48,542 bases of DNA, taken from NCBI GenBank assembly GCA_022572185.1, contig JACZWL010000023.1:1-48542 (forward strand). The letters are read 5' to 3'. The notes below the pieces were generated by a model. That model saw only the letters and a program-made list of their open reading frames with translations. It was not told the DNA's origin and made no database searches. This document shows positions 1-48,542 of the stretch, one piece after another (position 1 is the first letter of the stretch; each line of letters opens with the position of its first letter). The position numbers were made by a program, and so were the translations under genes. The DNA is from Pseudomonadota bacterium. GTDB taxonomy: Bacteria > Pseudomonadota > Gammaproteobacteria > Steroidobacterales > Woeseiaceae.

Positions 1-164
1 AGGCTGGTGACCAGCAATAGAGTTAGAAAGCTGATCGTGCGCTGCCGCGCAGCGGCTCTCTGTGGATATTCCTTGGGGTGGGACGCAGGCCCACGGGTAA
101 TCGACATAAGCGATCTCCTGACAAAACAAACCGGGTCAAGTGACGGGTTATTTGCGCGGGATCG
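1..164. other. left edge, no gene recognised
   Basis: I see no convincing gene, repeat or RNA here. A short open frame on the plus strand has no recognisable protein features and runs into the 3' end of the minus-strand gene that follows. Confidence 0.4.
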
Positions 165-620
165 CTATTTTAGAAATACACAGTGTCGAACGTTGAGCGG
201 GGGGGCGCTCGGATAAGAGAGGTTGACGGGATCAGGCGATCGCGCCGGATCTTTTCGTAGGACGAATTCGAAAGTTGGTGACGACTCCGTGATCAGCACA
301 AATGTCGATGCATCCTTAAACTTCGGTAGCTTGCTGCGGGCATCTAAATTGAGGTTGGGAGTAATTCCACATGCGGAGGCGGCACTTGTTGCACATGCAT
401 TGTGGCCATCGCCCATTGCCAGCGGGCAATCACCACAGTGTTGGCCGTTTGAATGACTGGAATGGGAGGAGTCGCCCATTTCCGTTGCTGTCTCTGCGGA
501 CAACTCCATTGCCATAAGACAGGGTTGCACCGCAAGGTTGAGCCACGCAACAAGAAAGGCAGCCAGAGCGATGCGCGCCCAGGGCCTTCTTTGATGCCAT
601 GTATCAAGCGAAATACTCAA
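165..620 (-). CDS. small secreted Cys/His-rich protein, CopL/DUF2946-like
   Basis: A 151-residue protein with an N-terminal hydrophobic segment (about residues 16-38) that looks like a signal peptide or membrane anchor. It is followed by a His/Cys/Met-rich stretch containing HSSHSNGQHCGDCP and then two further Cys. The C-terminal tail, PPLNVRHCVFLK, is typical of short periplasmic or membrane proteins linked to copper handling (CopL and DUF2946-type). The start is TTG: an in-frame stop lies five codons upstream and no ATG precedes the signal segment. Metal binding is inferred from residue composition only. No copper pump or oxidase gene lies next to it, so the role is open. Confidence 0.6.
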   Translation of the reverse strand: MSISLDTWHQRRPWARIALAAFLVAWLNLAVQPCLMAMELSAETATEMGDSSHSSHSNGQHCGDCPLAMGDGHNACATSAASACGITPNLNLDARSKLPKFKDASTFVLITESSPTFEFVLRKDPARSPDPVNLSYPSAPPLNVRHCVFLK

Positions 621-839
621 CCTGCCAATTCTTCAGATTCCAGTTAACGACAATAAAATCACAAGCCATGTTGAGGAGACATTGTGGGTTATACGTAGAA
701 TACGTGTATGAGCAGCAAACCCCACCCGGTGCACATACCAGGATTGCACGTCGTCAAAAAATCTCGGACCACCCGCGGACTGGAATAAAAGAGACAATCA
801 GCTTATCAGGTTAATGGCTCTGCAACTTTTTGTTTGTAC
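621..839. other. intergenic stretch left of the MITE-like element
   Basis: Together with 840-1001 and 1002-1183 this makes a 563-base gap between two minus-strand genes. Apart from the inverted-repeat element at 840-1001 I see no gene, terminator or RNA. The promoter of the preceding minus-strand secreted protein must lie close to 621-700 but is not obvious. Confidence 0.4.
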
Positions 840-1001
840 GGTACTGTCAAGTTAAGGAATTCAGCAAGCGAAAGGTGGAAACGTTGGGCGTCTTTTGACC
901 TCCAATTCGGCTCTGAGACGGTGTTTGTATTCACATAGTGCGCGTGACTATCCCCCATCCAGTACAGCTAGCCCACGCCTCTGTCTTAACTTGACAGTAC
1001 C
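840..1001. mobile_element. 162-bp MITE-like element with perfect 17-bp terminal inverted repeats
   Basis: GGTACTGTCAAGTTAAG at 840-856 is the exact reverse complement of CTTAACTTGACAGTACC at 985-1001. A perfect 17-bp inverted repeat at this distance, beginning GGTACTGTCA, resembles the tips of IS6-like insertion sequences. The interior is only 128 bases and codes for nothing I recognise, so this looks like an internally deleted or non-autonomous derivative. I could not find a clear 8-bp target duplication (GTTTGTAC left, CTGAAAAC right), which suggests an old insertion or flank rearrangement. Confidence 0.6.
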
Positions 1002-1183
1002 CTGAAAACCGCTGATTTCATGTCGCCGAACAATGATCGCGCCCGAGTTACTTCAAAACCGCTTCTCTTACGGATGATGCACAGCCCCTTGCCCTGGCAT
1101 CCGGTATCGCCGCGAGGTTCTGCGGCCGTTTCGACTCGCGCCTGGCTCCGACAACGCGATAGAATTTCTGATCCTTTGTCCTT

Positions 1184-2359
1184 TCAAACTGTCCCCGAAA
1201 ATGCCGCGATCTCCCGCGCCAATGCATCGATGTTGATCGCTTCGATGTTTCTGGAAATGGAAAATCGCTCATCACCGGGGTAAACAACGAAACGCGCATC
1301 CGGCTTCACGTCCTTGCACCCGCTGTGAAAACCTCTAGCCGGCTTCGGATCAAGGCTGCGCTTGATTGCGATTGCCCAGACTCTCTGGCCGGGAAATGTC
1401 AGGACCAGATCAATTTCTGCACCGCCCGATGCGCGGTAGAAACCTGCGTCGGCGCGCTCCGGTGCAACCGACAGCAGGTTCTCGATGACAAACCCCTCCC
1501 AGCTCGGGCCAACGACCGGATGTCCCAGAATCTCCTCTTTGTCGCTGAGACCCAGCAATGCATGTGTGATACCACTGTCACGAACATAGACCTTTGGCGA
1601 TTTGACGAGGCGCTTGCCGATATTCTTGTGCCACGGCCGGAGGCGGCGCACCAGTAACAGGTCGACCATCAGATCGAGATACTTGGCGACGGTCTTGCCA
1701 TCGACACCGAGACCTCGGGCCAATGTCGCTGCATTCAGCAGACCGCCCTGCGTATGTGCCAGCATGACCCAGAAACGTCGCAGCGTCTCCGCCGGGATCC
1801 GTGGCCCGAGCTGCGGCACATCGCGCTCAAGATAAGTGCGAATGAAATTCTCGCGCCATGCCAGACTCCGTCCATCGTTTGACGCGAGGAAACTATCCGG
1901 AAATCCGCCCCGCACCCAGAGCCTGTCGCGGGCACTCGCATCGACCTCCAGCACATCAAACGGATTGAGTTCAAGATAGGCAACGCGACCGGCGAGCGTC
2001 TCTCCCGATTGGCGCAACAGGTCCATTGACGCCGATCCCAGCAGCAAGAACCGGCCGGCCCTCTTCCCCTGCCTACGACCGCGGTCGATCAGACCGCGCA
2101 GGCTCCGAAACAAATCCGGCACCCGGTGGACCTCATCGAAGATGACCAGCCGGTCTTCATGATCCCTCAGATAAAGCTCCACATCCGACAGCTTGGCCCG
2201 GTCTGCCGTTGATTCCAGATCGAGATACACCGAATCCATCGTCTCGGCGATCTCCAGGGCAAGCGTTGTCTTGCCCACCTGGCGCGGCCCCAACAGGACC
2301 ACGGCTGGATATTCAGCCAGCAGACTGTGCAGCTGTGCCTGTAATCGCCGATCTATCAT
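1184..2359 (-). CDS. AAA-type ATP-binding protein with DUF4143 domain
   Basis: A 391-residue member of the AAA_14/DUF4143 family. The Walker A motif is GPRQVGKTT (about residues 24-32) and the Walker B is LVIFDEVH (about 71-78), followed by a sensor-type LLLGSAS. The second half carries the DUF4143 region, including a winged-helix-like stretch (TLARGLGVDGKTVAKYLDLM) and a C-terminal restriction-endonuclease-like fold. In that fold the usual GGAEIDLVL is intact, but the following motif reads WAIAIKRS where relatives have WAIEIKRS. Members are widespread singletons of unknown cellular role. It is divergent from the nucleotidyltransferase gene at 2655 across 295 bases. Family assignment is confident; function is not known. 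Confidence 0.9.
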   Translation of the reverse strand: MIDRRLQAQLHSLLAEYPAVVLLGPRQVGKTTLALEIAETMDSVYLDLESTADRAKLSDVELYLRDHEDRLVIFDEVHRVPDLFRSLRGLIDRGRRQGKRAGRFLLLGSASMDLLRQSGETLAGRVAYLELNPFDVLEVDASARDRLWVRGGFPDSFLASNDGRSLAWRENFIRTYLERDVPQLGPRIPAETLRRFWVMLAHTQGGLLNAATLARGLGVDGKTVAKYLDLMVDLLLVRRLRPWHKNIGKRLVKSPKVYVRDSGITHALLGLSDKEEILGHPVVGPSWEGFVIENLLSVAPERADAGFYRASGGAEIDLVLTFPGQRVWAIAIKRSLDPKPARGFHSGCKDVKPDARFVVYPGDERFSISRNIEAINIDALAREIAAFSGTV

Positions 2360-2654
2360 GCTTGCAATTATGGACTATAACTCCTGTTTTACAAGGTTTA
2401 TGTAAATCATCCAGAGTCCGCGGAAGACCGGCAGATTCCGGCCCACGTCTATTACGCACACATCGCCGCCCCTATCTGGCGGGCAGACAGCATCCGGCAA
2501 CGATCAGGCTTGGGGGCATTACTTCGATGCTCACCATGCCAGAAGCACGGCATGCGCCCGACTGCGCACGGTCTGACCCGAGAACCCGAGCATGGAGGGC
2601 ACGTCGATCGCTTGTCCGAAATCTGCTTGGCTCGAAACCGTATAATCCAAGACA
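2360..2654. other. divergent intergenic region
   Basis: This 295-base gap separates the minus-strand DUF4143 ATPase from the plus-strand nucleotidyltransferase and must hold promoters for both. I see no strong sigma-70 boxes, repeat or hairpin. Confidence 0.35.
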
Positions 2655-3203
2655 ATGACCGAGAGCCTGGAACTGACGGTTTTGTCCGATGTCGTATCGC
2701 GGCTGGAGTCGGCCGGCTTCGACTACATGCTCACCGGATCCGTGGCAATGAATTACTATGCACAGCCGCGGATGACCCGCGATATCGATATTGTCGTTGC
2801 GCTCGCCGTCACCGACGCGGAGAAAATCATTGAGATCTTTCAAGGCGACTACTATCTGTCAGCTGACGCGGTGCTCGATGCTGTTCGCGGTCGGAAGATG
2901 TTCAACCTCGTGCATTACCAGAGTGTGGTCAAGGTCGATCTGATCGTCAGGAGAGAGTCTGAGTACCGTCAGCTGGAATTCAATCGGCGCCAACAAATCC
3001 ACATAGGAGAGCTTGTCACGTGGATCGTGAGCAAGGAAGATTTGATATTGTCGAAGTTGTCGTGGGCGCAAGATTCGCGGTCGGAGCTGCAACTGAATGA
3101 TGTGCGAAATCTGCTGGCGACTGAACCTGATCTGGACTATTTGCGCAAATGGTCATCTCGGCTGAATTTGGATTTGCTGTTGAAGGAATGCCTGAATGAA
3201 TGA
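2655..3203 (+). CDS. nucleotidyltransferase-fold protein (MNT/AbiEii-like)
   Basis: A 182-residue protein with the minimal nucleotidyltransferase signature. It has TGSVAMNYY followed about ten residues later by RDIDIVV (the DxD metal-binding pair, about residues 43-48), and a third acidic residue in KVDLIV (about residue 95). The C-terminal half is helical with a conserved SKEDLILSKL stretch. Relatives are annotated as nucleotidyl transferases of the AbiEii or DUF6036 type, and some belong to toxin-antitoxin or abortive-infection pairs. It overlaps the following 71-residue gene by 8 bases, so the two are translationally coupled. Whether this pair acts as a TA module is inference. Confidence 0.8.
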   Translation: MTESLELTVLSDVVSRLESAGFDYMLTGSVAMNYYAQPRMTRDIDIVVALAVTDAEKIIEIFQGDYYLSADAVLDAVRGRKMFNLVHYQSVVKVDLIVRRESEYRQLEFNRRQQIHIGELVTWIVSKEDLILSKLSWAQDSRSELQLNDVRNLLATEPDLDYLRKWSSRLNLDLLLKECLNE

Positions 3204-3411
3204 CACGACGCCAGAGGTGTCCGATTACGTGCACGAGCGGTATTCTGCGATGAGCGCGGAAGAACGGTTTCTTATTGGGATCAAGATGTTCGATACAGCG
3301 CGCGAGATCGTTGAAGCGTCGTTTCCCACTGGTCTGTCAGAGGCGGAACGGCGCCGTGAGATCTGCCGGCGGTTTTACCCTGCCCTCGCGGGGCGTGTCT
3401 TTCCAGGATAA
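3196..3411 (+). CDS. small partner protein of the nucleotidyltransferase
   Basis: A 71-residue acidic protein whose start lies 8 bases before the end of the nucleotidyltransferase gene. The stretch MSAEERFLIGIKMFDTAREIV and the later LSEAERRREICRRFYP look like two amphipathic helices. From memory, small proteins of this type recur beside similar nucleotidyltransferases, so a paired function is likely. No catalytic motif is visible and no function can be assigned from sequence. Confidence 0.7.
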   Translation: MNDTTPEVSDYVHERYSAMSAEERFLIGIKMFDTAREIVEASFPTGLSEAERRREICRRFYPALAGRVFPG

Positions 3412-3466
3412 CGGCCCGCAATGCCGGATATTCTCCAAGCGCAACACGATATTGTAGAGCAATCCA

Positions 3467-4909
3467 ATGCGGCATCCTGATTCCCTCGAATTCTCCGCTA
3501 CCGAGACACGTCAACTCATCGACGCGGTCGCGGAGCGAATTGAACATCAGATTCGCACGCTGCCCGGACAGCCGGTCGACACATCCGGCGAGGTCAGTGC
3601 GGACCTGGTGCGTTCATTCAGGGAGGGGCTGCCCGAGAGCGCAACAGACTTCGATGAACTATTGAACCTGATCTTCGACAAGGCGGCGCCTGCGGGCCTT
3701 AACCCTACCTCGCCGGGCTTCATGGGCTACGTGCCGGGCGGCGGACTGTTTCACGCGGCGCTGGCCGACCTGATTTCGAACACGCTGAACCGCTATGTCG
3801 GTGTAACGATGGTGGCACCAGCCTTCGTGCAGATCGAGGCCAACGTCCTGCGCTGGTTCAGTGAGATCATCGGATACCCGGAGCAGGCACGCGGATTCCT
3901 GACCAGCGGCGGGTCAATGGCGACCTTGAGCGCCTTGATTACGGCGCGGCACGTGCGACTCGGTGAAGATTTCTCGAAGGCGGTCATCTATTTATCGGAT
4001 CAGATTCATCACTGCCTGAACAAGGCGGCCCGGCTGGCGGGATTCCCGGCCTCCGCTTTGCGTGTGCTGCCGGCCGACGAGGCGTTCAGGCTCGATCCCG
4101 ATGCGCTGCGCAAGGCGATGGCGGAAGACCGCTCGAGAGGTCTTGAGCCGTTTATGATCGCGGCGAGTGCCGGCACGACCAACACCGGCGCTATCGATCC
4201 GCTGCCGGAACTCGCCGCTATAGCGAGACAGGAGCATCTCTGGTTTCATGTGGACGCAGCCTACGGTGGATTTTTTTGCCTCACCGAACGGGGAAAGCAG
4301 AAACTCAAAGGGATCGAAATGGCCGATTCGGTCGTGCTCGATCCTCACAAGTCACTGTTCCTGCCTTACGGAACTGGTGCCCTGCTGGTGCGCGAAGGGC
4401 GCCACCTGAAGGCGACGCACAGCTCGGGCGCGGATTACATGCCGATGCTGCAGGAGGGCGATGAGCTGATGGATTTCTGCGAGCTGTCACCCGAGCTCAC
4501 ACGGCCGTTTCGCGGCCTGCGGGTCTGGCTGCCGATGAAAATGCATGGGGTCGGCGTGTTCAGAGATTACCTCGATGAAAAGCTCGATCTCACGGACTGG
4601 ATTCAGCAACAAATCGCGCAGCTGCCGGAGTTGGAAATAATTGCCCCGGCCGAGCTATCGATCATGGCGTTTGCGCTGCGCGACACGTTCGGGACGCTCG
4701 AGTCCAGAAACGCGGCGACGCGCAATCTAATGTCATTCATTAACAAGCAGCAGCGTGTCAGCCTGACCGGCACAACGGTCAGGGGCCTGTTTGTTATCCG
4801 TATCGCCGTACTGGTGTACCGCGTCCACCAGGAGCGCATGGAAATGCTGCTCGAAGATCTCAAGGCAGGTCTCGCCGCGATGGTATTCGGGGTCGCTCCA
4901 TCCCCTTGA
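3467..4909 (+). CDS. PLP-dependent group II amino-acid decarboxylase family protein
   Basis: A 480-residue fold-type I PLP enzyme of the aromatic amino-acid / glutamate decarboxylase family, full length for the group. FLTSGGSMATLSAL (144-157) is the cofactor phosphate loop. H181 in SDQIH is the ring-stacking His. D263 in HVDAAYGG contacts the pyridine nitrogen, and K295 in DPHK is the Schiff-base lysine. By hand alignment, the mobile-loop Tyr of aromatic decarboxylases (DYRHWQ...RRFRSLK) corresponds to F337 here (MDFCEL...RPFRGLR). A Tyr-to-Phe change at that site marks aldehyde-forming relatives in plants. Substrate is unknown. A permease and an aldehyde dehydrogenase follow downstream, which suggests amino-acid catabolism. 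Confidence 0.85.
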   Translation: MRHPDSLEFSATETRQLIDAVAERIEHQIRTLPGQPVDTSGEVSADLVRSFREGLPESATDFDELLNLIFDKAAPAGLNPTSPGFMGYVPGGGLFHAALADLISNTLNRYVGVTMVAPAFVQIEANVLRWFSEIIGYPEQARGFLTSGGSMATLSALITARHVRLGEDFSKAVIYLSDQIHHCLNKAARLAGFPASALRVLPADEAFRLDPDALRKAMAEDRSRGLEPFMIAASAGTTNTGAIDPLPELAAIARQEHLWFHVDAAYGGFFCLTERGKQKLKGIEMADSVVLDPHKSLFLPYGTGALLVREGRHLKATHSSGADYMPMLQEGDELMDFCELSPELTRPFRGLRVWLPMKMHGVGVFRDYLDEKLDLTDWIQQQIAQLPELEIIAPAELSIMAFALRDTFGTLESRNAATRNLMSFINKQQRVSLTGTTVRGLFVIRIAVLVYRVHQERMEMLLEDLKAGLAAMVFGVAPSP

Positions 4910-4939
4910 TTATTTCCTCTAATTTTCCTTGCTAATTAC

Positions 4940-4968
4940 TTGACAATTGTCTTTCCGCGAGGGATATT
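4940..4968 (+). promoter_or_regulatory. probable sigma-70 promoter of the HTH-ATPase-STAS gene
   Basis: TTGACA at 4940-4945 and GATATT at 4963-4968 are separated by 17 bases, a good -35 and a fair -10. The -35 lies inside the perfect palindrome GACAATTGTC (4942-4951), so a repressor bound there would block it. Inferred from sequence only. Confidence 0.45.
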
Positions 4969-5013
4969 GCTTGACAATTATCAGTAACATTACTTGACTA
5001 TTTGTTGACAATG
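4940..5013. repeat. four direct TTGAC(A/T)AT-type repeats, candidate operator array
   Basis: TTGACAATT at 4940 and 4971, TTGACTATT at 4994 and TTGACAATG at 5005 lie on the same strand. Start-to-start spacings are 31, 23 and 11 bases, close to three, two and one helical turns. The first copy belongs to the palindrome GACAATTGTC and the last overlaps the start codon. No Shine-Dalgarno sequence fits between the array and the start. The gene that follows encodes an HTH protein, so autoregulation is the obvious guess. Confidence 0.55.
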
Positions 5014-6048
5014 ACACCGTCGGAAAAGACCGCTTCGACTCGCGAATCAATTCTCGCCTTCATCAACGGCCAGGGATCGGCGACGAGCGCAGAGTTGGTC
5101 GATCACCTGGGAATTACGCGCCAGGCGATCAATTTGCACCTGCGAGCGCTGATCGATTCCGGGCAGATCATCAAGACCGGATCCACGAAAGCGGCGCGGT
5201 ATCTGCCCGACTCAGCAATTCCTGACGCACAGACCTTTTCCAGGAAATATGATCTGACCGGGCTTCAGGAGTCGGAAGTCTATGATCAGGTAGCCATATC
5301 ACTGAATCTTTCTCGACTCCGTCCAAGCGTAGAATCGATCGTCAACTATGCATTCACGGAAATACTCAACAATGCAATCGATCATTCGATGACCGACCGA
5401 TGCCATGTCAAGGTGAGCGTCGACGCAGGCAAGCTGAGCTTCGAGATACGGGACAGGGGCATTGGCGCATTCCGATCGATCGCCGATAAACACGAGCTCC
5501 CGGACGAACAGGCTGCGATGATCGAACTTGTCAAAGGCAAAACGACAACCATGCCTGAAACCCATACCGGCGAAGGTATCTTTTTTGTGTCCAAAGTCGC
5601 GGATCGTTTTCTTCTCCGATCGCATCGAATACAGCTTGAGTGGAACCGCGCGCTCGATGATGTATTCGTTTCGACACCGCGGTTCGGAAAAGGAACATTC
5701 GTGCGATTCGAGATCCAAAAGGATTCTCGCACCAGACTGGAATCCGTTTTCGAAGAGTTCGCGCCGGAAGCCTATGATTATCAGTTCCGAAAGACGCGTG
5801 TGCTTGTCAAGCTATTGGCAAGTGAATATGTATCGCGCTCCGAAGCCAAGCGGCTCATGCACAACCTGCACAAATTCTCAGAAGTTGAGCTGGACTTCCG
5901 CAAAGTACGCCATGTTGGACAGGGATTCGCTGATGAGGTCTTCCGGGTTTTTATATCAGAGCACCCGGATGTCGAAATTCGACCCGTGAACGCGAGCAAG
6001 AACATAGCCGCGATGATTCAACATGCAGGGGGGCCATCCGCCGGATGA
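5002..6048 (+). CDS. HTH + GHKL ATPase + STAS-like (DUF4325) regulator
   Basis: A 348-residue protein with three recognisable parts. A winged helix (about 12-68, including LGITRQAINLHLRAL) suggests DNA binding. A GHKL ATPase domain (about 95-240) has its N-box at FTEILNNAIDHS (118-129), G1 at DRGIG (151-155) and G2 at THTGEGIFF (188-195). A C-terminal DUF4325 STAS-like domain spans about 265-338. The STAS position that is a phosphorylated Ser in anti-anti-sigma factors reads VGQGFADE, so classic serine phosphorylation is unlikely. The start is TTG at 5002 or ATG at 5011, neither with a Shine-Dalgarno sequence. Targets are unknown; the flanking decarboxylase and permease genes are candidates. 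Confidence 0.85.
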   Translation: MLTMTPSEKTASTRESILAFINGQGSATSAELVDHLGITRQAINLHLRALIDSGQIIKTGSTKAARYLPDSAIPDAQTFSRKYDLTGLQESEVYDQVAISLNLSRLRPSVESIVNYAFTEILNNAIDHSMTDRCHVKVSVDAGKLSFEIRDRGIGAFRSIADKHELPDEQAAMIELVKGKTTTMPETHTGEGIFFVSKVADRFLLRSHRIQLEWNRALDDVFVSTPRFGKGTFVRFEIQKDSRTRLESVFEEFAPEAYDYQFRKTRVLVKLLASEYVSRSEAKRLMHNLHKFSEVELDFRKVRHVGQGFADEVFRVFISEHPDVEIRPVNASKNIAAMIQHAGGPSAG

Positions 6049-6247
6049 CGTTTCCGAATCAGTCTTGGCAAGCCGGGCACAGGCATCGCTCCGATGCAGT
6101 GAGTTGTCGCTTCCTGCAGCAATATCAATAACACCACCCCTGGAAAGCCATAATAAGGAAAACAACCTGGTACTTTTCTGCGTTTACTGCGGACAATCTG
6201 CTACGTATAGTCCTTGTAATGCCTGAGCGACAGGGGAGATACCGGCT

Positions 6248-7564
6248 TTGAGTCAGACAGCGGCGGGACACAATAAAAAGCTGGTCCGCGGCATCGGAAT
6301 TTTCGGCAGTGCGTTCCTGGTCCTGAACGGAATGATCGGTGCAGGAATATTTGCCCTGCCCTCTGTCGTTGCAGCAAGGGCGGGCGTATTAAGTCCCTGG
6401 CTTTTCCTGGCTGTCGGCGTGCTCATCATCACGGTCGTACTGACGTTTGCCGAATTGTCGAGCTACTTCAGAATATCCGGCGGGCCGGTAGTGTATGCGA
6501 CCAGGGCGTTTGGCCCGCTAACGGGATTCAGCACCGGCTGGATCTATTACGTGAGCCGTGCAGCGGCCCTGGCCGCAAATTCCAACGCCATGGCAATTTA
6601 CCTTGGGGCACTGTGGCCGTGGTTCGGCATCGATCCTGGCCGTGCTGTCGTGATCGTTGGCGTTTGCGGGGGCTTGACGCTTGTCAATGTGCTTGGTGTC
6701 AAAGACGGCGTGCGCACGCTGGCCTTTTTTACTTTCTTCAAAGTCATTCCGCTGCTGGTCATGATTCTGCTTGGCTTACAATATGTGAGCCCGGAAGTTT
6801 TATTTCCCGAAAATATGCCGACGATCGACGACCTTGGTGGAACCACCCTGCTGTTGATCTATGCATTCGTCGGATTTGAGACCGTCTTGATCACCGCGGG
6901 TGAAACAGCGAAACCGAAGATAACAATTCCCAAAGCGTTGATCCTCACCGTGATCGCCACCGGCGTCCTCTATTTCCTGATCGTACTCGTCTACGTCTCC
7001 GTCCTGCCCGGTGAAGTTACTGAGGGTGCGACACTGGTCGATGTTGGACGCAGACTGGCCGGACCCGTCGGTGCAATCGTGATTACCCTGGCGGCAATAT
7101 TTTCGATCGGTGGCAATCTTTCCAGCATCATGCTGGCCGTGCCGCGCCTGACATTCTCACTTGCAGAGCACCGCCTGTTGCCACCCTGGTTTGGTCACAT
7201 TCACGAAAAGTATTCATCGCCGGCCAACTCGATCGTTTTCCTCGGCGGCCTGGCGATGGTTCTCGCGCTTTCGGGCTCGTTCGTCCGTCTGGCAATCGCC
7301 GCTTCGTTGACACGGCTGATCACTTATATCGTCTGTATCGCGGCACTGCCTGTCATAAAGGGACAAGCGGACACCGCGACTATTGCGCGAGCATTTCGAA
7401 TCAAAGGCGGCTATACGATTCCGTTTATCGCCTTCTGCCTGTGCTTGTGGGTGACATCACACTCGTCGCTGGATTCATGGAAACTGGTTGGAGTTCTGCT
7501 CGCCGCGGGCCTGGTGCTCTTCTGGCTCGAGCAAATGCGCATCAGGAAGCAGCAGGCCGCCTAA
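6248..7564 (+). CDS. APC-superfamily amino-acid permease
   Basis: A 438-residue integral membrane protein with about twelve hydrophobic helices. The first helix carries the APC signature NGMIGAGIFALPS (about residues 28-40), where the unwound GAGIF segment binds the substrate backbone. The TTG start is supported by AGGGGAGA at 6231-6238, at normal spacing. It imports or exchanges an amino acid or amine; the substrate cannot be read from sequence. Lying between a decarboxylase/regulator pair and an aldehyde dehydrogenase, it could supply the decarboxylase substrate or exchange it for product. The 199-base gap upstream shows no repeat or terminator I can support. Confidence 0.88.
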   Translation: MSQTAAGHNKKLVRGIGIFGSAFLVLNGMIGAGIFALPSVVAARAGVLSPWLFLAVGVLIITVVLTFAELSSYFRISGGPVVYATRAFGPLTGFSTGWIYYVSRAAALAANSNAMAIYLGALWPWFGIDPGRAVVIVGVCGGLTLVNVLGVKDGVRTLAFFTFFKVIPLLVMILLGLQYVSPEVLFPENMPTIDDLGGTTLLLIYAFVGFETVLITAGETAKPKITIPKALILTVIATGVLYFLIVLVYVSVLPGEVTEGATLVDVGRRLAGPVGAIVITLAAIFSIGGNLSSIMLAVPRLTFSLAEHRLLPPWFGHIHEKYSSPANSIVFLGGLAMVLALSGSFVRLAIAASLTRLITYIVCIAALPVIKGQADTATIARAFRIKGGYTIPFIAFCLCLWVTSHSSLDSWKLVGVLLAAGLVLFWLEQMRIRKQQAA

Positions 7565-7628
7565 GCTGGGGGTGGGACCGGCGGGCCCGATTGCGCTATG
7601 ATTCGCGGCCCTGAAGGAGATGCCGTTC

Positions 7629-9068
7629 ATGCGCGAGATGCTGCAATTTTACATTGATGGCCAGTGGGTCGATCCCGTGACCGCGAACCCGTTCGATGTC
7701 ATCAACCCGGCCACGGAGGAAGTCTGCGGCCGGATCAGTCTGGGTTCGGAGGCGGACGTCGACAAAGCGGTCGCCGCGGCGGTCAAAGCCACCGACAGCT
7801 ATGCCGGCACGACCCGCGAAGAACGCATGGATTTACTGAAATCCATCCTCGACGTATTCAAGAAGCGGCAGGACGAGGTGGCCACGGCGATCATGGAGGA
7901 AATGGGCGCTCCCTGGGGACTGGCCAAGCATGCGCAGGCCCCGAGCGGAACCCAGCACATCGCTGCAGCGTTGAAGGCGCTCGAGAATTTCCAGTTTGAA
8001 GAGCGACATCGCACGACCAGTATCGTCAGGGAACCCATCGGGCCTTGTGCGCTGATCACGCCCTGGAACTGGCCGATAAACCAGGTTGTCGTCAAGGTGG
8101 CACCGGCATTGGCTGCCGGCTGCACGATGGTGTTGAAGCCGAGCGAGATCGCGCCATTCAACGCCATGATTTTCGCCGAGATCCTGGACGAGGCCGGTGT
8201 CCCCGCCGGCGTATTCAATCTGGTCAACGGCGATGGGCCGACGGTCGGCGCCGCTTTGAGCCGCCATCCCGATATCGCAATGGTCTCGTTCACGGGTTCG
8301 ACACGTGCGGGTATTGCCGTTGCACAGAACGCCGCACCCAGTATCAAGCGCGTTGCACAGGAACTCGGTGGCAAGTCGGCGAACATCATTCTCGATGATG
8401 CCGATTTGCAAAAAGCGGTGTCGAAAGGTGCAGCGGACTGCTTCGAGAATACCGGGCAGTCCTGCGATGCCCCGAGCCGCATGCTGGTACCGAGGGACAA
8501 GATTAATGCAGCGGCTGAGATCGCCAAAGCGACGGCCGAGGCGACTGTGGTCGGCGATCCGCAGGCCGAAGGGACTCAGATGGGACCGCTGGTATCGGAT
8601 CAGCAGTGGCACAAGGTCCAGGCGCTGATTCAGGCGGGCATCGACGAGGGTGCGACACTTGTCACGGGCGGCACCGGGCGTCCTGAAGGCCTGGCGAAAG
8701 GCTATTACGTCAAACCGACCGTCTTTTCCAACGTCAATAATGATATGACCATCGCCCGGGAAGAGATTTTCGGTCCGGTGCTGTCGATCATCCCTTACGA
8801 TGACGATGACGAGGCGATACGCATTGCGAATGAAACGCCGTACGGTTTGTCCGCTTACGTAAGCTCAGCCAATATCGAGCGTGCGCGGATGGTGGCCAGC
8901 AGGCTCAGAACCGGCATGGTGCATATCAACGGCGCGCCGTTGGATTCGCAGGCGCCATTCGGCGGTTACAAGCAATCGGGCAATGGCCGGGAATGGGGGC
9001 CACACGGCATCGAAGAGTTCCTCGAGCTCAAGTCCGTGTATGGTTTCGAGCCGAGGAAGGCCGGTTAG
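7629..9068 (+). CDS. NAD(P)-dependent aldehyde dehydrogenase
   Basis: A 479-residue cytosolic aldehyde dehydrogenase with all key residues: N147 in TPWNWP, K170 in MVLKPSE, general base E245 in QELGGKS, nucleophile C279 in NTGQSC, and the coenzyme-binding EEIFGPVLS near residue 380. An ATG nine bases upstream at 7620 lies directly on the ribosome-binding site AAGGAG (7614-7619), so the ATG at 7629 with 8-9 base spacing is chosen. It oxidises an aldehyde to the acid; the natural substrate is unknown. It lies 64 bases after the permease and may be co-transcribed with it, consistent with oxidising an aldehyde derived from the imported amino acid. Confidence 0.92.
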   Translation: MREMLQFYIDGQWVDPVTANPFDVINPATEEVCGRISLGSEADVDKAVAAAVKATDSYAGTTREERMDLLKSILDVFKKRQDEVATAIMEEMGAPWGLAKHAQAPSGTQHIAAALKALENFQFEERHRTTSIVREPIGPCALITPWNWPINQVVVKVAPALAAGCTMVLKPSEIAPFNAMIFAEILDEAGVPAGVFNLVNGDGPTVGAALSRHPDIAMVSFTGSTRAGIAVAQNAAPSIKRVAQELGGKSANIILDDADLQKAVSKGAADCFENTGQSCDAPSRMLVPRDKINAAAEIAKATAEATVVGDPQAEGTQMGPLVSDQQWHKVQALIQAGIDEGATLVTGGTGRPEGLAKGYYVKPTVFSNVNNDMTIAREEIFGPVLSIIPYDDDDEAIRIANETPYGLSAYVSSANIERARMVASRLRTGMVHINGAPLDSQAPFGGYKQSGNGREWGPHGIEEFLELKSVYGFEPRKAG

Positions 9069-9208
9069 CCCGAGTGCTTCATCTTTGCTGCGCAAGAGAG
9101 TTGCGGGCTCACCATCCGGCAGCAAATTCGGACACCGGGACAGGCACGCGGGACTGAACCTTGCGGCCGATTCCGGTGTCGCAATAAGACCTGTGCAATG
9201 AGTTGAGA

Positions 9209-10555
9209 ATGACAGGAATATTTCGGGCATTGATCGTTGCAGCACTCGCGGCCGCGATGCTGGGCGGCTGTGCCGAGACCTCACTACCTGAGGCGACCGG
9301 CAAAGGCACGATCAATATGATTAATGCGATGCCCGCAAGCCCGTCTGTGGCATTTCTGATCGAGGAACGAGTACTCGGCGGTGTCGCCTACAAGGTCGCT
9401 CACGGAGCGCAGTCGTTCGACGATCTCACCTACAACTTTAACTTCGAGTATATTGTTCCCGGCGACACGGCGCCGATACGGACAGCGACAGTGTTCCTCG
9501 ATGTCGTCGCTGACAACGAGTACACGTTCGTACTCACGGGTTCCGTCACTGCCCCGGATGTGACGCTCTGGGAACGCCCGCAACGGGACTGGTCCGGCAC
9601 GGAAACCGTCTTCGAGGCTGCCATCGCTCACCTTTCGCCCGCCCTTGGCGACGTTGACCTTTACTTCGCGACGACCGGCACGGCGCCCGTATTGGGCGAG
9701 GAACGGGCCAAACTGAGTTTTGGCGAGCGGCTGCCCGAGATCGATCTGGAGGCCGGCGAGTACGAGTTCATTATCACCGCCCGGGATGACCCGGCCATGA
9801 TTCTGTACCAGTCTGGTCCCGTGAACTATAGCGCGCGTGTTTCATACACCCTGACAATCTTCGATGCCGATGCCTCGATCACCGGCAATATCAGCGTCCG
9901 CTCGATTTCCACCCTGGGCCTCTCGAGCGAACTGCCTGACGCAAATACTATGCCGACGCTTCGCACGCTACACGCCGCGTTCGGCACCGAGAACATCGAT
10001 ATCTATCGAGACAATGATTTCACGACAGCCATCTTTTCCAACCTTGCATTTGGCGAGACTACACTAGATCTAGAGGTTCCCGACGGTGCAGTGGACTACA
10101 CCTACACGGCCGTCGGAAATCCCGGGGCGATCATTAACGATCTAAACCAACTCATACCGGCGGGGCGACGCGTCAGCGCATTTCTGATCGGCCTGCAAGG
10201 CGGCGAGTCGAGAATCACGCTGACTGACGATCGGCGTTCGGTCGAAACCCATGCAAAACTGCGGCTCATACAGGCGGCAGCAAACTTCGACACGATGGAC
10301 CTGTATCTTGTTGATGCAGGCACCGATATCGCCGACGTCGATCCATTGGCTGCGAATTTGACCTTCGCTTTTGTTTCAGATTTCGGGCCAACCATCCCGG
10401 GTAACTACGACCTCATCCTGACCCTGCCCGGCGAGAAAACCTTGATTGCGGGACCGATACCGCTCGATCTCGTCAACGGTGATGTGGTCGAGTTATTGAT
10501 TATCGATACGGTGGACCCGATGATCGCCGACGTCGCTGTAACTCGCTTCCAGTGA
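9209..10555 (+). CDS. DUF4397-domain lipoprotein
   Basis: A 448-residue exported protein with a lipoprotein signal (hydrophobic 5-18, lipobox LGGC with C21 as the acylated residue). The mature part contains about two to three repeats of a beta-rich unit that begins with statements like INMINAMPASPSVAFLIE and LRTLHAAFGTENIDIY. This matches DUF4397, a domain of extracellular and envelope proteins of unknown function. ATG at 9209 is preferred over an in-frame TTG two codons earlier because the signal peptide is then of standard form. It sits alone, with a repeat element and T-rich stretch directly downstream. Confidence 0.85.
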   Translation: MTGIFRALIVAALAAAMLGGCAETSLPEATGKGTINMINAMPASPSVAFLIEERVLGGVAYKVAHGAQSFDDLTYNFNFEYIVPGDTAPIRTATVFLDVVADNEYTFVLTGSVTAPDVTLWERPQRDWSGTETVFEAAIAHLSPALGDVDLYFATTGTAPVLGEERAKLSFGERLPEIDLEAGEYEFIITARDDPAMILYQSGPVNYSARVSYTLTIFDADASITGNISVRSISTLGLSSELPDANTMPTLRTLHAAFGTENIDIYRDNDFTTAIFSNLAFGETTLDLEVPDGAVDYTYTAVGNPGAIINDLNQLIPAGRRVSAFLIGLQGGESRITLTDDRRSVETHAKLRLIQAAANFDTMDLYLVDAGTDIADVDPLAANLTFAFVSDFGPTIPGNYDLILTLPGEKTLIAGPIPLDLVNGDVVELLIIDTVDPMIADVAVTRFQ

Positions 10556-10597
10556 TCCATCAATATAATCTTGTTGGACCACTCGTCCCTGTTTGAG

Positions 10598-10662
10598 CTG
10601 TCCGGCCGCCATGGATGGCGGGAGTGCAGGTGTTACAGGAGCATTCACCTGCCTGACGGGCG
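10598..10662. repeat. dispersed repeat element, copy A (with 33426-33494)
   Basis: This block shares an ordered series of short conserved words with the block at 33426-33494: TGGATGGCG, GTGCAG, TGTT, GAGCATTC, CCTG and GGGCG. It lies 43 bases after the stop of the DUF4397 gene. It contains the perfect hairpin CCGCCAT-GG-ATGGCGG, which is only partly kept in the other copy. Confidence 0.6.
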
Positions 10663-10670
10663 CTTTTTTT
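10627..10670 (+). terminator. possible terminator after the DUF4397 gene
   Basis: CAGGTG (10627-10632) can pair with CACCTG (10646-10651), and seven T residues follow at 10664-10670. The 12 bases between stem and T run make this a weak intrinsic terminator. The converging minus-strand gene ends at 10669, so the site would separate two convergent transcripts. Confidence 0.4.
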
Positions 10671-12591
10671 ATGAGGCGATCGCAGCTTCGACGTAGGCGG
10701 CCCTGTCGTTCGCCGCGTCAGCCTCGCCGACCTGCTTGGCGTTGTACATGGCCTGGTCGGCCACGCTGACAAGCTGCCAGAGCTCTTCGCCATGCGTGGG
10801 CATCAGGGCGATGCCGATGCTGGCCGCGCATTCTATTTCCTGACCCTGAATGATATAGGCCTCGCAGGTGGTCTCCACGAGCCGCTCGGCCACGTGTTTC
10901 GCGTCATCGACACTGACACCGGGAAGCACGATCGCAAACTCGTCGCCGCCGAGTCTGGCGAGGATATCTTCCGGCCGCAGACAGAATTCGAGGCGATGGC
11001 CAAAGGCTTTCAGGAGCGCATCGCCCGCCTGGTGACCGAAGCGGTCATTGATGGTCTTGAATTCGTTGAGGTCGAGGTACAGCACGGCACCCTGGTCGTA
11101 TTGGGCGATACTTTCGGTCGCTGCCTTCTCAAAGCCGCGCCGGTTCAGGACGCCGGTCAATGGGTCGCGCAGTGCGTCGGCCAGAATCTTGGTCTCGTTG
11201 TGCTTGCGTTGCGTGATATCGACGAGCGTCACCGAGAAATCCTCACCGACCGGCTCGCCGACAATGCGTATCCAGGTCTCGCCCTCGTCCGCATCCATCG
11301 TCGTCTCATAACCGATGCTCGAAGCAGAACGATATTCGCCACCGAACTCTGCCAGGAGTTTCCGGGGCTTCAGCAGATCCAGTTTTTCGAGCGGCATGCC
11401 AACCAGCGTCGCGCTGCCGCTTTGCAGGAACCGCTCGGCGGCACGGTTGGCGAATATGCAGCGAAACTTCTTGTCGCTCGCACTCTGATCGCGTGCGAAG
11501 CGCAGGATGCCGTTGGACGAATGCTCCACCAGCGATCGAATCAGGTGTTCGCTGTCGGCCAGCGCCTTGAGCGCGCGCTTTCTCTCCGTGACATCGCGGC
11601 AGACAACCACCGTGCCCTGGTCCTGGCCTGCGGGACCGGTCAGCGGCGCACTGCTGAGCTCGAAATAACGGTCGCTGTGCATGCGCACCGTTTGTGTCAG
11701 GCCCCTGTCAGCTGCATGTTTGAGTACTGACCGCGCTTCCGGCAGGTCTTCCCAGAGGCGCTCCCCGATCAGCTCCGCCTCACTGGATTCCAGCAGCGTC
11801 TGCGCCGGTAGATTGGCGCTGACAATACGCTGCGACCTGTCGAGGACAATAATCGGGTCACGTACATGGTCGAACATCGTCTGGTACGCCAGCGGGCTGA
11901 AGTCGTAGACACGCAGCTTGAGGCTTGCCCACCAGTACAGCGGCAGCAGTATGACCAGTGTCGATGAGGTGAACGGAAAATAGAGGGGACCGATCTTCAA
12001 CAGGAAATTAGCAATGCTGACGCCGAACGGCAGTACGATACAGAGAAGCAGTAAACCTACTTTGCTGCGATGCGCGCGCGCAATCGTCGACATGCGGCCC
12101 ATCAGGGCGACAACTGAATAACCGAACAGCCCGTAGGCGAAAGGCGCATGCACCCGGTTGAACCAGAAGTGTTCATTAACGTCGGTAAAACGGCTGCCAT
12201 CCGCCGTCTCGACGAGGGTCCAGATCATGTGGTGCAGCGGATTGGTGATGGCGAGGACCGTGCTGGCCACCGGCACCATCCACATTACAGCCAGAACCAG
12301 CGCACTGGGTGGACCGACGGTGTATTCCCGGTAGATGGTATAGAGAACGATCGGCAGAAAACCTGAACTGAAGAAGGTCAGCGTTCGGCCGATGCCGTAC
12401 ATATTTTCGTCGGTCGCGCCAAAGGCAAATGCAGTGCCGGCGACCATGGCGCCGATCAGGAACAGGAAGTAGCTGATCGCGTAGTTTTCAGACTGTGCCG
12501 ACGCCCTCGAGACCCTTACCGAGAGCCAAAGATAGATAAGCGCCGAGAGGCCGAAAACCGTCGGCAATATGAGAGTCAGCTGCTCCATCAT
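10669..12591 (-). CDS. membrane diguanylate cyclase (7TM-PAS-PAS-GGDEF)
   Basis: A 640-residue protein. Residues 1-215 form about seven hydrophobic helices like the N-terminal 7TM module of some histidine kinases. Two PAS domains follow (about 225-335 starting YQTMFDHVRDPIIVLD, and 345-455 starting SEHLIRSLVEHSSNGIL). The C-terminal GGDEF domain (about 470-630) has an intact active site in LARLGGDEFAIVLPG, so it should make cyclic-di-GMP from two GTP. The RxxD inhibitory site is not evident upstream of GGDEF. GGAG with seven-base spacing precedes the ATG. The 7TM and PAS parts presumably sense a membrane or redox signal; the ligand is unknown. Confidence 0.92.
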   Translation of the reverse strand: MMEQLTLILPTVFGLSALIYLWLSVRVSRASAQSENYAISYFLFLIGAMVAGTAFAFGATDENMYGIGRTLTFFSSGFLPIVLYTIYREYTVGPPSALVLAVMWMVPVASTVLAITNPLHHMIWTLVETADGSRFTDVNEHFWFNRVHAPFAYGLFGYSVVALMGRMSTIARAHRSKVGLLLLCIVLPFGVSIANFLLKIGPLYFPFTSSTLVILLPLYWWASLKLRVYDFSPLAYQTMFDHVRDPIIVLDRSQRIVSANLPAQTLLESSEAELIGERLWEDLPEARSVLKHAADRGLTQTVRMHSDRYFELSSAPLTGPAGQDQGTVVVCRDVTERKRALKALADSEHLIRSLVEHSSNGILRFARDQSASDKKFRCIFANRAAERFLQSGSATLVGMPLEKLDLLKPRKLLAEFGGEYRSASSIGYETTMDADEGETWIRIVGEPVGEDFSVTLVDITQRKHNETKILADALRDPLTGVLNRRGFEKAATESIAQYDQGAVLYLDLNEFKTINDRFGHQAGDALLKAFGHRLEFCLRPEDILARLGGDEFAIVLPGVSVDDAKHVAERLVETTCEAYIIQGQEIECAASIGIALMPTHGEELWQLVSVADQAMYNAKQVGEADAANDRAAYVEAAIAS

Positions 12592-12809
12592 TTGCCGGCT
12601 CCAGTCCTTTGGCGGTCAATTCGGGGAAACATGCGCCAATCCTAGCGACGATCCTGTTTATTTGCTGCGACCTGTGCCGCATTCCAAATGGCAGCAGCGC
12701 GCAGAATTCACGTTTCCGGGAGAAAAACCGGGCGTTTCCAGGGTCTCCACAGAGGCACATCGGGGCCAGACCCGGGGACAAACCGCGGGTCTGTCCCCGG
12801 CTAATCCAG
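12592..12809. repeat. intergenic G/C hairpin with alternative pairing
   Basis: CCGGGGACA (12772-12780) pairs with TGTCCCCGG (12792-12800), and CAGACCC (12767-12773) pairs with GGGTCTG (12787-12793). The two stems exclude each other. Similar GGGGACAGACCC-type palindromes are common dispersed repeats in proteobacterial genomes. The minus-strand ligase gene ends at 12810, but no T tract follows the hairpin in its direction, so it does not look like an intrinsic terminator. Confidence 0.45.
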
Positions 12810-13946
12810 TCAGAGACCGTCTGCCGTATCGGCAACGAGCATATCGACAACGGCTCGCAAGCACTCCTCCTCGGTGCTGCCTGCGGCCTGGGCGAGCTCG
12901 TAAGCCTTGAGCTGCCGGTGGGCGCTGGTGCCGCGGCTGACGATATCCCGGACCGAGGCCAACTCCTCGACGCAGCCTAACGCCTCGGCATCTTCCGCCA
13001 CCAGGCCCAACACATCGTCCAGCAGCTCGGCGAAGGGAACGACCCGCCCTTTGGCGAAATCAACCAGGCCCTCGTCGAAACTGTAGCGCATCGCACGCCA
13101 GCGGTTCTCGCGGATCAACATGGGCGTATAGATGCGCCAGCGTTGATTGGCCCGGCGAAGCCGGTAGAGCATGCGCATAATGCAGACGAGCAAAGCTGTA
13201 ATCGAGATTGCGTCGTCCAGTCGCGTGCACACATCCATGATGCGGGTCTCGAGCGTCGGATACCTGCCGCTTGGCCTCAAATCCCACCAGATCTTGGTCG
13301 AGTCTTCGATGAGTCCCGCGCCGATGAGAATATCGATGTGGCGCTGGTACTCGACGAAGCTGGCGAAGCGTTCGGGAATGCCCGTCCGCGGCAGCGCATC
13401 GAAAATCGTCAAGCGGTAACTTTTCAGCCCGGTATCCCTGCCCTCCCAGAACGGCGATGAGCAGGACAGAGCCAGTAGATGCGGCAGGAAATAACTCATC
13501 TGGTTCATCAGGTCGATGCGCAGTGCGTCGTCATCGATGCCGACGTGCACATGCATGCCACAGATGACGAGACGCCTCGCGGCGGCCTGCATCTCCATCG
13601 TCAGCTCTTCGTAGCGATCTTTTTCCGTGTGCTTCTGCTCGACCCAGCGGCTGAAGGGATGTGTCGACGCCGCTACCGGCGCAAGACCATGACGACCCGC
13701 GACCTCGATGATGATTTTCCGCAGACGGGCGAGATCCTCGCGCGCCTCCTGCACGTTCTTGCAGACCTTGGTGCCGACCTCGATCTGCGAGCGCAGCAAC
13801 TCCGGGGTCACCTGGCCGGCGCAGAGTTCCTCGCACTCGCCGATGAGCGACTTGGGTGGGTCGATCACCAGGCCACGCGTCTCCTGATCCACCAGCAGAT
13901 ACTCTTCTTCCACCCCGATCGTAAATGCAGGTTCAACTCGGTTCAT
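12810..13946 (-). CDS. carboxylate-amine ligase, YbdK/GCS2 family
   Basis: A 378-residue member of the glutamate-cysteine ligase type 2 family, beginning with the diagnostic FTIGVEEEYLLVD. Family members join the carboxylate of glutamate or a similar acid to an amine using ATP; E. coli YbdK has weak gamma-glutamylcysteine ligase activity. Conserved landmarks include ICGMHVHVGID (metal and substrate site, about 127-137) and the Arg-rich LRPSGRYPTLETRIMD (about 215-230). An in-frame start exists 26 codons upstream, but ATG at 13946 has GGAGA five bases ahead and gives a standard N-terminus. It runs in the same direction as the formylglutamate amidohydrolase family gene upstream, a pair often found together. 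Confidence 0.88.
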   Translation of the reverse strand: MNRVEPAFTIGVEEEYLLVDQETRGLVIDPPKSLIGECEELCAGQVTPELLRSQIEVGTKVCKNVQEAREDLARLRKIIIEVAGRHGLAPVAASTHPFSRWVEQKHTEKDRYEELTMEMQAAARRLVICGMHVHVGIDDDALRIDLMNQMSYFLPHLLALSCSSPFWEGRDTGLKSYRLTIFDALPRTGIPERFASFVEYQRHIDILIGAGLIEDSTKIWWDLRPSGRYPTLETRIMDVCTRLDDAISITALLVCIMRMLYRLRRANQRWRIYTPMLIRENRWRAMRYSFDEGLVDFAKGRVVPFAELLDDVLGLVAEDAEALGCVEELASVRDIVSRGTSAHRQLKAYELAQAAGSTEEECLRAVVDMLVADTADGL

Positions 13947-14079
13947 TTTGTCTCCGCAGTTTGCCGACAGCCGACGCAAGGGTCGAACTGTCGCCATTGG
14001 AAAATAACCATAGCCGTAATTCAATCATATCGATGTCACAAATCCCGGGCGGCCTCGTGCAATATTCGGGCGGTTTTTT

Positions 14080-14895
14080 TTACGCGGGAATTCTCCGTGG
14101 CTCACTGATCTTGTCGGGAATCGTCCGGATGATCCTGACAAACACCTCGGCGATCTTGGCCACGCCCGCTGCAGCGGCTATCAGGTCCTGACGCACTTCG
14201 ATGCCGACATGTGGCAGTCCGTTAGCCTCTGCATGGTGGTCGATCGTGAAATCCTGCGGCGCCTTGCCGGAATAGGGTTCGTTGTCGCCGACCACATAGC
14301 CGGCTGCGTCGAGCTCTCGCAAAAACACCTGCGAGAGCCTCCGGTCGCTGTCCCACAGGACACCCATGTGCCAGGGGCGGGACACGCCGTTCAAGACCGG
14401 CGTAAAACTGTGTATCGCCAGCAGGGCCGGTGGCGTACCGAAAGACTCCAGGCGCTTGAGCTCTTCCTCGACTGCGTAGTGATACGGCCAGTAGATCGAC
14501 TCGGCGCGCGCTGCTTTTTGCTCGGGGCGGAGGTTGCGGTTGCCGGGAATGACGACGCCGTCACCGAACTCGAGAAACGCGCCGGGATCCAGCAGTTGCC
14601 GGTTGCAGTCGACCACCAGCCGTGAGTATTGGCAAAGCACGGCAGTGACGGACAGAGTGTCGGCCAAGCTGGCCGTCAGCGCGCCGGCGCCGATGTCCAG
14701 CGCCAGGTGGCAGCGACGCGCCGGCGGGTCCAGTCCCATGTCGCCGAGCGATGCCGGAAACTTGCGGCTGGCATGGTCGCAAACCAGCAGGATCGGCACC
14801 GTCGCGTCGGCATTCAGGACAATAAATGGGGGCGGTTCATCTGCCGCGAGAAGGCCGGCGTCGGTCTGTTTATCGATGGTGCCTTCTGTGGGCAT
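14080..14895 (-). CDS. N-formylglutamate amidohydrolase family protein
   Basis: A 271-residue protein of the FGase family. The N-terminal core has ILLVCDHASRKFP (about 33-45), where Asp and His are expected metal ligands. Downstream landmarks include YSRLVVDCNRQL, LLAIHSFTPVLNG and IGVEVRQDLI-like GIEVRQDL. True HutG enzymes release glutamate from N-formylglutamate in histidine breakdown, but no hut genes are here. Relatives that sit beside GCS2 ligases may instead cleave or trim an amide or peptide made by the ligase. ATG at 14895 is chosen with AGG at six-base spacing; a TTG further upstream lacks a ribosome-binding site. It is followed by the ligase gene after 133 bases. Confidence 0.85.
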   Translation of the reverse strand: MPTEGTIDKQTDAGLLAADEPPPFIVLNADATVPILLVCDHASRKFPASLGDMGLDPPARRCHLALDIGAGALTASLADTLSVTAVLCQYSRLVVDCNRQLLDPGAFLEFGDGVVIPGNRNLRPEQKAARAESIYWPYHYAVEEELKRLESFGTPPALLAIHSFTPVLNGVSRPWHMGVLWDSDRRLSQVFLRELDAAGYVVGDNEPYSGKAPQDFTIDHHAEANGLPHVGIEVRQDLIAAAAGVAKIAEVFVRIIRTIPDKISEPRRIPA

Positions 14896-14983
14896 ACTCG
14901 GCCTGGCAGCTATTTGCTTGGGTGTCAGTGTACCGCATCGGAAATGTGCCAACAGGTACCCGCAAATATTGCTAAATGTGCGA

Positions 14984-15128
14984 TCGCGGCTAAAGCCGCT
15001 CCTACAGCCGCGATTCGGTCAGATGCCAATAGAAGACCGTAGGAACGGTTGTAGGAGCGGCTTTCCTACAGCCGCGATTCGGTCAGATGCCAATAGAAGA
15101 CCGTAGGAACGGTTGTAGGAGCGGCTTT
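14984..15128. repeat. REP cluster with an exact 64-bp tandem duplication
   Basis: A REP unit (TCGCGGCTAAAGCCGCTCC and onward, 14984-15006) runs into a 64-base unit that is present twice without mismatch, at 15001-15064 and 15065-15128. Each unit starts CCTACAGCCGCGATTCGG and ends TAGGAGCGGCTTT, so the copies join REP half-sites head to tail. Perfect identity points to a recent duplication. The cluster lies upstream of the amidohydrolase gene and downstream of the GGDEF-EAL gene. Confidence 0.85.
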
Positions 15129-15282
15129 TTGTACATGGATGTACTTATATCGCGACAAAATCGCCGGGAGCGATTTTGGATAACGACATAGGCGTTAGCC
15201 CGAAGGGCTGAGGGCAGGATGCCCGAATCAACCACAGGGATGTGCGAGAGCGATGAAGCCGCGATATTAGCCGCAATTCCTT
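15115..15282. repeat. composite REP element, copy 1 (interrupted)
   Basis: From 15115 to 15155 this matches the copies at 25464-25504 and 26964-27004, including the palindrome GTACAT-GG-ATGTAC and the TTATATCGCGA that follows. The shared tail GCGAGAGCGATG(A/C)AGCCGCGA appears only at about 15246-15266. The extra DNA between holds a perfect stem AAAATCGC/GCGATTTT (15156-15176) and a smaller AGCCC/GGGCT hairpin. In the other two copies head and tail are nearly adjacent. Confidence 0.7.
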
Positions 15283-15292
15283 ACAATCGTTG

Positions 15293-18200
15293 TCAGGCCA
15301 GTTGCTGGGAGTGGCCGTCATCGGCCCAGGGCTCGAAGGACTGAACCGAGACAGGCCGGGCGATGTAATAGCCCTGTGCGAACTCGACGCCGAGCTCGCT
15401 CAGCTTATCGAGCACCTCTTTCGATTCAACACGCTCGGCAATCGTCTCGATGCCCATTGCCTTACCGACCTGATGGATCGCCATGACCATGCTTTGGTCG
15501 ACCGAGTCATCGGCGACATTGTGAATGAATTGCCCATCGATCTTCAGGTAATCCACCGGCAGGTTCTTGAGATAGGTAAACGATGACAGGCCGCTGCCGA
15601 AATCATCGAGCGAGAACTTGCAACCGAGTTTCTTCAGCACCTGCATGAAGTGAATCACGCGCGACAGATTGGAGATGGCAGCAGTTTCGGTAATCTCGAA
15701 GCAGATCGCGTCGGCCGGCAGTTTCTGCTTCTCCAGTTCGTCGATGACGTACTCGAGGAACCGGTCCTCGCTGAGAGAGGTACCGGACAGGTTTATCGCA
15801 ATAGTAAACCGGGCCGTGTCTGAGTCGGGGTTGCGATCCGCGAGCTGGGTCAGCGCTTCGTGAATGACCCAGCGATCAAGTTTTGACATCAAGTTGTAGC
15901 GTTCGGCCGCGGGAATAAACATGTCAGGCATCACGAGCTTGCCGTGCTCGTCGCGCATACGAAGCAGGAGCTCATAATGGCCGCGCGCGTTCGAATTTTC
16001 TTTGCCGATGGCGATGATCGGCTGGTAGAAGAGCTCGAGCCGGTTCTCCTCGACGGCGCTCGTGATACGCGTGACCCACTTCATCTCCTCGTGGCGCAGC
16101 GACGCATCACTGTCCTGGTAAAGGTGGATCTGGTTGCGGCCCATGTCCTTCGCGGAATAACAGGCGACGTCGGCCGAACTCATGATGCTGGCCACGGTCG
16201 GGCTTTCGTGCGTCACCATGACCACGCCGATCGAGCAGCGAACACTGGTGAACGCGTCCTGCCACTCGAAGCGATACTCTTCGATGGCGCTGCGAACGGT
16301 TTCAGCCACCTCCAGCGCAAGATCCTGGGTGCAACGCTCGAGCAGGATGCCGAACTCATCGCCGCCCAGGCGTGCCAGCACGTCGGTCGAGCGGATGTTG
16401 TCCTGCACGAGCTCCGAAATCCTCAACAACAGTTCGTCGCCGGCGGTATGCCCGAAGGTGTCGTTGACGACGTTGAACTGGTCGAGATCGAGGTACAGCA
16501 GCGCATGCGTCTGTTCATTGTTCTCGTGCGTGGCCTCGAGCGCCGCAACAAGACGGTTCTCGAACTCGCGGCGGTTGATCAGGCCGGTAACGGAATCGTG
16601 CGACGCCTGGTATGACAGCTGACGGAACAGCCGCGATTCTTTGCTGACATCGTGGAACACTATTACCGCGCCGACGATGTTGCCGATGCGGTCGCGAATC
16701 GGCGCGGCCGAGTCCTGGATCGGCACCTCGTTGCCCGCCTGCGTGATGAGTACGGAATCGTCGGCGAGCGAAATCACGCGGCCTTCTTTGAGACAGCGCA
16801 TGACCGGGTTATCCACGGCCGCGCGGGTATGCGCGTTGACGATCGTCATAATGTCATCAATGGGCTTGCCGCGCGCCTTACGCATCTCCCATCCGGTCAG
16901 GTCCTGGGCCACCGGGTTGATGTAATCGACATTACCTTCGGCATCGGTCGTGACGACGCCATCACCGATCGATTGCAGCGTGACCTGGGCGCGCTCTTTC
17001 TCCTCGAAGACGCGAGTCTCCGCGAGTTTTCTTTCGGTGATGTCGGTGATCGTGCCTTCGTGGGCAACCACATTGCCCGCTTCATCGTGGATAGCGCGCG
17101 AGTTCTCGAGCACGACGATCTCGCTGCCGTCCTTGCGCCTCAAGCGGTATTCGAAATTCTTGACCATGCCCTCCGCCTCGAGTCGTGCAAAAATGCGTTC
17201 ACGATCGATCGGGTTGACATACAGCATCGTCGTACGGCCCGCGTTCTTGAGTTCCGCGGCACTTGCGTAACCGAGCATCTCGACCAGCGCCGGATTTACG
17301 GTGACCAGGTCGCCCTCTCGCGAAGCGATATAAACGCCGTCGATGACGTTTTCGAAGAGCTCGCGGTAACGCGATTCACTTGTCTTCAGCTTGTTCTCGT
17401 CCATATCGCGCTTAATCGCGATGCCGGCGAGACGCACCATACGGCTGATCTTGTCGAGCTCGTCGGTGGTCGGCTCCTGTGGCGTATCGAGATAGACGTC
17501 CAGCGTGCCGATAATCCGGCCCGCGTTGCCATAGACCGGGAACGACCAGCACGCCGCAAGGGCGTACTTTGCTGCCTGCTTCTTGAGGCTGGCCCAGCCT
17601 TCGTCTTTTGAAATATCGGCGACGATCTTGTCGCTCGTCGCAAAGACCGCGGCACCGCAGGTAATGCTGCTAGCCTCCACTTTGACGAAGTCGAGCAGCA
17701 GCTTGAACTTCTCGGGCAGGCTCGGCGCCTGTTCGACTGACAGCGTCTGGTTCTTGATATCCAGCATCATGATTGCGGCGCGCATGCCAGTGCTGATCTT
17801 TTCAGTGCACCGGCAAATCGACCGAAGGGTCCGGTCGAAAGGCGTGCTTGAGGCGATCATCTCCAGAATCTTGTTCTGTGCGAAGGAGAACTCCTCATTG
17901 GCCTTTCTTTCTTTGATGTCTGTGATGCTCACGCGAATCAGTTTGCGCTCTTCATCCGGCAAGCGGCTGAAGCGAACCTCACAGGGAATTTCGTTGCCGA
18001 GTGCGTCTTTATGCATCCACTCGAAGATGGGGTGTTCGCCGTTCAATGCCCGCTCGATATACCCGCGGCGAATGCCAAACGACGGCGTGCCATCGGGCTG
18101 CATCTTCGGGCTGATGGCTTCGGGGCCGACACTCAGCAGACGTTTTCGGGCCAGGTTAAACAACTGGCAGGCGTTCTCGTTCGCGTCGGTGAAACGGTTG

Positions 18201-18817
18201 TTGTCGACGTCGAACACAACGATCGCCTCGGGAGCGTTCTCGACCAGGGCGCGGTAGCGTTCCTCGTTCTCGATCAGCGCTTTCTGCGCTTCCCTGCGCG
18301 CGGTCAAATCGCGGAGGCTGATGACGAAGATTCGGCCCTCACCGACCTCGAGGTCGCTGGCATTGATCTCGGCAACAAATTCCTCGCCGTTGACGCGTAT
18401 CCCATTAACCTCACCGCAAGCGAAGTTCGCCCCCGTGTCATCAAGGTTCGACATGAACGGCTTCAGGTACTCGGCAAGCGGTTTGTTCTTCGCGGCGGGC
18501 AGGACTCTCGAGATCTGTGAGCCGATGAACTCCTCTTTGGGGAGCCCGAAGTATCGCGAACACATCTTGTTGCAGTTCTTGATGACGCCTTCGTCGCTGA
18601 CCGACATCAATGCGTCGGTGACACTGTCAAAAATGACTTCGATCGGGGTTGTGGTGGTGAGTGACTGGGACAGCGAGAGCGACAACGATTGGGTGATCGT
18701 CGCTTCCATTTTGTCATAATGCTGGTCAATCAGTTTTAGGAGGGCGATGAAGTCCAGTTTGTTGATCCCGGACCGTTCGGTGGCGTCTTTGATCTGTTGT
18801 CTCAGTTCCCGATGCAT
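15293..18817 (-). CDS. multi-sensor GGDEF-EAL protein
   Basis: A 1174-residue cytoplasmic protein without membrane helices. After a short Ser/Leu/Thr-rich N-terminus come PAS1 (about 60-170), PAS2 (185-310), a GAF domain (320-465), PAS3 (478-600) and PAS4 (608-730). GGDEF (735-905) is intact (LARLGGDEFGILLE). The EAL domain (920-1165) has ELLLR in place of EALLR but keeps NLSG, FEITETAA, DDFGSGLSS, YLKIDG, AERVE and QGYYIARP, so phosphodiesterase activity is likely. It could make and break cyclic-di-GMP; which dominates cannot be read. ATG at 18817 is preferred over the adjacent TTG. Confidence 0.93.
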   Translation of the reverse strand: MHRELRQQIKDATERSGINKLDFIALLKLIDQHYDKMEATITQSLSLSLSQSLTTTTPIEVIFDSVTDALMSVSDEGVIKNCNKMCSRYFGLPKEEFIGSQISRVLPAAKNKPLAEYLKPFMSNLDDTGANFACGEVNGIRVNGEEFVAEINASDLEVGEGRIFVISLRDLTARREAQKALIENEERYRALVENAPEAIVVFDVDNNRFTDANENACQLFNLARKRLLSVGPEAISPKMQPDGTPSFGIRRGYIERALNGEHPIFEWMHKDALGNEIPCEVRFSRLPDEERKLIRVSITDIKERKANEEFSFAQNKILEMIASSTPFDRTLRSICRCTEKISTGMRAAIMMLDIKNQTLSVEQAPSLPEKFKLLLDFVKVEASSITCGAAVFATSDKIVADISKDEGWASLKKQAAKYALAACWSFPVYGNAGRIIGTLDVYLDTPQEPTTDELDKISRMVRLAGIAIKRDMDENKLKTSESRYRELFENVIDGVYIASREGDLVTVNPALVEMLGYASAAELKNAGRTTMLYVNPIDRERIFARLEAEGMVKNFEYRLRRKDGSEIVVLENSRAIHDEAGNVVAHEGTITDITERKLAETRVFEEKERAQVTLQSIGDGVVTTDAEGNVDYINPVAQDLTGWEMRKARGKPIDDIMTIVNAHTRAAVDNPVMRCLKEGRVISLADDSVLITQAGNEVPIQDSAAPIRDRIGNIVGAVIVFHDVSKESRLFRQLSYQASHDSVTGLINRREFENRLVAALEATHENNEQTHALLYLDLDQFNVVNDTFGHTAGDELLLRISELVQDNIRSTDVLARLGGDEFGILLERCTQDLALEVAETVRSAIEEYRFEWQDAFTSVRCSIGVVMVTHESPTVASIMSSADVACYSAKDMGRNQIHLYQDSDASLRHEEMKWVTRITSAVEENRLELFYQPIIAIGKENSNARGHYELLLRMRDEHGKLVMPDMFIPAAERYNLMSKLDRWVIHEALTQLADRNPDSDTARFTIAINLSGTSLSEDRFLEYVIDELEKQKLPADAICFEITETAAISNLSRVIHFMQVLKKLGCKFSLDDFGSGLSSFTYLKNLPVDYLKIDGQFIHNVADDSVDQSMVMAIHQVGKAMGIETIAERVESKEVLDKLSELGVEFAQGYYIARPVSVQSFEPWADDGHSQQLA

Positions 18818-19201
18818 CAATGCCCAGACCGACTACTTCCCTATGTCACGCTCATAACCACTCAGATAACCCGTCCAATCATCAAGAGCAGTGGTGATCC
18901 CTCACGCTGCCTTATATCGCCCTGGACGCGGTTCCTCGGCAGCTTGATACCTACCTTAAGTCGCTTGCTCGGGTTCTTCTGTGACCTAGCTCTCGTATTG
19001 AAAAATAATTTGGGAATATTTTCCCGGATCGACCGCCCACATTATGAAAAGTCGCTGTCAGCGGTCTCTGGGAACCAGATCCGGCATTTTCCGACCGGAC
19101 ATAGCTGGAAGCACTGACACAGGATGGATCGCGGCTGAAGCCACTCCTACACGGACAAGGTGGTCCATCCCCATTTTTTCGTTCTTGGCATTAAACGAAA
19201 A
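18818..19201. other. intergenic region with one REP unit
   Basis: This gap of about 380 bases lies upstream of the GGDEF-EAL gene and downstream of the lipoprotein pair. It contains a single REP-like unit in reverse orientation at about 19128-19151 (ATCGCGGCTGAAGCCACTCC and onward). The promoter of the GGDEF-EAL gene must lie between about 18820 and 19000, but no clear boxes stand out. No gene seen. Confidence 0.45.
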
Positions 19202-19245
19202 TTAGGGGTCGAACCGCTAAAGGCTTCCAGCGGTTCGACCCCTAA
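19189..19245 (-). terminator. strong intrinsic terminator with a 17-bp stem
   Basis: AGCGGTTCGACCCCTAA (19229-19245) and TTAGGGGTCGAACCGCT (19202-19218) are perfect reverse complements around a 10-base loop. On the minus strand the stem begins two bases after the lipoprotein stop codon and is followed by TTTTCGTTT. That is the arrangement of a Rho-independent terminator for the lipoprotein operon. The unusually long perfect stem also fits a dispersed palindromic repeat used as a terminator. Confidence 0.75.
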
Positions 19246-19246
19246 A

Positions 19247-19840
19247 TTATTCTTCTTTGGCCGGCATCGAGATCAGCGCTTCACCGTCGTCAGTGGTGAT
19301 GAGTTCGCCGTTCACCTGCGGTGTCGGCCGGAAGCTGCCAACCTGGATCGGAATCGCCATGACCTTGGCCATCATGCCGATCTCGGTCTCGATCTCCGCC
19401 GACACGTTCAGATAGAGTCTGCCTTCGCGCTGCGGAATGACCGTGACCTGCTCCGCCGAGAACGTCTCGTCGCCCACAGCAACCAGCGAGACCCTTTCCG
19501 ACTGCGCACCGGTAAACATGAGGCTGGTCGAATCAATGATGCGATAGTTCACCGTGATGGGCTGATCCAGCGTTGAGGATACTGTCACATTGATCGAAAG
19601 TGGTACGCCTATAACAGGTGTGCCCATGATCTCGTAGTCGATATTGATCGGTGCTGAAGGTTTACCCGGTGACCTCCGTGCTGCATCCGCTGGCGCAGCC
19701 GGTTTACTGTGCACGGCTGTCGTTCCGTTTTCTCTCGGGGTCTTGCTGACAGCGACGTCCTCTTTCCCGCTCTGGCAGGCCATCATCGTCGATGCAACGA
19801 CCAACAACGATAAAAACCGACCTAATGTTATTTCACTCAT
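19247..19840 (-). CDS. small lipoprotein, unknown function
   Basis: A 197-residue exported protein with a lipoprotein signal (hydrophobic 9-20, C22 in MMAC as the likely acylated Cys). A low-complexity Pro/Ala/Ser linker (about 35-60) follows. The remainder is beta-rich (VIGVPLSINVTVSSTLDQP onwards), resembling a small immunoglobulin-like domain. The start MSEIT at 19840 gives the most standard signal peptide. It begins 27 bases after the stop of the PKD/HExxH lipoprotein gene and ends at a terminator, so the two form an operon. I do not recognise a family. Confidence 0.75.
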   Translation of the reverse strand: MSEITLGRFLSLLVVASTMMACQSGKEDVAVSKTPRENGTTAVHSKPAAPADAARRSPGKPSAPINIDYEIMGTPVIGVPLSINVTVSSTLDQPITVNYRIIDSTSLMFTGAQSERVSLVAVGDETFSAEQVTVIPQREGRLYLNVSAEIETEIGMMAKVMAIPIQVGSFRPTPQVNGELITTDDGEALISMPAKEE

Positions 19841-19867
19841 AATAATCAAGACCTTGGCAGTCGAAGG

Positions 19868-21982
19868 CTAGGGGAACGGTGTGACCGTAATATCAAAACA
19901 AGCTTGGGGTGGAAAGTCCGGCGGATCCGGCGACTGCTCGTCCTCATAGCGGAATTCATTGAAGTCGAATACATAGTCTCCGGTAGTCAGTGTATTCAGT
20001 GTCGTAAATATTTCCTGATTAGCATCACCGCTCAGTCCCTGAGGAATTTCATTCGCATCAAATACATTCTGAATCACACCATTCCTGTATATAAGGATAT
20101 CGGGATCGCTTTGATCCCTGTCATTCGTCAGATCATCCGGCGGCAGCAGCAATAACGTAGCGGCATCGGTTCGGATGTCGAACGTATACCGGGATGAAAC
20201 GGGGATGTTCATGCGCAGGTAGCGATGCTCAGACAGTTTGTTGCCGAACCTTCCCGAATCAAATTGGCTATTGCTGCAAATATTGAAGGTAGTGCCGCTC
20301 TGGACGACCTTGTAAATTGGCGAGACATCGGGAGCGCCTCCTGCAACGTTCGCTTCACCGTCACCGTATATATTGATCCCGGACGCTGTAACGCCGCCAT
20401 CCCGCCCAAGCAGTGAATCGATTAATGCCGCTTGCCCTGGATTCTCTGCCTTTAATGCAGTTGCAAACGTAAAAATACTCGTGAAAGCGGGCGTTACTGC
20501 CTGTGCGTTGGTCATGACATTGTAAATCGGACCGAATCCCATGCTGCCAATATCGTCGACATCAATTTCCGAATCCCAAAGATCGTAGATTAGGCCCATC
20601 ACCCAAATTTCGTTATACCAACCAGCGGGGCCAAATGAATCTTTTTCAATATCAATTCCTAATAACCTGGAGCCCTGTCCGATCCCGCCTGTATCACAGT
20701 AGATTGGATCATTAAGCCCAATACCCGACAATGCGGTGGCCCAGCCCTCGCCAAACGCGACTCGCATATCCAGTCGGTCACCTAAGGAGTGCGCACCGCC
20801 AATACTGTCAGAGCGTGAGAAATTGTCCTCGAAGTAGTGCCCCCATTCGTGGGCGATAACGTGGTCATCAAATTCTTCTGTATCGTCATCTTCCGCGCCA
20901 AGCAAGAACAAAGCATTGGCATCACCCCGATAAAACGAAGTGCCGAGTTCGCCACTGGCAATATTCGGATCATCATCAATGGATGTACCTAGAGCGACAG
21001 GGACCCCAGGACTTGAACTATTGTTGATGCTCCAGAACACATCAAGGGGCGCAAAGTTGGCCTGAGGAATCTCAGTGACTACCATTGACATCGCACTGTA
21101 AATTGCATCTAACACCGAGAACGGCGCCGCGGCCCGCACCGGATTATATCTGAAGTTGACGTCGTCCCAGCCAGTAGCGGCTGTCGGGTTCCTCGGCATA
21201 TCTAACCCACTAGTATTAAATGCGTCATTGAGCACATAAAGCGGCCTCATCGCCAGCGGGTCATTGGGATTGGCAGTGTTGTCACGTACTTCGACATCCC
21301 ATGACGGGTTGCTAGTGCGTTTCAACTCTGCGCGAACGCGGATGAACACATCGGTATTTGCGACAACCGTAAACTCGTAAAAGCCCGTCTCGCTGGATAC
21401 GATCGAGTCAATCAACGTATTCGATCCAGTGTCCCAGATCTCGACCGTTGCCTGGCGGATCGGCCGTACGACGATACTGCTGTAATCGAGCCCGAAGCAG
21501 TTGCCATTCGGCGGCACAAATTCGTACTGCACCTTGCCGGAGATGGTCACCATTGCCTGCGGCTCCTGAACCGTGACATCAGTCGTGTCCGATGTATTGC
21601 CGCCGTTGCCGTCACTGACCGACAAGCGGAAGGTCAGCACTTCGGGCGCGCCTGCCATAACATCGGGCGCCATGAAATCGGCCATGGCCATGTTGGCGTT
21701 ATTGATCGTGACGGTCTGACCGGCGGTCTGAGTCCAGGCAAACGTCAAGGTATCGCCGGCGTCCGGATCGCTGCCACTACCGTTGAGGTTGACAACCGTC
21801 AGCTCGGCAACAGTTTGATCGGCGCCCGCACTGGCGGTCGGCGCACGGTTGACAGTACCGCCACCGGCTGCCTCGCCACCGCCGCCGCCACAAGCCGACA
21901 GCGCCACCGCGGCGGTGAGCAGCAGCAAATAAATGCCCATGCCAGCAGACTTACACCGGCCGTGCTGATAGATTCTGCCCAA
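19868..21982 (-). CDS. lipoprotein with PKD domain and HExxH metallopeptidase-like motif
   Basis: A 704-residue exported protein. The signal ends at lipobox LSAC (C31) and a Gly-rich linker follows. A PKD/cadherin-like domain (about 46-138) starts NRAPTASAGADQTV and has the usual GSGSDPDAGDTLTFAW. A beta segment (about 145-225) resembles a carboxypeptidase regulatory fold. HEWGHYFED at 378-386 is an HExxH zinc site, and E412 in FGEGWA could be the third ligand as in gluzincins. The C-terminal part (about 560-700) is beta-rich. It is probably an outer-membrane or surface protease, but I cannot name the family. It is followed by a second lipoprotein gene 27 bases on. M15 is an alternative start. 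Confidence 0.75.
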   Translation of the reverse strand: MGRIYQHGRCKSAGMGIYLLLLTAAVALSACGGGGGEAAGGGTVNRAPTASAGADQTVAELTVVNLNGSGSDPDAGDTLTFAWTQTAGQTVTINNANMAMADFMAPDVMAGAPEVLTFRLSVSDGNGGNTSDTTDVTVQEPQAMVTISGKVQYEFVPPNGNCFGLDYSSIVVRPIRQATVEIWDTGSNTLIDSIVSSETGFYEFTVVANTDVFIRVRAELKRTSNPSWDVEVRDNTANPNDPLAMRPLYVLNDAFNTSGLDMPRNPTAATGWDDVNFRYNPVRAAAPFSVLDAIYSAMSMVVTEIPQANFAPLDVFWSINNSSSPGVPVALGTSIDDDPNIASGELGTSFYRGDANALFLLGAEDDDTEEFDDHVIAHEWGHYFEDNFSRSDSIGGAHSLGDRLDMRVAFGEGWATALSGIGLNDPIYCDTGGIGQGSRLLGIDIEKDSFGPAGWYNEIWVMGLIYDLWDSEIDVDDIGSMGFGPIYNVMTNAQAVTPAFTSIFTFATALKAENPGQAALIDSLLGRDGGVTASGINIYGDGEANVAGGAPDVSPIYKVVQSGTTFNICSNSQFDSGRFGNKLSEHRYLRMNIPVSSRYTFDIRTDAATLLLLPPDDLTNDRDQSDPDILIYRNGVIQNVFDANEIPQGLSGDANQEIFTTLNTLTTGDYVFDFNEFRYEDEQSPDPPDFPPQACFDITVTPFP

Positions 21983-22252
21983 AGCAATTACTCCGTCGTG
22001 TCCGCAGAGCGGCTCGAGACTGTCCTTGCGATACTATCCCTGACAGACCGTGACACCTGTCTTCATCATAGCCCCGGCCAATGGCCCCGGATAGACCTTG
22101 TGTCGTTCGTATTGGCGACAGGCCTACTGAAATCAAGGTCTTAGCGCGATAGACTGGGATCCAAGTCCAGCTACTTAGCGTCAGTATTGATAGTATTTGT
22201 CGTCCTTGCCAGCAAGTGGTTCACAAAAGATGTCGATCGGGCGATTTTAATA
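21983..22252. other. divergent intergenic region between lipoprotein operon and galE
   Basis: This 270-base stretch must hold the promoters of the minus-strand lipoprotein operon and of galE. I see no convincing boxes, repeats or RNA. An open frame upstream of galE in phase (from 22187) lacks a ribosome-binding site. Confidence 0.35.
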
Positions 22253-23263
22253 ATGAAAAACAAGACCATACTCGTGACCGGTGGCGCCGGTTATATCGGC
22301 AGCCACGTCGTCAGGCAGCTCGGCGAGGCCGGCGAGAAAGTCGTCTCCCTCGACAACTTATCGACGGGTTTTCGCGCGGCGGTCACCGCGGGTGATCTGG
22401 TGATCGGCGACACGGGCGACGCTAAGCTGCTGGATAAAATTTTCTCGGAACACGACATCGACACGGTCTTGCATTTCGCCGCGCACACCATCGTGCCGGA
22501 GTCGGTGGCCGATCCCCTGAAGTACTACGGCAACAACACCGCCTCGAGCCGCACGCTACTCGAGTGTTGTGCAAAAAACGACGTCAAGCATTTCGTATTT
22601 TCCTCGACGGCCGCCGTGTACGGCATTCCGCCGGATGGCAAGGCATCCGAGGCCACTGCGACAAAACCCATCAATCCCTACGGCACCTCCAAGCTCATGA
22701 CGGAATGGATGCTGCGCGACCTCGCCGCCGCCGGCGGACCCCGCTACGTCTGTTTGCGATATTTCAACGTCGCCGGCTGCGAGCCGACCGGGACCATCGG
22801 TCAGTCCACACCGAAGGCCACACTGCTGGTCAAAGTCGCCTGCGAGGCAGCGGTCGGCAGTCGCCCGCATGTGTCCGTTTTCGGCACGGACTACCCGACG
22901 CCCGACGGCACCGGGCTGCGTGATTACATCCATGTCGAGGACCTGGCGACGGCCCATCTCAACGCGCTGGACTACCTGCGTGACGCCGGCAAGCCTGCCA
23001 CCTTGAACTGCGGTTACGGTCATGGCTACAGCGTTCGCGAAGTCTTGCAAGCGGTCGAAAAAGCCAACGGCGAACCGCTGGTCATCAAGGAAGAACCACG
23101 CCGGGCGGGCGATCCGCCCATACTGATCGCCGTCGCCGACAAGATCACACAGGTGCTCGACTGGCAGCCGAAATTCGACGACCTCGACACGATCGTCAAG
23201 ACCAGCCTCGCATGGGAACGAAAGATCGCAGCAAAGGACCCGGGCGCCTATTGGGCCGCCTGA
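22253..23263 (+). CDS. galE: UDP-glucose 4-epimerase
   Basis: A 336-residue short-chain dehydrogenase/reductase, the usual length for GalE. The NAD-binding GGAGYIGSH (10-18) begins the Rossmann fold. The catalytic dyad is visible as FSSTAAVYG with the later NPYGTSK (YxxxK near 150). NVAGCEP and the DYIHVEDLA segment are also GalE hallmarks. It interconverts UDP-glucose and UDP-galactose for surface polysaccharide or galactose use. The ATG at 22253 is chosen because an upstream in-frame start would add a 22-residue hydrophobic leader not found in the family. It stands alone, 33 bases before the GlrK-like kinase gene, and may be co-transcribed with it. Confidence 0.92.
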   Translation: MKNKTILVTGGAGYIGSHVVRQLGEAGEKVVSLDNLSTGFRAAVTAGDLVIGDTGDAKLLDKIFSEHDIDTVLHFAAHTIVPESVADPLKYYGNNTASSRTLLECCAKNDVKHFVFSSTAAVYGIPPDGKASEATATKPINPYGTSKLMTEWMLRDLAAAGGPRYVCLRYFNVAGCEPTGTIGQSTPKATLLVKVACEAAVGSRPHVSVFGTDYPTPDGTGLRDYIHVEDLATAHLNALDYLRDAGKPATLNCGYGHGYSVREVLQAVEKANGEPLVIKEEPRRAGDPPILIAVADKITQVLDWQPKFDDLDTIVKTSLAWERKIAAKDPGAYWAA

Positions 23264-23296
23264 TCACTGAAGATATGCCGGTGATACACTCCGAAC

Positions 23297-24763
23297 ATGA
23301 GACTCCGCGGCCCACAATCGCTTAACGGACTGATTCTGGTCGGCTTCGGTCTGGTCGCGCTGCCGCTCCTGGTGGCCGTGATCTGGGCGCTGGTCAACCT
23401 GGACCGCCTCGCCGAACAGAGCGAGCAGCTCGTGATATCCGGCGTGTCCGGGGCCGAGAACAACCGGCAACTGGTGGACCAGATCGCATCACTCGAGCGT
23501 CTGTCACGGCAGTATCAGGTGCTGCGAAACGCCGACAGCCTGACGATCCTGCAACAGGACCTGGCGAGCGTTCAAGCGACGCTCGACAGCATAAGACCGC
23601 TGGCCGAGCAGGCCGATGCCCTGACCCTGGTTGACTCGGTCGGCGTTACTGCGAAGCGCATCGTCTTCACGCTGCTGCAGGCCGAGAGCGATCCCGGCAA
23701 AGCACAGATCGCCATCGACGATTTCGCGAAGCTGAGGCAACGCGTCACACAGCTGACGACAATCCTGCGCAGCCACATCGAGACGGAGCTCAGCAACCTG
23801 CAGGAGAGCACGCGTCACGCGCAGCAGGTCTCCGCCTGGCAGACCGCGGCACTCATTCCAGGCACGATTATCCTGGTGCTGTTCTTTACGCTGCTCGTTG
23901 CCCGCCCGATCCGCCAGATCGACCGGGCCATTAATCAGCTCGGTCAAAGCGGTTTTTCACAACCGATCCACGTCAAGGGCCCGACCGACCTCGAGAAGCT
24001 CGGCCGCCAGCTCGAATGGCTCCGGGTCAGGCTCCTCGGGCTCGCCCAGGAGAAGAACCGTTTCCTCAGACACATGTCGCACGAACTCAAGACGCCGCTT
24101 GCGAATATTCGCGAAGGCACCGAGCTGCTCCTGGACGGCACGGTCGGCGAACTCGAGACACCGCAGCGCGAGGTCACCGATATTCTGCGCCTCAACGGGC
24201 TCAAACTGCAGCAGCTCATCGAGAACCTGTTGTCGTTCAGCGCCTGGCAGACCAAGAACGAGGTGCTGACCCTGACCGACTTCCCGCTGCGCGCACTCGT
24301 TATCTCGGTGGCAAAAACACAGCGCCTGGCCCTCAAGTCCGCACACATTCAGCTACAGCTCGAGGTCGAAGACTTCTCCGTCAACGCCGACCGGGACAAG
24401 ATGCGGACGGTGATCGACAACCTCTTGTCGAACGCCATCAAGTTCACGCCGCAGGGTGGCACGATCACCATTGCGGCCCATGCAGAGCCGAACAGTTTCG
24501 TGCTCGAGTTCGCAGACACGGGACCCGGCATACCGGAGCATGAAATTCCCCGTATCTTCGAGGCATTCTTCCAGGGCGGCCAGGAACAGGCCGGCCACAT
24601 TGCAGGCACGGGAATTGGGCTATCCGTCGTGCTGGAGTGCATACAGGCGCACGAGGGTTCAGTAGAATTGGTCAATTCGGATGAGTATTCGGGCGCGCAC
24701 TTCCGCATTCACATTCCGCAAAAACAGGTGGCCGAGCAAACGAGGATCGCTGCAAATGCGTAG
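23297..24763 (+). CDS. glrK: sensor histidine kinase, GlrK/QseE-like
   Basis: A 488-residue kinase. A transmembrane helix lies at about 13-35, a periplasmic helical region extends to about 185, a second helix at about 188-205, then HAMP (about 206-255). The HisKA domain has H262 in RHMSHELKTPL. The HATPase domain shows the N-box (DNLLSNAIKFTP), G1 (DTGPGI) and GTGIGLSV. The assignment to GlrK rests mainly on order: it is followed by a coiled-coil lipoprotein overlapping its stop codon and then by a GlrR-type sigma-54 activator, the glrK-qseG-glrR arrangement of enterobacteria. It should phosphorylate that regulator in response to an envelope signal. Confidence 0.88.
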   Translation: MRLRGPQSLNGLILVGFGLVALPLLVAVIWALVNLDRLAEQSEQLVISGVSGAENNRQLVDQIASLERLSRQYQVLRNADSLTILQQDLASVQATLDSIRPLAEQADALTLVDSVGVTAKRIVFTLLQAESDPGKAQIAIDDFAKLRQRVTQLTTILRSHIETELSNLQESTRHAQQVSAWQTAALIPGTIILVLFFTLLVARPIRQIDRAINQLGQSGFSQPIHVKGPTDLEKLGRQLEWLRVRLLGLAQEKNRFLRHMSHELKTPLANIREGTELLLDGTVGELETPQREVTDILRLNGLKLQQLIENLLSFSAWQTKNEVLTLTDFPLRALVISVAKTQRLALKSAHIQLQLEVEDFSVNADRDKMRTVIDNLLSNAIKFTPQGGTITIAAHAEPNSFVLEFADTGPGIPEHEIPRIFEAFFQGGQEQAGHIAGTGIGLSVVLECIQAHEGSVELVNSDEYSGAHFRIHIPQKQVAEQTRIAANA

Positions 24764-25391
24764 ATCGTTGCCGACAAATGCTTTAAGAAATATCGCGGCC
24801 CTGGCGATCCTGGTGGCGTTGACGGCCGGCTGCGCGCAAACCCAGGAGTGGCTGAACGGCATTCGCGCGCCAAGATCGAGCGAGTCCGTCATCCTCGGCG
24901 CGCCTGGGGCTGAACAATACCTCCAGGAAATGTACCAACTCGCGCGCGGGGATCCGGCGACTCAGGCGGAGATTTACGCGGACGCCGAGTCGACCGCCAA
25001 ACTGACGCCGGGCCCCTCGACCAAACTTCGTTATGCGCTGATACTTGCCACACCCGGACATTCCGCGAACAACCCGCAGGAGGCACTGGGTATTTTTCGC
25101 GAGCTGCTTTCCCAGACCGAAATGATGACGCCGGCGGAGATTGCGCTCGCCAGCATTCACCTGGATGTCGTGGAACAACAAATCGTATTCGGCGCCGAAA
25201 ACAGGCGGCTGCGCTCGGTAAATTCACGGGCCGCAACAAGCGAGGAGCAGGCGGTTGCCCAGCGCATCGCCAAGGTTGAATCTGAAAACCGGCAATTGCG
25301 GCGTTCGCTGCAGGAAGCGGAACAAAAGCTCGACGCGATCACCTCGATCGAGCGATCGATCCGCGAACAAGCGAACAGTGGAACTCAATAG
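24756..25391 (+). CDS. QseG-like coiled-coil lipoprotein
   Basis: A 211-residue protein with a lipoprotein signal (hydrophobic 13-25, lipobox LTAGC, C26) and a C-terminal coiled coil (about 150-205, rich in Glu/Arg/Gln heptads such as RIAKVESENRQLRRSLQEAE). Its ATG overlaps the glrK stop by 8 bases (ATGCGTAG), so the two are translationally coupled. In E. coli the middle gene of this operon, qseG, encodes an outer-membrane lipoprotein that contacts and controls the kinase. Sequence identity is too low to judge by eye, so the call leans on position, signal and coiled coil. Confidence 0.75.
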   Translation: MRRSLPTNALRNIAALAILVALTAGCAQTQEWLNGIRAPRSSESVILGAPGAEQYLQEMYQLARGDPATQAEIYADAESTAKLTPGPSTKLRYALILATPGHSANNPQEALGIFRELLSQTEMMTPAEIALASIHLDVVEQQIVFGAENRRLRSVNSRAATSEEQAVAQRIAKVESENRQLRRSLQEAEQKLDAITSIERSIREQANSGTQ

Positions 25392-25405
25392 TCAGATAAG
25401 CGCTC

Positions 25406-25460
25406 GTCCTGACGGGCGAATGGACAACTGTAGGAGCGCGTCCTGACGGGCGAATAGACA
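25406..25460. repeat. two copies of the GTCCTGACGGGCGAA unit
   Basis: GTCCTGACGGGCGAAT followed by (G/A)GACAACTGT occurs at about 25406-25431 and 25440-25463, separated by AGGAGCGC. The same 15-base core, sometimes degenerate, recurs at 27174-27184, 29327-29342, 29391-29401 and 33524-33539, and partly in the repeat elements at 10650 and 33485. Confidence 0.65.
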
Positions 25461-25463
25461 ACT

Positions 25464-25537
25464 GTGGGAGCGGCTTTTTGTACATGGATGTACTTATATC
25501 GCGAAGTGCAGGATGCGCGAGAGCGATGCAGCCGCGA
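25464..25537 (+). repeat. composite REP element, copy 2 (5' side of glrR)
   Basis: It begins GTGGGAGCGGCTTTTTGTAC, continues through the palindrome GTACAT-GG-ATGTAC and TTATATCGCGA, and ends GCGAGAGCGATGCAGCCGCGA. The same ~73 bases lie in the opposite orientation at 26931-27004, just after glrR. An in-frame ATG at 25513 falls inside this element. Confidence 0.8.
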
Positions 25538-25548
25538 AAATATTTAAC

Positions 25549-26901
25549 ATGGCACAAACTGCAAGCAAAACCAACGGCAAAATCCTGCTGGTCGATGACG
25601 ACCCGGGCCTGCTTCGCCTGTTAAGCATCCGGCTGCGCGCCGAGGATTATGAAGTGGAGGCGGTGGAAAGCGCACACGACGCGCTCGCCATCCTGCATCG
25701 TTTTCGTCCCGATCTTGTCATCACCGATCTGCGCATGGACAAGATGGACGGCATCGCCCTTCTCAAGGAACTGCAGACACGTTCTCCCGGCCTGCGCGTG
25801 CTCATCATCACGGCGCACGGCACCATCCCTGACGCCGTTGTGGCGACGCAAAGTGGCGCGTTCGGATTTCTGACGAAGCCCATCGACAAAGACGAACTCA
25901 TGAGCACGGTCGAGCGTGCCATGAAAATTTCGGGCTCTGTCGAGGTCGCCGAGGACTGGGCTGCCGAGATCATTACCCGCAACCAGGTCCTCAAAGAGCG
26001 CCTGGCGCAGGCAAAGATGGTCGCCGCCACCGACGCCCGCGTCTTGATCACGGGCGCCAGCGGCACCGGCAAGGAGCTGCTCGCCAAAGCCATCCATCGA
26101 GCCAGCCCGAGACAGAACAAGGCGTTTGTTGCCATTAACTGCAGCGCTATGGCCGAGAACCTGCTCGAGTCAGAACTCTTCGGGCACGAGAAAGGTGCCT
26201 TCACGGGCGCGGTAAGAAGCCACAATGGCCTGTTCCAGGCCGCTGACGGCGGCACGCTGTTGCTCGATGAGATCGGCGACATGCCGATGCGGCTGCAGGT
26301 CAAACTTCTGCGCGTGCTGCAAGAGCATCAGGTACGGCCCGTCGGCAGCGCCGAGGCAGTCCACGTGGATGTCCGCGTAATATCGGCAACCCACCACGAC
26401 TTGCAGGAGATGATGGCCCATGGAAAATTTCGTGAAGATCTGTTCTATCGTCTGAACGTTGTCAACATTCACCTCCCGGTCCTGGATGAACGGCGCGAAG
26501 ATATCCCGCTGCTCGTCTCAAGTTTTCTGCAGGAAATCGCCGGGGAAGCCGGCCAGGAAAGAAAAGTGTATGCGCCGGAGGCCGTCGAACTGCTCGTCGC
26601 GGCCGAATGGCCCGGCAACGTTCGCCAGCTCTTCAACATTGTGCGGCAGAATGTCGCACTGTCACGCTCACCGGTCATGAGCGGCGAGCTCGTGCAGACA
26701 TCACTGGGCGAACACGCCGGCAAACTCGCCTCATTCAGCGAGGCCAGAGACGAGTTCACGCGGAACTACCTGTCACAGATTCTGCAGATCACGATGGGCA
26801 ACGTCAGCCAGGCCGCCAGGCTCGCCAAGCGCAACCGCACCGACTTCTACAAGTTACTCGCCCGCCACGACCTGAACCCGGACACCTTCAAGTCGCGTTA
26901 G
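25549..26901 (+). CDS. glrR: sigma-54-dependent response regulator, GlrR/QseF-like
   Basis: A 450-residue regulator, close to E. coli GlrR in length. The receiver (1-125) has the acidic pocket DDD (16-18), phospho-acceptor D60 in LVITDLRMD, and the conserved Lys in FLTKPID. The AAA+ domain shows Walker A GASGTGKE, the sigma-54-contacting GAFTGA and Walker B LLLDEIGD. The C-terminal HTH ends FYKLLARHDLNPDTFK, a GlrR hallmark. It should activate sigma-54 promoters when phosphorylated by the upstream kinase. ATG at 25549 lacks a clear ribosome-binding site. An ATG 12 codons upstream lies within a REP element and would add repeat-encoded residues. Confidence 0.9.
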   Translation: MAQTASKTNGKILLVDDDPGLLRLLSIRLRAEDYEVEAVESAHDALAILHRFRPDLVITDLRMDKMDGIALLKELQTRSPGLRVLIITAHGTIPDAVVATQSGAFGFLTKPIDKDELMSTVERAMKISGSVEVAEDWAAEIITRNQVLKERLAQAKMVAATDARVLITGASGTGKELLAKAIHRASPRQNKAFVAINCSAMAENLLESELFGHEKGAFTGAVRSHNGLFQAADGGTLLLDEIGDMPMRLQVKLLRVLQEHQVRPVGSAEAVHVDVRVISATHHDLQEMMAHGKFREDLFYRLNVVNIHLPVLDERREDIPLLVSSFLQEIAGEAGQERKVYAPEAVELLVAAEWPGNVRQLFNIVRQNVALSRSPVMSGELVQTSLGEHAGKLASFSEARDEFTRNYLSQILQITMGNVSQAARLAKRNRTDFYKLLARHDLNPDTFKSR

Positions 26902-27198
26902 TGAGAATGACGGTCGGGCTGCAGGAGCAATCGCAGCTGCATCGCTCTCGCGCATCCTGCGCTTCGCGATATAAGTACATCCATGTACAAAAAACCGCTC
27001 CTACCGATAGTAATAGCTGCGGCTGTAGGAGCAATCGCCGCTGAAGGCGCTCCTACCGATAGTAATAGCTGCGGCTGTAGGAGCAATCGCCGCTGAAGCC
27101 GCTCCTACCGATAGTAATAGCTGCGGCTGTAGGAGCGGCTTCAGCCGCGATTCCTTCAGCCGCGATTCCTTTTCGCCCGTCAGAAAGCGAATGGGCGC
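26902..27198. repeat. REP-rich region: inverted copy 3 plus 52-bp tandem repeats
   Basis: The composite element lies here on the minus strand (26931-27004). It runs directly into a 52-base tandem unit whose copies begin CTACCGATAGTAATAGCTGC at 27001, 27053 and 27105; the first two units differ by about one base and the third is cut short by a full REP hairpin (GTAGGAGCGGCTTCAGCCGC, from about 27130). A second CAGCCGCGATTCC follows, then a CGCCCGTCAG unit at 27174. The 52-base unit contains REP arms in both directions, so the array can form a series of hairpins downstream of glrR. Confidence 0.85.
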
Positions 27199-27384
27199 CT
27201 ACTCGGACTTGAGTGGATACATCTTCGGATCCTGAATTGTCTTTAGACCCAAATCTACGTCCAGGTCCGGCCAGTAGAAATGACCGGGTGTCAGTTCCGA
27301 CACATTCTGGATTGCACCAACCGATGCGTCACGGAAGCAGGGAAAGTCGTCAAACGGCCTTGAACTCATCCTCATGTGCCTCAA
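27199..27384 (-). pseudogene. N-terminally truncated DUF2442 protein
   Basis: The 61-residue frame matches the C-terminal half of DUF2442: FPCFRDASVGAIQNV followed by HFYWPDLDVDLGLKTIQDPKMYPL. Relatives of 75-90 residues begin with a beta strand region about 25 residues longer, which is missing. The first codons here (MRHMRMSSRPFDDF) overlap, in another frame, a segment that reads like the end of DUF4160, the usual partner of DUF2442. A deletion joining the two genes explains this. It may be translated, but it looks like a relic. Confidence 0.6.
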
Positions 27385-27436
27385 CGATTGATTGAATCTC
27401 TCTTAGCTGTTGCGCCGATAACGGTTTGGACGCCGG
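27350..27436 (-). pseudogene. fragment resembling the C-terminus of DUF4160
   Basis: Directly after the stop of the antitoxin gene at 27437, in the same frame, the minus strand reads about 28 codons ending LREIQSIVEAHEDEFKAV and a stop. The pattern of a terminal helix with (L/V)E.H.(D/E)E(F/L) is like the end of DUF4160 proteins. There is no start codon. DUF4160 genes usually precede DUF2442 genes, and a truncated DUF2442 frame follows here. The match is from memory and short. Confidence 0.4.
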
Positions 27437-27637
27437 CTAAGCTGCCTCATGTTTTGCAATCAATGCCCTGATCTTCGGCACAAGATCACTTGGAACCTCC
27501 ATTACGGTCTGTCCTTCGGCCTCGAATGCCGCCTCGTCCTCCGCCAAGGCTTCCAGCTCTTCCTGCGACTCGTAATGCTCAAGGACACGCTTGACGCGGC
27601 GTTCATCCCAATCAGGCGGAAATTTTTGATCAATCAT
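27437..27637 (-). CDS. small acidic antitoxin-like protein
   Basis: A 66-residue acidic protein, PPDWDERRVKRVLEHYESQ at the N-terminus and VMEVPSDLVPKIRALIAK at the C-terminus. Short proteins of this pattern accompany BrnT/DUF4258-like toxins. Its ATG overlaps the stop of the upstream toxin-like gene by four bases (ATGA), which fits a coupled toxin-then-antitoxin operon. DNA binding is not evident, so neutralisation by contact with the toxin is inferred. Confidence 0.75.
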   Translation of the reverse strand: MIDQKFPPDWDERRVKRVLEHYESQEELEALAEDEAAFEAEGQTVMEVPSDLVPKIRALIAKHEAA

Positions 27638-27843
27638 CTCTTTCTCCGACGTAGTCTACGCCTGTATGCCACCAGGGCTTTGCCCCGAAGATCATATGAG
27701 GTTACAACAAAAACGCTCTGCGGCTCCGGGCCAGGGACATAGATTACCCTCAGATAGCGCCCACCAGAAGTCTTTCCGATTGCTACCCGAGCCCCTTCGT
27801 ACCCCAGGCGATCCTCTCCGGGCCGGCGCAGTATTTCCTCCAC
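27634..27843 (-). CDS. DUF4258/BrnT-like toxin, start uncertain
   Basis: From GTG at 27843 the product has 69 residues, with ARVAIGKTSGGRYLRVIYV, a SVFVVTSYDLRGKALVAYRR strand pair and a basic tail, as in RelE-fold toxins of the BrnT/DUF4258 kind. The frame is open upstream as far as a TAA at 27931-27933, and that extra stretch (IDPETVAPHIYNHGVTEVEVE) matches the N-terminal helix expected for the fold, but it contains no ATG, GTG or TTG. Either a CTG/ATT start is used, or the true start was lost and the toxin is defective. The antitoxin-like gene follows with a four-base overlap. Confidence 0.65.
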   Translation of the reverse strand: MEEILRRPGEDRLGYEGARVAIGKTSGGRYLRVIYVPGPEPQSVFVVTSYDLRGKALVAYRRRLRRRKR

Positions 27844-27930
27844 CTCAACTTCAGTAACGCCATGGTTGTATATATGCGGTGCTACAGTCTCCGGATCAAT
27901 GCTGCTTACCGTTATTGGTTTGCCTCGCAG

Positions 27931-28194
27931 TTAATGAAGTGGCGATCGCCTACGGCACGCCTTGTATAGGTATGCCGGCGCAAGATCACCGCCAGTAGGC
28001 CAGACGATAGTATGGAGGTCTTTATCGATTCGGAAGTTCTTGAATTTGTCAAGATCGCGCAGTGGTTCGAACACCTCGCCCCAAAGTTCATCCTTCAGAT
28101 CCAGTTCACCGACTCGGCCGTCCTCAAACGTCAATTCGAGCCGATAGCCAGAGATATAACGCGCAGATTTGAGTCTTGGGACTTTTGTATTCAT
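27931..28194 (-). CDS. DUF2442 protein
   Basis: An 87-residue protein with the full DUF2442 pattern: an N-terminal strand hairpin (ARYISGYRLELTFEDGRVGELDL), a central VFEPLRDLDKFKNFRID, and the signature TIVWPTGGDLAPAYLY. These proteins often pair with DUF4160 and are suspected antitoxin-like partners; their biochemical role is unknown. Its stop is followed at once by the open frame of the DUF4258-like gene in the same phase. The basic tail KACRRRSPLH lies beyond the family core. Confidence 0.8.
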   Translation of the reverse strand: MNTKVPRLKSARYISGYRLELTFEDGRVGELDLKDELWGEVFEPLRDLDKFKNFRIDKDLHTIVWPTGGDLAPAYLYKACRRRSPLH

Positions 28195-28301
28195 GCTAAC
28201 GGTTCGATCTTTTTCAGCGGTTTGCGTTCCGCCGCGAGTTTTCAGTCTTCCAAGCGATTTGTTTCTTGTCAGCCCGCGCCGACTGCATTCGCAGAAAAGT
28301 C

Positions 28302-28688
28302 TCAGGCATCTTCGTCATATTTCTCGTACCAGGACTCTGCGGTCAAAGATTCCAGTGCTGCGAAATAATCATCATTGGCATCTTCACTGGCCGGCGTCCC
28401 CGCCATAATCTCCCAGACCTGCTCTGCAAGGACCGATCCTATTGCATGGATCGTGTCATGCCGGTTCAGGCCCTGGCGACGTAGCCGCTTGAAGGCTGCT
28501 TTGACGGCAGGCACTTTCTCTGCCAGTTGTGTCTCGACGATCGAATGGATTGTGGAATGCATACTCAAGGATTCGCCGAAGTCTCCGTGGCGGGAGTGAT
28601 AGCGTTCCGCCATTACGATTCGCTCCGCTTCATCAAGCGCCAGCCATTCCCCTGGCTTCGGTTTCTTTTTCGGATCATATTGGTGCAT
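28302..28688 (-). CDS. conserved hypothetical protein with IHAIGSVLAE motif
   Basis: A 128-residue soluble protein starting MHQYDPKKKPKPGEWLALDEAERI. A central HSTIHSIVETQLAEKVPAVKAA and the motif LNRHDTIHAIGSVLAEQVW follow. I recall related proteins of unknown function with the same DP.. PxxWLALDExERI opening and IHAIGSVL ending, but no named family. Histidines are spaced in a way that could bind metal, which is speculative. An in-frame start lies 29 codons upstream, but the conserved part begins at 28688. It stands among toxin-antitoxin-like genes on the same strand. Confidence 0.7.
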   Translation of the reverse strand: MHQYDPKKKPKPGEWLALDEAERIVMAERYHSRHGDFGESLSMHSTIHSIVETQLAEKVPAVKAAFKRLRRQGLNRHDTIHAIGSVLAEQVWEIMAGTPASEDANDDYFAALESLTAESWYEKYDEDA

Positions 28689-28784
28689 AGCAGTGGTACC
28701 TATCGATCTAGCCGAACCGTATGTCTGCTTTCGTCCTACTATCGCCCTTTTCCAAATTTCGGCTGCCTCAGTCATTTGTTGTAT

Positions 28785-28973
28785 TCATTTCGCCGCCGGC
28801 ACCCCTAAATCTCTGCAGATCTTGTTGGCAAGAATGTCATTTATTTCCGTGTGGCGGGGAACTGCTGAGCGCTTGTTCTTGTCCGGATTATGCCACCATG
28901 AATGACGGCCACCTTCTCGCAACAATTCACAACCCTGGGCACGCAAGTGCCGCAGAAGCTGCTTGCGCTTCAT
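28785..28973 (-). CDS. hicA: HicA-family mRNA interferase toxin
   Basis: A 62-residue protein with the double-stranded-RNA-binding-like HicA fold: MKRKQLLRHLRAQGCELLREGGRHSWW. The active-site His is in GGRHSWWHNP, and the usual PRHTEINDILANKICRDLG follows. HicA cleaves mRNA and is neutralised by HicB. The hicB gene lies 47 bases upstream at 29021-29182, so here the antitoxin gene precedes the toxin gene, the reverse of the commoner hicA-hicB order. Confidence 0.9.
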   Translation of the reverse strand: MKRKQLLRHLRAQGCELLREGGRHSWWHNPDKNKRSAVPRHTEINDILANKICRDLGVPAAK

Positions 28974-29020
28974 ACCGAGATTGGTTCTTCCAGGTACTGT
29001 GATCCGGCGGCTTCGACTGC

Positions 29021-29182
29021 CTATTTACGGTTGAACTCAAGCGCTTCAGCGAGCACTTCCCGTAAACTGGCCAGCAGCCTGGACTTCGACCGTTCCTGGC
29101 AATTGACCCCGGGAACTTCTTGTATCCAGCCGATCCACCAGTCGCCGTCCTGTTTGAGTACCGCTGTATATTCCGTGTTCAT
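29021..29182 (-). CDS. hicB: short HicB-family antitoxin
   Basis: A 53-residue frame from ATG (29180-29182) to TAG (29021-29023). It reads MNTEYTAVLKQDGDWWIGWI, then EVPGVNCQERSKSRLLASLREVLAEALE, the partial RNase H-like HicB fold with its conserved EVPG and helix. It lacks the C-terminal DNA-binding domain seen in longer HicB proteins, as is normal for the short class. It is easily missed because of its size. It sits 47 bases upstream of hicA on the same strand. Confidence 0.88.
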   Translation of the reverse strand: MNTEYTAVLKQDGDWWIGWIQEVPGVNCQERSKSRLLASLREVLAEALEFNRK

Positions 29183-29405
29183 TTCATTAATTTACTGCAA
29201 AGCGACAGTTCGTATAGCGAAACATATCAGCTCATAAATACAGTTTTGTGTCAGTGCCCGTCGCAGTCTGTTGCCGTATATCACCTGTCAGGACAGGCTT
29301 GTGCGTTTTGTATTGCCGTTACCGCAAATCGCCCGTCAGGACCGGCTCCGACCGGAATTCTGCGACGCTGATCAGAAATTTGTGGCAGCGCGTCCTGACG
29401 AACGA
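29183..29405. repeat. intergenic region with degenerate TCCTGACGGGCG units
   Basis: Between hicB and the sigma-54 activator gene I see an inverted CGCCCGTCAGGAC unit (29328-29342), a direct GCGTCCTGACGAACG unit (29390-29404), and a weaker CACCTGTCAGGACAGG (29282-29297). They belong to the unit seen at 25406. The minus-strand activator ends at 29406. No gene is evident. Confidence 0.5.
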
Positions 29406-30818
29406 TCAATCTTTTGACCCATCTTCACCCGCCCCGTTGCCGTCATTGGCGCGCTTGGAATAACCCTCGGCGGACAAGCCGTATTTGTTCATCAGGTCGT
29501 AGAGCGTCGGCCGCGTCACTCCCAGCATCTCGGCGGCGCGGGTTATTTTGCCGAACGCCTTCATTAACGCGACCCTGATTGCCTTCGACTCGGCAAGGCG
29601 CCGAACTTCGCGAAGATTGAGTGTTTCGGGTCCCGGTTCAGAATCTTCGAGGCCGAGATCCCGTGCCGTGATCTGATTGCCGTCCGCCATGATGACGGCA
29701 CCCTTGATCTTGTTTTCCAGCTCGCGCACGTTGCCGGGCCACAAGTAGGCTTCGATCGCATCGTTGGCGTCGTCGGTGAAGCTCAATGCCCTGCCCTGCT
29801 GTTCGCAGAACCTGGCGAGCAATGTCCGCGCAAGAATCAGCCGGCCCTCTTCACGGTCTCTGAAGGGCGGGATATCGATCGTTATCTCGCTGACGCGATA
29901 ATAGAGGTCCTCGCGAAAAGTGCTCTGCTCGATCATCTCAACCGGGTTCTGATTGGTCGCACTCACCACCCGCACATCGACCGGGATCTCTTCACGCCCA
30001 CCAATCCGCTCGATGACACGTTCCTGAAGAAAACGCAGCATCTTCGCTTGCAAGGCCAGCGGCATGTCAGCGATCTCATCGAGGAACAGCGTGCCACCGT
30101 CCGCCAGCTCGACTTTTCCCAGCGTCTGTTTGGCCGCCCCCGTGAACGCCCCTTTTTCAAAACCGAACAGTTCGGACTCGAGCAGGTTTTCGGGGATCGC
30201 GGCACAGTTGATCGCCACGAATCGCTTGTCAACGCGCGGGCTTAAACGATGCAAGGCACGGGCGAGCAGCTCCTTGCCCGTGCCACTTTCACCCAGAAGC
30301 AGCGTCGTCACATCCGTCGGCGCCACTTTCTCGATCATGCGACAAACCGCCAGCATGCCTTCGCTGGCCGCGACAATGCCGTCCAAGGGCGAGTCGACTG
30401 CCTGGCTTTGCAGGCGGCGATTTTCCGCTTCGAGTTCGCTGATGTTGAACGCGCGCTCGACCAGCAACTGCAGCGTATCGGTATCGACCGGCTTCTGATA
30501 AAAATCGTAGGCACCCATCGCCACCGATTTAAGGGCGTTCTCCTGATCGCCATGCCCGGTGACAACAATCACCTTGGTATGCGGCGAGAGTTTGAGAATC
30601 TCCTGCAGGGTGGCGAGACCCTCATCGACGCCTTCGGGATTCGGCGGCAGTCCCAGGTCCTGCAGCACGACCATCGGCTCATGCCGGCGCAGTTCGTTGA
30701 TCGCCGAGGCCTGGTCCTCCGCTGACAGGACTTCATACTCCTCGAAGCACCAGCGGAGCTGGCTCATGAGCCCCGGGTCGTCTTCGACGATGAGTAGTTT
30801 TCTGCTGCTGTCGCTCAA
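29406..30818 (-). CDS. prsR: sigma-54-dependent response regulator, PrsR type
   Basis: A 470-residue regulator. The receiver has EDD (12-14), phospho-acceptor D54 in VLQDLGLPPNPEG, and YQKPVD. The AAA+ domain has Walker A GESGTGKE, GAFTGA and Walker B LFLDEIAD. The Fis-type HTH ends RAAEMLGVTRPTLYDLMNKYGL. The LRWCFEEYEV opening and DLGLPPNPEGV are hallmarks of PrsR, which controls PEP-CTERM / exosortase exopolysaccharide loci. The start is TTG at 30818, with GAAGGA five bases upstream. The frame extends 69 codons further, but that part has no domain character. No PrsK kinase, exosortase or PEP-CTERM gene lies in the window. Confidence 0.88.
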   Translation of the reverse strand: MSDSSRKLLIVEDDPGLMSQLRWCFEEYEVLSAEDQASAINELRRHEPMVVLQDLGLPPNPEGVDEGLATLQEILKLSPHTKVIVVTGHGDQENALKSVAMGAYDFYQKPVDTDTLQLLVERAFNISELEAENRRLQSQAVDSPLDGIVAASEGMLAVCRMIEKVAPTDVTTLLLGESGTGKELLARALHRLSPRVDKRFVAINCAAIPENLLESELFGFEKGAFTGAAKQTLGKVELADGGTLFLDEIADMPLALQAKMLRFLQERVIERIGGREEIPVDVRVVSATNQNPVEMIEQSTFREDLYYRVSEITIDIPPFRDREEGRLILARTLLARFCEQQGRALSFTDDANDAIEAYLWPGNVRELENKIKGAVIMADGNQITARDLGLEDSEPGPETLNLREVRRLAESKAIRVALMKAFGKITRAAEMLGVTRPTLYDLMNKYGLSAEGYSKRANDGNGAGEDGSKD

Positions 30819-31090
30819 GCTGGTCCTTCGATTCGCGCAGACAGGCAACAACTCCTTAGTCTGCATCAAGGAGGCGCAATGTTGCCATGTCCGGGCAGCG
30901 GAGTGGAGAGTTTCGCTCACAGCCGTTGCCGGAACTGTATCCATCGGCGCGCGGTGCCTGTGTCCAGGAGCCCCCTCTCCGCGAATCTCCCCGAGATTTC
31001 GATGAATTTCATCCGCTGCTGCCACGACCGCGCGCTAAGTCATTGAATATAGGGAAGCAACGGGTCCGACACTCTATACGTATTTAACGC

Positions 31091-31110
31091 AATTGCGAAT
31101 CATTCTCATT
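31091..31110. promoter_or_regulatory. Fur box upstream of the TonB receptor gene
   Basis: AATTGCGAATCATTCTCATT matches the iron-box pattern of repeated (A/G)AT(A/T)AT-type hexamers, reading AATGAGAATGATTCGCAATT on the other strand. It lies 55 bases before the receptor start, as expected for Fur repression by iron. Confidence 0.75.
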
Positions 31111-31164
31111 TAAGATAAGTTCTGCAGCCGATACCGATCAAGGCTCTAAAGGGCACCAGATTTC

Positions 31165-33405
31165 ATGCAACCGCGGGACACAATCAAGGGACTGATGGGC
31201 ATCCTCATGCTCGTCCTGGCGGCAGCCTCTGTCCAGGCCCAGGACAAGGAGGCCACAGCAGAAAAACAAGCCCAAGCCGGCGAGGCCGTGCTGGACAACG
31301 TCACCATCATCGGGCGGCAGAGTGATATCGCAGACATCCCCGGCTCGGTGCATGTCATCGATCAGGAAGAACTGCAGGCCTTCATGCAAAGCGACGTCAT
31401 GCGCGTGCTGCGCACCGTGCCCGGTGTCTATGTACAGGAAGAAGAAGGTTTCGGCCTGCGCCCCAACATCGGCATCCGCGGCTCGGGCCTGGATCGAAGC
31501 AGCCGCATCGCACTATTGGAAGACGGCATCCTGATCGCACCGGCGCCCTACGCCGCCCCCTCGGCCTACTACTTCCCGACGCAGCGGCGCATGCATGCAC
31601 TCGAAGTGCTGAAAGGCCCTGCCGCGATCAGCATCGGTCCCAGGACGACCGGCGGCGCCATCAACCTGATCTCGACGCCGATACCCGATTCCCGGGGCGG
31701 CATCCTCGATCTCAGGATTGGCGAACACGGGATCACCGATGCCCATCTCAACTTCGGCGATCGCGGCCGGCGTTTCTCCTGGCTCCTGGAAACCGTGCAA
31801 AGCCAAAGTGACGGCTTCAAGCATATCGATGCTCAACCCGGCGCCGGCACCGGCTACGACCTGCAGGACTATGTCCTGAAAGCACGCTTCGACAGCGATC
31901 CGGCTACCGCCCTTTATCAAAGCCTGCGCTTCAAAGCCGGCTACACCGAGCAGCTCGCCGACGAAACCTACCTGGGGCTGACGGACGAAGACTTTGAGCG
32001 AGACCCGAACCGCCGTTACGCGGCATCGGCCGGGGATGTGTTCGAGAGCGAGCATGGGCAACTGCAACTCAGTTACGTCATCGACTCCGGACAAAGCTGG
32101 CGCAGCGAAATGACCCTTTATCGGAATGACTTCTCGCGCAACTGGTTCAAGCTGCAATCCGTCAACGGCGCCGGTATCTCGAGTGTCCTGGCGGATACCA
32201 CGACCTATGCGGACGAGTTCGCTTATCTGCAAGGCGCCGACAGCCCCGACGATGCCATCGTCAAGCGCAACAACAATCGCGACTACTTCTCGCAGGGCAT
32301 CCAGGCCGAAGTGGCATGGGATTTTCAGTTTGCTGACAGCGAGTTCGGCCTGACCGTCGGCATCCGCCTGCACGAGGACGAGGAGGACCGCTTCCAGGAC
32401 GAAGACGGCTATCGCATGCAAGCCTCGCAACTCATCATGACCAGCGACGGCGCCCCGGGTTCAACCACCAATCGGATCAGCAGCGCCGATGCACGCTCTT
32501 TGTTCATCGATACCGAGATCCGTACCGGCAACTGGATCCTGACACCCGGACTGCGCTTCGAAGACATCGCCATGCAGCGGCTCGATTACTCAACGGACGA
32601 TCCGACCCGCGCGGCAGGCCCGACTCGCATCAGGGAAAACTCCCTGTCCGTCCTGATCCCGGGCATGGGCGTGCTCTATCGGCTCAACCCCGACTGGCGC
32701 CTCCTGGCCGGCATCCACAAGGGCTTCAACCCGCCCGCGCCCGGCAGCAGCGCCGCCGAGGAAAGCAGCATCAATATCGAACTCGGCACCCGTTACAACA
32801 ACGGCAGCTTCGCCTTCGAGTCGATTTATTTCCTCAACGATTACGACAACCTCGTCGGCACGGTCACCGCCTCGACCGGCGGCAGCGGCGAGATCGGCGA
32901 TCAGTTCGATGGCGGCGAAGTCACGGTACAGGGGCTCGAACTCAGCGCCGATTACAGCTTCACCGGTATTGCTGACGGCAAGCTCGACCTGCCCGTGAGC
33001 CTCAGTTACACGTGGACCACCAAGGCTGCATTCGAGAACGCTTTCGACAGCAGCTTCGACCCCTGGGGCGACGTCCAGGTCGGCGATGAACTGCCCTACA
33101 TCCCCGAGCATCAGCTCAGGGCATCCGCAGGATTACAAAGCAGCAACTGGGCGCTGAATCTCGCCGCCAGTTACGTCGGCAAAATGAGATCAGTCGCCGG
33201 CCAGGGTGACTTCCTGCCGAACGAGACGATTGACGCCCACCTCGTCTGGGACCTGCTCGCGAGCTGGCAGATAAGCCCCTCTTTCCGCAGCTACATCAAG
33301 GTGGATAATCTCCTGGACGACATCTATATCGCCGCCAGACGGCCTGCCGGGGTTCGCCCGGGCCTGGGCCGTACGGCATATCTGGGCGTGACCTTCAGGC
33401 TCTGA
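31165..33405 (+). CDS. TonB-dependent receptor, FecA-like
   Basis: A 746-residue outer-membrane receptor. A signal peptide ends at SVQA (residue 25). The plug domain (about 40-165) starts NVTIIGRQSDIADIPGSVHVID and includes IRGSGLDRSSRIALLEDGILIAPAPYA, close to FecA and related ferric-citrate receptors. The 22-strand barrel ends with the aromatic residue of GRTAYLGVTFRL, as outer-membrane proteins do. A TonB box such as a DNVTII-type motif lies at the start of the plug. There is no N-terminal signalling extension, so FecI/FecR-type control is unlikely. The upstream Fur box points to iron regulation. The ferric ligand is not certain. Confidence 0.9.
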   Translation: MQPRDTIKGLMGILMLVLAAASVQAQDKEATAEKQAQAGEAVLDNVTIIGRQSDIADIPGSVHVIDQEELQAFMQSDVMRVLRTVPGVYVQEEEGFGLRPNIGIRGSGLDRSSRIALLEDGILIAPAPYAAPSAYYFPTQRRMHALEVLKGPAAISIGPRTTGGAINLISTPIPDSRGGILDLRIGEHGITDAHLNFGDRGRRFSWLLETVQSQSDGFKHIDAQPGAGTGYDLQDYVLKARFDSDPATALYQSLRFKAGYTEQLADETYLGLTDEDFERDPNRRYAASAGDVFESEHGQLQLSYVIDSGQSWRSEMTLYRNDFSRNWFKLQSVNGAGISSVLADTTTYADEFAYLQGADSPDDAIVKRNNNRDYFSQGIQAEVAWDFQFADSEFGLTVGIRLHEDEEDRFQDEDGYRMQASQLIMTSDGAPGSTTNRISSADARSLFIDTEIRTGNWILTPGLRFEDIAMQRLDYSTDDPTRAAGPTRIRENSLSVLIPGMGVLYRLNPDWRLLAGIHKGFNPPAPGSSAAEESSINIELGTRYNNGSFAFESIYFLNDYDNLVGTVTASTGGSGEIGDQFDGGEVTVQGLELSADYSFTGIADGKLDLPVSLSYTWTTKAAFENAFDSSFDPWGDVQVGDELPYIPEHQLRASAGLQSSNWALNLAASYVGKMRSVAGQGDFLPNETIDAHLVWDLLASWQISPSFRSYIKVDNLLDDIYIAARRPAGVRPGLGRTAYLGVTFRL

Positions 33406-33425
33406 GCAGGGTTCTGCTGACGCAG

Positions 33426-33494
33426 GAGCTGGCCGACCGTAATGGATGGCGAAGGTGCAGCTGTTGCACGAGCATTCGCCTGGCCTGATGGGCG
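33426..33494. repeat. dispersed repeat element, copy B (with 10598-10662)
   Basis: It starts GAGCTGGCCGACCGTAATGG and ends CTGGCCTGATGGGCG. It shares the ordered words TGGATGGCG, GTGCAG, TGTT, GAGCATTC and GGGCG with copy A. It lies 21 bases after the receptor stop, so both copies sit directly downstream of plus-strand genes. Two CCTGACGGGCGAA-type units follow within 50 bases. Confidence 0.6.
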
Positions 33495-33592
33495 AATTAG
33501 TCGCCCTGAGCAGCGAATCAGTCGTCCTGACGGGCGAACTATCAAGGCCTGACAGCGATATACGAAACGTCTGCGTACTTACCGTAATGCTA

Positions 33593-33621
33593 TTGACAAT
33601 CATTCGCATTTGCGATTAAAT
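33593..33621 (+). promoter_or_regulatory. bfd promoter with overlapping Fur box
   Basis: TTGACA at 33593-33598 and TTAAAT at 33616-33621 are 17 bases apart, a good sigma-70 promoter. The spacer and -10 contain GACAATCATTCGCATTTGCG, an iron-box-like series, so Fur would cover both elements. It lies 30 bases before the bfd start. Confidence 0.75.
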
Positions 33622-33650
33622 GCCTGAAACTGAGCTAAGTTATTGAATTT

Positions 33651-33857
33651 ATGTACATCTGCATCTGCAAAGCCGTCACCGACAAGCAAATCCGCCGCGC
33701 CGCGGCCAGCGGTGTAGATAACCTCTATGAGCTTCGAGCGCAGCTGGGCGTCGCCTCGGGCTGCGGCATGTGCGCCAATGAGGCCCAGTCGATTCTCGCT
33801 GAGACCCACCAAGCGCGTCTCGCAAGACCATCGATCTACTACCCTGCCCCGGCCTGA
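33651..33857 (+). CDS. bfd: bacterioferritin-associated ferredoxin
   Basis: A 68-residue [2Fe-2S] protein. The cluster ligands are C4 and C6 (MYICICKAVTD) and C38 and C41 (GCGMC), the BFD spacing. The helix QIRRAAASGVDNLYELRAQLG between them is standard. Bfd binds bacterioferritin and passes electrons to release stored iron under iron limitation, which fits the Fur-controlled promoter just upstream. The bacterioferritin gene is in the window but about 4.2 kb away, separated by toxin-antitoxin-like genes. A perfect intrinsic terminator follows. Confidence 0.95.
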   Translation: MYICICKAVTDKQIRRAAASGVDNLYELRAQLGVASGCGMCANEAQSILAETHQARLARPSIYYPAPA

Positions 33858-33870
33858 GGGCTGACCCAAT

Positions 33871-34269
33871 TCAAAAGACAGGCCCCGCATGCGGGGCCTT
33901 CTTTTTGCTGAATGTCAAAAGCAAATTGATTGGCGTCCCCAAGGCATCACGACTTTGGCCACTCATCATGAAGACGGTATTGTGGCGCCTCTCCAGCCAG
34001 GCAGCGTGTTCGACTTCCGAATCGATCCGCTTGCCCAGCTCACGCTCAGCCTTGCTTAGATTGTAACGTGTCTGGAGATTCATCCAGAACTGCGCACTGT
34101 TGCCAAAGTAACGACGCAGCCGCAACGCGGTCTCCGGCGTGATCGCCCGTTTGCCGTTGAGTATCGACGTAATGCGCCCCGAAGGTACGTGCAATGCAAG
34201 CTTGTTGGCCGATACCTCGCGGGCAACATGCTCTCGCTTCAGAAGACGGCCAGGATGAACAGCTACCAT
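33871..34269 (-). CDS. higA: HigA-family antitoxin (XRE HTH)
   Basis: A 132-residue protein with the HigA/VapI pattern: VHPGRLLKREHVAREVSANKLALHVPSGRITSILNGKRAITPETALRLRRYFGNSAQFWMNLQTRY. The HTH spans about residues 20-65. Relatives end soon after the N.Q..YNL..A segment, but this one continues about 50 residues into DNA that carries the bfd terminator, giving the tail SKKKAPHAGPVF. The ATG at 34269 is preferred because the conserved part begins there. A HigB toxin would normally precede it, and only a short HigB-like remnant does. Confidence 0.88.
   Translation of the reverse strand: MVAVHPGRLLKREHVAREVSANKLALHVPSGRITSILNGKRAITPETALRLRRYFGNSAQFWMNLQTRYNLSKAERELGKRIDSEVEHAAWLERRHNTVFMMSGQSRDALGTPINLLLTFSKKKAPHAGPVF
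33881..33907 (+). terminator. intrinsic terminator of bfd
   Basis: GGCCCCGCATGCGGGGCC at 33881-33898 is an 18-base perfect palindrome followed by TTCTTTTTG. It lies 23 bases after the bfd stop. It also overlaps the last codons of the converging higA-like gene, whose C-terminal residues it encodes. Confidence 0.9.
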
Positions 34270-34276
34270 AGCGTGG

Positions 34277-34345
34277 TCATCCCTTATGGTAATCAACAAT
34301 CTCGACGCCGTATGCGTCGCCCTTTCTAAACTCAAAACTTAGTAC
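34277..34345 (-). pseudogene. HigB toxin remnant (C-terminal end only)
   Basis: Seven bases upstream of higA the minus strand reads a frame ending VLSFEFRKGDAYGVEIVDYH, then KG and a stop. This matches the usual HigB ending ICFRWxDGDAYDVEIVDYH. Further upstream (about 34346-34450) the frame does not resemble the HigB N-terminus and I find no start codon with a ribosome-binding site. The toxin appears to have been lost while its antitoxin stayed intact. Confidence 0.6.
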
Positions 34346-34452
34346 GCAATCCACATTTTGCGTTCGGTGAGCCCAGCATCAGCCCTTGCTCGCTGATGGC
34401 CGACATTTGTTTCCAATTGCGACTCTTGTAAGTTCCCCTGACGATCTTAGCA

Positions 34453-34785
34453 TCAGGGATGCAAAGCCGTGCCACTGTCGGAGTCGCGTGGCGCAAGTCG
34501 CAGGCTGACTTCGGTTTCCTGGTCGAGCTTGTTGATGAGCCGTACTAAGCGATCAACGGAAAATCGACCAAGATCACCATTGCGAATACGCGAAAAATCA
34601 GCAGCAGCAATTCCAGTTCTGCGCTGTGCTTTACGAACGGATAAACCTTCTTCGTCCAGAATTTTAATGATCCGCGCTGCCAGAATGGCTTTCATTTGCT
34701 GTACATCGGCGTCCGGGTCGCCCTGGTCGTGAAAGACGTTGCCACTACCGCGTACCAGTTCAAATTCATCTTTTTGCTTGCTCAT
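34453..34785 (-). CDS. XRE-family antitoxin
   Basis: A 110-residue protein with a HigA2/HTH_37-type helix-turn-helix: ILAARIIKILDEEGLSVRKAQRRTGIAAADFSRIRNGDLGRFSVDRLVRLINKLD (about 34-88). The acidic N-terminus with FHDQGDPDA is typical of antitoxins that pair with Gp49-like toxins. Its start overlaps the stop of the upstream toxin frame by four bases. It looks fully intact, unlike its partner, and may act as a stand-alone repressor. Confidence 0.88.
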   Translation of the reverse strand: MSKQKDEFELVRGSGNVFHDQGDPDADVQQMKAILAARIIKILDEEGLSVRKAQRRTGIAAADFSRIRNGDLGRFSVDRLVRLINKLDQETEVSLRLAPRDSDSGTALHP

Positions 34786-35129
34786 CGCAATATCTCCTTC
34801 AATCGTTTCAGCCTTGTTTTCACAACGGCAATTTCCTCTTTGGGTGTTTTAATGCCCGTTTTGGATTTCTTCTTAAAGGCATGGATTACCCAGATATCCG
34901 CATCAATCTTAAGAGCATAAACAACGCGGTATGTCCCGCTCGCATCGCGCAAAATGATTTCTTTCACGCCTGCACCAAGGCCTGTTAACGGCTTGGTATT
35001 GTCCGGCGTCTGCCCTTCGGCAATCAAGGTCAGCACCACCCTGCCCTGCTTTTGCTTACTGTCGGGAAATTTCGAAAAATCCTTCAGCGCTGCTTTGATC
35101 TATGAAATAGGCCGAGTGTTGCGAGTCAT
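34782..35129 (-). pseudogene. Gp49/HigB-like toxin with nonsense codon
   Basis: From ATG at 35127-35129 the frame reads MTRNTRPIS, then TAG at 35100-35102, then IKAALKDFSKFPDSKQKQGRVV and on to the stop at 34782. Relatives have TRPISWVKAARKDF, so the TAG stands for the conserved Trp (TGG to TAG). The remainder is an intact Gp49 domain (GAGVKEIILRDASGTYRVVYA and WVIHAFKKKSKTGIKTP). Re-initiation at GTG 35039 would give an 85-residue protein lacking the first helix. Most likely an inactive toxin beside a working antitoxin. Confidence 0.75.
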
Positions 35130-35493
35130 ACAATAGTGTAGTCAAATATGACAACACCCGTCAAGGAGAAAGTATTCCTGAAAATCTAACTCCCTGTGTA
35201 TGCCCGCAATCATTGGGTAAACAACGCGTCGCTGCGCTCCGCCGGGTGGCAGACATCCCGTGGAACACATGGCAGCTTTGCCGCGGTCTCAGTGGCAGGC
35301 TTCACGTGGAATGCGTGGCAGGTATCCGTGGAATACGCAGCGCCCCCAAGCGGTGGCGACAATTGGCCACTTATTGGCAGAGCCTTGAACCTCCCATGAT
35401 TCTTCGGGACAAGGCAACTAAATCAATGCGGACGCATATTCAGGAGCGATAGGCTATGAAACAGCAGGCTGCATGTTGTCGCTGTTGTGTACA
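35130..35493. other. intergenic region with GTGGAA/GTGGCAG repeats
   Basis: Between the broken toxin and the Phd-type antitoxin. From about 35246 to 35345 the words GTGGCAG and GTGGAA alternate: GTGGCAGACATCCCGTGGAA, CATGGCAGC, GTGGCAGGCTTCACGTGGAA, GCGTGGCAGGTATCCGTGGAA. The translation (WQTS...FTWNAWQVSVEY) recalls degenerate repeats that, from memory, occur near some insertion sequences. I cannot assign an IS. The promoter of the broken toxin gene would lie at about 35130-35165. Confidence 0.4.
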
Positions 35494-35528
35494 ATGGCTA
35501 TATCGCCTATAGTAGCTACTTTAGCCAT
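35494..35528. promoter_or_regulatory. putative operator of the Phd/ParE operon
   Basis: ATGGCTA (35494-35500) and TAGCCAT (35522-35528) are inverted repeats around a 21-base centre that itself contains TAGTAGCTA. They lie 18 bases before the antitoxin start. Phd-type antitoxins bind such palindromes to repress their own operon. Candidate by position and symmetry only. Confidence 0.5.
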
Positions 35529-35545
35529 ATACGAGTACAAACCCT

Positions 35546-35836
35546 ATGAAATCAGTGACGGCAAAAGACGCGAAAAATCGATTTGGTCAATTGCTCGATG
35601 ATGCGCAGCGAGGACCGGTCACCATCGAAAAATATGGGCGACCTTTCGCCGTCGTACAGTCGTATGAAGACTATCAGATGGCACAGCAGCTCAAGTTGAC
35701 GTCCTTACGCAATGCGATCGATGAAGCGCACGCCGAATATGCGGAAGGACGAGGAGTACCATTTGATCGTGACGCAGTCGAAGAAATCGCAGCTGCAGGG
35801 CGGCAGCGTTTGTCTGAGCGTAATCGCAGCAGGTGA
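35546..35836 (+). CDS. Phd/YefM-family antitoxin
   Basis: A 96-residue protein with the Phd/YefM N-terminal DNA-binding domain: MKSVTAKDAKNRFGQLLDDAQRGPVTIEKYGRPFAVVQSYEDY. A helical C-terminal half (about 50-96) would wrap the toxin. The next gene, a ParE-type toxin, starts at a GTG overlapping its stop by four bases, the standard coupled arrangement. An inverted repeat just upstream is a candidate operator. It is on the plus strand, opposite to most neighbouring toxin-antitoxin genes. Confidence 0.9.
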   Translation: MKSVTAKDAKNRFGQLLDDAQRGPVTIEKYGRPFAVVQSYEDYQMAQQLKLTSLRNAIDEAHAEYAEGRGVPFDRDAVEEIAAAGRQRLSERNRSR

Positions 35837-36129
35837 CACGTGTTCTGTACCAGGCCGCGGCCAAAAATGACTTGATCGAGGTCTGGTTGCAGATAGCGAA
35901 CGACAGTATTGAGAGAGCCGACGAGTACATTTCCAAATTGCAGGAAATCTGCGAATTAATTGCCGTTCAACCCGCGATGGGCGTTGCCAGGCCGGACATC
36001 GCAGATGGTGTCCGATCGTTTCCGGTTGATCACTACACAATTTTTTACGAACAGCACAGGCGGACGATATCGGTGCTTCGTGTATGGCATGCGGCTCGAG
36101 GCCCTTTGACACTCTCTGTTGATTCGTGA
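35833..36129 (+). CDS. ParE/RelE-family toxin
   Basis: A 98-residue protein starting at GTG (GTGA overlap with the antitoxin). YQAAAKNDLIEVWLQIANDSIERADEYISKLQEICELIAVQPAMGVARPDI is the ParE two-helix N-terminus with its loop. VRSFPVDHYTIFYEQHRRTISVLRVWHAARG is the central sheet with the conserved basic region. ParE toxins poison DNA gyrase. All family elements are present and no frameshift is seen, so this pair is likely functional, unlike several neighbours. Confidence 0.9.
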   Translation: MTRVLYQAAAKNDLIEVWLQIANDSIERADEYISKLQEICELIAVQPAMGVARPDIADGVRSFPVDHYTIFYEQHRRTISVLRVWHAARGPLTLSVDS

Positions 36130-36221
36130 TGTCAACCCCGGCCCTGGCGTCCGCCCAATTGAATCGACCTGCTAAAGCAAGCCAATTCGATTGAATGGCG
36201 AAAGAACATCGCTCAAAGTCA

Positions 36222-37499
36222 TTACATGATTGACGATGAGATCGTCAATGCGTTGCGTGCCCCTTCAAGGGCGACTTCTGTGTCCATGCCAAACGGCCGT
36301 GCCAATATAGCAATGACTTCTTCGGCGGCAAAGATCCGACTACGACCGTGCCCACTGCGATCTCTTAGGACGCCGGCTTTTTCGAGGCGTCGCAGACCCT
36401 GGCTCGCGGCCTGCATGGATACGTTCAATTCGCTCGCCAACAGTTTCACGGTCATAACCGGCATCCTTACGAGCAGTTCGAGCGCTCTCGCTGCCGACGA
36501 TCCGCTGCGAAATCTTCCTCGCTCCTGCCACACGTCGGGCAAGCGCTCCAGGACCTTCTGCGTCACCCTTTCTTCTTCGCTACAGGCAACAATCGCCTGA
36601 CAGACGAAATCGATCATGCGGCGATACGAAAGTTGTTTCTGTGCATCGTGTAGCGCAGCGCCATACTCGCTTTTCTCAGCTTCGACGTAACTGGATAGAT
36701 ACAACGGTAAGCGACCCGCTGCAGCCATCTGCAATGCCCACAGCATCCGACCAACCCGGCCATTTCCGTCACTGAATGGATGCACTGCCTCGAAATGCGC
36801 ATGGCCGATCGCCATGCGAACCGGTAACACCATCCCCATACCGGCATCACCAAGCTCCAGCAGCGATTCGTCGCACATCCAATCGAGAATATCATTGAGG
36901 CAGCGCTTCACGCGCGCAGGCGGCGCCGGGTTGTATATGGAGTCTTCCTTGCGGCCGAAGCTGCCTACTTGCACGACGTCGCCGGGCAAACCCGGCTCGC
37001 GGAGCCTGCCCGCAATCGCATGAAAGCCAGGATCCTTCTGCATGACTCTCTCGTGCAAGGTACACAGCAATTCTGTCGATAACGCCGCCATGCCGCTACT
37101 CTCCACGGCTTGAATGCCGTGCATCAATGCATTGGCGTATCCGCGTACAGAAGCTGTTGCCGAGCGTCCGGTGTCGTCAATTGCCGGCGACAGTACCTCA
37201 TCGATGGTGGACCAGGTGCCTTCCATTCTCGACGATGACACCGCCTCCCGTCGCGCGAGCAGATAGGCCATCGTTCGCTGGATCTCAGATGCTGACCGCA
37301 GGGTCGGCCGCCCCTGCAATGCCAGGTTCGCGTCGCGGACCAATGGCAGTGACAATTTCTCGGAGATGGTATGCGGTGGCTTCGGTGGCACAACGAACCA
37401 GATATTCTCGAAGCCTGTCTTGCCAATCTTTTCAGTACCGAAGCCTCTCTTCGTCGAATATGGCTGACGCAACACGTCGACCAATTCCTCTCGTTTCAT
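36222..37499 (-). CDS. Fic-domain protein with C-terminal winged helix
   Basis: A 425-residue protein. The core motif HPFSDGNGRVGR (240-251) is the canonical Fic HPFx(D/E)GNGRxxR, so AMP transfer to a target hydroxyl is expected. An N-terminal inhibitory motif, SSRMEG (89-94), fits the class II (S/T)xxxE(G/N) helix whose Glu blocks ATP binding. The C-terminal third contains a winged helix (LLASELNVSMQAASQGLRRLEKAGVLRD, about 365-395), suggesting DNA binding. ATG at 37499 is preferred over a TTG at 37532, which falls within a palindrome. Targets are unknown. It lies at the end of the toxin-antitoxin-rich stretch. Confidence 0.9.
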   Translation of the reverse strand: MKREELVDVLRQPYSTKRGFGTEKIGKTGFENIWFVVPPKPPHTISEKLSLPLVRDANLALQGRPTLRSASEIQRTMAYLLARREAVSSSRMEGTWSTIDEVLSPAIDDTGRSATASVRGYANALMHGIQAVESSGMAALSTELLCTLHERVMQKDPGFHAIAGRLREPGLPGDVVQVGSFGRKEDSIYNPAPPARVKRCLNDILDWMCDESLLELGDAGMGMVLPVRMAIGHAHFEAVHPFSDGNGRVGRMLWALQMAAAGRLPLYLSSYVEAEKSEYGAALHDAQKQLSYRRMIDFVCQAIVACSEEERVTQKVLERLPDVWQERGRFRSGSSAARALELLVRMPVMTVKLLASELNVSMQAASQGLRRLEKAGVLRDRSGHGRSRIFAAEEVIAILARPFGMDTEVALEGARNALTISSSIM

Positions 37500-37528
37500 G
37501 CCAAAAGCCTTGTTTATCAGACGATATA

Positions 37529-37552
37529 TCAAGGTTAAATAATTAACCTTGA
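37529..37552. promoter_or_regulatory. 24-base palindrome, candidate operator of the Fic gene
   Basis: TCAAGGTTAA (37529-37538) and TTAACCTTGA (37543-37552) are perfect inverted repeats with four bases between. It lies 30 bases before the Fic start, and a further half-site-like ATTCAAGGCTA follows at about 37566. Symmetry and position suggest a dimeric regulator, possibly the Fic protein's own winged helix. Confidence 0.6.
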
Positions 37553-38098
37553 TTTAGCAAGCCGTAATTCAAGGCTAGCGAATCGCGGTGCCATTAATCA
37601 GGACGCCAGGTACCACCAGCCGCGATCATTTCGTCACCTCGAACATCAATACCAGGGATCACAAATTCGCCGGGGTGAGGTAGAAAGCCAAAGCATCGCA
37701 TTGGCCCGCCGAACGCCGAAGCTATGCAAGGCGAAGGCCGGTGTTGTTTGTGAGGCAGGACGCCGAACTTACAAAGAATTTGGACGCCCGAAGGGCACCT
37801 TCGTGAAGCGATGATCACGACCCATCGGCGGAAAGCTGCTGCTAGCAATGCACGCGGATTGGGCTTCAGCCGCGATCCTGCGCTGCTTCAGGCCAGGCGT
37901 CTCGTAGGAGCGGATTTATCCGCGATTGATCCGTCGGCTCGGATATCATTACCCAGCCGCGATTCAAACCGCAAACAATTTTCATTATCAAGCGGATTGC
38001 CGCTAATTCTTCTTGCGTGTCCTGAGGCGCGGACTATGATGGGTCATGCAGCGTCACAAACCTCAAACAAGCAATAAACATCCTCAGGAGACTGCCTC
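37553..38098. other. intergenic region with REP unit upstream of bacterioferritin
   Basis: Between the Fic gene and bacterioferritin (divergent). A REP unit with the perfect stem GCGGAT-TT-ATCCGC lies at 37904-37927, and partial CAGCCGCGAT units at 37867-37876 and 37954-37963. Short open frames here have no protein-like character. No Fur box is apparent before the bacterioferritin gene. Confidence 0.5.
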
Positions 38099-38563
38099 AT
38101 GAAAGGTGATCCCACCGTCATCGAACATCTGAACCGTGTACTGAAAAACGAACTCACGGCCATCAATCAATATTTTCTGCATTCACGTATGTTCAAGGAC
38201 TGGGGTTACCACTCGCTAGCCGACAAGGAACACGAGGAATCCATCGACGAGATGAAACATGCCGATCAGGTCATCGAACGCACCCTTTTCCTCGAAGGCC
38301 TCCCCAACATGCAGGACTTCGGCAAGCTACGCATCGGCGAGGATGTTCCCGAGATGCTGCAATGCGACCTGGACCTGGAGCTCGACGCCCTGCCCGACCT
38401 CCAGGCCGCAATCGCCTATTGCGAGTCACACAAGGACTTCGTCAGCCGCGATCTGTTCGCCTCCATCCTCAAATCGGAAGAAGAACATGTCGACTGGCTC
38501 GAGACCCAACTGGGACTCATCGACAGCATGGGCGTGGAGAACTACCTGCAGTCAGCCGCCTGA
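38099..38563 (+). CDS. bfr: bacterioferritin
   Basis: A 154-residue four-helix protein. All di-iron ligands are in place: E18, E51, H54, E94, E127 and H130. The heme ligand M52 is also present (IDEMKHADQ), which marks a true Bfr rather than a ferritin. It forms 24-subunit shells that oxidise and store iron. The ribosome-binding site AGGAGA at 38086-38092 is well placed. The partner ferredoxin gene bfd lies upstream at 33651. No frameshift or missing residue is seen. Confidence 0.96.
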
Positions 38564-38629
38564 CCGTCGAACTCGACCTATTGCCTGGCCGCAAAGCATT
38601 ACGCGAATCGGCGAATGCATTGCCCCTTA

Positions 38630-39742
38630 TTAGGTGACGTGAAAAAGCTTGCGGTAAACGAACTCAGCAATCGCCAACGATGCTGTCAGCCCCGGTGATT
38701 CTATGCCAAAGAGGTTTACCAGCCCCTTTACATCATGATCGTCGTAGGACTGGATCTCGAAATCCGCGGCCGCCTCTCCCGGGCCCGATAACTTCGGCCG
38801 GATACCTGTGTACGCCGGGCTCAATCTTTCTTCGTCCAGCGCCGGATAGTAACAACGAATCGCATCAACGAAATCCACCTTGCGATCCGCATCAAACTCA
38901 TAATTGATCTCCTTGACCCATACAGCGTCGGGACCGAAGCGAGCACAGCCATTCATATCGATTGTGACGTGAATGCCGAGACCGCCATCGCTTGGTATGG
39001 GATAGATCAACCTTTTGAACGGCGATGCGCCCTGGTACGTAAAATAGTGCGCTTTGGCCATGTGCAGTTCCGGTACACATTCTTTGGGGAAACCGGTCAT
39101 ATTTCTTGCGACATCCTGAGCCCACAGGCCAGCCGCGTTGACCAGGTAGCCACAACTCACTGTGTACGGCGAGTCGGGTCCAACGTCGACGTCGAAAACG
39201 CCGTCCCGAACCCTGACGTTTCCGATCCTGCTTCGGCAGACGATCGACCCGTTAGCTGTTTCAAGTTCGCCTTGCAGCGCCAGCATGAAGCTATGCGAAT
39301 CGATAATTCCTGTGGACGGCGAGAGCAGCCCCGCCTCACAGCGGACCGCTGGCTCCATATTCAAGACGTCGTTGCAAGAGAGCCACTTGAGATCATTGAC
39401 ACCGTTCGCCTTCGCCTGGGCAGCATATTTATGCAGTGACGGTAAATCGGCTGCCGATGTGGCAACGATAATCTTACCTGTTCTCTGAAATGCCACTTGC
39501 CTGTCCTCGCAGTATCGGTACAACAATTCCCGGCCTGCAACACAAAGTTTTGCTTTCAGTGAATTTTCGGGATAGTAGATACCTGCGTGAATGACTTCCG
39601 AGTTGCGGCTGCTCGTATGACTCCCAATATTAGGCTCGGCCTCAAGAATCACCACTTCCCGCCCGGCTAATGCCAGGCGTCTGCCGATGGCGATCCCTAT
39701 GACGCCTGCTCCAATAACGATGCAATCAAGTTTCTCAGGCAT
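38630..39742 (-). CDS. FAD-dependent oxidoreductase, LhgO/DAO family
   Basis: A 370-residue flavoprotein of the D-amino-acid-oxidase-like group, close in pattern to L-2-hydroxyglutarate dehydrogenase (LhgO). The Rossmann motif CIVIGAGVIGIAIGRRLA lies at 7-24. The SSRNSEVIHAGIYYPENSLKAKLCVAGRELL segment (about 45-75) is distinctive of the LhgO type. The substrate site LSPSTGIIDSHSFM and a final GLTASLAIAEFV close the fold. It begins 33 bases after the aminotransferase gene, so the two are probably co-transcribed. Oxidation of a 2-hydroxy acid is the family role; with a sugar aminotransferase partner another substrate is possible. Confidence 0.85.
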   Translation of the reverse strand: MPEKLDCIVIGAGVIGIAIGRRLALAGREVVILEAEPNIGSHTSSRNSEVIHAGIYYPENSLKAKLCVAGRELLYRYCEDRQVAFQRTGKIIVATSAADLPSLHKYAAQAKANGVNDLKWLSCNDVLNMEPAVRCEAGLLSPSTGIIDSHSFMLALQGELETANGSIVCRSRIGNVRVRDGVFDVDVGPDSPYTVSCGYLVNAAGLWAQDVARNMTGFPKECVPELHMAKAHYFTYQGASPFKRLIYPIPSDGGLGIHVTIDMNGCARFGPDAVWVKEINYEFDADRKVDFVDAIRCYYPALDEERLSPAYTGIRPKLSGPGEAAADFEIQSYDDHDVKGLVNLFGIESPGLTASLAIAEFVYRKLFHVT

Positions 39743-39775
39743 GCGATTGCTTGCAACGGACCAGGAAATTCGGGA

Positions 39776-40969
39776 CTACTGACGCAGATAATCAGAGATG
39801 GAATCCACAACATAGTCTTGCTGCGCAGTGGACAGCTCAGGATATACCGGCAATGACAAGACAGCATTCGCCGCGGCCTCGGATTCGGGCAGATCACCTT
39901 CCCGGTAACCGAGTTCCTTGAAGCACTCCTGCAGGTGTAACGGCACCGGGTAATAAATCGCGCAACCGATATGCTTGTCCGTCAGGTACTGCTTGAGGCT
40001 GTCTCGATCCGGCACGCGAATGGTGTATTGATTGTAAATATGCCGGCAGCCGTCCCGCACGCCTGGCGTTTTTACAGATGGTCCAAGTTCGGCAAACCGC
40101 TCGTCATAGTATTTGGCATGCTGCTGACGTTCCGCTGACCACTGCTCGAGATGTTTTAGTTTTACCGAAATAATGGCCGCCTGCAGCGCATCGAGCCGGA
40201 AATTTCCACCCACGGCAGAGTGATAGTAGCGACGCTCACCGCCGTGCACTCGCAGTATCTTCATTTTTTCGGCCAGTTCGGCGTCGTTGGTGACGCACAT
40301 TCCGGCATCGCCAAAGGCGCCCAGGTTTTTGCTGGGGAAAAACGAGAAGCAGCCGACATCACCGATGCTGCCGGCTCGCTGGCCATTACTGTCTTCCGCT
40401 CCGATCGCCTGGGCCGCGTCTTCGACGACGCGCAGTCCATGCTCACGGGCCAGCGTCATGAGCGGCGTCATGTCAGCACACTGACCGTACAGGTGCACGG
40501 GCATCAGCACTCGAACACGACCACCGCTGTCCTTGTTAACAAGCTGCCCCGATTCGCTGCTGCAATGCTCCCTGATGAATGCTGCTACTGCCGCTGGATC
40601 GAGATTGCAGGTATCAGGGTCGATATCGCAGAAAACCGGCCGTGCCCCCAGGCGGGACACCACACCAGCCGTCGCAAAGAAGGTAAAGGGCGTCGTGATG
40701 ACCTCATCGCCCGGACCAATACCGAGCGCCATCAGCGCCAACAACAGCGCATCAGTACCCGAGGACGTCCCGACACCATGCGCCGCATTGCTGTATGCCG
40801 CGATCTCCCCCTCCAGCGCTTCGACTTTGGGCCCCAGGATGAAGGTCTGGCTATCGCACACTTCCTTCATCACGGCCTCGATCTCGGCTCGGAGCGGCGC
40901 ATACTGGCCTTTCAGGTCCAGTAACGGCACCTCTGTGACGGCTGCGGATGCAGCTTGTGCTTGACTCAT
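39776..40969 (-). CDS. DegT/DnrJ/EryC1/StrS-family aminotransferase
   Basis: A 397-residue PLP enzyme of the sugar-aminotransferase group. VPLLDLKGQY (about 14-23) is the usual start. GTSSGTDALLLALMALGIGPGDEVITTPFTF binds the cofactor phosphate. Asp and His in RVVEDAAQAIGA and the Schiff-base Lys in FSFFPSKNLGAFGDAG are present. These enzymes aminate keto-sugars attached to nucleotides for surface glycans. ATG at 40969 is chosen; an in-frame start 19 codons upstream adds an unconserved leader. Near the start, CTTGACTCAT occurs twice on the plus strand (about 40963 and 40986). No other glycan genes adjoin except the flavoprotein. Confidence 0.9.
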   Translation of the reverse strand: MSQAQAASAAVTEVPLLDLKGQYAPLRAEIEAVMKEVCDSQTFILGPKVEALEGEIAAYSNAAHGVGTSSGTDALLLALMALGIGPGDEVITTPFTFFATAGVVSRLGARPVFCDIDPDTCNLDPAAVAAFIREHCSSESGQLVNKDSGGRVRVLMPVHLYGQCADMTPLMTLAREHGLRVVEDAAQAIGAEDSNGQRAGSIGDVGCFSFFPSKNLGAFGDAGMCVTNDAELAEKMKILRVHGGERRYYHSAVGGNFRLDALQAAIISVKLKHLEQWSAERQQHAKYYDERFAELGPSVKTPGVRDGCRHIYNQYTIRVPDRDSLKQYLTDKHIGCAIYYPVPLHLQECFKELGYREGDLPESEAAANAVLSLPVYPELSTAQQDYVVDSISDYLRQ

Positions 40970-41386
40970 CTTGTTTGCTCTTGGCCTTGACTCATATCGC
41001 GCCGGCATTGTTGACAAGACTAGCAAACTTATTCTCTCTTTTGCCTAACACTTGCGCTGGAAACTGAACCCTCAGCATCGACAACAGATCCGCAGGGTTG
41101 GAGCGGCGCCCACCCGTCTCAGAGGGCCCCTCCACTGTCGAAATAATTGTCAGTCCGCTCAATATGATTCGCGCAAAAAAACAAACTTCTGTCGCTCGTA
41201 CATGGCCTGCGCACTTGATCCCACAGCATGACTCATACGAGTAACTCTTAAAGTTCTTTCGTAATTCACTCCGTATCTATCTGTTCTTTTTAAGGATGCC
41301 TTAATCGTCTTGAGGAGATCGTTGGCCGTTAATCCGCTCATGAAACAACAGCCATGCGGCGTTTGTCACGGTAAGGAGAGCAGCAT
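40970..41386. other. 417-base divergent intergenic region
   Basis: It lies between the aminotransferase gene and the plus-strand unknown gene. A TTGACA (41009-41014) is present, but no matching -10 is clear. A 60-codon minus-strand frame (41159-41341) has no ribosome-binding site and no family resemblance, so I do not call it. AAGGAG at 41373 belongs to the next gene. Confidence 0.4.
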
Positions 41387-42160
41387 TTGAATATGACCCA
41401 AACTGATCGTATTTTGGAGTCTGGAGTACGTAGAAAAATCATAATAAAGATACCGTTGCGGGGGAAACTTAATATGCAGCGCTACCAATCGCGCCGACAC
41501 CAACGACTCATGGATGAGTCCGAGCAGGCCTTGTTGGAGGCGACCGACGCCAAATCACGACGCGAGTCGAGAATCGCAAAGCATGTATTGAGCGATCCGA
41601 AAATGCACCGCCTGTGGGAAGCGAGGCACGCCGAACTCGTCAGGCCGGTGGCGGAACAAGGAAAAAGGGTACCGCAGGTATTCGCGCTGAGAGACATCGA
41701 GGTTCGCCTGGTACACAGGCGCGCCCTGTTCGATCACATTCGACATCACCAGCTGCGTGGCCTGGAACGTGAGCAGATGTTTGCTGCCTTCTATGGGCCG
41801 AAAGATGTTCAGGATGCGATCTTAGTTGAGCACCGGCAATACATGCTTGCGGTTTCAAGCCACCTTTCTACGCATCATCTCATCAACGTCATGTACGATC
41901 CGCTGGGCAATCGCTTGCTCAGACAATATGCGACGCTATACAGGGAGTATTTTGATTTGTATGGCTACGTCGTACGGTCGCAGGAGGCCGCCTGGGCGGA
42001 TGCGGCAAAGCCATTGATGAGCGAGGCCCGCGAACAGATGGCCATAGTTCGTCAGCACATCAATTCAGAGCAGCCCGACAAGCGTCATGCAGATTTTGAC
42101 CAACAGGCGCTGCTCGCACGGAGCGGCCGGTACCCAATACTGGACTACATGGTCGGCTGA
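41387..42160 (+). CDS. hypothetical protein, 257 residues
   Basis: A soluble, Arg/His/Gln-rich protein without signal peptide or membrane segments. The central part is helical (VRLVHRRALFDHIRHHQLRGLEREQMFAAFYG, about 107-138) and LINVMYDPLGNRLLRQYATLYREYFDLYGYVVRSQEAAW (about 165-203) follows. I do not recognise a family. The start is TTG at 41387, with AAGGAG at 41373-41378 eight bases upstream; an ATG two codons later is too far from it. A GC-rich hairpin lies directly after the stop. No neighbour suggests a role. Confidence 0.65.
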   Translation: MNMTQTDRILESGVRRKIIIKIPLRGKLNMQRYQSRRHQRLMDESEQALLEATDAKSRRESRIAKHVLSDPKMHRLWEARHAELVRPVAEQGKRVPQVFALRDIEVRLVHRRALFDHIRHHQLRGLEREQMFAAFYGPKDVQDAILVEHRQYMLAVSSHLSTHHLINVMYDPLGNRLLRQYATLYREYFDLYGYVVRSQEAAWADAAKPLMSEAREQMAIVRQHINSEQPDKRHADFDQQALLARSGRYPILDYMVG

Positions 42161-42162
42161 TA

Positions 42163-42187
42163 CCCGCCATGCAAGCGCCGTGGCGGG
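42163..42187 (+). terminator. possible terminator hairpin after the 257-residue gene
   Basis: CCCGCCA (42163-42169) and TGGCGGG (42181-42187) form a perfect seven-base stem three bases after the stop codon. No T run follows, so it may be a Rho-dependent or mRNA-stabilising hairpin instead. Confidence 0.35.
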
Positions 42188-42307
42188 ACAGCGACGACTC
42201 ATTGATCCGGCTCGAGGTCGTCAAAAAGGCGGCGACCGGTTGAGAACTCGCAGTTCTCCGGTGCCGCGCCACCGTCGTTTGCAAACCACCTCGGATCGTC
42301 GGTAATA

Positions 42308-42850
42308 TTATTCTTTGGCAGTGAATTCGAGCTTGTTAAGCTCCCTGTGGATCAAAGCCATCCATTCGCTCCTGCCCACGGAGTCAGGGGCGAAAATCAG
42401 CCCGATAGCCACACGAGAGTTCTTGTGTGAAGGCCAGTGATCGACAATTGGAGGCTTTTCTTCTATATCTACCCACAATTGATAATCACTATAGGTTAAC
42501 GAACTCCCTCTGCGTTTCCAATGACTGTATTTCTTCTCGAGAGATGACAAATAGCGATCTGCGAAATCCTTCGCAGATCGTCCACTTGAGAAATACCATT
42601 CACCGAAAATGCTACCAATAATCGAGCTCTTCGGAGACACATAAATGCTTACTGAGTCGATGTGCTGAGGCTGTCGACCGGGGCACACGACATAAATCAT
42701 CGCACCCATAATATGATCCTGACCAACGGCACCGCGGGGTGCTGTAAACTTCTCGCCCAGCTTGTAGCCGAGATATTCGCCATCGTTTGCATCGGCATAT
42801 GCAGACGTGCTTAAAAAAATCAGGCTGACGAGAATCAGGTTACGGCTCAC
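42308..42850 (-). CDS. secreted hypothetical protein
   Basis: A 180-residue protein with a classical signal peptide (MSRNLILVSLIFLSTSAYA, cleavage after about residue 19). The mature part begins DANDGEYLGYKLGEKFTAPRG and is of mixed alpha/beta character, with one Cys. I recognise no domain. It lies downstream of the tad genes on the same strand, separated from tadD by 78 bases, and could be read from the same transcript. No terminator is evident in the gap. Confidence 0.65.
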   Translation of the reverse strand: MSRNLILVSLIFLSTSAYADANDGEYLGYKLGEKFTAPRGAVGQDHIMGAMIYVVCPGRQPQHIDSVSIYVSPKSSIIGSIFGEWYFSSGRSAKDFADRYLSSLEKKYSHWKRRGSSLTYSDYQLWVDIEEKPPIVDHWPSHKNSRVAIGLIFAPDSVGRSEWMALIHRELNKLEFTAKE

Positions 42851-42928
42851 GATCAGGCTCCCTTTGAGCGATCCAAGTTTTGCGGCAGCACATTGGGTAC
42901 AGTTTTGCCTGGTTAGCCAGGACCAGCA

Positions 42929-43840
42929 TTATTGAAGATTTTCCAGTAATGACAGATTCTCTTCGGCAGCCGGAAAGTATGTCGGAGATAAGCGAATGGC
43001 CTCATGCAAATAGTGTTTCGCTTGTATGAAATCTCCATTTTCAATCGCCGCATAACCGGTATTGTTATATGCATTCGCTTCGCTCATCACATGCCCGTAG
43101 GTTATGATGGCATCGTCATACCAGCCCTGTTTGGCATAAACCCTGCCCAGGTTGGCCCACGACTGCGGAAACCCCCGATCGTTGGCTGCTTCGTAGAAAT
43201 CGAGCGTAGCGCCTTCAACATCACCAGCCAGGAACTTTGAATAGCCACGATTGTTGAGCACGTGTGCCGCGTCGGGATTTGTTGATAAGGCCGCGTTGTA
43301 GTGAGTCTGTGCCGCAACGTAATCGGTGTCCTTGTCTGCGTATACACCAAGTACATTGTGCGCGCGCCAAAGGCTAGGGTCATTTGCGATCGCCATCGTT
43401 AGCTCCACGATGGCGTGTTCGTCCTTACCTTCAGACATGAAGATCAGACCCAGTCCTTCAAGAGAACGGGCGTGCGTGGGGTCGTACTTTCGCGCCATCA
43501 GAAAAGCCCGTTTAGCCATGGCCAAGTTATTTCGCTGCATCTGGATTTCACCAATATGCGCCAGCAATTCCACGTTCTCCGGGTTAAACTGCAGTGCCCG
43601 GACATAGAAAAACAGGGCTTTGTCCACTTCCCCGTCCTGCCATGCCTGAGCTGCCCGTGCCAATGCGTCTGCCTCTGACTGTGCCGGAAACTCTGTTGCG
43701 AACAGGAGATCTAAGGATTTGTCGTTGAGTCCCGATCCGGCATATTTATCGCTGTCGATGTCCGGCGCGCTGGCGCAGCCAGTCAACAGGCCGAGTAAGC
43801 AGAATTTGATAATGCCCGGTTTGATGTATCTGATTGTCAT
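42929..43840 (-). CDS. tadD: TadD-like TPR lipoprotein
   Basis: A 303-residue exported protein with a lipoprotein signal (lipobox LTGC, C22). About six tetratricopeptide repeats cover residues 55-295 (for example ARAAQAWQDGEVDKALFFYVRALQFNP and AHIGEIQMQRNNLAMAKRAFLMARKYDP). In Tad systems the TPR lipoprotein TadD supports secretin assembly. The start ATG at 43840 has GGAG seven bases upstream; an earlier in-frame start does not. It follows tadC after 36 bases and is the last recognisable tad gene. Confidence 0.85.
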   Translation of the reverse strand: MTIRYIKPGIIKFCLLGLLTGCASAPDIDSDKYAGSGLNDKSLDLLFATEFPAQSEADALARAAQAWQDGEVDKALFFYVRALQFNPENVELLAHIGEIQMQRNNLAMAKRAFLMARKYDPTHARSLEGLGLIFMSEGKDEHAIVELTMAIANDPSLWRAHNVLGVYADKDTDYVAAQTHYNAALSTNPDAAHVLNNRGYSKFLAGDVEGATLDFYEAANDRGFPQSWANLGRVYAKQGWYDDAIITYGHVMSEANAYNNTGYAAIENGDFIQAKHYLHEAIRLSPTYFPAAEENLSLLENLQ

Positions 43841-43876
43841 TCTTATTCTCCAGAATCGTTTCAGCCTGAACACCTG

Positions 43877-44836
43877 CTATTTTGAAGCAATCCACGCCGA
43901 TATCCTCAGGACTGCGGGTCCGATCGCGACGATAAAAAACACCGGAAACATGCAGAGTACCAACGGAAAAATTAGCATTGTGCCCATTTTCGCTGCCTGT
44001 TCCTCGGCTCTTTGCATGCGCTTATCACGGAATTCATCCGAGTAAACACGTAAAGCGTCACTGACGCTGGTGCCAAAGCGCATTGTCTGCACCAGTAGTC
44101 CGACAAGACCCCTAATATCCGGCACACCGGTCCTGTCAGCGAGATTTCTCAACGCCTGTTCGCGAGGCATTCCGGCGCGAACTTCTGCGCTAACGGTCGA
44201 TAGCTCGAACGCCAGTTCGGGATGACTGACATCGAGTTCATCTGCCACTCGCTGGATGGCGGCGGCTAGGCCAAGGCCGGCCTCGACGCAGACCACCAGC
44301 AGATCCAGGGCGTCGGGAAAGGCGTTTCTCAGGCTCTTGATCCGCCTCTCGACTAATTTGCGAAGCACGATGTTGGGCCCCAGTAAGCCGATGCCAGCCG
44401 CGACCATCGCGTATGTAAATGTGGAACGAGTCTCGATTTCCGGAAACCACCGCGAGCTGATCACGACCAGCATGGGCAGGGCGACAGCCAGTAGAGTCTT
44501 TGTCGCGTAGAACACCTGCAAAGCCTGCGGCGACCGGAATCCGGCGCGAGCCAGCTGTCGCGTCACATTATGGCGTTCCATTTCTTTCTGCGGCAGTATG
44601 TAGCTGGCGACCGGGCCCAGCGCCGTGGTGACACGTATCATGAGTGGGTCTTTGACAGGCGGCGCATCTCCACCGAGCCCCATCCGGCGGCGAACCGGGC
44701 TCGTCAAATTCATTATCAGCACGGTTAGCCCGATACCCAGGATGAATATTGTCGTAGCAGAGAGGCCGACGAGGACTCGACGAAGAATGGCTTCGTCGTT
44801 CCAGTAGCTGTTCAAGAGATCGAAGAACGCCTCCAT
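43877..44836 (-). CDS. tadC: TadC, Tad pilus inner-membrane platform
   Basis: A 319-residue type II secretion F-domain protein with hydrophobic helices near the N-terminus (about 20-40), centrally (about 110-150) and at the C-terminus (about 285-310). The T2SSF domain includes LPDALDLLVVCVEAGLGLAAAIQRVA-like FPDALDLLVVCVEAGLG and VQTMRFGTSVSDALRVYSDEFRDKRMQRAEE, the second being diagnostic. It pairs with TadB to form the platform on which the ATPase TadA works. Its ATG follows the tadB stop by four bases. Confidence 0.93.
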   Translation of the reverse strand: MEAFFDLLNSYWNDEAILRRVLVGLSATTIFILGIGLTVLIMNLTSPVRRRMGLGGDAPPVKDPLMIRVTTALGPVASYILPQKEMERHNVTRQLARAGFRSPQALQVFYATKTLLAVALPMLVVISSRWFPEIETRSTFTYAMVAAGIGLLGPNIVLRKLVERRIKSLRNAFPDALDLLVVCVEAGLGLAAAIQRVADELDVSHPELAFELSTVSAEVRAGMPREQALRNLADRTGVPDIRGLVGLLVQTMRFGTSVSDALRVYSDEFRDKRMQRAEEQAAKMGTMLIFPLVLCMFPVFFIVAIGPAVLRISAWIASK

Positions 44837-44840
44837 GACA

Positions 44841-45815
44841 CTATACCTCGATCCTTATAATTTTTCGGATCCAGAATATTCCTACCACTCCAGAGAAGAA
44901 GCCGTACACAATCATTTTCTGGCCGCGCGGGTCGTCGAGTAATACAGGAAGATAGTCGGGTGTGGTGAACCACAGTGCTACAAACAGGACCAATGGCACC
45001 ATTGCCAGAACCCACGCTGACATCCGGCCTTCCGCCGAATACGTTTGTACCTTGCGTTGCAATCGAAACCGGCCACGAATGACGATCGAGATCTTTTCCA
45101 ATATCTCTGCGAGATTGCCACCGGTTTCTTTTTGCACGAGAATTGAAGTGACCAGCGCCATCACAGTTACACTGGGCATGCGCGACAACAGGCCAAGCAT
45201 CGCCTTGCGGACATCGTTGCCGTAGTTGATATCACCGAAGGTCAATTCGAACTCTGCGGCGACCGGATCATCCATCTCTTCCGCGACCAGTTTCAAGGAG
45301 GCACCCAGGGGATGTCCTGCTTTCAAGGCACGCTTCATCGTGTCAATAGCATCCGGTAATTGCTCCTCAAACATTTTCGTGCGCTTGACTCGATCCATGC
45401 TGATTTTCATGAAAGGCAAATACATCGCCAGCAATGCAGTAGAGATCGACACCACGGGCATGCGGATATAGGGCCAGCTGACCAGCAACGCGGTGACCCC
45501 GATTCCCAGCGAAATGAGCACCAGCCGATAGGCGAGTATCTTGTGTCCGGCCTGCTCGATCCGGCGCGCCAGGGCTTCCATCGCGGCGAACGATTCAAGT
45601 CGGCGTTCGAGCGGTGACAGGTGGCGCAGGTATTTTTCACGCAGTAACGACGAGAACGCCTCCGCATCGCCGACGGCCTCTATGTCAGCTATGCGTTTCT
45701 TAAGTCTTTTTCGGGCTTTGGCGCTTTCGCCGAAGACCGGCACAACCAGCCCCTGCATCAACAGGACAACGGTGACAAAGACCATCACGATGAATATCTG
45801 CGCGCCGCCACTCAT
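44841..45815 (-). CDS. tadB: TadB, Tad pilus inner-membrane platform
   Basis: A 324-residue protein with an N-terminal helix (about 5-25), two central helices and two C-terminal helices. The T2SSF domain contains LPDAIDTMKRALKAGHPLGASLKLVAEEM and QKETGGNLAEILEKISIVIRGRFRLQRKVQTYSAEGRMSAW, typical for TadB. ATG at 45815 lies one base after the tadA stop; the frame is open upstream, but the family N-terminus starts here. It works with TadC. Confidence 0.93.
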   Translation of the reverse strand: MSGGAQIFIVMVFVTVVLLMQGLVVPVFGESAKARKRLKKRIADIEAVGDAEAFSSLLREKYLRHLSPLERRLESFAAMEALARRIEQAGHKILAYRLVLISLGIGVTALLVSWPYIRMPVVSISTALLAMYLPFMKISMDRVKRTKMFEEQLPDAIDTMKRALKAGHPLGASLKLVAEEMDDPVAAEFELTFGDINYGNDVRKAMLGLLSRMPSVTVMALVTSILVQKETGGNLAEILEKISIVIRGRFRLQRKVQTYSAEGRMSAWVLAMVPLVLFVALWFTTPDYLPVLLDDPRGQKMIVYGFFSGVVGIFWIRKIIRIEV

Positions 45816-45816
45816 T

Positions 45817-47190
45817 TTACTTGCTTCCCATTTGAGACCAGTCCGGCTCAAAGACTTCTATGGGAAGATCAATGCCACGCTGCGCCAGGCCTTTATGAAA
45901 GGCGGGAATGATTCCGGTGGCTTGCATCTTGCCAATGACGTTATTGTCGTCGTCCATGCCTTCGCGTTGAAAGGCAAACAGCTCGGACATGGTGATAACG
46001 TCGCCTTCCATGCCGTTTATTTCCTGTACGCTCACCAGCTTGCGCTTGCCGTCCTCGAGGCGAGCGATTTGCAGCACGATGTCGATTGCCGACGCAATCT
46101 GTGACCGCAAAGCGTTTATCAGAAAGGCAATGCCGGTCATAAACACCATATTTTCAATACGACCAAGGGCGTCTCTCGGAGAGTTCGCATGGATGGTCGT
46201 GAGCGAACCGTCGTGGCCCGTGTTCATGGCTTGCAGCATATCGAGCGCTTCGCCGCCGCGAACCTCGCCGATGATGATGCGTTCAGGCCTCATGCGGAGG
46301 CTGTTCCTCACCAGGTCTCGGGAGGTCACCTCGCCTTTTGACTCGATGTTCGGAGGCCTGGTTTCCAGGCGGACGACGTGAGGCTGCTGTAGCTGCAGCT
46401 CGGCCGAGTCTTCTATCGTTACGATGCGCTCGTCCTCCGGTATGTAGCCCGACAGGATATTGAGCATCGTCGTCTTGCCGGCACCCGTGCCACCGGAAAC
46501 AACGACATTGAGCCGTGCTCTGACGATTGCGGACAGCACCTGAGCGACTTCCTCTGTCACTGTGCCCAGCTCGATCATGTTATCCATCGAAAGCAATTCG
46601 ACGCCAAATCGACGGATAGACAACATTGCGCCGTCGATGGCCAGAGGTGGAATGATGGCGTTTACGCGTGAGCCGTCGGCCAGCCGCGCGTCGACCATGG
46701 GTGATGACTCGTCAATGCGTCGTCCGACAGCCGAGACAATGCGATCAATCGTGTTGAGCAGATGCGCAGGGTCGGTAAACCGGGCATTGGTGAGTTCCAG
46801 TTTGCCTCGTCGCTCGATATAAATGGTATCGAAGCCATTAACCAGTATGTCGGAAATCGTCTGATCGGCGAGCAGGGGCTCCAAAGGCCCGAGTCCCATG
46901 ACTTCGTCCTCAATACGCTCCACGATGAGTTGACGTTGCCTGCGGCTGAGTGGCGCAGACGCCTCGGTCAGCAGCCGCTCGACGATTTCGCGAATTTCCT
47001 TGCGTGCTTTGTCAGTCTCGACTGTGTCGATGAGAGACAAATCGAGTACAGTGAGCAGTTGCTCGTTAATGCGCTGCTTCCATTCTGTTTCCTGAGCCGT
47101 CAAGGGACGGGTCCGGTCTGCATCTTCGCCGCCTGCGTCGGCGAAGTCCTTACTTAGGCGACTCAAGCGGTTTTTGACGACCGTTGCCAT
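45817..47190 (-). CDS. tadA: TadA/CpaF pilus-assembly ATPase
   Basis: A 457-residue secretion ATPase of the CpaF type. Walker A is [14 protein letters not shown] (about 233-246). The Asp box contains [13 protein letters not shown], Walker B is [26 protein letters not shown], and a His box follows ([15 protein letters not shown]). The N-terminal part (about 60-215) carries the usual three-helix region and [18 protein letters not shown]. It powers pilus assembly and retraction with TadB/TadC. The start ATG overlaps the tadZ stop by one base (TGATG), so translation is coupled. Confidence 0.95.
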
Positions 47191-48383
47191 CAGCTCATCC
47201 TCTCTCTCAAGAACATCGGCAGTGCCCGCTTCAGAAAGTTTTGACTGGGCTTGCTCGCCGAATCAACAAGTGCGGCTTGCAGATTTCGGATGCCTTTCGT
47301 CAAAGCGGCGGTCTTTGAAATCTCTGCAACTGGAATGCCCGAATTGATACTTTCGGTGGCGAGCTTGTACTGGTTGGGAATTGTGATCAGTTTGTCCTGA
47401 CGCAGTGTTTTCTTTATGTCGCCGAGCTCTATAGGCGCACTTTTGGAAAATCGATTGACGACCACGCTGATTCGCTTCTTGGGGATGACAATTTCGCTCG
47501 TCAGTAACTGGAGCAACCGTGCGGCGTCGTGAATGTGAGGCAAGGACTGTTGAACGATCAGAACGATCTTGTCAGCACGCTCCAGGAAGAATTCCGTGAC
47601 TGCGTCCAGCCGGCTGGGCGAATCAGCGACGACATAATCGTTGTTAGACAGAAAGAAGTCGAGCAGAGAGTCAAGTTTTTCGATCGGGATTTCATTTGGC
47701 AGTGCAAGATGCTTCGATGGCGCCGCGAGTAATCGCAATCCGCTCGAATGCTCACACGTGTATGCCTTGGCGGAGACTTCATCCATGTCGTGAGCGGCGT
47801 CGAGAGCTTCCAGGATGCCGACCTTAGGAGTGATATCGAGATAGCGGCAGAGACCGCCGAACTGAAGGTCGAGATCGACAAGCGTCACACGGTGCCCACC
47901 GTCGACGACCAGGCTATGCGCGAGATTCGTTGAAAGGAAGCTGGCGCCGGAGCCGCCTTTGCCGTTTGTAAAGACAATGAGTTTTCCTGACCCCGACGTC
48001 CTGGCCCGCAACGTTTCCTCTTGGATTCGTGCAAGGCTCGCGACAAGATCTGCCTCAGACACGTTTTCCGGCAGATAGTCACGGGCACCGGCCCGCATGG
48101 CCAGGCGCATTGCCTCCGGATCATTTTCCGGCCCGCAGACAATCAATGGCAGATGATCTCTCGTCCCTTGCTCCGCCAGAAACTGGAGTTCGCTCTGGCC
48201 CGACCCGTAGTGGAGGAATAACAGGTCCGGCAGCTCGCTGACACCGTACAGAGGATCCGGGTGCCCGTTGCCAATGACCCGCGTTTTCACCCGGAACTCG
48301 GGGTGCTTGGTCAGGCGAGCGGCGAGTCTCTCGGCAGTCGATCCTGAACGACTCGCAACAATTACATGGAATGTCATCGGCAA
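47190..48383 (-). CDS. tadZ: TadZ/CpaE, MinD-like polar localisation ATPase
   Basis: A 397-residue protein. Residues 1-122 form an atypical receiver-like domain, ending [24 protein letters not shown]. The MinD/ParA ATPase core starts at [11 protein letters not shown] (141-151). The usual second Lys of the deviant Walker A (KGGxGK) is Ala147, as in other TadZ/CpaE proteins. VDLDLQFGG and [10 protein letters not shown] follow. TadZ places the Tad apparatus at a cell pole. The TTG start at 48383 is chosen because AGGAGG lies eight bases upstream; an ATG two codons later would be 14 bases away. Confidence 0.92.
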
Positions 48384-48403
48384 CTCGAATTCCTCCTATT
48401 GCA

Positions 48404-48542
48404 CTAGCACGGCGTTATCGCCCCCGTCCGCGGAATGCCGAGGCTCTCCCTCGGCAGAACGGTGACGAACTCGGGCATGAAAAACGGCGCGAGCGCAGTG
48501 GCGAACGGGATCATCATCTGATGCTGATAGCCGACAACTCGT
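48404..48542 (-). CDS. 3' end of a gene upstream of tadZ (partial)
   Basis: The minus strand carries an open frame of 45 codons entering from the right edge and ending at TAG (48404-48406), 20 bases before the tadZ start. It reads VVGYQHQMMIPFATALAPFF and later FVTVLPRESLGIP. A V.V.Y.(Y/H)...PF pattern resembles the C-terminus of TadE/TadG-type pseudopilins, which are often near tadZ. The identity is a guess from a short fragment. A second frame is also open to the edge but is Arg/His-rich and less protein-like. Confidence 0.4.
   Translation of the reverse strand, partial: RVVGYQHQMMIPFATALAPFFMPEFVTVLPRESLGIPRTGAITPC

Follow-up and report, generated by a model that had tools for sequence, protein, structure and literature searches.

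ORF 5002-6048 of the DNA analyzed here probably encodes a solitary, horizontally moving switch that represses its own gene, and its product is probably a one-chain, domain-permuted relative of the CapK-CapS pair. The DNA, referred to below as the window, is the whole 48,542-nt contig JACZWL010000023.1 of assembly GCA_022572185.1, from a Pseudomonadota bacterium (Gammaproteobacteria; Steroidobacterales; Woeseiaceae). The gene's own promoter carries a phased array of direct repeats that differs among homologues along with the recognition helix of the encoded protein, a feature read from sequence alone. Strong indirect evidence points to the protein being a DNA-binding regulator, and autorepression through this co-varying, helically phased predicted operator is well supported by the sequence comparisons.

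Results

Gene model and domain architecture

The ORF is open throughout on the forward strand, and runs for 348 aa between a TTG at 5002 and a stop codon that ends at 6048. Translation more likely begins at ATG 5011, since the aligned N-termini of relatives (themselves longest-ORF calls) begin near 5011 and residues 1-10 are modeled with a pLDDT below 50. The features of the locus are collected in Table 1. A preliminary description of this DNA had placed a helix-turn-helix, a kinase-like ATPase and a DUF4325 domain in one chain, and a Pfam search recovered all three above their gathering scores: HTH_24 at residues 13-56 (25.4 bits, cut-off 21.9), HATPase_c_2 at residues 103-203 (33.4 bits, cut-off 27.4), with HATPase_c also above cut-off, and DUF4325 (PF14213) at residues 281-335 (55.3 bits, cut-off 23). 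A profile search for DUF4325 returned this ORF as the single match in its own genome. The domain searches of the chain revealed nothing toxin-like.

Table 1. Features of the locus and predicted regulatory sites
Feature	Position	Strand	Remarks
Degenerate repeat TTGCTAATT	4929..4937	+	11 bp before repeat 1
Predicted operator repeat 1, TTGACAATT	4940..4948	+	TTGACA (4940-4945) doubles as best -35-like hexamer
-10-like hexamer GATATT	4963..4968	+	17 nt after TTGACA; 10/12 consensus matches
Predicted operator repeat 2, TTGACAATT	4971..4979	+	31 bp after repeat 1
Predicted operator repeat 3, TTGACTATT	4994..5002	+	23 bp after repeat 2
Predicted operator repeat 4, TTGACAATG	5005..5013	+	11 bp after repeat 3; overlaps likely start codon
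wHTH-GHKL-STAS(DUF4325) protein gene	5011..6048	+	Likeliest start ATG 5011; ORF from TTG 5002
Winged HTH, residues 13-70	5038..5211	+	Pfam HTH_24; VIA-align winged-helix matches to model, Z about 10
Recognition helix, residues 40-53	5119-5160	+	Within winged HTH
GHKL ATPase/kinase-like domain, residues 77-240	5230..5721	+	HATPase_c_2; SpoIIAB Z 13.3; invariant residues
STAS-like DUF4325, residues 264-343	5791..6030	+	Pfam; residue counts; weak Foldseek STAS matches
GQGFADE, residues 306-312	5917-5937	+	Gly308 (5923-5925) at phospho-Ser position
Promoter-like site TTTACT-17-TATAGT	6183..6211	+	Before permease gene 6248-7564; weak, 9/12 consensus

An AlphaFold model of the full chain (mean pLDDT 83, pTM 0.74) was consistent with this architecture. 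In VIA-align comparisons the first domain matched winged helices of the ArsR/MarR/Z-alpha type, and the best match of the middle domain, over residues 75-242, was SpoIIAB (1til; rmsd 2.7, 129 residues). The C-terminal domain modeled alone reached a pLDDT of 79; the best Foldseek matches of the lone STAS part included RsbS (E 0.088), SLC26/prestin and other STAS proteins, but all matches were weak and none was below E 0.001. Eight residues of the nucleotide site (E120, N123, N124, H128, G153, G155, G190 and G192), whose motifs we take to be the N, G1 and G2 boxes, are identical in all 63 aligned homologues, the window's included, while D127 is replaced by Glu in six and D151 by Glu in three; the 63 contain near-duplicates (L010/L129, L097/L098, L023/L055, L079/L080), and 59 were used for the tree. 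Both the modeled fold and the nucleotide-binding residues thus agree with a GHKL domain of the SpoIIAB/RsbW type. A conserved KGK (178-180) was considered as a counterpart of the ssDNA-contact lysines of CapK and was dropped, as the distances from the N-box Asn do not match.

The preliminary description had also stated that the phospho-Ser position of the STAS part is not Ser. This held throughout the family: the position, matched to the serine of SpoIIAA and CapS by the order of secondary structure (start of the second STAS helix) and not by superposition, holds Gly in 34 of the 63 fused homologues and Ala in the other 29, never Ser or Thr. Stand-alone DUF4325 ORFs mostly keep the Ser, in contrast to the fused homologues. 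It was present in seven of nine readable cases among 12 loci examined, a count for which three loci (L158, L161, L162) were unreadable by the rule used, from which two Gly ORFs were omitted (L157, a 48-aa fragment, and L163, which duplicates the STAS part of a fused gene) and in whose source listing four rows had no locus. L136, counted among the seven, is possibly a fused gene cut short. S278 and S280 are invariant in 63/63 homologues; we considered either as a substitute phospho-site and do not claim it.

A repeat array at the gene's own promoter

Four TTGACAATT-type repeats span 4940-5013, a stretch that includes both the likely start codon and the -35 hexamer of the best promoter-like site, and counted from the degenerate copy at 4929 the successive spacings are 11, 31, 23 and 11 bp. 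The array did not figure in the preliminary description. TTGACA is the sigma-70 -35 consensus. A promoter scan of the region returned two sites, compared with a mean of 1.2 in shuffled sequence, and by itself the promoter therefore carries little weight. A paired TTGACAAT pattern had two matches in the own genome, both at this locus, and a looser pattern had three, two of them here and one elsewhere with two mismatches. These pattern searches thus found no regulon sharing the array in the own genome.

Comparable repeats stand before the homologous gene on viral contigs as well as in genomes of gamma- and deltaproteobacteria. By a looser count, at least two copies were present in 44/63 homologues, and no repeat pair was seen in the other 19, the motifs of this count differing from the exact-copy classes described below. 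Under a single rule that allowed one mismatch, at least four copies of one 8-mer were found just upstream of 21/39 homologues vs 11/349 neighboring ORFs of the same loci (Fisher p 1.8e-16), the start being set by profile match with 146 bp taken for homologues and by the longest ORF with 140 bp taken for controls. One of the 21, L009, scores through an unrelated 7-bp tandem repeat and has three operator copies as well. Repeat spacings are whole helical turns, mostly about 11, 22 or 33 bp: the 89 successive spacings in the 44 homologues comprise 12 of 10-11 bp, 51 of 21-23 bp, 21 of 29-34 bp, two of 44 bp and three others. A check of distinct layouts drew on 22 hand-picked loci, and its Rayleigh values are descriptive.

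Two exact copies of one repeat were missing in 22/63 homologues; the 41 with at least two could be assigned to repeat classes, which were defined after inspection of the upstream regions. Among these 41, repeat class tracks residues 40-41 of the recognition helix. Helices with RQ or RA go with TTGACAA, TTTACAA or, in one case, GTTTACAT; KQ goes with TTGTCGA, PQ or AQ with TTTAAGAAA, RT with GTTATAA, and LN with AACTTTA/AGTTAA. A counterexample is L132, which has a KQ helix yet TTGAC[TAG]A repeats. The presence of TTGACA within the commonest repeat could inflate the count of that class, though not of the TTGTCGA, TTTAAGAAA or GTTATAA classes. On the tree of 59 homologues, repeat class is clustered (17 changes vs a shuffled mean of 33.1). 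Since repeat class and helix are each passed on by descent, and a class mostly corresponds to one clade, the covariation amounts to few independent events and much of it reflects descent. The preliminary description had proposed a self-contained DNA-binding GHKL/STAS protein without a phospho-Ser, and the array at the own promoter, which differs with the recognition helix, lends support to that proposal.

Searches of other genomes gave a class-dependent picture. For two other repeat classes, all ten array matches in the seven genomes searched lay before the own gene, with no control matches, so no regulon with the same array was found in these genomes; one of the seven, G203, had no array match. 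For the TTKACAA class, 20 genomes gave 44 array matches, of which 24 lay at the own gene; a reversed-pattern control gave 11 matches. Since the other 20 of the 44 lie away from the own gene, this class may have further target genes. In five of the 20 genomes, the window's included, no match was present at the searched spacing.

One deltaproteobacterial clade (L008, L009, L010/L129, L131 and L132; L009 and L010 are labeled Thermodesulfobacteriota and L008 Myxococcota) has an extra array, oriented like the first, where the gene ends (3′). It lies 1,061-1,066 bp from the first array with 23/11 bp spacing, or 24/11 bp with a degenerate last copy in L132. In L008 and L009 the next called gene after it is encoded on the opposite strand, and in L010 that gene is a 103-aa co-directional ORF; no further called gene was seen on the stretch examined after the 3′ array of L132. 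A tRNA-Leu on the opposite strand follows the 3′ array of L009. The simplest guess is that the 3′ array might serve a repression loop.

Distribution and genomic context

Members of the family were seen on viral contigs, in Lachnospiraceae and in genomes of gamma- and deltaproteobacteria. With the own genome counted, a homologue was present at E 1e-20 in 33/369 genomes of the class, from 31 families. Among 40 close relatives, the own genome again counted, only two had it. Two of the 33 (G097, G209) match in the STAS part only, and three (G059, G174, G186) are partial or split. In the class of a deltaproteobacterial relative, 7/42 genomes matched, two of them partly. A scan of the viral collection returned 20 homologue loci, and the viral copies are intermixed with chromosomal ones on the tree. 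Some viral loci lie beside terminase (L092, L095), among tail genes (L085, L082, L088) or near an integrase (L079), identities that were read by eye from the sequences. A tblastn of the phage collection, with this protein and with a viral-collection homologue, gave no match, and a tblastn of plasmids with this protein gave only two short HTH-only matches.

Some homologues lie close to defense genes. HmaB and HmaC, genes of an Hma-type defense locus, flank a full homologue in L064 and a STAS-only piece (7953-8204) in L077, and in L011 an SNF2 helicase gene with DpdE and ZorD matches begins 60 bp downstream. PADLOC at E 1e-15 matched 72 families in 127 near neighbors vs 17 in 127 farther ORFs, a comparison that is no test because families and not proteins were counted, and no clear enrichment of defense genes among the nearest neighbors emerged. 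The near set was 127 of 131 (L055:6684-11219, L065:2369-5428, L051:10657-12963 and L067:5449-7620 omitted; the first had no match in an earlier scan), and the far set was 131 drawn at random from 193 ORFs with the last four omitted. Fourteen of the 25 PADLOC families shown carry E-values of the single L011 helicase.

The flanking genes of the window are on the same strand as the ORF, with an amino-acid decarboxylase gene 93 bp away and an amino-acid permease gene 200 bp on; an aldehyde dehydrogenase gene also flanks it. The preliminary description had suggested that the protein controls these catabolic genes. We rejected this proposal: the linkage is not conserved, a paralogous decarboxylase lacks the regulator as far as its contig extends, and no neighbor family recurs at more than a few loci. 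A survey for decarboxylase, permease or dehydrogenase genes found them in common at 0/11 homologue loci (8-17 kb each), and no Pfam family occurred in more than three of the 127 nearest neighbors at 37 homologue loci. The decarboxylase paralogue in the own genome shares 95.7% nucleotide identity over 3454-4882, and neither array nor regulator gene is present in the 429 bp left after it on its contig. As regards targets, homologues lie in unrelated contexts and share none, which is part of what the preliminary description itself had named as telling against its view. The weak promoter-like site before the permease gene hints that this gene may be transcribed independently; no terminator-like site was found in a scan after ORF 5002-6048, so read-through into the permease is possible.

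Of 39 homologue loci, 16 have a convergent gene downstream, 21 have a co-directional one and two have none. Since the downstream neighbor is co-directional in 21/37 loci, a homologue may serve a local gene in some hosts. An all-against-all comparison of neighbors at 44 loci, in which the window was represented by its first 14 kb, showed few shared genes, with clusters over 6, 4, 3 and 3 loci and some pairs. One cluster unites the AAA ATPase ORF at 1184-2359 of the window with L070 and L071. Many pairs are between near-identical loci (L003/L004, L008/L010), and elsewhere L064 and L077 have two genes in common.

Discussion

Comparison with known systems

Accounts of partner switching usually present a phospho-relay through which several proteins act on sigma factors. 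Like SpoIIAB/SpoIIAA and RsbW/RsbV, the protein described here combines a GHKL fold (1til, Z 13.3) with a STAS-like partner domain. In contrast, those systems, as also summarized in PMC13373217, consist of separate proteins that lack a DNA-binding domain, rely on a phosphorylated Ser and have sigma factors as their targets.

The closest parallel is CapK-CapS, which PMC13373217 (EMBO J 2026) describes as a DNA-damage switch and immune controller: ssDNA activates CapK, a kinase of the order HTH-STAS-GHKL, and CapK phosphorylates CapS, a repressor of the order STAS-wHTH whose targets include the promoter of the system itself. As described there, the HTH of CapK was dispensable in the published assay, its own STAS domain is not the substrate, and a known or predicted immune operon lies downstream in 348/443 cases. 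Both have HTH, STAS and GHKL parts with a kinase fold of the SpoIIAB type, and the autorepression by a DNA-binding STAS protein reported for CapS (PMC13373217) is here predicted from the repeats. Nevertheless, CapK-CapS consists of two adjacent genes with a conserved phospho-Ser on the second STAS helix of CapS, palindromic TTAA operators and a downstream immune operon, whereas here a single wHTH-GHKL-STAS chain with Gly or Ala at that position is associated with direct-repeat arrays and followed by an amino-acid permease gene; the homologues have no downstream operon in common, the two Hma-type loci being the exception as to immune genes. We therefore rejected membership in CapK-CapS, as neither a two-gene layout nor a phospho-Ser nor an immune operon downstream was present. 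On present evidence, and by analogy, the protein may work like the CapK-CapS pair in a single chain with another domain order.

VapKSC, which the same paper describes as an immune controller of three genes with a VapC toxin and a conserved Ser/Thr in VapS, likewise has GHKL and small STAS proteins acting jointly, but no wHTH is described for it there, whereas here the wHTH lies within the chain (PMC13373217). Phage vB_FhiM_KIRK has a 112-aa DUF4325 protein beside a 293-aa hypothetical protein, according to PMC7924643; such PF14213 proteins resemble this one in the C-terminal domain and in phage carriage, and the 293-aa protein may or may not be a GHKL partner. The mentions of DUF4325 found in the open-licence literature were in tables. 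The term "DUF4325" does not occur in PMC13373217, and where "fused" was looked at there it referred to tags and vectors. We found no description of a one-chain wHTH-GHKL-STAS family in the open-licence literature searched.

Proposed mechanism

Based on these observations, we predict that the winged HTH binds the direct-repeat array in its own promoter, a step that the sequence strongly supports. Because the repeats are spaced by whole helical turns, bound copies would align on one face of the DNA, and because both the -35 hexamer and the likely start codon are covered by repeats, binding would shut the gene off. Judging from the fold and the invariant residues, the GHKL domain would dimerize and bind ATP and, together with the STAS-like domain, would set whether the chain grips DNA. 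Since the acceptor Ser is Gly or Ala in this family, release by the classical phospho-Ser route would be impossible; release could be driven by a nucleotide or a ligand, or could pass through another residue. The trigger may be DNA damage, perhaps sensed as ssDNA between the GHKL and STAS domains, and a burst of the protein would follow. We infer this ATP- and damage-driven release from the fold and from CapK-CapS. As output we predict either the protein or, in some hosts, a single neighboring gene, and not the decarboxylase, permease or dehydrogenase.

Alternative explanations

That the gene is a local regulator of its catabolic neighbors appears very improbable. The shared strand, the short distances and possible read-through into the permease would suit it; however, those genes recur at none of the surveyed homologue loci, no Pfam family is found in more than three of the 127 neighbors, the array in the own genome is at the gene's own promoter only, the permease has its own weak promoter-like site, and the near-identical decarboxylase paralogue lacks such a gene as far as its contig reaches. 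A more plausible, though still rather unlikely, idea is a stand-alone defense or abortive-infection gene, in which phage or damage would lift autorepression and the protein would then harm or alert its host, phosphorylation of a cellular protein being one conceivable way. Carriage on viral contigs, some copies lying among tail genes or beside terminase, would fit this role, as would the Hma-type loci L064 and L077, the DpdE/ZorD-like SNF2 helicase gene of L011, and a dedicated array with no evident regulon; CapK-CapS and VapKSC, too, are immune controllers according to PMC13373217. Nevertheless, PADLOC matches among neighbors are not clearly enriched and the chain has no toxin-like domain that we could find.

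The protein could also be a kinase for an unlinked, Ser-bearing STAS partner, its fused STAS domain only aiding sensing, as in CapK. The Ser in most readable stand-alone DUF4325 ORFs and the finding in PMC13373217 that CapK's own STAS domain is not the substrate both point this way. Nonetheless, we regard it as decidedly unlikely, as the own genome offers no DUF4325 match but this gene, and the array tied to the protein's own wHTH would go unexplained. The repeats might also belong to another host factor, as iterons, -35 decoys or a recombination site. The identity of TTGACA with the -35 consensus is in keeping with this reading, as is the place of the deltaproteobacterial 3′ array, which is unexpected for a promoter operator. 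It is hardly probable, however, given that the repeat varies by subclade with the recognition helix while the helical spacing is kept, and that the array precedes the gene in different genomes and contexts and was found nowhere else in three pattern tests.

A bolder version of the autorepressor switch, which we hold to be unlikely, is that the gene cages itself. With the phased arrays bound, an ATP-driven GHKL dimer would clamp or loop the DNA until ssDNA arises from phage or damage, and the freed protein would be the effector. In the deltaproteobacterial clade, arrays lie at both ends of the gene, about 1,066 bp apart. If this were true, a single mobile gene would act as sensor, repressor and effector, built from partner-switch parts and with no phospho-Ser.

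In conclusion, a solitary, self-repressing switch of this kind would hold in one chain the kinase fold, STAS and DNA-binding domain that the usual switch spreads over several proteins. The predicted operator can be read from sequence because the repeat differs with the recognition helix, and the operator classes are ready binding-site candidates for biochemistry. Two questions thereby become testable, namely how GHKL-STAS switching might proceed without phosphorylation at the classical site, and what a self-repressing solitary gene does once it is released.

Genomic context of the homologues

When the neighbours of 44 loci were compared all against all, an AAA ATPase ORF was the sole ORF from the first 14 kb of the window found to recur. 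It reads as the DUF4143 kind and is common to two loci that hold homologues of the one-chain wHTH-GHKL-STAS (DUF4325) gene, L070 and L071. At L070, a separate short STAS-domain ORF also lies approximately 1 kb 3′ of the full gene.

Homologues were also present in two Hma-type defence loci, positioned between HmaB and HmaC in both. The homologue is full in L064, which carries an additional stand-alone DUF4325 match, and is represented by the STAS part only in L077. In L042, the homologue spans two overlapping reading frames and looks frameshifted or misassembled; the upstream repeats are retained despite the split frames.

Within the deltaproteobacterial clade of homologues, the gene's 3′ end bears a second operator-like array in L008, L009, L010, L131 and L132, in the orientation of the upstream array and with nearly equal spacing. 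L009 additionally carries a tandem heptamer just 5′ of its upstream operator array.

Coordinates of the features described in this section
Locus	Position	Feature
Window	921-1002	Short stretch shared with L181
Window	1184-2359	AAA ATPase ORF
L070	10335-11531	AAA ATPase ORF
L071	9075-9371	AAA ATPase ORF
Window	3454-4882	Decarboxylase
L181	G000:C60:436-1851	Decarboxylase, second copy
Window	23297-26901	Histidine kinase, lipoprotein, sigma-54 response-regulator genes
Window	43877-48383	Tad-pilus-like gene run
L008	9004-9046	3′ array
L009	5522-5564	3′ array
L009	4372-4434	GGACTGA, nine tandem units
L042 (G174)	1172-2211	Split homologue
L070 (G037:C72)	7959-10133	Homologue and short STAS-domain ORF
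L064	365-8588	Hma-type locus
L064	365-559	Stand-alone DUF4325 match
L077	3830-11478	Hma-type locus

Other features of the window and its genome

The genome of the window holds two decarboxylase gene copies with 95.7% nucleotide identity, which begins just 5′ of the ORF and ends near its 3′ end. This duplication may be strain variation within the assembly. The second copy (L181, on contig C60) is followed by an opposite-strand gene reading as PIN-domain, and L181 and the window have a second short stretch in common (84 bp, 81%).

Further along the window, a run of genes reads by eye as Tad-pilus secretion components (TadC, TadB, CpaF and CpaE-like). Consecutive genes for a histidine kinase, a lipoprotein and a sigma-54 response-regulator form a row that resembles a GlrK-QseG-GlrR operon.
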